64,000 nt of DNA from Rhynochetos jubatus (lineage: Eukaryota; Chordata; Aves; Eurypygiformes; Rhynochetidae): NCBI GenBank assembly GCA_027574665.1, contig CM050654.1, forward strand, positions 32,445,722 through 32,509,721, written 5' to 3'. The notes under the pieces are model-generated. The model worked only from the letters and a program-made list of their open reading frames with translations. It did not search any database and was not told the DNA's origin. Positions 1 through 64,000 of this stretch are shown one piece after another. A program made the position numbers and the translations under genes. Position 1 is the stretch's first letter; every line of letters begins with the position of its first letter.

Positions 1-2331
1 CTGTTTTGAGAAATTTAGCCTATTTCAGGAAGGATTAGATAGCCACCCCACCTGGAAACCAGTTACCTGCTCAAGGAATGTTAGTGTCCATGTATTTAGG
101 ATCTATTCAAAGCTAAAGGTGAGCCACAAAATTATTTCTGGATCCAGATGTTATTTTCCCACGATCATAGTCATTCCAAGCTGGAATTTCAACTCAGTAA
201 TTTTGTTAAGCATCTTATTTTAGTGGCAAGTAAGATTAATTTAGTTTAAAGCCTCACTTTATTAACAGGTGATGCAGCTTTCTGTAAGGGGCCTGAGCAG
301 CTACTGAAGCAGCTAGCAGCAAGGTTAACAAGCCAGAAGAGACTGTTTCTACTGCATCTTGAACGACTGATGGGAGGCTTGGCATGTAATGTGACCCATT
401 ACAGCAAAAATTAGAAATAGATTTTCTACTTTGCTTTATTGGAGGAAGGGCAATAACAGTGAATCAGACTGTCTTACCTCTAGTCAATGATGGACAATGA
501 ACTGTGAGGGGTTTTTTTTAATCCACATTGAAGTTTTTCATCACAATAGAATTTCATACGAAATTTCTTACTTTACTGCTTGAGACAGAGCTGAAGTCAT
601 GCTCTTACCTGCATTTACCTCTGCAAAGAGCAAATCACTTTAGCCGGTGGCTTCCAGCCACCATCAATCCACCACAGGGGCTGAGAGAGCATCGCTTTCC
701 GTGTCTTACTTTTTTTTTCCAGGTACTTTATGTTCTTAAGAAAGCACTGGTCAAGACTTTGTTTGACACTGCAGATTTAGCGAGAAAGTCTAAGTGTAGC
801 AAGAACTTTGTTTTGTTCCTGGAAGCATTTTTGAGTTGGGAAAAAAAAACCCAATAAAACCTCTTTGGGGCTGAATGCCAGGTTACAATTGAAATGTGCT
901 GTAAGAACGAGGACATGCAAAGGAAGGAGAAGCCTTTGAAAAGCCGATTCAATGTTATTTCTTCTTTCTTTTCAAAATGCGGAAACAGCTTGTGGTGCTC
1001 AGAAGCTCTTAGAATCTGTTTTTCATGTCTTTAAAATATACAGCAGTGGAGATTAATACGTTGGTTTGTTTTTTAACTAAGTGAATCTTGGAACTGGATT
1101 TGAACATTTGCTGCAAACTCTTCTATTTAAATGCTTTCTTATTTATGGCGCCATTCTTGGAATGTTATACATAGCATTAGCTGACTATTAACTCTTACAA
1201 CAAGATGGATTTTAGGATTAAATAAATTGTGTGCATTCCTTTTAAATTGCTGGAGCCAAAAGGGTTAGAAGTGTTAGATTATCCAGCTGCAGCCATTCCC
1301 CCTGCATAGCCCAGTGGCATGTTACGGGGGCAGCGTGGCGGAGCAGGAGGGAAGAAGCCGCTGGAAGCAGCAACTGGATGTGGACCTGGAATTGCACATC
1401 CTCTACTCAGCACTCAGGGTAGGTGGCCTAACTGTTTGAGTAGCAGCAGGCAGAGAGAGAGAATGGTAGCCTTGATTGAGCACAATACAGGCTCAGCGCT
1501 GAGCATGTATTTGTTGCCCTTGGAAGTCAGGGAGATTTGAACCTTATGTGCTTTGCTTGCTAAGTTGTGGCCAGTATGACAAGTTAGTTTTTTTGCATTT
1601 CCACGTTAGAACCAGCATTGTGAGCTGGTGTAATGTGCTAACGTGAGCGATGATTCCAGGAGCTGTTGGAGGGACAGCGTGTATGACTGGTCACAGTTAT
1701 CTTTTTGGGGCAGAAAAATAGATGTTTTCTCTCTTCCTTGATTACAGTATAGCAAACACAGAACTCACTTAGGCAGAGGGGTTGTGTAAATGTGCACGTA
1801 TGAGCTGTCTTGGATTTAGCTGCCCATCGCACCTGTGTGTTCCCACCTCTGCCTTTGGAAACCAGTTATGGGTGCAGGCCAAACTCTGTCCCTTTTAAGC
1901 ATTTGGGGACTGACTTTAGCAGGACCTGAATTTCTCTCACCTCCCAAGCAGGTTATTGCATTGAACCTTCATGCTTGAAACTGGAGAGTTCTATGAGCCT
2001 GATGTTGGCTTTGAGCCAACACTAATCTTTTAGTCAAGCAAGGAAGAGTCATGTTATTAGATCCAAAGATTAAACATTGCCTTCCTGCTGTCACACCTGT
2101 TTCCCTTGAAGAGTGTTAACTGCACAGAAAGTTGCTACCATTTACAGTCAGCTGTTCCTTGGAGCAACTCCTCTTCTGCACACTCCAGCTTCCGCTGAAG
2201 TGTGTTCCTGGATGATTAAGTCTTATGCAAACAAACTCTTGACTGGGTGACCATCTCCTTTCCTGATCTCTCATATTCATGTGTTACTCTCCTGTCTGCT
2301 GCATAGTGCTCTGTGGTTCGCTTCCTCTGCC

Positions 2332-2346
2332 TTTTTTTTTTTTTTT
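2332..2346. repeat. Poly(T) tract, T15
   Basis: Uninterrupted run of about 15 T within intron. On the minus strand it is a poly(A) run, but no AATAAA or recognisable retrocopy adjoins it. Confidence 0.85.
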
Positions 2347-5300
2347 AAGAAACAAATTAGATTTCCTAGCCTTCATTTCTCATACATCTCAGATGTAAGA
2401 TTCAACCTCTTTGTTGCCAGGAACTTTGTTCGCTAATGCCAGTCAGTGAATTTAGTCCCACCACCTAGTTTTTATTTCATCTAGTGTTTTGGCTGGCTGG
2501 CATAACTGGCACGGTTACTCAGGTTGGTATGGCTTGGTTGTACAGACAGGCAGGGTTTTTCTTGTCAAAAAGTGTAATGAGGAAAAGGTATATAGTTTAT
2601 CTTATTTTATTGACTTCAAACACAGCAGAAGTCAATGTCAATTCAAGTGTCATTGTTGAGTAAGTCTTTTGTGTTAATGGGAAAGGAACAGGAAGAGGGA
2701 GAACAGTAAATAATGAGCTGCTCAGTTCTACGGAAATGACAACAAGAGATGTGAATTTTAATAACAGAGAACTAGCAGAAGCAGGAGGAGGAATCACGTG
2801 AACCTGTCTCTTATGTCAGTGAATAAATTGGGTGTGTTTCAGCAAAAGGGGCAAAGGGAACAATTGATCCCCTGACCTTCTGCTCTGTTCTGTAGACTTG
2901 AATAGTAATGGGGCTATTTTGTCTGTGATTACTCATAAAACAGAGAGCACAGGGTACTGGTGACAGCACTTTGGTATGAACGGCGTGGTTGGTATTTTGC
3001 AAAGATCAGAAACACTTGTCGGGCAGTGTGACTGGGTAGCAAGAGGTGGAAATGAGGGATCATGTGTAAAGTGCAAAAGGTTGGGGGTCAGGAGAATGGG
3101 AACAGCAATAAATCCTAAAGGCTGAGAAAAGCAGGGATTGAGGGCATGTGGAGCAGCCCCAAGCAGTAGATGGGAGTCCCTTCCAGAGAAGAGAGATGGG
3201 CAAAGCCCCACCAGGTCCACAGCATTCTGGAAAACTGGTTATGCCCAGGTGGCCAAATGTGATTTGCTTGCCTGAGAGGAACCTGGTGAGAGCAATCATG
3301 GGCAAAGGACCCGCTGATTTGATGGTCCAGCTGCAGCTGAAGAAGGATCTGGCACTTCCAGAGATACAAGGGAGCCTGTGGGCTGAGATTCCTTCTCTAG
3401 AAATGGGACAATATCACTTAAAGATGCATTTTGCACTCTTGTGTTTATGTCTTTTGCAGAAGAGCAGGAGCAACAGCAGAATACTGTCTTTTGGAGTAGG
3501 CTCATTGCAAGCGAAATGCAGACCATGGGTAATGAATGCGTTTGACAACAGGGCTTTTTATTTTACACCGCATTCATAACACCTTGGAGCACTTAGTACC
3601 TTGTTAAGCCAATTAGCATACGCTAAAACTGCCAAAGCAATCTGAACAGCGATTAGTCACATGCCAAGCTGTCCAAGATCATGCTTTGTTATTACCGCAG
3701 AGGCAGCTAAGAGCAGAGCGGGACAGAAGCATCTCTGCGTGTCTCAATGCACATGCAATTGGTTACAGTAAAGCCAAAGAATACTGAATCAGAAACTGAT
3801 ACAATAAAACAAGCCATCATACCATAGACTGTCTTGCCTCCTAGGCAGGGGGAGAGCTATAGCAGTGTTTAAGTGGAAGTCGCTTATCCTGAAGCTATAA
3901 AAAAGAAAAGAGCCTTAAGTGTTTTGTGCTGAGCAATCACTGGTAGTACGGTTCCATCCCTGTTTCTAGCCTGTCTCAGCAAAAGGAAGCTTTGGCAAAA
4001 CATGACTGCAGTGTGCGAGCAAACAGACATACATCTACGCGTGCGCTCACGTCCTTGTATTGAGCAACTTCAGATTATACCCATCGTGAGTCATTTGCAG
4101 TCTCCGGGGTTCACAGCCACCGTTAAAGTACAGTTCAGCTGTCAGGCACAGGCGATCCTTGACCTCTGTGGCAAGACAGCTTGTCAAGGTGTTAATGTAA
4201 TGGGACCATTTGGCCCTGCCCAGAAGGAAGGGGACAAGGGATCTGTGTCACAAATACCACGTCCATTAGGGAATTGCTTTCCAATTTCTGTTCAAGTTCC
4301 CACGGCAGAGTCGCGTGCTAGGTTTGTCTAACTTACAGTAGTCAAAACTGATATAATTTTTGAGGACATAGTAATGGGTATCTGTGTTTCTGCATGAGAT
4401 AAGGATAGCACAAAGGATCCCGAGAAACCTTCAGAAATTGCATTTGACCTACAAATGAAAACAGTAAGAGGATTCATAAGTATCAAATCATTCTACTTCA
4501 CCTGTGACTTGATGAAGAGATAGCTGTTCTCAACCTCTTCTGGGTCTCATTTTTAGCCAGTACAACTGAATTGCAAACCTGGTATACTGACTGCAGGAAT
4601 CACAGTGAAACTACAAATAAAGAGCGTGAGTTCATGCTGGATTAAATCAGGTCATTGTAAGTAAAGCCAATTAGCACCTGTTTATAGAAAATAAAATTAA
4701 ACTACCGTGGTATTTTTTTATGAGGTTATAATGCAGCTAATAGAGGAAATAGTGTCTCAGTGACAGACTCTGTGGGCATTTGATTTGGGCCACGTGATAT
4801 TTTTACTAACAAAGCAGAACAATAGAAAATTAAAATGGTCTGTATTAAATGGATTGAAACCCGGCTAGTTGACAGATGTAGATATAAATAGAATTATTAT
4901 AGGACAGGCAAGTCTGTAGAGAAATCCTGAAGAGATTTGTCCTTACCCATGTGATAGGAGAAAGGTTTTAACTTCATTTTCTAAGGAAACAAGGTTTTCT
5001 TTCATGTTTTCCACATCTGTGTTCTGCCCTCTAATAACTTTTGTACCCATTGGACAAATTTCAAGCAAATTGACAGAAGCTTCTGATCTCCAAAATTATT
5101 TCTGTGGAGATCAGCAGAAGGACAGGGAGAGGGACCCAGAAGCTGCTCTAATTAGGAGAAATGCAGTCGTATGTACACACAGACATCATTGGTGTGGAGG
5201 GGAGCTTATCAGCCACACTTGTGGGTACAAGGGCTAGCAGTGGTGTTGAGGAGACCAAAGTCCTGGTGGCTTTTGCATTGCTAGAAATGTGCTAAGCCAA

Positions 5301-6323
5301 GTTGAATGTTTCTTGCAAAAAAACTACCCCTAGTTCAAATGCAAGCTTGTACCCTGTCTCATGAAAAGGTGACTGGCACTACCCCTGTTTCCGAGACACA
5401 GAAGCAATATAGGAGAGGGAAGTGATTCAAGTTAAACACTGGACAAAAGGCAGAGTTGGAGTTAAACCCAAGGTCTTCTATGTCTCAGGCAATGGCCCTC
5501 TGCTAGGTTATTTTAGCTTCCATATCTGTATGTTCCCATCTTAAAGCAGCACACCAATCCTTGTGAGTATTAAAAAAGTACCTTCCTTATATGCAAGTTC
5601 ATAACAGCTTGGGACACTGAGCACTCTTGGGACACGATTCTGCTCTGCTCTGTTGCAAACTCTTTAATATTTTAATTATTTTGAAAACACATCTGTCACA
5701 GCATATACAAGAGCAACAGGGTAACAATAACAATAAAGTTGTGTTGTGTTCTTGGTATAAACTTTGGTTTGGGGTTTACGATTTATGTGTTCTGGAACTG
5801 GATTATTGCCTCATAAAACAATGCAGCAGCCTTTTCTCATTTAGTTAGCCATCCATTTTTATTAGGGTGCTCTATAGAATGCCTGCAATAATATTATAAA
5901 GGTGCAGAAGGTTCATTATTTCACAACAAGCGGCTAGCCAAGACCATTATTATTTTTACAACAGCCGGGCTTGCTATTGAAATATAGTTTTGATTATAAC
6001 CTTTTTTCCTCCTCCCTCTTTCTCTTTTCTCTACCCAAAGCAGAGATGTGCAATTGTTCCTGTTCAGATTGCTTTTCCACTGCCCCACAAACATGTCATT
6101 TTCAGTGAAATGGATGGATTATAATGGGAAGAGATCAGTGATAATGCATTACTGGAACACAGCCATCCCCAGGAGAGCTTATAATAATATCCAGTCTTTC
6201 TAAGCTTTAAAATCTGCAGTTTGGACAGCCTTTAGCTCTTATACGGAATCTAGTTCTGAATTTTCCCTGCATTTACAATTCTTTGATGCTCAATTATTGT
6301 TTGGGTTCTCCCTTCTCCGGCTC

Positions 6324-6337
6324 GTTGCCATGACAAC
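6324..6337. promoter_or_regulatory. RFX X-box-like palindrome in a candidate intronic enhancer
   Basis: The 14-mer GTTGCCATGACAAC is an inverted repeat with one mismatch to the RFX X-box consensus (GTNRCC, short spacer, RGYAAC). It sits in an AT-rich block (about 5850-6680) that also contains a TAATTA homeodomain core at 6643-6648 and an ATTGTTT Sox/Fox-like core near 6295. The motif is seen directly; enhancer function is inference only. Confidence 0.35.
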
Positions 6338-8857
6338 TGCCTTGTGTAAAATCCAGCGGTCAGACAATACAGCCACTGCTTTAGAGGGGCTTCAGGCTCA
6401 TAAAAGTTGAAGTTGTTGCTCAAAGAGATTATTGAAGATTAATGACACTGCTCTGAGCACTGCAGAGCAAATTTTTGAAAATCATGGTAATTAAATAAAA
6501 AAATATATGCAGGCAATGTGCTTTCAGAGTCCGGAGCATTGACACTTGCTGGGAGTGGTGCAGTTCCTGTAAATCTGTAGTAAAAACACCTGTGGGTATT
6601 ACTCCCGCATTTAGTTTCTTTATGCTAAACAGCTATGGTGTTTAATTAGCTGCGGTGCTTGTCCTGCGCCTGTTCCGCGGCTGCAAACGGGACATACTGA
6701 CCAGGGCTTGCCCTGCGCTGGTGCTGTGTGCTGTGCTGGTTCAGCCTAATGGCCCCAGCTGATGAGACCAGGGTTCTGCTCCCTGCCACCGGCCTGTCGT
6801 AATTTCAGGGGCATATTGCTGGCCGTAAGGAAGATGAATACAGAGCTGCAAATTGCTTGCGCTGAATCATAAAACAGGACTTGTTTCACGAGCCCGTTAA
6901 GCACATGCCCCTAATGTTAAGCATATGCTGTGCTCCGCTCAGTAGAAATAGTTAGCCCTGGCTTGAGGTTAAGTGTATGTTTTTAAGTCCTGTACTGGTT
7001 TGAAGGTCTTAAGAGCTGTGAACCTCACTGGGACAATGAATTAAATACGTTGATTATATTTGCAAAAGCCTTAGCTATTTTCATATTCAGCAGTAACATC
7101 TTTAATATTGCATGCCACGCTAGCTGTAAACAGCTGTCGTGCAGCAGGATTTAAAATGGTTTTAACGGGAGTCAAAGAAAAGCGTTTTGTCTTCCCCAAA
7201 GACAATAGTACACAGTTGGTTTAGCGTTCTCTTCCATCTGAAGGTAAGCAGCACTCCTCGGGATAGGCTCCAAAATCACAGCTGTTCGAGAGCAGAATAT
7301 TACAACCTTATGTTACTAAAATCAGAAGAAACATGTGTACGAGGAAAAGCCTAGCTTAGGAAAAAATCTTGTGTGTTCTAAGGGGATAAAAATATTAACT
7401 CAAACCAGATGCATGAGGGCCAGGGCCATCTTTGTTCACTACAGCAGATCTTTCAAAATCTGTTTCATACTGGGGCTCTCTGCCACATAAGATCTCTTTG
7501 CGCCCAGTCGGAAACCTGAAAGTACGTGGAGTTCATGAAAAACTCAAAGTGTCCATGCTGCCGAGCAAAGAAGAAATCCATGCAGTCTGAAAGGGAACAA
7601 TAATATTCATTTTGAGATCTAAACCTGTTTTTAAATTAGCTGTTTGTTATTCACTTCCTCAAATCAGCAGCTTAGTCTCCTGTTTCAGTTAATTGGTTAG
7701 CCTTTGGCTGAAGTTTAATCATTGTAGGGAGAAGAGGTAGGGGAATTGCAGTCCTAAAAGGTTCACAGGGACTATGCCCATGAGGTTGAATTTAGCATCT
7801 GGCGCCAGTGCTTAAATGAAGGGTGAATTGGCATTGCTGCACAGGGTAAAATCCCAGCTGGGACCAGGGCAGTAAGGCTGGTGGGGATGCACAGGTGTAA
7901 TGAAACATATTTCTTTGTTCCATGAAGATCCTTTAGGTTTGTTTCCATACCCAGGATGTGATCCTCTTTGAGGACTGCTAGGTTCCCCCTTGGTGCAGTG
8001 AGAATAGCAGTGATAATAAATAAATCTACCCCTGTGAATTTGCTAACCTGGTGTTCATGGCCAAACTACTCCGGCTTCTCCTGCTTGCGGGGAGCTGTAG
8101 GACGGGGTAAATTGTAGCAAAAACCTAAGAAGCATCCAGGCAGCTGGGCCAGCCTTGTCCATTGGGGTGATTTCATGTCAATTCCTGAAAATTAGACACA
8201 TACAAGATTTATAATGTGTGGGTGCCTGTGCACAGAAATTTAGCTTCCTCGGTATTTACAGAATATAAAACAGTCCTCCTTGTTTAAGGCTGGGATGAAC
8301 GTTCCTGTCACATTAGGAAGGAAACCTTATTTCATTCTGCAGCTGCTATTCAAACACTACGAGATTTCTTTTTAATCTTAGGCAAAGTTCAAAACGAGAT
8401 GTTTCAAACATCTGCTAACTATTACGGGCCATGCCTGCTAGTAGAGGTAATAAATTACAGCCAAGAAGAGAGTCAAATGTCTTAATACAGTGTTTTTGTT
8501 CATTGCTTCAAAGTTTGTCCCCTTGCAGTGTTATCTGTTCTCTTTTTCAGCATGGTAGTCAACATGCCTGCAAAGGCCATTGTGCTGTGGGTGAGGTGGG
8601 TGGGATCGCAGCAGGAGGAGGGTGACACCCTCTATTTTAAGTTAGGAGAAAAACAACAAACAACTTGGTTTCTCTTTTCCAGAGCAGAGAGGAATCAAAA
8701 TCAATCACAAAAACGCCCCCTCTGTGCTACGTGCCAAAACCAAGATGGGTGGTTCTAGCAGAATATGGGAGAGAGGGCATTTCAGCTTCCGTGGAAAGGG
8801 AGATAACAGATCAGCTTTCTGGTTTGTCATGGAAACCTTTTGTCAACCCAGTGGCAG

Positions 8858-8865
8858 TGACGTCA
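8858..8865. promoter_or_regulatory. Full palindromic CRE (TGACGTCA)
   Basis: A perfect CREB/ATF consensus octamer in the context CAGTGACGTCAGGG, with its CpG retained in otherwise CpG-poor intron. It is far from any recognised promoter in the window. A functional role is inferred only. Confidence 0.35.
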
Positions 8866-11800
8866 GGGTGGCAGTGGCACGGAGACAGGGTTAGCTAATA
8901 TAGCACACACCTGTTGAACTGCCAGCGGGGAAGGTATGTCGGCTTTTCCATTCTCCATCCCTGATTCTAAACAACTTTAGAGGGAAGGTTTAGAAAATGT
9001 TATCTGAGTCCCAGCACAGTTTTCCTGACCTGCAGGAGATTGATACTGTGAGTGGGTGGTGCTGGAGCTTTTGCTCGCAAAGAAGTCCAGCTAAGAGGCG
9101 TTTGCTCACGCAGTGCCATTCTACAGAGCCTCCTGTTTTGGGTATCCTCTTGGAGGGTGGTGAGAGGAGAACTTGTACCTTGAAAGAAGACCACCAAACT
9201 CCTTCAGCGTGTTTGCTTTGCTTGAGGGTAAACGTTTTGCTAGTGCTTACCGAAGGAGCTTTTCAGAAACTCTTGCATAAAAAGGGAAAATCGAACCTAT
9301 ATTTATTACACCACATCTATGGCTGTAGTTGTGTTGCAACAAGCTGTAGCCCATTTTTGGAATGACTGTTTTCCTGCCAATTTTTTACTGTAAAGCTTTC
9401 GTGTTTACTGTTATTGACTGGCTATATTTTCTTTTTGTAAAGCGAGATCAGATCACTTTTTCACTTGAATCAGTGTTCCTTTTGTGACTACCTTCCCACT
9501 TTTAATAATTAAAAAATGCTTTAACAATTTCTTTAAAAATAAGCCTCTTCTCACAAGAAAAGTGTGTTAGCAGGGAAAGCCGTTCATTTTTGATGGTTCA
9601 TGTTTACCAGCAAAATCACAGATGTGTTTGCAGAGGACTTTGAATAAGTTAAAGAATTGCACTGTGTCAATAGTTGATGCAGCTTCTGTTACCATGGCTA
9701 AAACCTTAATTTACATTACTTGTATTTCTTGCCTGTGGTAACACATGATAATTCTAATAAATTAAAGTGTGCCCTTGCCATTGTTAAACAATATGCGACT
9801 GAATATTTCCTATCATACAGTTTGTAAGAGGAGAAGAAAAACCCATGATATGGATGGTGATTCACATCATACTGAGTTACAAAGTGGAATTCGGACTGAG
9901 AAAGAGAATGGCATAAAGTGACGTACGGTGATCAGCAAAGGAAAATGGAATCAGCCAATGTAAATGACATTTACTACACAAATGGAAACCAAATGTCTGT
10001 AGTGCAGCCAGCGAGCTGTAAAAATCTTTGCAAGGGAGAACCATCTGGGATTGTAATTTTCCAAATAGCCAGTGAATTAAGATAAGTGTTGAATTGATAA
10101 CCCATGGCATCCTAATAGAGATGGATGCTGTCAAACGTCTGCCGAGTTTCAAGGAGGTAAAAAACATAAAGCTGAGTAATAAACATTTCGTTTTCCGCAG
10201 AAGATGAATGTGGCTTCATATGAAAGAATCAAGGTTTAGCTACATTAGTAGTATTGCCATTATGATGAGTATGCATAAATACCATGGAAATATCTGTGAA
10301 GAACCATAATTCTCTTTGGCTTCAGTCTGGAAAACGTTGTACACTCCTCTACATTTTTTGGTTTCTTTAAAACCTTACTGGTAATTTCAACCTGACAGAA
10401 AGATATTTTGTGTTACCTGAAGTTTCTATAGTATCATTTACTTTTATTTGGGGACTTTGTTGCTGGAAGACAGGAAAAGGGCTTTATAGACATTCTTGAA
10501 AGAGGATTCGAGTTCCTTGTTGCCACTGATAGGGAAACAGCCAAGGCAAAATGTATGGTCTAGTGTTGAAGGTGCTCCTTTGCCTTTTAAATCAGTTCTC
10601 TCCTTTTCTTTAAAGCCCCTCTAGCTGGAAAGTGGATGGAAAGGCTGTACAGAATGCACCCTTCACTTTTTGAGACCAGCAAACTCCAGGAGTTTTTTCA
10701 GACTTTCAGGATTTAGCCATTTGACTGATATTTACCCTATCCAACATTAGGCTTCGAAAACAGGTTACCTGCAATGCCAGGGAAGGAGCCTGCCCTAGAG
10801 TACTCTCGTGCCTCCTTCTCCCCATCCCCAACAGCCACAGCCCAGCTCTCGGGGCACAGGAAGCACCACTGTCCCCTGCTGCTCCTGCCCTCCGTGGGGA
10901 GAAAAGGGGTGAATTCATTCATCTGCACCTTGGATCAATCCAGGCATTAGTTATGGTACCCTACAGAGCAGTGGGATAGAGTCCCTTTTTTGCTGGAGGG
11001 ACAGAAGGGGGAATTGGTGAGCAGGGAAGGAAACAGTGTAGGCTGTGGTAAGTTATGTACTTGTTCTTCACAGGGTCACTGCTTGCTAAGGCTAAGCATG
11101 TGAGCCCTGAAAAGGAAAAAAAAGTAAGTTTTACACTGTGTTTTCATAATTTTCTTGCAGCAATGTATCGCTGAAAACACCACCAGCCCATGATTATAGT
11201 GTTATGTGTGGTGATGCAACAGTAAAATCCCTTTTCGTGCAGTAAAGGCTAAGTTAATTCTCTTTTAGTTCAAGCCTTAAGACTCATTCTGACAACCAGA
11301 GCATTTCAGGAGTTTTTTCTTTAAATAGGTTAAGGGTTAATGACATTTGGACAGACAGCTCTGCTACTGTATTGCCTGGGATAGAGGAAATTGCTTACTT
11401 ATTATTTATCATTATCATTCTTGTCCAAAATGTGCTTGCATTTTATGAAAGGAAACAGATGCTTATGCCAAAAATCTTACAGCATAGATGAAGAAATAAT
11501 GAATTAGTGAAATTAAATTTATTAAGGGAACATGATTCTGTGACTGGAAAAGGACATATTTGGCCAAGGAAGTGTCCTGGTCAGGATAAGTAAGTGTAAT
11601 TAATGTAATAATATTGTATAAACACATGTATGGAGAATAGGCTGTGGATTTTAAGCGTAAGTGGAGTTTAAGAAAAGGTTAATAATTTCTTTCTTCATTC
11701 TAGTGTTCCCTAATATGCAGTTTGGGAAACTTATCTCAAAGGGAATCAAGGTTGTGTATGGAAATTGCTCAGTTTCATTACAAGAGCTGTTCAGCACTGG

Positions 11801-14800
11801 GGGCTGTTTATTGACCTGTTAGTTACAGCTGCTGGTACTCACCATCTTCCTTTGCCTTCCCCCATGGGCTCCTGTTGTCCGTCTCGTTTGCAGCTAGGAT
11901 GCCCCAACATCCCTTGCTATTCCAGCTGAACCAAAGCGAGTCAGATCCACTGTCAGACTATGGATTCACTGTCTTTCTGCAGTAGGATTTCTTACACAGT
12001 TGATTTCCCAGTTACTAGCAAAACCCCAAATGTAGCTTCCCTGAGCGCATATCTTTATATCTGCCAATTAAGGATAAGACAGAGATTTAGCCTAGGATTT
12101 TCAAAAGAAACCCGGGGGAAGTAAATGTTCAATTCACACTGAACTTCACTGACTTCAGGCTCTATCCCTGCTCTGTGCCTCTGACATCCCCAGCAGTAGC
12201 TCTCTAATTGAGCTGCCCTCAGCATGGCCTCCACATGGCTTTGGAGACTCGCTGAATATGGTAAATTCAAACTTTACATGCACTTGGATCTCATGCTGAA
12301 AATTTCAGACTCGCCTACCAAAATCTTTTGTTTATCCTGGACACTGTTGCATTTCACGTTGTCAAATACCCCGAGGATGCTTTAAGCTCAGTGCATATCA
12401 CTTTCCTCTGCGTGTGTTGTGTGCAAGAGAAATGTGGTTTGGGGGAACAAAAGAACACATGCATGAGAGTTGTGAGTAAACATGGACATCTGTCGTTGAA
12501 AATGGAGGCCTCTGGATTGATCGAACTGAGTCTAGCAAGAACAGACGTGAACGTATTCATCCGGGAACCATTTACATGTAACAGTGATTGCACAGGCCAG
12601 AGAATTTTATCTGAAGTGTCTTCAGTGAAAGAAATGAAGCAGGAGCTGGGAATGTGCTTATCAATAGACCTTATTATTCTGCTCATCCTTTGATAAATGA
12701 ACATAGCAAGTTCTTTCAGGCTCCCCTCAATCTTCCACTTGTTTGTGCTGGACTTCATCGATCCATATTTAGAGCTCCCTGATAATGTGACATGACAGCA
12801 AATGTAAATGGCAAAGTCAATGAGCATTGCCTTTCAGTTGAAACAAAGCAAGCCAGATCGACTGTCCAACTCTTTGGATTTCCATTCTTGTTTGAAATAG
12901 AATTCACTACCTTGTTAGAAACTAAAACAAAACACACACAAAAAAAGAAGTGTGCAAGCATTTTTTGTTATTGTAGTTAAAGAAGAAAATTTTATGGGAG
13001 GAGTGTCCTCTGGGCATGCTCCAGTCAACTCTACCAAACAGAGAGGCCAAGAATGATAAAATTCAAAACCTGCAGCTGCTGGTTCCTTTGGGAGCCACGT
13101 TACAGTAGCACAAGGAAAAGTCTTTCATTTCAAAGAGGGAAGCATATGACTGCAGCCAAAGGCCTTTCAACGCTATTTTAGGTAAGCTGATCTGCATAAA
13201 GGCCATTGTAATCTCTTGTGCTGCTCAGGTTTTAGGCAATGTTTTCGTTTCATAATGCTGTTTCTGTGTCCACTGAAAACATCTGCTTAGACGTGCCAGG
13301 CTCGATCGTGCACCCTGTTACATCACTTGGCAAATGAGGTCACCTCAAGTAAATAGCGGTATTATGGAGAAGAGAATGAAAGCCCCAGATTTAACTGTTA
13401 GGACCCAAACTGCAGCCCATCACGATGGCTTAACATCATGCAGTAATGCTGAAAAGGCTCAGTGGGTGTAGTGGACAAGGCAAGAAATAGGGAGAATTCA
13501 AACACAAGCAATCACCTCTCTCAAGATCCTTTTTCCGCAGTGCCAAACACTCACTGAGAGTACAGGCATCCAACAGTTTTGCAAACTCTCCTGCTTGAAG
13601 TGGGCATCGCTTTGAGCAGAGTTCAGCCCTGCAGCCTGTTGGCAGCAGCAGTGGCCTGTTTTCATTTGGTGGTTAACGGGAACACTGAGCTGGAGCACAG
13701 CATTAGGATGAGACTTCAGTGTAACAACCAGTAAACTACAGGCATTAGGGAAAACAGCTTGGGAGAGAGGGAGAAGTGTCTGTGGAGTTGCATGGCTGCC
13801 TCCAACCGCCAGCCAGGACCAGATCTTCCTTTGGCAGCTTGGGGATGAATGCCACTCACTGTCATCGTTCCTCCCCATGTGTTTTCTGTCATCTCAAATC
13901 TGCATTTCCCTTTATGTTCGATTAGACTAACCTACTACCGAAAATCATTAAAAGCAACTTATCCAAATCCACCTTTGAGTTCATTATGGGCCTAAGGCCC
14001 TGATTTATAGTAACAGGACCTAGGGACCAACAATAAAATAGAAAAATAGCAGCTATTAAATCAGTAAAAAGGAAACGACTTGGAAAAGGAGAGGGATGCC
14101 AAGTTAGCCTCTCCAGCAATGGCAGAGGGGAGTCAGCCTTATGGGACCATATGGCTTAGACATAGTTTGAATAATCTCCTCCAATTAAAAATAAAGCCAG
14201 TTTTATATAAAACATCTGTTCTGTGTATTCAACAATTTGGGTAAAAAAAAAACATTGGGGGATACTTTAAATCCTTCATTGTGTTTTTGGTTTCTCTGTT
14301 CAGATCCTTAGCCATTTTGCGGAGCTAATATCCCTGAAGGAGGAGTGTTGTGGTTTCCTATGATGCTACCAAGCATCAGTGCAGGCTCTTGCATTTCTGC
14401 ATGCTGGGCTCCTCATCCATGCTGCAGTCAGATATCCAGCCTTCGTTGCTAAGGTGTGTGTGTTTAGGAGAACCCAGAGCACCTGAGGCAGGTCAGGAGA
14501 TGAGCAGAGGGTCTGCGAAGGACCAGCATCGCTGGAGCTGGGCTGAGACACAGGAAGGCAGGTCCTCCCATCTGCTCATAACCGTGCTGGGAGCTGGGCA
14601 TGGCTGACCACTGCACAGGGTATCTAGCTAATGTAATCAGGCTTGTATGTACCTAAAATACGGTGGTACTTAGCCCCTAAATCCTGATCACTGCATGCTA
14701 GCAGAGGTAAAGAGGAGAGTACAAGTTTATCTCCTTTCTGCCTTCACATGCTCATTCTTACAGCAGGACCATAGCAGGGAAACAGCTCTGAGGCAGTCTA

Positions 14801-16967
14801 CAACGGCTCATCTTGGACGTGTCTGGGTTTTATTTGGCAAGGGGGGCAAGACCTGTTGCAGGTATTGTTTAAAATTATATCACTTTTCATAACTCCATTG
14901 AAAGTGTAACTGTGCAGACACCAACCCACCTGTCTAAAATAATTATCGAAATTACAGAGGAAATATAACCTGGGGATATGTGTATCAAGCAAATTTGATC
15001 CAGTGCATAAACTGAGATTCGCTTTGTTCTAAAGTATCCCCAGGGGGATCTCTTTGTGCTTTTCCTCTGTATATTATTTGCTTCCTTCTCAAGAGGACGT
15101 GAGTCTGAAGTCTCTCTTCTGGTTGTTGTGAGCCATTGTTCCTAGTTCTTCATGTAACTTTTTATTTCAGAGTCATTTAAAAGCAGAGGTGGCTAATCAG
15201 GGACCTGTAGTTCCTAATCATACCCTGACGTTGACATCAAGCAAGCTGTAGGTCCTCTGCTGACCAGCAGTGGGTGTGATTCTCTGGAACACTGTCCAAT
15301 GGGGGAACAGGGCTGCTGGAAGATTATTTGATTCCTCCCTTCTCAGAACTCTGGCCAGGGCAGAATACCCTGGTTAGACACAGACAGATGTGTGCAGTGC
15401 ACACCCTTGGCCTTTGTCTTTCTAAAGCTTCTGTTGGACTTGAATTCTCCTTCTCCAGTGGTACCAGGTATGTGACATAGACAACTGTGTTTCTATTTGA
15501 AACTCGTCAGCTGTGTAGACCTTTTATTGTGTGCACTTTGCCTGTGCTGTTTGTACCTGGGGATGTTCCACAACATTCCTGGCCAGAATCCCTGATCAGA
15601 TTTTGTGTGCTCACTAGCAGTGTCTTGGGAGTTGATGTCTGATGAATCATCTGTTGACTGAAACCCTTGACCTCCCCGGGTCAAGACTGTCTGCTTTCCC
15701 TAGACTATGCTGGACATACAAAAGAAAGCAACTAGTCAGTTCTCCCTGATTTCAGTCTGTTCTTGTGCTTTTATTAACCCTGGGTGAGTTTAAAACATCT
15801 GGTGGCTGTGAAATACGGCAGGTGGGGGGTTGGCCATCTGCCTTTCTCACCTTCTGCAACACTGGTAACAAAGGGGTTTGGAGCCAGTTGTGCTGGCTCT
15901 GTGTCACCGAGGAAACACAGATTTTATCTGCTCCATTTTTTACTTCGCCAGAAAAGGAACGGAATTTGGGTACCAGCTCTCTGAATCAAATGCCATGAGA
16001 AAAACCTTCAATCTTACAGGTTCGAACACAGACTGATGCTCTGGTTCAGTTTGTTGGGTGAAAGAGTCTCGTTGCTTTGTTTTCAAAAGCACTTTTTATA
16101 GTTGGATGTGCTGTTTAATTTAGGTCAACTTTAGTCTTACTTTCTGGGAAAAAGGCTCCAGGAATAATGTAGCCAGCCCCATTCAAGCTGTTCTGCAGAT
16201 GTCAGCGTATGCTGGAGTGCAAATTCCAGCACAATCAGGATATGGTCATCTAGCAGGGACAGCAGCAAGAGATGCTGGACAGGAAAGGTATGTGCTATTT
16301 GAGAACACTACACCAGATTTCCTTTCTGTTAGCATATTTATGTCCCACGTGCCATCTCCCTCTTCTTCCTGCTGTGGAATAACTTACCGTGTCTTGATTT
16401 ATAGAATGCTGCCCATCCAGATCCCTCTGTTGTTATCTCCCGGCTGAGAGGAGCACAGCTGGTACATTTGGGCTACAGGGCTACCACCATGACCCCAGTA
16501 ATGTGTTTGACTCATTGCTTAAATACAAAGAGACCTCCTAGTGAAGGTCAGGCAGTGTTCCTCTGTGTTTGGTCAGGCAAAACAGAAAGGGTGGGAGGTG
16601 ATAACTCCATCGTAATGGAAGATGGGTAGTGAGTCCTGAGTACCAAGCAAGACTCAGAGATGAGCCAGGTACTATCCACTGAACTTCCAATTCTGAACTC
16701 AACCCAGAGCAATTCTGCTGACTGTAATAGGTTAGCTCTGATTCAGCTCATAGCTCCTGAAATGCAGTCCGTCCCCATAGAAACACCTCCGTGCCAAGCA
16801 GCTAAGCATTCACCAGAATTGCCAGAGCTCTCAGCTTAGCATCCTTCAGAGCTGTAGAGGCTTTAGAGGGAGGAACGTGGGTGACTCCAAACAGAGCCTG
16901 TTAAAAGTAAGAAAGCTAAAGCAATTGTTTAGTACTGAAATTCCTCAAAGGCTTCTTCTGAATTTGA

Positions 16968-16982
16968 TCTCTCTCTCTCTCT
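16968..16982. repeat. (TC)n microsatellite, about 7.5 units
   Basis: Simple dinucleotide run within intron, followed by AACCTCCC. No gene context. Confidence 0.9.
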
Positions 16983-18437
16983 AACCTCCCAGTACAAAGA
17001 AAATCTCTGCAAAATTACAGAAATTTTCACAAAGAACCTCACAGGGGGTAAGATTGCTCGTGCCTGTCCCCCAGCTAGAATGACAGCTCCTGGATCTGTT
17101 TCAGTGCAGACAGAATACACGTCTAAGCAGTCCTATTCACCTTTTTTAATCTCTTGATAAGAATGCAAATGCCATTCTTGCTCCCACTGCCTTTCTCACC
17201 CTCTTGAAATAGGCTGCTTATGGTGACTAAATGTTTCTATCCCAAACTGGCTGTCATCCAAAACCGGATGGGCAGAAAGCCTAAGAGGAACAGAAAACCA
17301 GCAATTTATATTAGGACACAGTGCTGCCCCACACAGAATGCTTTGTTTAAGCCAGCAGAGCTCTGTGTCCTATTGAATATATGTAAATAACCAGCTAGTG
17401 TGGATTTCTACAACGCTGTTGGCATATTTCAAAATACTTAAATACTCTGAGCAGCTCTACTGACCCTGATAGATTCATTCTCCATTGCTGATTCTTTGAC
17501 TGAAAATCAGATGCTGGCTTGCGATTTGCACTGCAGAGTAAACAACTTCTTACCTGCCTGAAATGTATCAGGTTTTACCTACATCTGCAGATGCTGTGCA
17601 CCGCTGATTCTCCTGAATACGATTTTATGATTGGAAAATATACTGAAGGGGAAATTGAAGCATTTTAGGAGGAGAAAAAGGAAAATGAGATAAATATGAA
17701 CAAATGATACAGCAATTTTCTTAACAGTATGTTGGATAATTTAGTATAGCGAGTGGGGCTGGGCATAGTTCTTTACATTATAATCTATTTTGAAATAGCT
17801 TAATATTGCACAAGAGGATTCTCGTAGTTATGTACTGACACAGCGTCTTTGGCAGTCAGGATAAAGGCCAGACAAATGACAGCCTATAGGCTTTGGCAAA
17901 GGTATGGCAGTTGAGCTTACTGTGTTTTCAGGCAGTTTGATACTCAAAAGGAGTTGATGCAAAGGTGAGAGATGGGTATAATGCGCTGACATTTATTCTC
18001 CTGTTCTCTGCTACTACTCGGTTGTGAGAAGGGTCTGACCAACCTGTAGGTGTATTTGGAAATGGGAAACTCCAGGTATAACCGACCTGTGTACTTCAGT
18101 GAGTGGCAGTGACTGGCAATGAGATTGCCTGAGCTGTAGTCACTCCTCAGCATCCAGCCCAGCGATTCAAATACCGCACTGAGCCAAAGGATCTGCTCAG
18201 GTACATGCAGCATCTTCCCCAGGGCTGGCTGGGAGGAGACAGCAGCATCAAAACCCTGGCTGTGGTCCAGCTCACAGGGTCTTCCATGGGCATCAAATGC
18301 AGTTCCCTGACAGAACAGGTAGCCAAGTCATCTCTGTTAAGTGCCCTCACATTCACAGACCACAATGTGGTTCATGAGCCTCTACCAAACTTAAGAGCTT
18401 AATTAAAAAGGTCTAAAACCTTAATTATGGCACTGTG

Positions 18438-18449
18438 CCACCAGAGGGA
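18438..18449 (+). promoter_or_regulatory. Possible CTCF core site, plus orientation
   Basis: CCACCAGAGGGA matches the CTCF core CCASYAGRKGGC except at the last base. Single cores of this kind occur by chance, so the call is tentative. Confidence 0.2.
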
Positions 18450-21040
18450 AGACCAAGCACACAAGTATTTTGCACTCTTGTAAAAACAGACAAATTAAAT
18501 GGAGCTACATTTGCTGGGGAAGCTGGCTTTTAGTCATTGAGGCTGATACAACCACACAGTATCACTATTACCAGTTCTCTGCCTCTCAGATCTTGGGCTG
18601 ATGTTTTAGAACCAGTGTGAGATCCACTGCAATTTGCAGGATAAACCATTTAAATGCCCATTTAAGATGTGCTCGAGGAACCCTTCTTCAGACACCCTCT
18701 CTCAGCCCCCTGCTCACCCTTTTAGGCAGCTATTCGTTCCCACTTTCCTTTCAACTAGAGTGGATTTAGAACTACTTAAGATCTGTTTTAGAGGGAAGGT
18801 AGGACAGCCTGTGACCTGACAGGTCTTTTTTATCTGCAGTATAGTGATAAATATGCCTCTCATGTTCAGCCTTACTTTCTCTGGCTGCTTCTTTGAGGCT
18901 GACAGCTAAACAGATGCAGCAGTGGCCATGCACACGTACCATGATTCAGGAAAGACCATCTCATAGTAATCCTGCATGAGCTGGTACCCCAGAACTGCGC
19001 TGACACCTGCACTTGGAGCACCCTGGATGGTCCTGTAGCAGGACATGACCATGCCTGGGATAATTTTGGTTGCTTGCAGCTGACAGGCAAGCAACCTGTT
19101 GGGTTTAGTTGGGTGCTCCCAGACGCAAAAAGGCTTGTCTGAGTCATGACAGAACTCAGTCACCAGAGTCAGTGCCTGAGAAAAACTGCTCACACCAATG
19201 CTCAGAGGTTTGTGAGCAATGCCCTGTGGTGGAGAGGGGAGTGCTCAATGGCTCCATGGTTGGGTCCCTGCATGCACTGGTGGCATAGGGCAGGGCTCCA
19301 CGCTAGCTCAGGTTTCATCTGTTGTAGAACATCCTGATGAAAACACACACTGAATGCGCAGTGATGCTTTCTAGCCCAGAAACACGTGAAGGCAGAGAAT
19401 GGGAGATGGGTTGCTGGTGGCAGGCACGGTGGAGACAGGCCTGGGGCTCCTGCTAGCGTCTCTCGGGACATACGGCACATTTGCTTGGGACTGCTTTGGG
19501 CATTCCTGCTTCCTCATTACATTTTGCTGTTTGCTTCTACCATTCTTCATGATTTTAGGGCTGTTGCTTGCTGCGTAATTAATTGGATTTGTCCCTGTGT
19601 CAGATCTTTCAGTTATGCCTTGTGCTCTGCAAAGACGTGTTGCATTGTTTTTTTTATTTTAATGTCTCTCACCAATCTTCTTGTACCATTCGCAGATTAA
19701 ACTGCTGTCTGGGTTTTAAATATATCCAGTCAGTGGCTTTAATGGTGGGTTTTACCACAGGAATAATAAAAGTGAATGTTACATGTTAAAATATGAAGCC
19801 ATTTAACTGTGAAGTTCAAGCTTAAGGGCATTCTCTATTTTCTTTCTCTTTCCAAACCAAACGCAATATGTGTGAGAAACCAGCAGCCTACCTGTATTCC
19901 AATTTACATGCTCTGACATAGAGAGAATCATGATGTACTTCTCTGAGATTGGAAAACTACTCTCTAAAAACAAATTAAGTAACTAATAGCTTGAGGGATC
20001 ACTTCATGGTGAAAGGATTTCTGTCATCAGGAATCAGATGTATTTGCATTATTCCTCAGTGGCTTACAAATCGTGTATGTATTAGTATAATATGAGCTTT
20101 CTAGAGAGATTTCTTTGCTGTGGGTTAATTTGTAAGCAATGGTTCTTTGTGGTGTGGTGATATGTAAGACACACAACAGGCATGGTAACACTTGGTAGTC
20201 CTTGGGCAAAAGGAAGGAGCTCTTTTTCTGTTCTTTGCGGCTGGCACCTAAAAATGATCTGTGGGCCCTTACACCTACTGCCTGCACCTGTAAAAGGGAA
20301 CCTGCTTAATTTTTCCTGCCAAGGAGGGAGTCTTTCCCTGAAAATGTGTTATTTTAGCACTGGCTCCAACCGGAGAGTTGGAGCATGGGGAGGCCCTGGT
20401 CCGTGTTTGCATCCAGAGGGTGCTGGAGGAGCAGGTGATACAAATTCATATGGCTTCCAGGGAGCCGAGGGAGGTTAGCTCCCTCCCTCCCACATCAAAG
20501 GTAGGCTTCTAAGGCTGGGGGTGTGTGCGGGGGGTGCAAATATCTCCCCTGCTGAGGAAGAGCTTGATCACACCAGGTGCCAAGCAGCTCCTAGAGGGGG
20601 TGATTAGTTCCAGTTCTTATTATATTAAATTGCTATTTTTAATGAATCAGAGAAAACAGGAGCTCAGGGTAGATGGTACCTGAGGGTCATGGAGCACACC
20701 TGCCTCCTCTGGATAGTGTTTACAGGCATTGTCCTAACTGAAGCATCTGTGTGTATCACAGTTGTTCAGTTATTTGAAAAGGGACTGGCAAAGGCCTGTG
20801 ATAGACTGATTTGAGGTTAGCAGCCCCGCAGCGCGGCGGGCAGCATCACAGGCAGGGCGTGGGGAGCTGCTTAGGGCAGCAGTTCCCAGGGTGATGCTCC
20901 CTGGGAAATGCCTTGTTAGTCCCAGAGTTTGCCAGGTTCTACCTTCACCAGGCCTTTTTCCCTGGAATATTTCAGGACTGTTTCACCTGTCCCCCTTCAG
21001 CAATAAAAATTACTTATTCTTCAAAAATTAACCCGAACCA

Positions 21041-21100
21041 TCTGTAGAAATTTTTAAATATTCTGGAAATATTTAAATATTTCTGTAGAAATTTTAAAAT
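21041..21100. repeat. AT-rich imperfect direct repeat flanking an 18-bp perfect palindrome
   Basis: TCTGTAGAAATTTT occurs at 21041 and again at 21082, about 41 bp apart. Between the copies lies the perfect palindrome GAAATATTTAAATATTTC (21066-21083). It looks like a local duplication in AT-rich intron. No mobile-element family is recognised. Confidence 0.7.
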
Positions 21101-21263
21101 AAATACGTTGCCCGTATCATTGGAAGCTATGGGTCTTGGGATCCCATCTGAACCAGCTCCTTCGTGCCCAGACACCGCGTATCACACTATAAGATAAGCA
21201 CTTGGAAGACAAGCGAGAGTTAATTCTTTACAGCAGAGAGCTTGCTGTGTGATGGCAAACAAG

Positions 21264-21275
21264 GACATCTAGTGG
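21264..21275 (-). promoter_or_regulatory. Possible CTCF core site, minus orientation
   Basis: GACATCTAGTGG matches the reverse CTCF core GCCMYCTRSTGG with one mismatch. It faces the plus-oriented core at 18438. Tentative. Confidence 0.2.
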
Positions 21276-22696
21276 TACTCGAGTGCGGGGCGTGTGGGTG
21301 CTTTAAAAACGTCTCTGGGAGAAGAGTACATACAGCAGGGTATTTGTGCACATTTTTCCCTAAGAGAAGGAGGGGTTTGTATCTTTTCAGAGAAAATATC
21401 ATAGGTGACATAATTTGGGAGATAGAAAATTTACTTAGCAAGGAGTAGTGGAAGAATTAGGGGAAATTCATCACATTTGGTAAGATTTGTCAGTGTAATT
21501 TACCAAGAAGTAATCAGCTTTTTTCTTGTGTCTCAAACATCTCATGCCATACCAGATACCGTATGGGATCAGAAAGATTTTCTACTCATCAAATTAGTCC
21601 ATGGCAAAGAAACCTCAGCAAATATTGTAGCAGAATCTTATTCTTACCACACCTGTGAATGTTTGTACCCAGTTATGGGGAGATTATGTCAGCATGATGA
21701 ATGGTGGGTTTGCTGACAAACTGCATAGCTGGGTACTAAACTGATCTCTTATGCGCTTTCATCAACTCACTGAGCTTTCTGCCAGGATTAATGCCAGCAC
21801 TTTGTCTGAATGGCCTCGAACAGCTGCCGTGGTTTGGTTGGTTTGGTTTTTTTCTATTTATTTACAAATAATCTTTCAGAGAAATATTTCCTTCTTCTTC
21901 CCCAAATCTAGCATTTCGTCTACGGCAGAGACACAGGACAGGTGAGAACCAGTCCTTGTCCACTGACCCCTTTCTGTAATTGTAAATATCACCCCCGTGA
22001 ACGGGATTTCTTTCGCATCTACACTGGGACACACAAACGCCTGTGGCACTGAGTGGGGAGAGGCTGCTCCCATGGGAGAGTGCATTCAGGGTTGCTTGGG
22101 CTAAGATAAGGGATATGGGGATTGTACCAGATGAAGTCTGTAGAGATAAGCATGCTCTCCTCAGGGGCTCCCCCATTCAAGCTGATAAGCAGATCCCAAT
22201 TTTCACCAATTTCACAGAGGTATTCAGCATCTTACAAGATTTCTTCCAATACAGCTGGATTTACAAGTTGTTCTATTAAAAACATTTTATAATATGCTTG
22301 AGTTTAGCTTCATATCCTAAGAAAATGAGGTTTATGGTATTACACTCTTTTGAATCAGCTTGATTACTATTCTCATCTTAATAACTTTTGAATCAGTGAA
22401 CTAATTTCTATGAAATTTGATGCTGGAATAAGGACCTCAGAGATTCCTGCATGCTTCAGGGAAGCAGGCAGCACACAGAGGAGAAATACCCAAAGGAGGG
22501 CCCCTAATGACAGGCAGACAGCAAGAAATCTTAATAGAAACATTCTTCACACCAGAAGAACTTAGCTTTGAGCTCACACCTTTTTAGACACCTGCAAATC
22601 CAACTCTGAGATCCAAATCTGTAAAAAAAACGAGCTTTGTTAGCTCTGCTGCTTGTGCAATCACTTCTGTTTTGTTCTGCTGTATACACAAACGCT

Positions 22697-22721
22697 TATA
22701 TATCCGGTCTCCGGTTATATA
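22697..22721. repeat. Imperfect inverted repeat with 11-bp arms
   Basis: Arms TATATATCCGG and CCGGTTATATA are separated by TCT and differ by one base from perfect complementarity. It lies about 750 bp before the SH3 exon. A hairpin or cruciform is possible; function unknown. Confidence 0.6.
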
Positions 22722-23475
22722 GAGGCTGTGTTTAAACAGAGACCAGTGTTGTTCATCGCGAGTCGCAGGGTGTGAGGCTGAAGGAAAGCAGCAGGTTGCC
22801 AGCGCTCAGTACGGAAGTAAGACGATACATTTATTCTTAGATACAAATCCTGGAAGTCAGCATATAATCAATCACTCCACGTTTATATATTTACACCTCT
22901 GCTTTCCATCAAGAGCATGGGAGGAGGTTTTGTGATCTGCCCCGTCAGGATTCCCTAGTTTACCAAGAAATCCTTAGAGCAAGTTTGGGAAGATGAGGGC
23001 ATGTTTCTTGTCTCGCAAAAAACCCCATTCCCACTGCAGTGGTGGCATGTGGGAATGTGTCTAAGTCATGCTGTAAAGGGCGAGCTGGAATTTGTCCTGC
23101 CATGAGGCACAGCACCGAGGCAGCCTGGCCTATTGCCAGTCTGGAAAGTCACCCCACAAACTAAAGCAAGAAGGAAAGTAAGGTTTCTGATGGACACCCA
23201 CAGCTAGAAAATTCACCCACAGCTAGCATTCAAAAGGTTACTGGGTGGGTAGCTTTGATTTCTCACTTCAGCCCAGCAGAATCAGTAAGAAGTAAAGGAA
23301 ATCAGGGCCACATCATGTTGAACTTTGACAAAAGAAATTATTAACTTGGCTTCTAAGGAATACAAATCCTGTCTTTGCCAGTGTAAATATGATGCAAAGA
23401 TGATTGCCTTCATCCTGCCCTCTCTAACTTCTATTACTGCTCTTTTTTTTTTTTTTCCCTGTTGAACGTGGGCAG

Positions 23476-23722
23476 TTGTCTGGAGGGTGTGAACTAACCG
23501 TGGTGCTCCAAGACTTCACAGCGGGCCACAGCAGCGAGCTGAGCATTCAGGTGGGGCAGACGGTGGAGCTGCTGGAGCGGCCGAGTGAAAGGCCAGGCTG
23601 GTGCTTGGTCCGGACCACGGAACGGAACCCGCCACAGGAGGGTCTGGTCCCCAGCAGCGCACTCTGCATTTCCCATTCCCGCAGCAGCGTGGAGATGGAT
23701 TGCTTCTTCCCTTCAGGAAAAG
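23476..23722 (+). CDS. KALRN: KALRN exon encoding the first SH3 domain
   Basis: The exon is 247 bp: 82 codons plus one base. It follows a T14 tract (23443-23456) and acceptor GGGCAG, and ends at AAAAG|GTAGGC. Translation reads SGGCELTVVLQDF, then QVGQTVELLERPSERPGW, EGLVPSSALCIS and SSVEMDCFFPSGK, the SH3-1 domain shared by Kalirin and TRIO. SH3 landmarks are altered: ALYDY is VLQDF, only one Trp (in PGWCLV) is at the usual WW position, and the closing motif is GLVPSSAL. In this family SH3-1 follows the first DH-PH (Rac/RhoG) GEF unit and takes part in protein and intramolecular contacts; this is family knowledge. The start is at a codon boundary (TTG, Leu), not an initiation site. The spare 3' G joins AT at 62550 to make Asp. 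KALRN rather than TRIO is decided by the downstream linker exons. Confidence 0.95.
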
Positions 23723-26700
23723 GTAGGCAACAACCCAGCAGGTTTAAGACTGTTTGGGATTTCTCCTTTTGTATCATGTAAGTGCAAAGCTGCTTGGGCT
23801 GCTCTTGCAGTCGGCGTGGGTCAAAGGCTGTTTAGTCCTTAGTGGTTCTGTTACCAGATCTCTGTGAATGGGCACAGCACTAGCCTAACTCCATTTCCAT
23901 GAATCAATGTTTGTATGTGTGCGTCTTTTGCTGTGTGGCAGTCATTATTGTCTTGAGATTCTGGGTTAAAAATAAGACCTTTAAACAACAAAGGGATGGT
24001 TTTCAGTGCCTAAAACCCTAGAGGGAGCGAAGGTCATTGTGTACATACACCCAGGATGCCCCCAGTTGTGGATATGTTGTAAGTGCCACAGCGCACACTA
24101 GTGCATGATCTTTTAGTTTATCCCTGCTGCCTGTCTGTTATTGCAAAGAAGCCACCAGTGAGTACTGGTACACTCTATTCACTGGTGAACTGGAGACATT
24201 GTGTGTAGTGGCACAGTAGGATGAGGAAAGAATGCTTTACAATTAGCCTGTAACAAAACACATCCCTGGTGTTATCCTGAGACCTTGGGCTTCACCCACA
24301 GTGAATGGTGAAATATTGTTCGTCTCTGTGATGTCTGTGGCCTATTTAGTTGATGTTCTGTTCTGAGCAATGTGTGTCCCACGTATAGCGTCCGTGTAAC
24401 CAGGGACAAAAGATGGTCCAGACTGATAGACCAGAACCGGTTCAGGTCAGCAGGGCCAGAGCAGGTCCCCTCTTGGCTGTGCCCCTGCTTCTGGCCACAC
24501 ACAACGCAAAGAAGGTCCAAGGAGGAAAGGCTTCTGTCACCCCACTCCTGACTTCAAGCTCGCAGCCCGAACTGGCTTTTTAAAATTTATTTTTCCTCTC
24601 TGCATTAAGGGAAATAGAATTTGATCCGTTCTTGTTTGAGCAAGTTAAGCTTGCTGGTTTTGTTTGTTTTGAGAAAAAGCATTGAAACCAGGCTGTGGTC
24701 CGTCCTCGCTCCCACTGGGGAGGCTGGGAGGGGGACACACCCCTACAGCACGGCAGGGCCAGGGTCTGGACTCACGAGTTTCCCTTAAAGAGCCGTCTGA
24801 TCCAAACCTGGGACAGGAGAGCTCAGCTTTTCCCCTCAGATTTGATCCCCACAGCAGGTCTGTTTGGTTAGGTGCTTCCCCTCGCCAGGCTTTGTGAGAC
24901 GGAGGAGGTGAAGTCAGGGCTGGTTGTCAGCAGCTCTGTCAGCGGTGCAAACTCCAAACTCATCACGTGCTTCCTAGACCCGCTGCCCACTCTGCTCCCC
25001 GCCTCGCGCCCAGGGCCGGGCCCCGCTTCTGCTGCCACAGGAGCCTGGCCTGGTGCTCAGCTGTCCTCTGAGCAGCACTGCAGTTGCTTACATGCAAATT
25101 AAATCTGTGAATAAATGGAAGGATAGAGCTGAAAATCAGCACGGTCTGTGTAAGAGCAGCCACTGCCTGACATGACTCATAGGAAGCCAGAGACTTCTGC
25201 TGGGTGCATGGTCCAGCAGTTGGGCTTGGGTCCTCTGCTGCAGGATGCTGTGAGACACCACTCAAACCACATTCGAGTGCCCGAGGTTGAAGAGTTTCTC
25301 CTCAAAGCAAAACAAACAAATGGCAGGAGTAGGCTGTGGAAAGGGAGGCAGGAAATCCCGAGGAGGATGGAGACAGCGTGGTGCAGGGGCTGAGGGCTGG
25401 CAGGGGACATGGGTACTCTTCTTCCAGCACGATTGCGTGAGCTTCAGGGCACAATAAACCGCACCATGGGCGCAGTGCCAGGCTGCGGCTGGTGGACCAC
25501 AGTCGACTGATGCCTGGAAGCCACCCGAGCCTGTGATAGCATGCTTTGCCTGCCTGTGGAGCAGGTTAACACCCTGCAACCGCTTCCAGGTTGGAGCTGG
25601 CTCTTGCCCCATCATCTCCAAACAGGTGCAGAGTGAGTCTGGGGCCGGCTGGCTCCAACTGTGTATTCATGGCCTTTATTTCCTCTTCCCCCGGCCTTAG
25701 TTTTCTTCCCGCACATACTTGAGCTGTATCAAGGAGCCTCAGTATTAATGGAATCTCCAGGAGTGCTGCTGGAAATAATAAAAATAACCACCCATTCCAG
25801 GGGGTTGGCAAGAGTACAGCAAAACTGTGTCTAATCAGTTCTCCCTCTATTAGGAAAACAGGAAATTGTTTAAACTGAATGAACAGATGCTGAGAATGAA
25901 GAAAGAGGGGTAAGTTTAGAGTTTAAAAGGCAGTGTGCAGTAGCCACTGGAAGAGCCTGCTGGTGTCATGAGATGCTGGAGGATTTAGCATGATAAATGG
26001 CTTCTGCCTATTCAGATTCCTGTCCTTCTCTACTTCCAGTAGGTTTAGGCATGGGTTGGATTCAGAATCCCAAATTTCTTGGCTTCTAAAATTTCTGGCC
26101 TTTCTCTACAACCCAGAACAAAGGCTGGTACGTTTTATATCAACATCAAATGATGTCCCCTGTCTTTTTCTAGTATGTAAACATACACAGTTGCAGAAGA
26201 ACAGGTTAATAGCTGATTTTTTCTTGCAATTACCAAGACACATAATTCTTTGTTTTTACAAGCACTGTAATTTCAAGAACAGGAAGCATCTAGATTTAAA
26301 AATCAACATTTCTAGTAATAGAATTTGCCATCTGTGATAGAAACACACAATCTTGGCAAGTATTAAAACATAGTTACATCTGCTTAGTGGGAAAGGTGTA
26401 ATTACTGTGTTTGGTCCTATTATAAGTTATAGTGGACTATAAATGTAAATCATGTGGCTCACAGAAGCTACCTACTGTCCTTAAAATGAATGAGGAATGT
26501 AATATGTCAGCCAACACCTGAACAGATGAAGGCTTGAAAGATTTGATGGGATCACCAGAACATTTTGTAGAGCATCAATGCATGTCCTCATCAAACAAAA
26601 AAAATAAGCCTTTTTAAGCAGCATCCATGGAAAGCCACTGGAAGTACAAAACCATACTTCACAACTGAACATATGCTCTGGCTCTTCCTCACTTTTTTAT

Positions 26701-29700
26701 GCTACTCCTTTGAAAATAGGTAAGGAATTAACATAAAATATTTCAAAAGGAAAACCATGGTGTGAATATAAGAGAACAAACCTGAAAGAGGACACTTCCT
26801 AGCTTTTGTAATGAAGTGTCTTTACAGATTTCTCTTGTTGATTGGTAAAAGTGCAGAGACTTTAAGGACTGGACTCCCAGCCTTCCATCGGACTGCTGGC
26901 TGTGTTCCTTTGGAGCATACACATTTGATTTTTTCATGACTTGACTACAGTGCAGAGCCCAAGTATAGTCCTGCCCGACCTTCCTTTCCAATAATCTCAC
27001 AGTGTTTGCAGTTGCCCTCTGTAAAAAGGCAAACAAGGTTCTGGGATTCACCTTTTGCAAGTGGTTTACAGATAAGTGAGTAAAAGGAGCTCATCTGCAG
27101 TCTGTGTTACTGTACTTGAGAATTTGTGGGATGGGCTTTTTTCCTGACTAGCATTCCTAGGAAGGAAAAAGAAAGACCTGTAACACTAGGAATCACATTC
27201 TGTTTGAACTATTCCACATGGCTGATTACAGAAAAGCTGTGACTTTTATTCCTGTCTCTTTTACCCTATAATTGAGCTCTAAGGTATTAAGCTATAAATT
27301 TCAAATTAAGAGAGAAATCCACGTGGATAGAAAGCAACTTAATGACCTAGCCAATATTCATTAAGCACACCGTGACAAACATATTCCTGGTGTCAGCTGC
27401 TAGCTTTGACTGAGTGATTCCAACTTTTAATTTGGCCCATGAAGCATTTAGATGAAATCTTGAAATTACAACCTTTCACCCAGCATTTTTCCTGTAACAT
27501 CAAAGTCACAGTGTAATTCAAAGAGTGACAAAGGCTAGTTCTTGTGGTAATTTTAAGCAACCTCCATCACCAAAGGACAAAGAAAGCATTAAATAAAAAT
27601 AGGATTTTATGGCACTTGTTTTGAACATATCGTATGCAAAAAGAGTCCCATTGGGGGCCCCAAACCAGATCCTTCCCACAGGATGCTTGCATCTGGTATG
27701 TATCTCTGGAGGATGTGAGGCATATATTTTTTTAAGATGCTATGCAAACATCTTGCTGTGCAGGCAGATGGCCGCTTAACAGCAGGGCTTTGGTGGCAGT
27801 GGCAAGTCCTTGCAACAGAGCAAACTGAGAAATAGTTCAGTTTCTTCCAACTGAAGAGGACCATAGGGCTTGCGAGGTGTGTGTTAGCAGGGCGAGCATC
27901 TCTCCTGCCCTTCCCAGTCGGGTCGCATTGGCCCTGGTGCATCAGCTGGGAAAGTGCCAAGCTTGGGGCAGGAGGGACAGGAGTGCCAGTGGTGCTCCGG
28001 TGACAGCTTGTACATTTAGGGAGTTGTCTACCCAATCTTCTAGCCAGAGACAGCCTGTGGCTGGTACATGCATTGGCAGGCCATGCTGTGAAGGAAAGCA
28101 GCAGAATCGGGATTTAACGGGGCTGGTGAGAAGAAGAGCGGTATCAATGAAAAAGCGATCACACCAAGACCTGCGTTTTTGTGACCGTTCTTGTGGGAAA
28201 AAGCAGATAATTTAATGGATTAGTGTGCAAAGCGGTGTGGCTAATCTGGCTCTTGTTGCGGTTGGAAGTCTCTTTCTTTCCTCCAGTCCCTGATCTCAGA
28301 AGGGTGACCTGTGTAGGGAACAGCATAAATGTTTCTTCCCACATCTCTGTTTTTAAGAACATCTTGGATTTTAGTGGGGGGAAATAGTCTGGGCTGCTTT
28401 TATTGTGTCCCTGTTCCTGTCGAGTATTAAATTGCGATCTGCATTGGCTCGCGCACTTTCTCTGTTGTGCTTTAAACAATCTGTGTTGCAAAACATACTC
28501 GATGGTAATGATTCCTGATGTCCTGGGGGAGCTGTGTGAGGACGATTCAGAAGTTTTAGTGCACTGCATTAAACTTTCAGTCGTCCTTGTAGAGGCTGAG
28601 AAATTGGTTTTGGTTTTGAAAGTCTTAACTAAGAGCAGTCGATCAAATTGTTTGTAAGGCTCTGAACTAAAGGAAACATCTCATTAGGTAACACAGTTAA
28701 TTTAACTGGCACATAAACAGGTCATGGGGTTTCTATTAAGCAAACAATGTTCAGGCTCCCATTGACAATATAAATATGCAGTATTTAAATAAAAAAACAA
28801 AGCCTCACCTCTGTTCCTAATACCATTCCAACAAGGGTGTTCAGGGTCAAAATTTCATAGTATAGACTGTCTTTCAAGAGAGGTCACGTGGACCCCTCCT
28901 GCCGGCGTTTACTGCCTCGTGGCATCCTTGTTAAAAGTTCAGGACATGGCTTACATAGAAAGAAACACATCAGGGAAGTGTTTTTCACTCCTTTTCAATT
29001 ATGACAGAGCAGCTGGAAACAAGTCAGCTAACGAGCGTGGTGTGACACAGCAGCTCCCTATGGACTGGCACCAGGGGCTGTCGGGGCCCAGCCTGGGAGT
29101 GCTGCTCTACCTCAGTATACAAGCGTGGCTCCATGCAGTCAAGAAAGGAATGGAAAGATGAAATAACTCAGAACTACTTTGCTGTTTCAATCAGGTCACC
29201 CTTATCCTTGTTCTCCCTCTACTGTGTCTCCCTCTTCTCTCTCATTAAATATTGGCTGTTTTCTTCACTTTCGCAGCCCTTCGCAGCTTCTCACCACGTC
29301 ACTCCTTTCTCCCTTAGTGGGCAACGTCTGCCCCGGGGCTGGAGAGCTGGTGATGCCTCACTCCTCTGCCTACCATTATCTTTTGATTCCAGACCTCTCT
29401 GCTTTCTCCTACTTTATAGTCACCCTGTGGAAGAACTCAGATACCCATAAAGTGTCTACCCTTGGTGCTGTCCATATTTATGCCTTGTCCCGGACTATGT
29501 TTTCTCCAAAATAATAGAAAAGAAGAACAAATATTTAGCAACAGTTGGCAGTATAGGTGATGAGATCTGATTTCTGTTGTTTCAAAGAGATAGGCCAAGT
29601 CAAGCCTGAGAGGATGAGCAATACCTGTGTAGGGGCATTCATATCACTATGACCGTAGCTCTACCAGGAATTTTCCCTGTTGGGTACATCAGTACATCAA

Positions 29701-32700
29701 GAAGATGAAACTATACTGACGAATCCTTGCATAGTCAAGCCCTAGAGGCAGCGTCATTCCAGGCACCACCTGAGTGAATAGATAAACTAGGCACAGCCTG
29801 CCCAAGCATGGGAAAGACTTGTCCTCCATGGTAAGTCACAGCAGCTACAAGTCACGGACGCAGATTATATGCAGGATGTTGGAAGCATGTTCTGATAGGT
29901 TGTGAATACCCATATTTCCCTGGCTTGGGGTTTCTATTTTATTATTTTTTCTTATTTTCAGTATGGCATCAATAAATATTTAAAGCTAGATTCAGCCATG
30001 TGGACTTGTTTAGGACATATCAGGTACCAGTAAAGTCAATTATACTTATTGCTTCAGCTGCTTGGTTATCTAATCAAAGCAAAAGGCTTCCAGTGCTCTA
30101 CCTGGAACTTTATTTTTATGGAGAAGCACAATTTTGATGAATGCTTTGATAAAACAGGAAAGGCTATTTTGGGGGAAGTTGCTTTGCTTTCGTACAGTGG
30201 ATTTTTATTATTTTAAACACAGGAGTCTTTGTTTAAAAGAGAGAAGGCCTGCAAATTTTCTTGTTTACTTTGCCTTTTCTTCCCCTTCTGATAGGGGGTA
30301 AAACTTTATCCACCTAGTCCCCTGTCAGCTTAACCCCAAGTTTCACTGCACAGTGGCTGTGCTGGTTTTTTCACTGAAAAAAGGGAAAAAAAAAAAGGAG
30401 GGAATTTAAAATTCTGTGGCCAGCTGAGCTCATAAAGAATTCCAAAGGGTTCAGCACCTGGTCTGGCAGAGAGACTAGGGGGAAACTCAGCAGTGATACA
30501 CACAGTGCTGTAATCCACACGTGCTGTGATCACAAATGATCTGATCAGGATTAGACCATTGATGCTATAATGTTCGAATATGTCACCATTTGTTGGGCCT
30601 GATTCCCCTTATTGATGCAGGACCTGTCTACCTGCTTTTCCTGCTGCTTCTTCCATCGTTTTCACAGGTCACCCTCGCTACATGTGTACCAGGAGGAACT
30701 TGGGGAGTACAGCAAATGGGGAGAGCACAGGATAAAACCGGGCAGAATTCAGTAGCTGATGTTGCATAAAGGTCAGGGCACCTGAACTAAAGGTCCCTGC
30801 TGGCATTACAGTCTCGGACAGTTTTATTATTGTGCAGCTCATGCTCAGTTTTCTAATGCATAGCTTACAGCACCTTTGGGACCTTTGCTTAATTTGGCTG
30901 GGAGGCTTTCAGAGAATAGGGTTTCCTGGTAGCAGATATCATATTGATGACCTGTATCTCATCATTAACACACTGGCACCGTTATCGCAGGCTGTGACTG
31001 AGTATGGGATAGAATTGCTGCCTATAAATCATTCTGGGTTTAGCCAGAGATTCGTCAAGGCCAGCTAAAAAAACAGAGGAAAACTGGCAGAGACACCCTA
31101 ATAGTGGTCAAAGGGGAAAGCATCAGTGAAAAGGAGTGCAGGATGTTTCCAAACTCTGTGTGGATCTGCAAGAGGGCAGAAACATTCCCATTTCAGGAGG
31201 GTTAAATGCTGGTTTCTGCAGAGGGAAGCTACGACCATCGCATATCGCTGCTACGCAGGTTCCTGTCAACGCTGCTCAGGGTGGTGCTCATGAGATGTCT
31301 AGTTCCAAAACGAAGAATCTTCTCTCTCAAGATAAAGGGTCATTTGCTTCCTTTAGATATGCTTGTGGGTTTGTTAGAGAGGCAGTTTTTGGAAGAGGGT
31401 AGAGTTACTCATTCCAGCCCTTCTGCTTGGTGGAGAGATGGCGGTACAGCTGGCCAGGCAGGCTGGGTCTCCCTGCTGAGGACTGGAGCTCTAGGGAGAG
31501 AGGGGAAGGTAGAGAGGGAACGCAGCTCTAAAGAGGATTTCTCTCATGCCCTCCCTGGACCTGTTTTACTTGCCTTATTTCTGTCTGTTTGAGGTGTTGA
31601 GAGCAACTCTCAGGGAGACGTGGCTAAGCTTCTTAAGATGAGGCAGAGAAGGAGAACTGAGTCGCTGAGACATACCCACGGCATTCTTCTAATTCTTTGT
31701 TGTTTCTCTAAGAGTCTCACATCCTGCTGAAGTTTGCTTGTAAAACCCTTGTTAGAAGACATTTTCATGCTTCCCCAAAGGAAAAAACGTCTAACACAGA
31801 CTGTCGTTCCGTGTTAGGCTCAGGACCACACTTCTGCTTAAGACCAGGGTCATAAATTTGGCAGGCCTTCCTGGTTCTCCCATCTGCCTTCCCAGCCTTC
31901 TTTCCTAGGGGATTTCCAGGGCCAGGTTAAGCCAAGCCACATATCCAGGGCTCTGTGCAATGGGACAGTGCAGGTGCTGAGAAACCCCAAAGCACTCCTT
32001 TCCCTGTCCTGCAGAGAAGGAAGAACCTCCCTCCTTGGCCGCAGCTCGCTCACAAAGGGGAGGTTCCAGCCAGTCCCTGCTGCCAGGACCCAGCTGCTTA
32101 GGTGGTCACAGCCCTCTCCTGGCCCCAGGAGCCACCTGAGAGGTGACAGTCTGAGAGGACTTCAGCTGTGCATACCTGGACAAACAAGCCTGCATGGATC
32201 CTATTTTCCCAACTTGTCTTCAAAGAGATGCTGGAAAAGGAGTCTTTAATTTTTATTGCTCACATATTGATGTCCCAACTGTTGAGACATCACAAAGGCC
32301 AAAGACAGTTCTGCTGAGTAAATACTATACTTTTAATTCATTAAGTGAGATAGTTTCCTGGAGTAATGTGGACTGTGCAGCATCCCATATGGCCTGGGGA
32401 AGACCAGAGGCATCTTCCATACAAAAGACCTTAAGCCAGGAAGGCCCTGTCCTGCCCAGTCCCTGGCTCTCCCAGTGGTCCCAGCACATGTCCTTTCACA
32501 AAGTGGCTGAGCTCAGCCTTCCCTTGTGTTAGCACAGCCAGAGCACAGTGAGGGGCCTTCGAAGGGACTCCGCAGAAAGTGCTGACTGAGCCTGAGCAAT
32601 GGTGGTTGTACTGGGAAAGGTCTCAGACTCCTGCTGTGGGACTGAGGTTCAGGAGACCAGGTCAGGTATTATCCAAAGCTCTCCACACAGTTATCCAGAA

Positions 32701-34590
32701 AATGGTCTCTGCATCTCCTGAAAATGCTCTGAATATAATGCCTGTTTATTTTTATTAGCTGCATGGGAGACTTCTCAGTGCCTTTCTGGTTTTCCTCCTT
32801 GGAGCTGGAGTACCTCGGTGCATTGCAGACACCACAGCAAGCAGGTGGAGTAGAGAGCTCCGTCTGTAGCGTGAGGTTTTATACCAGCTCTGACCTGAAG
32901 CCAGCAGCCATACCATCTCCACGCCTCTGCCCCACTAGTGAAAAACAAGCAGCCTGGAGAAAGGGTATAAAAATAGCTCCTTGAGTAAAATCTATTTCCT
33001 CTGTATTTAGTTGTGTGTCTTGAAATACGTGTAGCGTGCTGGGAAGGGGGGAATTGTTCTGTAGCGCTTGGCCCATCCAGCTAACTAACAGGAAGGTCAT
33101 CCTGAAGGAGCGACAGGAGCATGTGGATGGCTCGCGTCTTGTGTTTCCTCAGAGGCCAGTCTAAATTTAGCAGATTCACAGATGGACATTGGTCCGTAAT
33201 CCATCTGGGACTGTGGGGGGAAGAGTGGGGTCTGGGTTGTTTGCCTAGGCTTTTTGCTGTGTAACCAGCTTCAATGAGCCACCATTCATTATTATGCTCC
33301 TCCTGGTTTTCTGCCTTGCTGAATATGCTGTAACTTACTGCCTGACCCTTTTCCCTGAAATTTTTAAGTTGAAGCATGAAGGAAAAATAAACTGCTGGTT
33401 CTGGGCTCACGCCTAACAGCCCTACTAACTTAATGTCAAACTGTGGATGTACTTTTTAATAGCATCATCACAAAGTTTGGACCTGTAACGGTACTTGCAA
33501 GAATTGCAGTAACACAAATAGTAATGATTGATGATTTTTGGCTTTCCCAAAATGTTGCCTCCTTGCTCTTTCAGCTTCCAGGCAGTTAAAGAGACTAATC
33601 CTAAGTGCAGTATTTGCATCTTGCAAGGCCTGCACACTGCTGGGCTGGTCCTTCCACTGCTAATCTTAAACAAATATTTTATGAGTATGTTTTGAAGTGA
33701 ACTAGCTCTGCTAGAAATCCCATTTCCCTGACCAGTCTGAGACGGAGATAGGCATACCGCAATGCAAAGCACATGTGTATTAAATAATGTATTTCAAGTA
33801 ATTGAAATTATGTTTCTGTATATCTGCTTCAGCACACTGCACAGATTTGACATATTGATCCTGACACACGAAGCCTGATTTTCCTGTCGTTTACGCAAGC
33901 ATTTTGTCAGAGCAGTTATTTCCAAGTTACACATTTCGTAAAAGAGGCTGAACCAATGTCAACTTTGCTTAGTTCAGAGTAATCCCAAATTCTAGACAGT
34001 AGAGTTAATGTTATTGTCACTATGATGGTCTGAAAGTCTAGGGCAGGAGGTTATTTACATAAACGCCAGTGTATTTTTTTCCATTCGTATTAACTGATCT
34101 CATAAAAGATACTATCTCTTCTTAGAAAAGTTGCCTTTAACTTCAGAGTTGCATTTTTCTTTTCTTTAAGGCAGAGTCCATATTTGACCATATTTTCCTG
34201 AAACCTGTTTAAATAAGTCTCTCAGAGCAGAAACATTCAGTCTGTTACCGCCTTTCCTTATTTTGAAGAAGATGTGTCTTTCTGCACGTAAAGATGCAAA
34301 AAATGCACATTCCACTCCCCATCAGCTTGCTGATTGCCATCACAAAACGGTCTACAGGACACGCAGGCACAGCAGAGATGGGCCTGATCTCAGCAGCACT
34401 GGGTGGGGGCTGGTGCTTCTCTCTGCTGAGCAAAAGGCAGTCAGCCAGATGGAAGTTCCCTTTTCGTCTCACATGGGGAGGCTGAACCTCTTTGAGTATC
34501 AGGTGTGTGTTCTGTGCCTACCCCAGCAGCCAGGATCTGCAGTGGGTGGGATCAGAGACCAGGAGATAGTACAACCCTACAGTCATATAC

Positions 34591-34678
34591 CTTGAGGCTT
34601 GGTGTCCCTGCCCATGGCAGGGGGTTGGAACTAGATGATCTTTAAGATCCCTCCCAATCCAAACCGTTCTGTGATTTT
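34591..34678 (+). mobile_element. CR1 LINE fragment, extreme 3' end only
   Basis: About 88 bp with the segments GTGTCCCTGCCCATGGCAGG, TTGGAACTAGATGATCTTTA and CCAAACCGTTCTGTGATT, the typical avian CR1 3' end. It is heavily 5'-truncated, as most CR1 copies are, and has no coding capacity. The same segments occur in the longer copy at 40566-41023, in the same orientation. Confidence 0.9.
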
Positions 34679-37600
34679 GCAGTAGAATCTGAACAATGGT
34701 GATAGGAGAACCAGGGCAGATCAAAGAATCTATCTGGGCTAAAATGAACTTCTTTTTTCCACCCTAGGTTAATTTTAACCTGGATCCATTTGCGGATCAG
34801 ATTCACTGTGAGGCTGCACAAACATTTCTGTTGGCACAGGGGAAGCGGCAGGAAGGAGCAGGCACCTGGGTGAGACAGAAAAGGCAACAAAGGGTTTTGG
34901 CAGGGCTGTTGGCTCTTGACAACTCAAAGTGCTCATGGAACTATCATGTAATGTGGAGCTGTTACATACCAAGAGACTGGCTGAACATAGGAATTAAAAA
35001 ATACTCCATGGCGTCATGGACTTGTCCTTGTCACAGACAGACGAGAGGTTTTTCTTGCGGCCACTAGAATTGCCAATGTGTAGAAGTTCAGTTTGTGGTA
35101 ATGTCTGATGGAACCAAGCAGAAGGGGGATTTCTAGACTGTTTGGTGCTAGATTAGCAACTGCTTACTGACATTCCCAGGAGCAACATTTCTGTACTGGA
35201 CATCAGCAGAAATCCTGCCTGTCAGAGGGCTAGCATCCTAAAAATGCCGCTATTGCTCTTCTGCAGACACTAAAAATTGAAAGTGGGCAGAGGTGCTCCA
35301 CACTGGTGGAAGCAGAGGGGTTGTTTTCTAGCTGGTCATTCCACCAGCACATAAAAATAGCTTACAAACTTTTCTTTATTTTTTTTTTAATTCTCCACAC
35401 AGCAGGCTGCCTGTTATGTGTGCCCTTGTTATTTATACTCGCCATAAGTTTCAACAGCAGCTTTACAGATTCTTTGGTGCTTGTCTAAGATCTGGTATTG
35501 TAAATCAGAAAGCTTTGCCATCCTAAACATTGCCTGGTAAGAACTCCTCTGTGTTCTCTTTTTACCCTAGAAAGAAAGGGAAGTGGAAAATACAGTTAAT
35601 GCAATCTTTTGGCCCAAATAAATAAAGGTTTTACAATATTGACATTGAATTTCTTTTTAATTCCAGTCCAATTCCTCCAGACTGGCCAAATAGAGAAAAT
35701 TTTCTCCATGTGCCAGTTTTTTAATTTTTCTTTTACCTTGCCTTGAATTTAAGGTACCAGAATTTTACCAGCCTTGAATTGTGCTGGATACTGGGTGGGG
35801 GGTGGGTGTTGAACACGAGGTGTGATCTTCTGCAAAACATCGCAGGAAAATAGTCGAAGTACTCTTCCATTAAAAAAAAAAAAGATAAACCAACAGAAAG
35901 AACCCCAGGTGACAACTTACTCTAAGGAAAGAGAAATGCCATTTAAAGAGAAAATTAGCTGTGGTTTCTACCATCCAAACAGAACAACCTCAGGCAAGTT
36001 GAGGCAGGCAGGCCAGGAATACTTTTGATACACTATTAGTCTGTAGTTGCTAAATCAACAACTCACCTTTGTCATTCACAAGTGGGTGAGGCTCCTGTTT
36101 GTCTTGGAAAGCAGACCGTGATGGGCTGAGACAGGCTCATGATTTCCCCACTGAGGCCCAACACAGTAAGACAGGAGCCAAAACATGTCCAAAAGGCAGC
36201 GCTTTAATGCTTTGTGTCTTCCATCACTGGGTATTGCAGTAACTCCCGGAGATGTGTCTCTGCTCTAATGGAGATAAGTGCTTCAGGAAAGGAACACAAA
36301 ACCTGCTTTACATTTTTATTTCGCTCTTCTTTGCTGAAGGGTTGGGTTTTTTATTCTGACCACTAGCTTGTTCAGGATGTGTCCACCATCCAGCATAGCT
36401 CTCCAGCAACCGGCTAGTGCAGTACTAACATAATGTTGTACATGGCTACGCTTACTGGGCATCTGCTATCGAACTGGTTTGTGAGGTGAGGCTCTTTGCT
36501 GCAGCCTCATCTGAGTGTAACTCCTCTGGCGGTGCTGGTGGTGGGGCAGACAACTCCTCTCTGCTCACACAAGATGTTGCTGAAGCAGTAGAGCCAGCCC
36601 AGAGGCAGGTCAATCTGCGCCGAGGTCTTGGAGACCAGCAGGGCAAGACTCTATGCCAGCTTCTAACCATTCTCGTAGGCAACTCGCTGTCAGAAAATGC
36701 TCGCTGCTTAGGATGAAGCTGCGTATGTAGCGGGATTGGTCCTGTGCTCAGGAAACTAGAGGAACTGGACAAGGTAGGAATCTGTTCTGAGATACCTGAG
36801 CGGCCAAGTAAGGCTGGAGGTTGAAGGGGCACGTGTTTTGCAGTTCTGTTCCGCTCCTGAGAGTGAGTGAAACTCTCCTAGAGTACACCTATGTGAGTAT
36901 TTGGGGGGCAACTCTAAGTTCCATGGAAACAGACTGAATCAGATGAAAGCAAACGTATGTATCTTACTCTGCAGTCTGCTCTACAGCTGTCCAACTCGTG
37001 CTGTTATTTGATGATCTTTTTCAGATACTTTTGGGGATAAAGCTCCAAAGCAACTTGTCTTTTTTTTTTTTTCGTAGGCTCTTCCTTCTGCATAGGATGC
37101 ACAGGAAGAGAGAAGATGGGTTGTAAATTAGGAAAGAAAGTTAGGCTAGCGTCAGCAGGGGAACTTGTGATGTTTGGGAGAGGTGGGTTGTACAGGACAT
37201 ACAGGTGAGGTCCATCTCAGCAGAGCAGACAGGTCTGGCTGTGGCCTTTAAGGCTTTACAGTAGTGTTGGTGGGCCAGCATGATGTTTGGTCATGGCAAC
37301 TCTTCTGTTGCTGTAAACCCACCCCATGCTGATGTTTACAGCAGAGGGATCAGCAACGATCTATTCTAACATTTGCTGAACATATGCCTACATTGCAGTT
37401 GGAGTTTGAGCTGGACTGTCTATATTTCTTCTTAATTTGTTTGGTTTAGCTAGTTGAGAATGTTCTTTTTTTACCTACCACTGTGCTGAACTGAGGAGCC
37501 AAAACCCTCTCCTCGGCGTTGTGCTCCCTTGCGCCAGGAGGGAAGATGACTCTATTTATTTATTTATTTTTAATTAATTTGATCTGTTTTAATACCCAAT

Positions 37601-40600
37601 AAAGTTGTTGTTTTTTCCAACTGGCACGACAAGGCTCTGGCTATTTTTAAAGAACATGGCTCATTTGATTTAATCTAATGAATGTTTAGTGCTGTTGAAA
37701 ATAGTTGGAGCCAGAGCCAAGAATAATGTACTGAAATGTGCTGGTTGAGCAAGGATTGCTTCACTCTGCCAATCTGCTTTCCCTCCAATTGTTCAGATTT
37801 ACCTAGTTTTGTGAGTAGCATTTGCAAGCAAGACATATTGATTGAGGTGCTTTTTATTACTAAATCTAAAGGCTGATAATGTCAGAGCCATGTTTTGCCA
37901 CACTCGTTTCAAGACACATCAAACAATAAAAACTCTTCTTCTTGTTCAGTGTAGGATGTCTAATCTCTGTTTCAGACCACTTTCAAGGGAAAGTGAAATG
38001 GTGATATCCTTTTATTACACACAGTAAAGCTGAGGCATGGAATGGTCATTTTTTTCTCCCAAAGTCCCCCAGAAAGCAGATGGGAGAATGAGTAGTGAAA
38101 CTAGTCAGCTGGCATCTCCTGGGCTCCTTTAGCCGCTGTGTTACTCTTGACTTCTTCATGAGCAAGGCCATAATCGGAAAACAAGTTCTGCTGAGTCCTT
38201 GCTCCTGGTGTTTCTCACTGGTTTCTCGGCACATCCATGTTTACAGTCCTGCCTGCACCATCTGAATTGCTCTGCAGAGGCACCTAACACTCCCTATTGA
38301 CGGCGCTTAAATTTCATGCATGTCCTTGCACTATCTCAATATGTCTTTGCAAGTGATACCACATATTTAAATGATGTATAGAAAATTGAATGAATCCATC
38401 TTCCTTTTGCCACCCGTGAGTTATTTCTGTTAGATGGCTGGTTTCCTATTCCTGCCTAAGAAATAAGTAGCTAATACTTAAGCTTCATTGGATTAAAAAA
38501 CTAAATCAGCCATAATACATCTTACTCCATGATAGTGGTGCCCGTAGGGATGGATTTTCTGCAGAGACCGCTTTATATCCTGAAGAGCAACGTAGGATTG
38601 ACTTGCATAAGTAATGAACAGATGCTCCTGACGGCTCTTACATTATTCAACTCTCTCTCTATGTGATGGGGGAAGGAAACAGCACCTGTTATTATGGGAG
38701 AAATGTTGCCGCTGCTGTTCTGCATTACAGACCTCCAGGGCAATCTGGGACAGGCATATCTCGCTGCGTTTCTGTTGACCCAGATGAAGCCATGCCAGTT
38801 TACATCCACTAGTTATTTTGTCCTCTGTTTCCCTCAGACAGGTCCCTCGGTTTATAACCCAAGAATATGAAATAGCTGCTGCAGGTATGAAGGAGCACTG
38901 GAGACCGTGTAAAAGTTGATGTGTTCCATCTTTCACCCCTAAATTTCCACAAGAGGACAGGGAAAAAATATTTGAACTTATTCCCTCTCTACAGCAAAAG
39001 TAATTTCTCCAGACTGTCTCAGATTTCATATGAAAGCAGCTCATATGGGACTTTCTAAAGGTGTATTTAAGAGCAGACAGAACGAATTTCCTCATCACCC
39101 TGACATTAGACTGAGATTAGTCCCCTTCCATCATCCACGTCGTGCAGGGCAGCACGCTTGGCCTACGGTTTAGGGCCACAGCTTCAGATGCAGCGAGTCA
39201 GGACCCTAAAATTTTCCGAGTCACTCCCTTGCAGGTAACAGCGATTGTGTTTGCAGCATGGAGCCGGGAGACGTTTCCTCGAAGAATCCCTGCAACTCAG
39301 GCATAGGTTAGAGCAAGGGCAGGAATGTTTTCTTTGCCAGGCGACATACAGGTTATTCAGGAACCACACGTTAACGCAACCAGTCCAATAATAACATGAA
39401 AAATATAAAGCGAAGATCGGAAGTGAGGTTAAGGATCCTCTCTAGTCCCAGGCAAGTGCCTCCTCACCCCTCACCTAGGATGAGTGGACTGTGCAGATTA
39501 TTTTTTCCCCCCATGTGATCTCTGCAACACTTCTACTTCCCCGTGGCAGAACTCCCTGCTTGAAACTACAGGCTCACCCCAGCTGGCAGCATAGTTCCCA
39601 CTGATGCTGGGGACAGATGTCATCCTCGGCCAGGGCTGAAGCTGAGCCAGGCTGTGCTCGCAGCTTGTCACCTCTTCTGTTTATAGGAGCTAATTGATAC
39701 GATGTGATTATTAAGAATATGTCTTTCAGTCTTATTTTGTGAAATATTTATGGTATGTATAGTTCATCAGCAAGTATGCATAGTTATACTTATTTGTGGA
39801 GTCACTTTTCAGATATCACTTTTACAATATTGCTAGAAATGTAGATGGGGAGGAGGGGAGGAAGCCTGCTCCCCCTCCCCAGTAATGACTTAAATTCTGT
39901 TTCAATTAAGCAAACACATTTTCGGGGTTGAGACTGCACCTTAATTATATTTTAAAGTAGGCTGCAGCCGACAACAGCTACAAACTGGCTTCAAAACCCT
40001 CCGAAGAATCTTGGGCTGCGCTGCCTTAGCCCAGTGTCACTGCAGCTACTTTTAGGATGTTTTCTGGTTTCTTAAGCAGACGGTCTCAAAGATTTTCTTA
40101 GGGTGGCTTTTAAACTGCAGCAGGGCAGGGCTCTGGGGTGCTAGGTGCTGCAGAGGCACTCGGCCAGGGACTGCACCCGCCTCAGAGCCTGTCTCGCCCG
40201 CCCAGGCAGACGCAGGGCAAAGGCCACGGGAGCAGCATTATGCCAGTTAGGAGCATGGTCGTTTTACCCGTTTGTTGCTCAAAGCAGGCTGAGTTTAGGT
40301 GGGAGGCAGCCAGGCCATAGCGCGGAAGGTGGGCATGGTGTGAGAGGGTAGACTATGAAGCAGAAAGCAGAGAAGAGATGCTTTCTCAGAAGAGCCCTGC
40401 TACAAGTTCCCTGAATCACTCACAGGCCCTAAGCTGGTGCTTTCTTACTGCCTGGCACTTCAGGAGCTCAAACAGCCACCAGAAGAGCTGCTGCCTGGGG
40501 TGCCATGGCAGGGGCGAATGGCCTACAGGGAAGGGGCGAGTGGCAGAACGGGGCAGGTCCTAGCTGAAGACAGGCTGAGAGAGTTGGGCTCGTTCAGCCT

Positions 40601-40668
40601 GGAGAAGAGAAGGCTCCGGGGAGACCTTAAAGCACCTTCCAGTACCTGAAGGGGCCTACAAGAAAGCT

Positions 40669-40690
40669 GGGGGGGGGGGGCGGGGGGGGG
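40669..40690 (+). repeat. G-rich tract, G12-C-G9
   Basis: Twenty-one G in 22 bases on the plus strand, inside the CR1 copy. The same stretch in related CR1 elements is only moderately G-rich (from memory), so expansion after insertion is likely. It could form a G-quadruplex. Such tracts are error-prone in sequencing, so the exact length is uncertain. Confidence 0.85.
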
Positions 40691-40706
40691 CTTTTTACAA
40701 GGGCCT

Positions 40707-40754
40707 GTAGTGATAGGACAAGGGGTAATGGTAGTGATAGGACAAGGGGTAATG
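40707..40754 (+). repeat. Perfect 24-bp tandem duplication inside CR1
   Basis: A unit beginning GTAGTGATAGGACAAGG is present at 40707-40730 and repeated without change at 40731-40754. The smaller CR1 copy does not cover this region. The identity of the two units suggests a recent duplication or an assembly artefact. Confidence 0.95.
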
Positions 40755-42089
40755 GGTTTAAATTGAAAGAGGGTAGATTTAGATTAGATATCAGGAAGAA
40801 ATTCTTCCTGGAGATGGTGGTGAGGCAGTGGAAGAGGTTGTGGAAGAGGCTGCCCAGAGAAGCTGTGGGTGCCCCATCCCTGGAAGTGTTCAAGGCCAGG
40901 CTGGATGAGGCTTGGAGCAACCTGGTCTAGTGGAGGGTGTCCCTGCCCATGGCAGGGGGGTTGGAACCGGATGATGTTTAAGGTCCCTTCCAACCCAAAC
41001 TGTGCTATGATTCTATGGTTCTAGCTGGTTTCCAGTCCACCTCTTCCTTCTCCAGCTGCGGTTTCTGCTTCCAGTGGGACATATTATCTCCCTGCTACAG
41101 GCACAAGAGCCCTGAGTGGATCCCCGAGACATTGCCTTGCATCTCCCAGATGGGCAAAGCCCCAAGTCAAAGAAAGACACAACACACAGCAAATTGGAAA
41201 CAGAGTTCAGGTTCGCTGCATTCTTATGTATTGAAAAGCACCTTGGTGCTCAAGGGCATTGGCAGGAAAATTTTCACGCTCCAGGCTTGCTGTGAGGTTG
41301 CCAGTGCTTCCAGTGAGGCTGTACTCGAAGAACAGATCCTACAGCACTGTCAGAAGCGAAGCAGGAAGGTTTCATCTTTGCAGTCGCTGTGTAGGAGTCT
41401 CTAGGGGAGGTCACTGGCACTGTCCTGGCACCAGGTGCTGGGGTCCTCTGCCAGGATGGCTCTAGGGTCTGCAGGATCCCACCTGGTAGCTCTGTGAAAC
41501 TACCCAGCACAGGCCTCCCTTCCCCCAGGAGCAGACACAGCACGCGCTGTGTGGGTAGGTGCCACCCCGCGTGGGTTTGCGAGCCCTGTGCCGAAGCTGC
41601 AGCCCTCACCTCCTGCCCACAAACGGCCCTTGGCCCCACGAGGTGTCACTGACTCCAAAGCTGTTACACAGCAAACCGAGATTCGGATCCCCAGCCTGCG
41701 GCATGGGCACCACCACCCCTACTCCGGCTGAGCTCCTGGCACGCGGGCACAAAGCACAGCACCTCTCCGCTGTTCCCTCTCAGTACGTATTTACACCTGG
41801 GAGAAGCAGCTTGTTGGGTTTGTTCTGCTTTCAATACCAGAGCGCAAAACTATGATGCTGCCGCTCTGGAATCCTGCCCGACCTCTCCTACCAGCCACCT
41901 CCAGCAAGGGTCAGGACGTCTTTGCCACCTCCAGTTTTCCATGCTTTAGGTGGGAAATCTAGCACAACAGCCTGCCACCTTCCAAAGCAAGTTGTGCTTC
42001 TGGACGTAGGGCATATCGGTCCGTGTCAGAAGGGTGAGCGTTCACCCCAGTGCTTCGGGCACAACTGGCAGCAAGCAGAGGGAGAGCGG

Positions 42090-42134
42090 TTGGGATCGCG
42101 GCACTTGGGATTGCGGCACCCGGGATCGCGACAG
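42090..42134. repeat. GC-rich minisatellite, three 15-bp units
   Basis: Units at 42090, 42105 and 42120 read TTGGGATCGCGGCAC, TTGGGATTGCGGCAC and CCGGGATCGCGACAG. It sits at the upstream shoulder of the CpG island. The CpG-bearing GATCGCG core may bind a factor, but I do not recognise the motif. Confidence 0.85.
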
Positions 42135-42208
42135 GCTGGTTGGTGTTTTCAACGAGCTGTACAAAGTTTTAGCTGTTGGATGCTTAAGCTAAGGATGGCG
42201 CTGGGAAG

Positions 42209-42221
42209 AAAAAAAAAAAAA
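42209..42221. repeat. Poly(A) tract, A13
   Basis: Homopolymer run between the minisatellite and the dense part of the CpG island. No AATAAA precedes it at the usual spacing. Confidence 0.85.
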
Positions 42222-42492
42222 GATGTGAACTTTAAAAAACACCCCACAGCAATACAAGTTTTGCCTTTTAAAGACATTGGAGGACCCCGCTCCACAGCGT
42301 ATCGGAGCTTCACCAACTTCCTCCGGGCAGTTTTTCTTTCTCGGATGCCGCCCACACGGCCGCAGCCTCAGCGAGGATCCAGCGGTTTCCCGCACCCCCC
42401 CTCCCCGAAAACTCGTTTTCCTTCCAGAGGGCGGCGGCTGGCCGGCTGGGGGTGCGGGCGTTCCGCGGCCGCGCAGGGCGCTCCGCCCGCTG

Positions 42493-42552
42493 CCGCCCCG
42501 TTGCATAAGGCGGTGCAGTGGCCGCCGGCCGCGCTCCGCCCCTTTCCGCCCC
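42493..42552 (-). promoter_or_regulatory. Cluster of three GC boxes (SP/KLF sites)
   Basis: CCGCCCC occurs at 42493-42499, 42536-42542 and 42546-42552. All three are in the same orientation (GGGGCGG on the minus strand), just upstream of the alternative first exon. Confidence 0.55.
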
Positions 42553-42720
42553 GCGGAGGTGCTCGTCGGGTACGGCGGGGACAACGGGAGCCGCGGCCGG
42601 GAGCGGCTCGGCCGCTTATCACGGCTGTTTTTACATCTTTTTTTTTTTCTGGCTTTAAGGCTTTTTTTTTTTGAAATTGTGGTTTGTTGTTTTTCCCAAG
42701 CGGGCCGGTGGCTCCTTGCC

Positions 42721-42744
42721 ATGAGCAGCCCGAAGGCAGCATGA
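42721..42744 (+). CDS. Upstream ORF of 7 codons overlapping the short-form start
   Basis: ATG at 42721 opens a frame reading M-S-S-P-K-A-A and stops at TGA 42742-42744. The stop overlaps the main start codon as ATGA (42741-42744). The upstream ATG has G at -3 and the main ATG has A at -3, so both contexts are acceptable. If the transcript starts upstream of 42721, ribosomes meet this short frame first and must leak past it or reinitiate, which would dampen synthesis of the short Kalirin. The frame is seen directly; translation is inference. Confidence 0.45.
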   Translation: MSSPKAA

Positions 42745-42822
42745 AAGCGGGCAGGCGCGGCTATCCCGCCCGCTCCGGTGTAGGATGGCTCTTGGCGAAG
42801 TGCTGCTGCTGCTCCTGCAAAG
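42741..42822 (+). CDS. KALRN: Alternative first coding exon of KALRN (Duet/TRAD, delta-Kalirin) with cysteine-rich leader
   Basis: ATG at 42741 opens 27 codons plus one base, ending at AAAG|GTCGGT. The peptide begins MKAGRRGYPARSG, continues VGWLLAKCCCCSCK, and splices in phase 1 to exon 62550 (Asp-Ala-Tyr-Ser-Val). From memory, human KALRN isoform Duet starts MKGGDRAY and contains GWLFAKCCCC before the same DAYSVSS junction. The match in position, phase and motif makes this the orthologous exon, one codon shorter. It replaces the spectrin-repeat, first GEF and first SH3 parts, giving a protein with the second DH-PH (RhoA-type), second SH3, Ig/Fn3 and kinase regions. The CCCCSC cluster beside a Lys looks like a palmitoylation site for membrane anchoring (inference). 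In-frame codons upstream of 42741 lack an ATG nearby. The donor is weak at +3 and +4. Confidence 0.85.
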
Positions 42823-42840
42823 GTCGGTGGGGTCCGGGGG

Positions 42841-42858
42841 TGTGTGTGTGTGTGTGTG
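42841..42858. repeat. (TG)9 microsatellite just after the alternative first exon
   Basis: Nine TG units begin 18 bp after the donor at 42822|42823, within the CpG island. Such tracts can adopt Z-DNA and UG repeats can bind CELF/TDP-43-type splicing factors; either role here is inference. Confidence 0.9.
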
Positions 42859-43158
42859 GAGAGGCCCCTCGGGGGACCGGCAGCCCAGCGGTGCCCTCGG
42901 CGGGGCAGCCTCCCCGCGCCGCTGTGCCCGCTGTGCCCCGGGGGCGAGCGGAGGGAAGGGGAAGGGGCAGGTGGAGGCGGAGGGCAGCTGGGCTCGGCAC
43001 CGCGGGTGCGGCCGGGGGCTCCCTCGGCCGCGGGCATCGGGAGGGAGAGGGCTCAAGTTGACAGGATGCGTTTTATCGTTGCTGGTAGGAAACACCCTGG
43101 GACTGTAAGGTCAATAGGGCGGGGAGAAATATTTGCTTAAATGAGATTTCTTTCTTTC

Positions 43159-43174
43159 TTTTTTTTTTTTTTTT
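43159..43174. repeat. Poly(T) tract
   Basis: Run of about 16 T following TTTCTTTC, just beyond the CpG island. Simple sequence only. Confidence 0.8.
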
Positions 43175-44110
43175 CCCTTTCTAGCCTTCCTTGGGCTTGG
43201 ATAGGAACAAAATGCTTTGAGAACATCTGTTTCTCACAGTTCACAAATCTCTGAATGGTGATGTGGGAAGGTCTGGGATAGCTGGCTGAGCTGAAACACA
43301 GAGATGTGGGAAAGCCACAGCAGCTAGAGCGCCTTGTAAAAATAAAATAAAAGTCTGGCTTTTACAAGGAACAGTGCGGCTCGGACGCGCTGACTGACGA
43401 TTTCCCAGCCTGCAGCCTTCATGCCGTGCTCTGGCTCTTGAACTTGTTCTGGATTATGTGAGTTTTTTGAAGATGTATGTGTGTGGTATTTCAGTGTTTC
43501 CTGTTCTCTGAATGGCCAAGCAGAAATGTCCCAAACAAAACTTGCCTTTTGTTTTGGGTCCTTTTTGTTAAAAAAAAAACAAAAAAAACCCCAAAAAAAA
43601 CAAACAACCACTAACTCTAAAGCTTTTCAGTGCAGTTTTTTGGTAATCGTGGAACCCATCCCCAGATAAAGATGACTGAGGACGGGTGAGCTTACAGATT
43701 TTGCAGTGCGGGAGCCCTGTCTCCCTGGTTATTGAGCTAGACTCACGCCTGTGTGGTGACAGCAGCAAACCAGAACTAGTTGGTGATGGAGTTTGCCAGG
43801 ATTTCATAAGACGTTGGTCTCTCGTAGCCTGAGGAGAACACATTACTTCGTGCCAGAGAAGTGAACTGTGAGGTCGATCCACAAAACCCCCGCTTTTTTG
43901 CAGGATTTAAGAAGGAACGTGTAATTTGGTTGTAGGGGTAGGGCTGCCAACAGGCAGGTTGTGGTGCTAAATTCCTGTGAAAACCAAGTCTCTAGGACAG
44001 CCCGTGCTTCAGTGTGTTGGCCCATGCCGCTGGTGGGAGCAGGCTTCAAGCTCTCTGACCTGGCTCTGGTCTTTAAAATGTAGATTCTAACGGATTAAAA
44101 TCTTCCTGCT

Positions 44111-44133
44111 CTTCCCCCTCTGGAAGGGGGAAG
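44111..44133. repeat. Perfect 8-bp-stem hairpin
   Basis: CTTCCCCC and GGGGGAAG flank the 7-nt loop TCTGGAA. It is a simple inverted repeat in intron. No T tract or other sign makes it a terminator or small-RNA precursor. Confidence 0.6.
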
Positions 44134-46050
44134 GGGAGACAGCTGACTCTTCTCTCTCCCTTTGAAATGTTAACTGTGTTTGCAGTTGTAGTTTATCGGC
44201 TTAGTAACAGAAGTTGTTTTGTGGTACTGATTGCTTGACTTTTTTCTTGTCCTTGGTAGTACACTTTGGGGGAAAAGTTGTAAAAGGTCACCTGTTACAC
44301 TGTGTTTATTAAAGAAAACCGGAGGTAGTCAGACAGTAGAAATACTCCCTGAGTATAAGGAGGTACCCAACCTGACATTTGATGAGGTACTTGGATGCCC
44401 CAGACTGCAGCATCAGTGTGCTGCTGTTGATGCTTTGATGTGGCAAGCAGATCTTCGAAGCTCTAACTTCATGTATTCTGCAGTGTTAGTGATCATCCTT
44501 GCTTCTGGGACACACACTCAGTCCCAGGGCTTCTCACTGATGTGACTTGCAGTAGAAGATGTGCTATAGGTGACTGTATTTAAGGTGGACATGAAGCACC
44601 GTGGAGCTGTTCTCATGGCTGCCCCGTAAATGATCTTCCCTTTGCCTTTTTCCTGGTGACACACGCCTGATGTATCTTGCTCTTTTGCAACAACTGAGTA
44701 GGTTTTGTTGTGCCAATAAGAACCGTCCAGTGAGAGGAATTGAAAAGATGAGCCTGCAGTCTGTGCTCAAGCAGAGGTTATGTTGGTACAAGCTGTGTCG
44801 ATGCTTTTCGTGTCGTGGAGCTTGGAAGCGATGCGGATGCTTGATCTCTTAAATAGCAACAGTAATGCAGAGCTGAAAACATCCAAACCCTAGGTCCCTA
44901 GTGTGGCATGAAATATGTACGTTTCGTGTAACTGGGCATTTCTCGGAAGGATTTTTGACAGCTAACGCAAACCACTCTTTGGCATCAGTCTTATCCTGTC
45001 TTTTGCAGCAGTGGAGACCCTGATACTGCTTTTTTGCTTGTTTCGCTTGATGAGTTTCTGATCTTGTCAGCTTTGCCCACGTACAAATCTATTGGGATCC
45101 GTCCAGAGAAAGCAACTGACACTTAGTAGCATTTGCAGTTTTGCTCTGACCCTGGTAGTCCCCTGCGTGAACTAAATAAGGACTACTTGTCTGTTCTGAA
45201 GTATGGGGAGATATGAATCCTAATATAGGAGTGCCACAGAGCAAGGGTCTGTCACTTGCTTTCGGCCATAAAAAGGGGTAGTTAAGAGCTGTAGACTTGC
45301 ACAGCCTTCAGGCCAATAGCCTTAATCAGCCAAGAGTGGGCAAGCAAGGCTTTTTGCAGTATCTCCTAAATGCAGAAATGCAAGGTGACCTAGTGTAATG
45401 GGATACGTTTCAGTGCTGCAAAACTGGCTCCAAAAGCAGCCTGATAAGGGGTTCAAATTCTGATGGTCTTCTGGTAACTAGAAAGTAATCGAACTCTTCT
45501 TAGATATCAGCCCAGGGTTTGCAACTGAATATACCTTGTTGTCTTTTAACATGGAGTCCATCTCCTCAGTTTTCTGTGTGGTTCAGATGAGAGGCTCCTT
45601 TAAAAGGGTTGTGATGAGGGAAAGGGAAGAAGTTGGAAGGATTCCTGCTTTGTGAAAGTCTTTCCTAAAGCAAATGGTCAGCTTCATGCCTTGAATGTGC
45701 CAAGGTCAAAACTTCGTTGCCTTTAAACACGGAGCGAAGTCCAGTGGGTGAGTGCCATTACCTTCAGCGCAGAGTTCAGAAGCTCAGCAGTGGGTGCATG
45801 GAGCTTGGGTCAGGTGGAGACTGAAGTCAGGCTCTGATGTATGGGGAGCTGTAAAGAAGAGTCAGTGACTGAGATTTAACCTAGAAGTTAAATTCTGTGT
45901 GCTGTATTATATCCAGGGTCTTACCTAGAGGACCTTTTTTTGCCGTAGTTCAGCTCATTAGGTTCTAACCCAACCTGGAGCACGCTGAGGTCTCATTGCC
46001 CTAAGGGGCACCAGGAGGGTGGAAAGTACTAACAAGGTGTAGGAAATGCC

Positions 46051-46067
46051 TTTTTTTTTTTTTTTTT
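46051..46067. repeat. Poly(T) tract, T17, followed by CTTAG
   Basis: It resembles a 3' splice site (T17-CTTAG), but no coding exon of Kalirin type follows. Confidence 0.8.
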
Positions 46068-46570
46068 CTTAGAGCACAAGGAGAGAGACGTTCTGATCTG
46101 TGGACTTGAGAAGCTAGCTATGGGTACATCAGGTACAGCCCAAAAAGGATCTGTGGTTAAAAGTAGCCTGTTGTCAGCATAACTTTACAGTGCAACACCT
46201 TACACCCCATTCCAAGCCATATGGTGTGGCTGTAATCAGCTGTGAATATAAAACACTTCTTATTTGAGGGTAGCCAGAAACAGGGAAGATGGATTTAAAT
46301 GGATGCGCTGTATCAACTTCGATAAAGAACATGTCCCTCTGCCTCCTTGAACAGTTGCTCTGCTGAGCAGGCTGCTGGTCATATCCAAACTTTTCACTTC
46401 AGAACAAAAGAAACTTAAAGTGAATGTCAAACCTTTCATCTCAGTGTGTTAAAAATGAAGGATTGAGTGGGTTTGTGTCTGTGCTGAGCTCCTGGTAAAG
46501 CCCTTACTTAAATTTCCTGTCCCTCCAGCTTCTTCTGTATATCTCCTACAGTTTTGCTATTCCTTCTGCA

Positions 46571-46588
46571 TTTTTTTTTTTTTTTTTT
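46571..46588. repeat. Poly(T) tract, T18
   Basis: Homopolymer inside a pyrimidine-rich stretch (about 46500-46630). No coding sequence follows. Confidence 0.85.
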
Positions 46589-49500
46589 GCTGTCCTCTTT
46601 TCTTTCCTTTTCCGCTTCTTGCTATCCTTCCCTGAGTCTTTTGATTGGTTACTGGCTCAGCCTGGTGAACCTCTTTGCTGTAAGATTAACAAAATAAGCT
46701 TCTCTTGACAGAGCGATGGTGACTAATGTGCAGTGAAGGGAGTTCAGCCAGCCACCTTGTACATCTTTGCTAGCTGGTCAGAAACAGAGCCTTAACTGGA
46801 AGTTGGGCAAACCAGCATCATTACAAGGGCTGTCAACAGCACGTTAATAAAAGTTATTTCTTCATTAGGTAAGAAGTGAGATCTGATGGTGCTTTTTATA
46901 GAAGGTGCTGATGCTGTGTTACAGCGAGCTGCAGAGCTTTGCTAAGGAAACTGGTACCTTTGTGCCGAGTGGTAGCAAGAGAGTGATCTGCAAGAATATA
47001 TTCAAGCCCATAACATTTCCTAATTTGAACACATTTTATTAAGTGTTTCGGGCTGAGCCATGGTTACACTGTGTAAAGCATGATGGAATGCATGGCCGAA
47101 GCTGTTCCGTCAAAATTGAGGCAGAGGAGAAAACAATAGTAAAAATAAAGTTGTCAGCCAAAGCTTGCTTAGTTTCCTGGTCCTTCCTGTATGACAAATA
47201 TGAGGAAACTGTTACCGTCCCCAAATACACTCCTTCGGTGAAGTCCGTCTGTTGTTCGCTAGTTGCATCTCGGTGAAGTCAGGAGGATCAAGTGCCCTGG
47301 TCTGCTGTGGGCAGTCTCTCTCTCTCATGCCAGAGTTGTGCTCGGCTCTTTCTCCTGGCTGGTTCACAAGCAAATGGCTGTGGTGAGGTTTGAGAGAGTT
47401 GTTGTTTTCTTCCAGTTCTATTAAAAGAAAATTGGTAAGTCCATGGCAGGAGCATCTCTTCTAAGTCCTGTGTTTTCCCTCCTCCGCAGGCTGAGTCAGG
47501 AGTCGGAGTGGGTCATGGCAGATAGTTATTGGAAGGGACAAAAGAGTTGATGAAAATGCTGCCCAGTTGAACAAGTAGGATTAATGTGACAGGGTGAATA
47601 CGGGTAGCAAAAAACCGGCTCTTTCTGTTAGTGCGGAGATGTGCTCTAGCACACCTGCTCTACACCCTCCTGACAGATAGCCCTGAATTGAGCGTGTCCC
47701 AGAAGCGTGCCCGATAGTCACCGTGCCAGTCTTTTGGAGTAAATACAGACTCACTGTCCTGAACCTGTTAGTGTTAGGTGTTGTTAAATCCTACCTGTTG
47801 GCAGGAGGGTTTTTGGAGGGTAGAAACCTTGTTCACGGATACAGCAGTTCAAGTTTTCCGTGGGTCTGTGTTACTGCAAAGTACAAAGTGTCCAAGGGCA
47901 CAGGAGGTTTGAGGTTTTTCGGAGGGCTGGTTGCCGCACGTGACACTGCTCACCGCTCTCATCTTCCGCCAGCCACTTTCTGTAAATCTTATGTTTATCG
48001 TATCACTGCCAGTGTTCAGGAGGCTTTAACAGCTTTCTCTTGCTTCCCAAGATCCAAGTAATACTGGCATTACTTTATTATTTTTTGAACCTTGCGCACT
48101 CCGCTAGGCAACTCTGACTCTCCCAACACAAGGTAGCCCCTCGTCCTCCGGCTTTGTGTCTCCCTTTCGCGACTGATCTTGTTGCCTTATCTTTTGTGAT
48201 GTGGTTATATACGGGATGTGACAAGAGTTGTACAGAAAACAAACTTTAAGATCTTAATTCTTATGTGTAACGTAGATAACGAGTTCAGCTGGCTTACAAA
48301 GATCATCTTCCAGTTACTAGTCTGGGGGTGAATGCGGGGTGGGGATCTTTATTATTCAGATTGCTGCATTGTTTTCAACTTTCATAAATTCATCCAGTTC
48401 TCAAGAAACATGGGGTTTGCTTTTATGCTGGCAAAGCGCCTAAGCTTCCCATTCGCTCCAAGAAGCTTGTAAGAATTCATAAGGCTTTATTCGTCTTGTC
48501 AAAAGCCTGAAGAAGGGAGACTTTATTCTGAGGGAAAGATTACAGATAATGGTGAAAAATATAGCTTGGGTAATACCCTGTTCACTGCAAAGAACATGGG
48601 CCAACTAAACATGCTGCTTTCCTATAAAATAAGTGCCAGATAGATGTATTATTTAGTAATTCAATGCACAGATGCTGAAATACAAATCTACTCATGTTGA
48701 AGTGAAACAAAAAGGGCAGTTCACACAACGCCTGAAGGTTTGTTTGTTTTTTCTTCCAAACTGTTATGTTTCATCATACACCTTGTTAAAACTTGTGTAT
48801 GTATTAGGAAAACTAATGTATCGTTTTAAGGTTAAAAAAAACAAACCTCAATGTTTCAGTCTAAAAATAGTATTGAGATACTTCTCCAACACACCAGAAC
48901 ACTGTAACATCTCAGTGCAATCCTCTCTTAACAGGCTGTATGGAAACGTTTTCATCTTTGGCAAAAGTTGCAATTTCTTTTCAAAAGAGAAGATTGGTTG
49001 GGCAGTTAGTGATTACAGGAGGGATCTATAAATCTGGTTTTCAGTCCATAAGGAAATCCAGTTCTCCGTCAGTTTAGCCACTGCATATCATTTGCCGTTG
49101 CAGAACAGTTCGATTGCTAATATTGCATCATGCAACTCAATGTCACGTAAAGGGGCTTTTTGAAACAACTACAGAAGTGCATCTGGCTGTTTTCTTGAAA
49201 AAAAGATCTGTGTATCATAAGTAGGACTTCAGCACGTGTCAAGAATTATTAGAAAGTACCTAATGAGATATGCTCAAAACCATCTCCCTTGGCTAGTGTT
49301 CTTTCCCATTAGAAAACCACAAACCAAAAATTAGCCTGTTTGCTTTTAGTTAATAATGTTTGATGTGGCTGATTATTCTGAAACGCAAACCGGTCTTTGA
49401 ATTAAAGGTAGTTAGTGCATCCCGTTGGGTCTCCGGTCGAGTTTGATGTGCCTCCCAATCTGTCGGCCTCTGTCCTAGACCAGGACATCAGACATTTCAC

Positions 49501-50808
49501 CTGGGCTCTTTCAGATAATTAGGTCAAAATATGAAATTTTCACAGTGAAGTCCTGATGAGATGTGAAATAGAACCTGCAAACTGAATTACAGCAGTTAAT
49601 AATAGAACCCACGGGGGTTTCTTCTTTTTGGTGGGGAGCGAGCCATTATATACACTTTGGTTTACGTACTTGTCTTTTGCTTCTCTCTAAGGCGGAATGC
49701 GTAACATCACGTTGCAGAAAGCCCAGTATAGCTGTGGTGGGTTTCTTACTCCTTTGCCTCCCAGCACTTCCCAATCCTTACACGTGCTCCTCTACTGTAC
49801 AGGAACTTGTACAGTCACTGCTCAGTACTTTTGAAAAATGGAAAAAATACGTCTCCCGTTTTGTGTGTTGCCACATGAGGACTTAGTAGTTGCTCTTCTG
49901 TTGCCCCTGTTGCGGGCACGTGGGGGTTCCGTGTGTTACAGCCGTTGCTAGTCCTGGTACAGCTCAGCGACTTTCAAATCTTGGATCCCTGCGGAATTAA
50001 CTTCCAGGCTGTGCAAGGCTGTGAAGTTGCACAAAGGGGTGAGTCTGGGGAGCCAAACCTGCTGGGAATCAATTAGCAAATATGATCCGGAGGAACCAGC
50101 AAGTGGTTTCTGGTGAAGGTTTTGTATCTTTTGTATTGGGCGGTTGTAAATCAAACACGGAAATTTCACGTTGCTGGATATGGGAAAGCACAAGTACAGT
50201 CTGTCTGTCAGCTTTGAGCAAAGATCCCGTGTTCATTAGCACAAGACAGCACTGAAGTAAACATTTAGGGAAGAGATGGACTGTGATAAGAAAGGATTGG
50301 AGGGGTCTCCACTGTTATGTTTTCCAGGCGTTTTTCCATGTTCAGATTGCACATGGAGCAAGCAGCTCTGAGCACAAAAGGAGAGCTGGGAGTGGCACAT
50401 CCCCAGCTACAGCTAAATCCACTGAGGACGCTTCTGCATGCAGTCCAGGCCAGCAGTTACAGCTAGAGTATGTGCCCTGATGTGCTGTGTTGGTTTTTTT
50501 CCTCCTCCCTTCCTAATGCACATGTAGCTTTGGTGAACAGAGGTTTATTACATCCCCAAGACACGCAGTACAGTCTTAACCTATCTGCAAGCACGTTACA
50601 GTTCAGCCAGCGCTCTGAAACTTTCCTGAGGTCACGTAGGAAATTGGTGGCAGAATGACCATCAGATAGTCAGCAGTTACAGCTTCAAGATTTATATCTA
50701 CCAATTGATTTCAGCCTTTTGATAGGCCTGCGTGCCCTAGGAAGCGCATCACACACGTACCCCAGTTCGTCTCGTTCAGCAGTGCCAGTTAACTGTGGCT
50801 GGAGCAAT

Positions 50809-50826
50809 CCCCGCTGCGCGGCGGGG
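50809..50826. repeat. GC-rich inverted repeat
   Basis: CCCCGC and GCGGGG flank TGCGCG, an isolated CpG-dense patch in AT-rich intron. A 17-mer with one difference occurs at 20824-20840. Confidence 0.55.
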
Positions 50827-53800
50827 AGCGGCAGGATTGCGTTAGGGGGGAGGGCAGCATCGAGGTGGTGGTGAGGCTGAGAGCACGGACCAGCATGTGT
50901 GTTCCTTCTCATCGGCTGGGGTTCGCTGCGGTCCTGGATCAGATTTGCCCACGTTGAGCACCCCTGACGAACGAGGCCCCAGCTGTCTGCTGCCGCAGTG
51001 GCATGTGCCAAGGCAGGCTATGAGAAGTGTTGCACAACCCAGTATAATTTAACCACATGCTGAATAAATACACTTTTGAGAACTCTTTTGGAGAGATGTT
51101 GCCTAATTAATCCTGCAGGGGGTATAATATGTATATTTTTGAAATCCGGTTTTAGCATCATGCAATTAGCTTTCATGGCCTAAGGATTCTGATTTAAGAC
51201 ATTCTTTAGTTACTAATGGTAATCTGTTTTAATTAGAAATGCAAATGTATTTTAGATCCAAATGTATGTGAGTGGTACAGTGTAAAGAGATGATTCACAG
51301 CTAATACCACTGGAGTGCCTCGAGTCTGGTATTCTTTGTACCTTCTGTAGTTTGAACCCTGAGGATCAACACGATATTCAAACATCGCTCTCAGCTGAAG
51401 CATGTGGAGGCTGAATAGACTTTGTTAGGAAATGGAATAAGTATTAATCAACAAGGATCCTTTCTAGGGCAGCAGAAGGAAAATCATAGCTTTAGGCAAG
51501 AAGGAGGCAAATGCTTTGAATAGTACAGTAGTAACTTCAGCTTCGCAGTAGCAGAGCACCGCTCCTGCCAGGACACAGGTGCTGAGCAGCCGCCAGCATC
51601 TTGGTTGACTTCGTCTTAGTATCAGAGAAAGTACTCAGGTTTGAACATCCCGGGCTGCTCAGGCTGGGCTGTAGCTGTTCAGAGCTGTGCTGCCGTAAAA
51701 TCTGATCTGGCAGCGTGTCTAAGAAAAGCCTCAAGCAAGGCAAGCTCCGAACAAACATATGAAGGCTAGCACTCGCTGAATATGCACAGCAGTCATTTGT
51801 CCTGGAGATACTAAATTATCAGGCAGGTGGATGTCTGTGATCAGACATCGCACACTGCAGTAAGAGATCACACAAATTTGACACAGTCCTTCCAGAATCA
51901 AAGAGCCTCTGCTGCTAGGCCAGTCCAGCCCTAGCGCTTGTGTTCAAATAAGTGTTTCTTTTCCCTAATTACTCGGAAAGATGGGGGCAAAAGAAAGCAA
52001 CTACTCAGCACTAGTGAAGATGGCTTTTGTATTGATAATTGCTTATTAGACATATTGCTTGGTAGACCCTTTTTGCAGCTATTTGTGATGAGGCGCAGTG
52101 ATGCAGCTGGGAACGAAGCAGTGCAGTTTAAGCAGTGCACCTCTCCCCATCTCTGCTAAGCTGGATGTAGAATTCTTTTCCGTGAGGAGGCTGCTGGTAA
52201 GAAGCAATGGTGTAGGCACCGTAAAGGCTGTGGGATGCTCCATGTTGCCCTCCAGAAGTCAAAATCCGAGAGTTTCTCGGAACTAGCCTTATTGGGAAGA
52301 CTGGTGGCTGGGTCAAGGCACTTGCAGAGCCTCAGACGGCTGAGACCTCGGCAGGGTGCTGCAGAGAGCTCTCCTGTTCCCATGCAGCAGATGCTCCCTG
52401 AGACTTCAAGTTCCTGTCCCATCTTTCTTGCTGACGCAGATAGAGTGTAGTGATTTCATCACCTGAAATTTGATAAACTTGTTGACTGGCACCACGGGGA
52501 ACGTTCCTCACAGAACTGCTCCCTGCCCTGGAGAGCTGTCAAACGAAAACCCAAGACGTAGATCGCGTGAGCCTGTTATATGGATCGGCAAGTGATGTTC
52601 TGATTTTCCTACTTAAGCTGAGTGAATTAAAGCTTCCCACAAGTCTCACTGATAGTCTTGAGTGTGCAGTTAAAAGTCTCTGAGCTGCTTAGCCGTTTCC
52701 CTGTGCCGTGTTCAAAGAGCAAAACATCACCAGCACCAGCAGTTCTTATCTGTGTGTTTTATTTCCAAACCGCTGTTTGCATTTACTTCATTCATTACTT
52801 TTAATTCATCCCAACCAGTACCTTTGCTGTGAGCTTGTATTTTCCGCTCGTATTTCTGGAGGATGAGGGCGTGGAGAAAGCTGCTTTGGGTACCAGCCCT
52901 GGAGGCTCCGGCTGCAGTGTGTCTGTCGTCAAACACCCCAACCTCGTTGTTCTTGGTGGTTACGTGGTGTCCGCTCTTGCCCTGCACCACTTGCAACTTA
53001 TTCTTATTCCGTTCTTTTCTTTTCAGGGGCTGTCAGAGCCTGAATAATTTAAGAGTGAACAAATGAGAGACGTTCATGGAGGACTCTCTTCTTACCTAGG
53101 CACAATTTGACAAGCATGTAGATTGCCTTGGGTTTCCACTGCACCTACCACAACTTTACTAAGAGAAAAGCCCCCTTTCCTAGACATCTGTGTCCCTCTT
53201 GCTTAGTAAAGTTATTCAAGATCAGCGCCTTTGGAATTGGTTGGTAAATGGACAAAGACTTTCTCTTTGCCCGGAGCTCCTGACAGCCTCCAAGTACCAA
53301 AGAGAACTCCACAACACTAGAAAGCAAGAGACAGCTGCTGAATGTTGGAAGCTACTGCATTTGGCAAAAGAAGCTGACGCTAAGATGCACACAGTTGTGT
53401 TTGTTTGTTCTGCTTGTTTTCTGTGCTTTCTGAGCCCTGTGTGTGCCTGGAAAGTTTAATGACCAATTCCTTCTTTCTCAACATGCAGTTATTCTTCCTA
53501 TCCCAAAAAGCTTTGGGTTCTGTTCTTGCTTTTTTTTATTTTCCCAATTCCAATTTATACTGTCACCGATACCCTTCTGTTGTTTCCATGAGGAGCTGTT
53601 TGGGTACGTAGCCACAGTTTCCTTTGAGGTAGGGAGACATAAATACGATACCCAAACATTGACCTCCTGCCTCCTCTCCCCTCATTCAGCAGAGTGGTCC
53701 ACCTTGTCATAGAGGTGGCTGGCTTCAAGCGTAAGGCAGAGTTGACCTTAGCAATGATGTCATTTGACTGAGAAATCACTTCAGAATTCTTACAGCAGCT

Positions 53801-54384
53801 CAATTTGGGAGCTGCTGAATGAAGCTGACCCTTGACACTTCGCAGAAGAATAAGGCTTGTGTTGTACTAACAGCTGCTTGGAAACCATGTGTAATAAAGT
53901 TTGGTTTTGTGCCCACCACCAGGATGAAAGATGGTATTCGCCGACTCTGGTACCCTTACGCTCCCAGCAGAGCAAAACTGCTTAGATCAAAGTTTAAAAG
54001 TCTGCTTCTATGTGGGTGTCTAAGCATTTCACAGTTCCTTATGCTAAAAGTAACAGTGTACTTGCAAAGGCCAGCAAATGCTGCTCTTCTTGTTCAGCTT
54101 CAAACATGACATTTCCCCCCTCGTCATCCCATGTAGGTTTCCATAAAGGTTCAGGGTTAACACTTTTTTTTTATGGAACATGCACAAGTCTCCTATGAAA
54201 ATATATCAAGGGGGATTTTTGCTTTGTGTTTGGGGCTTTGTTCTTTTTGCTGCTAGCGGCACTTATTCTGGAAACTTCAGGGTCGGGGATTACTTATTTT
54301 TGTCAGAGAACGAGGACAGTGTAAATACAAAATGTAAAGTAGAACTTAGAGAAGCGCTTCAACAAGTTGTTTGACTAAATTGAA

Positions 54385-54418
54385 ATAAATGTTGATTTGT
54401 TCAAAAAAAAAAAAAAAA
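54385..54418 (+). other. AATAAA followed by A15: possible end of an old retrocopy or cryptic poly(A) site
   Basis: AATAAA at 54385-54390 is followed 13 bases later by a genomic A15 (54404-54418), the arrangement of a reverse-transcribed polyadenylated mRNA. The open frame just upstream (stop near 54374) encodes nothing I recognise, and I see no convincing target-site duplication. It may equally be chance. Confidence 0.25.
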
Positions 54419-57400
54419 GCATGCCCTTTCTGGATCTTGTTAGTCTTGACTTTTTATTTCCTTTCTTTGCTAAAGCAAAATGCATGTCTCTTCACTTCAG
54501 AAATCTGCTCTCCCCGCTGTGAGGCATTACGGGAAGGCTGCTCCAACGTACGCTCCCAGCAGATGCGTTGGACTTGCTCTCGCTGTGCCCTGGGCTGGTC
54601 TGGGATGTGTGCTTGGCACAAACCTGAGGCAAGAGAATGGGTGAATCAAATCGAGTGCGTAGAAATACTGCATCTGGCCTCAAACTCAGCTGTGTGGAGC
54701 AACTGCTCTTTTTCTGAGCTTTTCCACACCCTTTTGTTCAGTAAAAACCTGTTCTAAAAGATTGTTGCTCTATTGGGGAGATAAGCGAGGTTCCCTTGAA
54801 GGACTCAAGGCAGGCCAATAACGTACCTCTCGTAGTATTTTGGGATTGGAGCTGGCTAGGAGTATCTTGCTTACTAACGGGGTTGGTGGATTCACTCTGT
54901 GGCTGTTTGTTCTCTTGTTATTCCTGTCATGAACTCACAGCGGCTTATGTGAGGGGTCAGATGGGGCCCTGGAGCAGGATGAGTTTGTCAGGCTGATAAA
55001 TGGAGAGAAGGCGGCTCAAACCTCCCACCGGAGAAGTCGTAGACACGCATCACAGTGTTACATGAAAATACATTTCTGAGCGGGACACCCAGAGAACAGG
55101 ACTGGAGATGTTTCGGCTGCTGTAAAAGCGCTCGGTGCCGTGGGGTTGGGTTGCACGCTTTCCTGAGGGTCCCTTTCAGAGGCGCAAGGACATGCGCTGC
55201 CCTCGTGGGCAGCAGCTCCTGGGTTAAATGCTTGTCTGGAGGAAACGAGACCCAGCCCTGTATCCATCGGAGGACTCGTCTTCCTCTTTTCCCAGTGCCA
55301 TCCCTACAGTCACCTCTGACAGTAGCTTTAGGTCCCCGTGAAGCAGCAGATAGGACAGGGATGGCTCCTGTAGCTGCTGCTCTCACCAGGCACTCTTGGA
55401 CAGTAACGAAGTCATGGTTTATTTCCGTGGGCTCTCTCTCCGTGTCTTCCCCTTGTGCCGTTTCTCTCCCTGGAGGCTGAGCTCACTCATTCAGCACGCT
55501 CTCAGGATTTCAGTAACTCTTCTTGCGGGGTCTCTCGAGACCGCGCGCCTCTCTGCTGTTTCTCCAGGCTTTTGGTTTTATCTCCCTCTTTGAAACTTTC
55601 CCAGAACTGCAGTGACTTTTCTCTGACCTCCGGGAACTGGAGCTCTTGAGCCCTGACACTCCGACTGGCACAACCAAGACCTGGAGACTACTTTGGGATG
55701 TCAGCTTTCCCAGCGCATGCTGGATGAAAGCCGCATCTGAGCAACACCAGCTAAAAATAAAAGCTATTCAACTGAAGCTAATGGCGGGTTGCCATGAGTT
55801 ATTGCTCATTAAAGTGAATTGTCAGATGCTTAACTTCAGCTAATCATTTCCTGCTGCGAGATGGGCCTGGTACGAAACATACTCAGATGTGGGAAGGGGA
55901 TTCACAGTAACTAAATTTAGTGAAGGGTGTAATTTCCTCGGACTCCCTCTGTAGTTAATGGAAAGAGAGAGGCTCCTACGGGGTGTGATTCCCGCTCTGC
56001 ATCCCCTTAGGCAGCAGCGTGCACGGCCCCTTGACTGCCGAGAGCTGCTGCCTGCTGCAAAACCGAGCTGCTCCGGGTGATGGTGTTTGCCCACCCCAGC
56101 TAGGTGAGTGCTTGTTTCCCTCAGTTTAGGTTTCTACCTGGAAGTAATGGTCAGGAAGGTGAATATTAAAACCAACAAATAGGTGACCATTTCCCAAAGG
56201 CAAAAACCCTTATTCAAAATCCCCCAGGAGCATCCTCTGCTTTTCAGTGTAGCTATTGGAAACTCTGCAGATCATCCTTTATCTCAAGGCAGCTGCTCTT
56301 TCCCATTTCCAAGAAATATCAGCTATTCAATAAAGAAATGCTGCGTTGGGAATGTTGTGTGATTAATTTAGTATAGTCATTTTTTTTCCCTTGTTCTTGG
56401 AAGTTAGTCTTGTTTGCTCGTTTGGTTGTGAAACAGAAAGTAAAATTTTGAGTTTTTACATTACAGTGATTGGAAACTCTGTCAAGTACATCTGCTTTTA
56501 GCAGTGTAGGCTACTTTGTCTTTTGGACTAGAAACTTTTGCATAAAATATTTAACTCCATACCACTCTTCTTGAGTTTGGACAGAAGTCTGTTCAGCCAC
56601 GTAAATGGAACTGTGAGAATCCTGCCAGATTGATTTGTGCCTTTTGATGTTACTTCCAGCTTAAAGCTTCAAATGATATGACAAGACACAAACAGAAAAT
56701 CCAGTTGAACCTTCTCAATTCTTCTCATTTACAGGAGATTATAAAGCTAGGGAGAACATTTGAACCTTGGAGCAAAATTTGCATTTACATTTCAGTGGTA
56801 TAGTTTGAACGTGTCTTTACCCTCTGGTGTGAAACCGGGTCCTACGTGGTCTTATCTCATTTTTCCCTGGAGCCGAAGCACGGGGCAGGTCCGTGGTTGG
56901 GCATGTGCAGAGTAGCTGAGCAGAGCTGGGGGACGTGGGCGACTCCAGGGCAAGTTTTGCAATTCCATTGCGCAAGTTTAAGGTACTTCTAATCTGAAGG
57001 GCTTCGCAAGCCAGTTGTCCTTTGTCTTTGTCTGACATGGGCACTGAAAATTTCCTTGTGTTCACTTACGTTCTCCATTCCAGCCTTTTTCGGAGGCAGT
57101 GCCTGAGGAGAAAGTTTATCTGTTGACATTAAGAGTTGTCAGATTCATTATTTGCATTGTTACGAACCAGTACTTTTCACTTGAGGAATAGATGTGAAGT
57201 GACTTTGTATTATCCAAATGTTTTACCTCCCAAATTTTTGCAAATCCATGCCAGGTTTTACAGGCAGAATAGGCTCTAACACTAAAATTGGGATCAGTAC
57301 TGTCATCTGCCTAGGCCACAAAGTTTTGTAACCCTGACTTGTGCCAATAAAAATGTTTCACTGAGTGTGTTTTGGATATTTCATACAAAAGCACAGAAGA

Positions 57401-60400
57401 GACCAAAGAAGCAGTTTTCATACCTCATTCTGCCATCTTTGCATCCGTTGAGTAGAGCTTTAGCCTTGAAGCCCTCAAGAAGATCCAAGACGGCTTTCAC
57501 AGCAGCGTTTCCCAGGGCAGAGTATAAAGCCTCAAGGGACGCAGAGCTGTGAACTGAAGCCTGCAGCCTCTAGGGTGAAGGAGATGCTCTTGGAAAGGGC
57601 AGGGGAGGGTGCATTTTGATGTTTGTTTAGTGTGAAATATTAACATCAAGGTTTTGTTTGTGCATAGGATGTGTCTAGATGACTCCTGCTTTCCAAGATT
57701 TGCTGGTACAGAGATTCCTGTTTTTCAAGAAATACTAGCTCGAGTAAAGACTGAGTTAGTCTTTCACCCACATCTGATTCAATTCCATCTTTGTCAGAAA
57801 TGTTATTTTACAGGAATCACTAAATATGGAAAATGGGCTCTGTCAGGCACAGCGGAGCTGATTTATGTGCTCATGGGTCAGATTGTCATTATTGGCTTTC
57901 ATTCATGAGTGGAATTATTTCTGCAAAAAAAATTGTTTATTTAAATACACATACTAATAGGATTGCAGACTTCCCATTCTGGCTCATCTTCCTCGACTTC
58001 TGTGGAAAAATCCTTTTCTCTCAGGCTGTTTTTCTGGGGTGAGAAAGGGAGCCATACGTAAATCTGAAGAAGATACACCCCTCCTCACCAACAGCAAGGT
58101 TGTGCCCTGCCATAGTCACCTGTCTTCACAGCTACGTTGTGTACTAACTGCTGGTTAAGGAAGTGCATTTCCGTCCTATCATACGTGGTCTGTGGTTAGT
58201 ATGGATCAAGAAGAGAAGCCTGATGATTTCTACTGAGTTGCTCTGAGAAGCCTTTGCCTTTCCCCGTTAGAGATCTGAGTTCCTGCAGAGCAGTCCGGTG
58301 CTGCATGAGCCTGATCAGACAGACCTCCCCTCCCATGAGTGTCTGGGGAACAGGGAGGTAAAAATAAAATGTCTTGTATTTATGTTCCAACAGTAATTCC
58401 TACTGACTCAAATGGGAATACACCTGTGCCTCTGAAACAGGTCTATGAGATTTTCATTTTTCCTTTTACCCAAGGTTGCACAGAACTGGAACTTTGGGTT
58501 TTTCAAGTAAAAGAGCTGTGCTTTTATAGACGTCTGTTCATTTGAGCAACAACAAATCTTTCCTGCCTCCGGTGCAGCAAAAGCTCTGAATGTTAAAGCT
58601 CTTCAGTCTGGCTGCGTGTCTGTTACAGTCCTATTGCCAGAAGTTTCTTGGAGGTTTGCTTAGGGGTGTTTTGGAAACCATCATTTCTTCTGTCTGAATG
58701 AATGGTTTGGCCAGGAAATCAATGTAGCCGCACTAGTCTGCTGACCTCCCTACACCCGTTTCGCTTCACCAGATACCTTTTTTTAGACACGTGTGTCCAA
58801 GCGTGTGGTGGCAGGGCGACTGCTGGCTGTAGCTCTCCGCTGAGCCCTGACGTTGCTGCAGACCCGCTGCAGCGTGAGGGCACCCACGGCTTTGCTGTGC
58901 TTTGCAGGCAGCGGTGGCTGCCCGAGTCACCATGTGATGTGCCGCTGCGTCTTTTCCAAAGTGCTCTCTGGTTTTTCTTAAGCGAACTGTGTTTCCGAAC
59001 AGCTCTGCCAGTACAGTTTGCAAAGCACGTATGTGCTAGAGCTCTGCAAGAAGAGCACAGTAGCACAGCCTTCTCTTCCGCTCGATCCACCCTGTGCCTG
59101 GATCTCAGGCTGGTATCGAGTGTCGTGATTAATGTGTTTGTAGCCGTGTGTGCTGCGGAAGCAGTGCAGCTCTCACAGGCACGCTTAGGAGGCTGTCTCC
59201 AAAGTCCTTCCTGGCAGATTTTTTGTGTTGCATGTTTCTGTCTCTCATTTTGTGAGCTCTGCTCTTCCTTGAGCTCCAGTCCTGCCTCTGCGACCACGGC
59301 AAGGTGACCTGCTTTATGTGCAAAGGAAGGCGTTCTCAGCAAATGGCAAGGGTCATTTGCTCACAAATGTGTTCATATTCGCAGTTCCTTTAAAAAAGAA
59401 AAGGAAAAAGGTGATGAATATTGTGTGTGGACTCCCACTGTGGTTTTTGGACAGTTCAGCAATGGTGGGAAGTGGGATGATGAGATGGGATTGCTTTGTG
59501 CGTGTGTAGGGTGCTGGGTAGAGCAAACTCGCCCCACCTCGAGGGGCTCTCTGGGTGGCTGGGGAGCAGGGAGTTTTATACCAGACTTTCTCTTCCACCT
59601 CCCTGCCTATCCTCCAGCCAGCAGAGACTACATTACCATGTAGAGGCAAGGTAAGGCCACGTTTCCACTCTTGGGCTGCATGGGTCAAGTGAAGGCTAGG
59701 CTGTGTCCCAGGTGCCTTCCAGTGGTCAGCCGGGGCACTTCAGCAGACAAGGAGAAAGAAGGAGACTTCATACCTGCCAGGGTTGTGTGCGGCATGGCAT
59801 GACCGAGATTTAGTCACCCCTCAGTAAATAGCCTTTTTCATCACCAAAGGCATGAACTGGAGCAGGGAAAATCCAGAACCTCGTTCAAGAGGGATTGTTG
59901 CACAGTGTAACACACCTCCCTCTGGAAACCTTTGGGTTGGCTTTCATCATGACCTGTGGCTCTGGAGGCCTGATGTTTGGTCTGCGGGGGTTTCTTGGCT
60001 CTAGGTTAAGCTTCGGACAAAATTCCTGCAGGTGGGCAGGGTGGGCTGTGGGCCAGATCGGGACTTGGGCTCGCCCCACCAGCTGCCTTCCGGGATGATG
60101 GGGCACACTGACTGACCGTCGCTTCCCTCGGACAGCCTCGAGTAAAGAGTCGGTGGTGAGAGGTGCTGTGTATCTGTTCGTGGTGGCCCTGCTCGTAAAA
60201 CCAGGAGCAATTCCTGGTGGGAAGGGAGGCCCCTGCCTCCCTTCGGGGTTCTGAGTTTGGCCCTGCCTTGAGCCCACCACGTGGAAGTTGGACTGTGCGT
60301 CTCAATAACAGATCCTTGAGGTGGATGGGGCTGTCCCAGGCTCCATTTAGACTCCTGTCAGCTCCCTTCCCTTACTAAAAGTTACACTGGCAAAGTGCCG

Positions 60401-61569
60401 TCGACTGGAGGGTGGGGGTTTAGACTGTGTTACTTCCAAGCTGCAGTAAAAACCTCTCTGTACATTAATCGACCGAGATGTGGGAAGATCAGCTGGTTCT
60501 TGGTTCTCCTCAACCCCCCCGAGCCCAGTCCCCAGCAAAGGCAGGGAGCCCGTGATACGGCTGCTTGCCCCAAATCATTCCTGAGTGGCAGCCTCCACAG
60601 AGCGATTGCTTCCAGCATTTCTCCTCCTGTGACCGCAGCCCTGCTCCCTGTGCACCAGTAATTCCCCAAGTTAATCCTCCTGCTGCGGCAGTGGGAGCGC
60701 AGGCACCCGAGACCACCTGATAAACTCCTAGAGCATCACATGGACCCTGCGGGAGGAGGCTGCCTAACGCCTATTGAGTGGAAGATAAGCTGGCCACTGA
60801 CAAATATTATCTTGCGTTTGTTGATTTAATTAACGCCACTTCATGTGCATGAAATAACATCAGCGGGCACTGGCTAAACCCAGGCCTTTTTGAGTTAAGA
60901 CTGCTACTTTGCCCTTATGGAGGAACGTCAGGAAAACCCCAGCAGTTCCACCTGGGATCCGTCCTGCTCCCAGCCCCTCTCACACTTCCTCCCGTCATCA
61001 GAAGACAGATGATTTGGATTTTCTTCCTGTCTGGGAAATGAACTTTGACTTCCTCTAGCTTCTTACAATTATTTCCGTATGTTCTAAAAACCTAACTTTT
61101 GACCTCAGGTATGTAATAAATTATTGGTTCAACTTCTGACTGAGGCTGCCTATGGTTATAAAATGTTATATTATATTATACTGTCATGGTCTGAAGACCA
61201 TGGATGCTGGCAGACAAGGCAGACTGCAATCTCTGCTCGGTGCGTAGCTGGCTGTGAGCAGCAGCTCTGCATGCAGGTAGCAGGAACTGACTTCGAAACC
61301 GATATAGGTAATGATTCTCTGGGACAGCAGCTCTCCCTCAGCATGGGTACTACACAGTACCTCTGATGATATTTGTTGCTGAACTGAGCATATATGGATG
61401 CACCAGGCTCTCTTCATGTGTTGTAACTTATATTTTTGTTTCCTGCTGGGATGGATCAAAGATTCAGAGGTAACCATCTAAAAATATTTAATAACACCAG
61501 CTGGCTGCTTTCTGATGTACAGTCTGAGATGTATCTTACAGGAGTGTCATGATTTCTGAATTCTGTTTT

Positions 61570-61586
61570 AAAAAAAAAAAAAAAAA
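61570..61586. repeat. Poly(A) tract, A17
   Basis: Homopolymer about 960 bp before the linker exon. No polyadenylation signal precedes it at the usual distance. Confidence 0.85.
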
Positions 61587-62525
61587 GACATCTTAAACTG
61601 TGTGGGATTAAACATCTCGGTCCCAGATTGCTCCTGGGAAGGGAGTTGCCTTGCCATGGTTTCAGAAAGGTGAAAGCAGGGCACTTGTTCCTAAAGGGCG
61701 ATTGAGAAATCTTCGAGCAATGTGTTTGCTTTGGTTTTAAAGATTTATTGATATTGGCACATCTTTGGTCAGTTGCTTTGGGGGGTGTACGGGAGGTTGC
61801 ACCCATTTTTAAGGTGCTAGTCTGAACATGTGTATTGATAATTGTGATTAGATATAGTTCAGCAGAATCTCCTGCTTGGATATAATAGAAATCCTTTTTA
61901 ATTTTAAGCCTGCTTTCTGTCTCCTTCTTGGGAGTTTCCTTTGGTTTAAACAATTTATCATCTTTTGTGATTGCTCATTCCAGTTTCTTAGTTCGAGGGA
62001 GGGTGTGAAGTCTGCTGACAAATTGCTTTCAGGGGCAAAGGAGATAATGTTAAGGTGCTTCAAATAACCTTCAAAAGTTAATAAGTAGTCTAACTAACAG
62101 TGATGTCACTGGGGCTGGAAACACCCGAGAAACGTTTATGGAATGGGAGCCTGACAAAGTGTTGGTGGCTGTCAGGTCTGCTGTAGTAATCTGCTTTTTG
62201 CGCTTATTTTCTTCCTGGCAGTTCACAATGAAATGTGTGGGAAGAAGCTGAGAAGTTCAGCGCTTAACATGAAATTCAGGCTTTCATAAAAACTAGGTAA
62301 CTTTGCAGTCTGCGTGTGATCTTTCTTAAGGACAGATAGCGTGGTAGGAAAAGCGTGCAAGATCATGAAAAATGTTGCAGAGCATTTTTCTCTCTGGTGT
62401 GCAATGAAGTTTAACCAATGTCCATAGGTCACAAGACCTTTCATCGAGGCGGCTTGTGCGTCCATGCTTAGGGCTGCCAGGCGCTCGAAGTGCACTAGGA
62501 AATAGAGGAGGTGCTGGTACGGTCT

Positions 62526-62549
62526 CTCACCTGCCTTGTTTTCTTCCAG
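62526..62549 (+). promoter_or_regulatory. KALRN: 3' splice site of the shared linker exon
   Basis: The stretch TCTCACCTGCCTTGTTTTCTTCCAG is pyrimidine-rich and ends in CAG. It must accept two donors: the SH3 exon (23722) for the long form and the cysteine-leader exon (42822) for the short form. Both deliver phase 1. Confidence 0.8.
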
Positions 62550-62833
62550 ATGCATATTCAGTCTCTTCCAATGACAACGGGGGCAAGTCTGATTCAGTGG
62601 CCAACTTACAGCCTCAGCCATCCCTCAACTCCATCCAGAGCTCTCCTGGTCCCAAGCGCTCGACCAACACCCTGAAGAAGTGGTTGACTAGTCCTGTGCG
62701 CCGGCTGAACAGCGGGAAGACGGAGAGCAACATCAAGAAGCAAAAGAAGGTGCGAGATGGCAGGAAGAGCTTTGACCTCGGCTCACCCAAGACCGGAGAC
62801 GAAACCACTCCTCAAGGAGACAGCGCAGATGAG
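62550..62833 (+). CDS. KALRN: KALRN linker exon between SH3-1 and the second RhoGEF domain
   Basis: The exon is 284 bp: two bases completing an Asp codon, then 94 codons. It ends at GATGAG|GTGTGT in phase 0. Translation reads AYSVSSNDNGGKSDSVANLQ, then SIQSSPGPKRSTNTLKKWL, TSPVRRLNSGK, KKQKKVRDGRKSFDLGSPK and ETTPQGDSADE. This is the Ser- and Lys/Arg-rich, probably disordered linker after SH3-1. The KKQKKVRDGRKSFDLGS stretch is Kalirin-type as I remember it; TRIO diverges after LNSGK. SP and TP pairs (SSPGP, TSPVR, GSPKT, TTPQG) and the RKS motif suggest phosphorylation sites, by inference. The exon is common to the long and Duet-type forms. Reading through the donor meets a stop at about 62932. 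Confidence 0.97.
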
Positions 62834-63691
62834 GTGTGTGTCGGTGTTTGTTGCAGGAAAGACCGTATTCTGATAGTCTCTTCTGTGGTGTGTGATTCAC
62901 GCTTGAGTAAATGCCGTTCCGTTAGGGTGTAGAGGGAACGGCAAATCATATCTCACGTTGCACTGACTGAAGCTGTGTTGCAAACAGCATTGTCATCCAA
63001 AGAGCAGTGGAATACATTGGGAACAGCATTTCAAAGTCTGCATATATGATTGTCCTTTAACTAGATATTTTTTAATAGCCTATTAAAAAGCTGTCAAGGA
63101 TAGAAGTGGAGTTATTCTTGAGCAACTGTTATCACTTTTTGCTGAGGTTCATATCAACTTTATCCTACCACGGCAGCGTAATTCCATGTTGAAAGAAAAC
63201 ATTCAGAGAAATAGCCATGTTTTTCTTAAATCAGCTGCGTATTTGTAGCTGCAGTTTCTCTGCAGGCATGTTCTTTGCCAGAATGGCTCTTTACTGATAA
63301 AGTGAATAAGGAAATACAAGCCAGAAATGGAGAAGATACTGAGAATAAATAGAGGAACACATTTTTAAAACTGTACATTGGGCCGTTCCCATTTAAATTA
63401 AAAAATCCTTTTCCATCAGCACACAGACAGCTGTAACTGCCTTAGCAGCTTGGGTGACCTATAAACTGTATTTCTGTAATGCTTGGAATGCACCAGGATG
63501 AACTGGCAAAACCTTATGTCTTTATTGCTTCTGTTCCATTTTGCTCAGCATTACCTGCCATCCTCTCCACCTAACGCAGTATCGAGCCAGTGTTAGTGTT
63601 AAGAGGCTCAAAGCCTGGTGGTAGGGCTCAGATATCTAAAAAGATAAAAGAAACCTGTCCCTGCTGCTAATTATATTTAACTTTCCTTCAG
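62834..63691 (+). other. KALRN: Short KALRN intron between the two linker exons
   Basis: An 858-bp phase 0 intron with donor GTGTGT and acceptor TTTCCTTCAG. AT-rich with no repeat or motif of note. Confidence 0.95.
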
Positions 63692-63796
63692 AAGAGCAAG
63701 AAGGGTTGGGGAGAAGATGAACCCGATGAAGAATCTCACACACCTCTTCCTCCTCCTATGAAGATTTTTGACAATGATCCAACCCAAGATGAGATG
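63692..63796 (+). CDS. KALRN: KALRN acidic/proline-rich linker exon
   Basis: A 105-bp exon of exactly 35 codons, phase 0 at both ends, between TTTCCTTCAG and ATG|GTAAGG. It encodes KSKKGWGEDEPDEESHTPL, then PPPMKIFDNDPTQDEM. This agrees with my recall of the Kalirin linker before the second DH domain, and TRIO differs strongly here; it is the best evidence that the gene is KALRN. The acidic run followed by TPLPPPM is a possible SH3-binding PxxP site (inference). Because its length is a multiple of three and both phases are 0, skipping it would keep the frame. The next exon lies beyond the window. Confidence 0.96.
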
Positions 63797-64000
63797 GTAA
63801 GGCCTCCCCTACTATATTAGTTTGCTTTTTCAGTGCATTTCTCACGTAGGCATCTCACAGTGGTTTTGTAGAGGTCTTCCGGTATCCAGGGCCTAGGCTT
63901 GTTGTTGTAAGAGTCTCCTATTTGCAAATCATAATCTATTACCTTTCACCAACTGGATTTACAAGTAGTGCTGGATAAGCAATTTAGCGCTGGCATCCTC
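63797..64000 (+). other. KALRN: Start of the next KALRN intron, cut by the window edge
   Basis: It begins with a strong donor GTAAGG. Only 204 bp are present, with nothing else visible. Confidence 0.9.

Follow-up and report, generated by a model that had tools for sequence, protein, structure and literature searches.

What is a dense CpG island doing deep inside a long intron of an avian KALRN gene, and which product, if any, would start there? We addressed this in a window of 64,000 nucleotides from Rhynochetos jubatus (C7:32445722-32509721) that lies inside KALRN, together with searches of the whole 1.33-Gb assembly (148 contigs). Positions below are those of the window unless a contig is named. 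The preliminary description of this DNA had read the island as an internal promoter with an alternative first exon for a short kalirin, labelled both Duet and delta-Kalirin.

The position of the island relative to the common exons of the gene was given by three features:

23476-23722, plus strand: KALRN SH3-1 exon (start inferred from an acceptor AG; phase-1 donor G/GTAGGC)
62550-62833, plus strand: common downstream linker exon, DAYSVSSNDNGG...SADE (acceptor ttttcttccag, donor GAG/GTGTGT)
63692-63796, plus strand: the common exon that follows, KSKKGWGEDEPDEESHTPLPPPMKIFDNDPTQDEM (splice sites assigned by eye)

The SH3-1 exon, the last common exon 5' of the island, matched Pfam SH3_1 (4.6e-9), and its best match among solved structures was PDB 1u3o (E 3e-39), entitled 'Huntingtin-associated protein-interacting protein', which we take to be a name of kalirin, with Trio (7sj4) behind at 8.2e-30; the TRIO paralogue forms a separate locus on contig C1. 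The two downstream exons encode the SH3-RhoGEF linker, and from gene order the first of them would be the equivalent of mouse exon 35. Relative to the window, KALRN GEF1 (DH1-PH1) is encoded further 5' and GEF2 (DH2-PH2) further 3' (query: an assumed human DH2-PH2 sequence), which is the order expected of a Duet-type promoter. The intron between the SH3-1 and linker exons (23722 to 62550) measures 38,827 bp, and the candidate first exon sits within it, as a Duet first exon should. Read-through of the SH3-1 donor (23723-23781) gives a short in-frame tail, ...KTVWDFSFCIM, followed by a stop, which may be a kalirin-8-like end produced by intron retention.

This exon order separates the two labels. 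A delta-Kalirin start would likewise use an internal KALRN promoter, and the wording of the preliminary description is the one point in its favour; the delta promoter, however, lies far upstream, in intron 10/11, and the proteins made from it are missing no more than Sec14 and spectrin repeats one to four, retaining five spectrin repeats and GEF1 (PMC3048553, PMC3324156), whereas the candidate exon lies 3' of both GEF1 and SH3-1, not in an intron upstream of GEF1. The delta label was thus wrong, being refuted by position, and we give it practically no credence. The Duet label fits: the mouse Duet promoter is located in the corresponding intron (PMC3541206), and mammalian KALRN Duet (Kal Duet9 / Duet12) shares with the bird locus that intron, the downstream exon, a phase-1 junction and a GEF2 lying 3'. 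Since GEF1 and SH3-1 are both encoded 5' of the candidate exon and GEF2 3' of it, the product would lack GEF1 and SH3-1, as had been proposed; the spectrin-repeat exons are placed 5' as well, on the basis of published gene order. As mouse Kalrn has six major promoters (PMC3541206), calling this the 'second promoter' was loose wording.

Two overlapping features describe the island itself:

41851-43450, no strand assigned: CpG island, the putative Duet promoter region (sliding 500-bp scan; densest at about 42100-43050)
42300-42740, plus strand: putative core promoter with 5' UTR (GC-box hexamers, six in all; Inr-like YYANWYY at 42631)

At its peak (42301-42800) the island reached 56 CpG per 500 bp with an observed/expected ratio (o/e) of about 1.05, compared to window medians of 7 CpG and o/e 0.29 per 500 bp, and GC content in the island was as high as 0.68, so that the single strong island reported for the ~39-kb intron is indeed there. 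Under the limits applied (500-bp windows, GC>=0.5, o/e>=0.6), which are lenient, three weaker stretches also appeared, two intronic and one over the 62550 exon (22-25 CpG per 500 bp, o/e 0.62-0.65). When the intron was scanned in 100-bp steps, the highest o/e outside the island was 0.67, at a point with 17 CpG. The island is thus of promoter type, and it covers the Duet-like first exon. The six GC boxes in 42300-42740 compare with a mean of 1.0 in shuffles, none of 2000 of which had as many (mononucleotide shuffles, in which CpG content is not kept). Scanned for motifs, 42200-42760 contained a single Inr-like site and lacked TATAWA. In mouse, the Duet amplicon is 122 nt long (PMC3541206); if it maps as expected, the mouse 5' UTR would extend at least ~76 nt before the ATG, that is, to near 42665 here.

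Within the island, two open reading frames overlap at their ends:

42721-42744, plus strand: upstream ORF MSSPKAA, 7 codons (from the ORF listing), its TGA sharing bases with the ATG of the leader (ATGA)
42741-42822, plus strand: candidate first coding exon of Duet, with the 27-codon leader MKAGRRGYPARSGVGWLLAKCCCCSCK and one further base (donor AAG/GTCGGT, phase 1)

The leader ATG at 42741 has an in-frame stop upstream at 42672, and the donor GT stands at 42823-42824. When 42741-42822 is joined to 62550-62833 the frame is kept (...CSCK-DAYSVSSND...), and it is likewise kept when the SH3-1 exon, ending at 23722, is joined to 62550; the phase-1 donor is therefore compatible with the common acceptor, bearing out the 27-codon, phase-matched leader that had been noted. 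The donor itself is moderate: it scores 5.9 bits, compared to 8.6 and 8.5 for two KALRN donors nearby, and among 2355 intronic GTs 3.9% do as well. The joined leader-linker peptide matched Pfam PF16609 SH3-RhoG_link (4.1e-21) over residues 26-125 of 157, and in a PDB search its sole match was Trio (7sj4), over the same residues 26-125, with the leader part unmatched. A second upstream ATG, at 42345, opens a frame that ends at 42674; the two ATGs 5' of the leader could hamper its translation, and the ATGA overlap could allow termination-reinitiation.

Could such a leader be an accident of a CpG island that is used as an enhancer or by a lncRNA? Its cysteine string is coded by a (TGC)4 run, TGCTGCTGCTGC, a short simple repeat that occurs nowhere else on the window's plus strand and that might produce the string by chance. 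The moderate donor points the same way, and frames of this general kind are common: between KALRN GEF1 and DH2 we counted 88 plus-strand candidates running from an ATG to a phase-1 donor of at least 4 bits. One of the 88, namely 42741-42822, contains a leader-type Cys cluster (at least 4 Cys in 6 residues).

The likeness to mammalian Duet tells against an accident. The human Duet N-terminal leader, assumed here to be 28 residues long and to include TRGPSLGW and GWLFAKCCCC, was compared by tblastn with 134 kb of sequence; it matched at the leader with an E of 4e-8 and 14/24 residues identical (58%), the next best hit being at 0.018. The bird leader and the assumed human one have M-K-x-G...GWLxAKCCCC in common and align without gaps up to the Cys block, the difference in length (27 residues in the bird vs 28 in the assumed human leader) falling after CCCC. 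Because the Cys string is a (TGC)4 repeat, we removed the Cys block before a further comparison; 10/20 residues were still identical to the assumed human leader, and 0/20,000 shuffles did as well, which upholds the likeness first put forward. Against the assumed sequence the 20 residues before the Cys block scored 52; the window contains 52,272 stop-free 20-mers over its six frames, and no other of them reached 30. The letters of the assumed leader had no match in a literature text search. The mouse primer Duet-rev (PMC3541206), when reverse-complemented, encodes RGPSLG in one of its three frames, in agreement with the assumed TRGPSLGW, and so provides a partial outside check. The similarity to the mammalian Duet N-terminus, measured against an assumed human sequence, thus survives removal of the repeat and argues against a chance ORF, as do the intron and downstream exon that correspond to those of mouse Duet (PMC3541206) with a fitting phase, and the lack of any Rfam family at gathering score in the window. 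We accordingly regard a chance ORF as very improbable.

Position, phase, island and leader agree, and the locus very probably represents, on the avian (sauropsid) side, the orthologue of the promoter and first exon of Duet in mammalian KALRN, in line with the Duet reading of the preliminary description. It would then be an ordinary conserved extra promoter of a type already known from people and mice, and not a new one; among the matches listed from the open-licence literature, as far as their excerpts go, we found no paper on a bird Duet. The adjective 'ancient' is supported for this genome and mammals only, and with an assumed full mammalian leader. Human DUET has several start sites and full-length transcripts have been detected; in skeletal muscle and frontal lobe, a large part of the signal from shared exons comes from DUET transcripts (PMC11630257). 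In human neuroblastoma lines the Duet exon was H3K4me3-marked in all lines tested, and in the same lines the Duet 5' exons contributed little and Duet RT-PCR was negative (PMC8017594); the mark by itself is therefore no proof of expression.

From the sequence anatomy, the phase, the order of SH3-1, GEF1 and GEF2 and the likeness to the assumed human leader, we infer transcription and splicing of the following kind. Initiation would take place at a TATA-less CpG-island promoter at ~42300-42680, and the first exon, with its 82 nt of coding sequence, would be spliced from 42822 to 62550 across 19,727 bp. The predicted short kalirin would begin with a 27-residue Cys-rich leader, continue into the linker and the RhoA-type GEF2 (DH2-PH2), and lack Sec14, the spectrin repeats, GEF1 and SH3-1. 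Duet9 would then consist of leader, linker and GEF2, and Duet12 would add Ig/FnIII/kinase.

Short GEF2-containing products also occur elsewhere in this gene family, as Trio-Duet and the GEF2-only isoforms of UNC-73, and a Trio 'Duet' isoform exists in mammals (rat: PMC5132261). In the TRIO gene of this assembly, by contrast, the corresponding intron (on C1, from the SH3-1 exon match at 79495426-79495653 to the exon match at 79528880) gave a different picture: none of 53 ATG-to-phase-1-donor candidates was a Cys-rich exon, and the sole stretch within the CpG limits, 79495101-79495651, lay at the SH3-1 exon itself. With 0/53 candidates and no separate CpG island, an internal TRIO leader of the KALRN type was rejected for this genome. 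Elsewhere in the TRIO region, ~32 kb 5' of the first DH1 exon match, C1:79442251-79442901 is CpG-rich (28 CpG per 500 bp, o/e 0.89) and is possibly an internal TRIO promoter.

A genome-wide search with the codon pattern L-x-A-K-C-[CG]-C-C returned five matches, one of them KALRN; an exact 20-base pattern with guessed codons matched nowhere in the genome. The other four were rejected as paralogous leaders, having a GC content of 0.33-0.37 and 2-5 CpG per 600 bp; two had a stop inside the motif, and the remaining two had an in-frame upstream ATG and no CpG island. Collections of prokaryote and virus contigs gave 129 and 16 pattern matches, respectively, with no relative among them, as is expected of collections of that origin.

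What might the leader do? It carries five Cys in six residues near its N-terminus (CCCCSC), and the cluster is presumably present in the human Duet leader too. N-terminal Cys clusters are typical of S-acylated N-termini, which speaks for a lipid anchor. Cysteines are likewise clustered close to the N-terminus of p63RhoGEF-580 (ARHGEF25), also a RhoA exchange factor of GEF2 type, though the product of a separate gene; the sequence assumed for it has an AKC-x-CC core. Palmitoylation of its N-terminal cysteines keeps this paralogue at the membrane, and its gene is believed to derive from a split with Trio or Kalirin (PMC5105084); Galpha-q activates Kalrn GEF2 (PMC3541206). By analogy, the CCCCSC cluster of Duet would most likely be S-palmitoylated and would place GEF2 at the plasma membrane, open to activation by Galpha-q as in p63RhoGEF, and we consider it rather probable that the cluster is a palmitoylation membrane anchor of this kind.

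The analogy appears to be one of function. With the Cys block included, the likeness of the leader to the assumed p63RhoGEF sequence was nominally unusual (132/5000 shuffles as good for the bird leader, 25/5000 for the human one), and without it the likeness was not significant (3318/20,000 and 1468/20,000, respectively). We therefore do not regard the leader as a demonstrated homologue of the N-terminus of p63RhoGEF, the likeness resting on the Cys block. This result leaves room for an orthologous Duet promoter whose cysteines are not a membrane anchor, Duet differing from longer kalirins solely by the loss of N-terminal domains, and published localizations lean the same way: human Duet has been placed on cytoskeletal elements associated with actin (PMC3324156), and for rat Trio-Duet enrichment in a cytosolic fraction is reported (PMC5132261). 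Against it stand the Cys cluster itself, its presence in the assumed human leader and the palmitoylated precedent of p63RhoGEF-580, and we hold a Duet without an anchor to be a possible, if not the favoured, outcome. No statement that Duet is a palmitoylated counterpart of p63RhoGEF was found among the matches listed from the open-licence literature, as far as their excerpts go.

The palmitoylated reading gains a further aspect from the state of ARHGEF25 in this assembly, where a query with an assumed human p63RhoGEF sequence (E<=0.01) detected no further close copy. Its 18 matches fell on C7 (KALRN, seven), C1 (TRIO, seven), C16 (two, 34-35%), C2 (one) and C14 (one). DCTN2, which we take to be the human neighbour of ARHGEF25, gave two matches on C36 (C36:2546844), and the ARHGEF25 region is thus at least partly assembled. 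ARHGEF25 may be missing from the genome, lie in a gap or have been missed; the species comparison quoted in PMC5105084 includes no bird. On the boldest reading, the Duet exon would be a palmitoylation module that makes a membrane-anchored, Galpha-q-driven RhoA GEF, in effect a p63RhoGEF obtained by promoter choice, and the only such anchored subfamily member in birds without ARHGEF25, a combination that we consider unlikely.

Taken together, these data suggest that mammals and this bird have the Duet promoter and its Cys-rich leader in common; provided that the human leader assumed here is correct, both therefore go back at least to the ancestor of amniotes. They are worth annotating in birds, and they raise the question whether Duet, as a counterpart of p63RhoGEF, is palmitoylated too; if ARHGEF25 has truly been lost, Duet could be the sole member of the subfamily anchored by palmitoylation in such birds.
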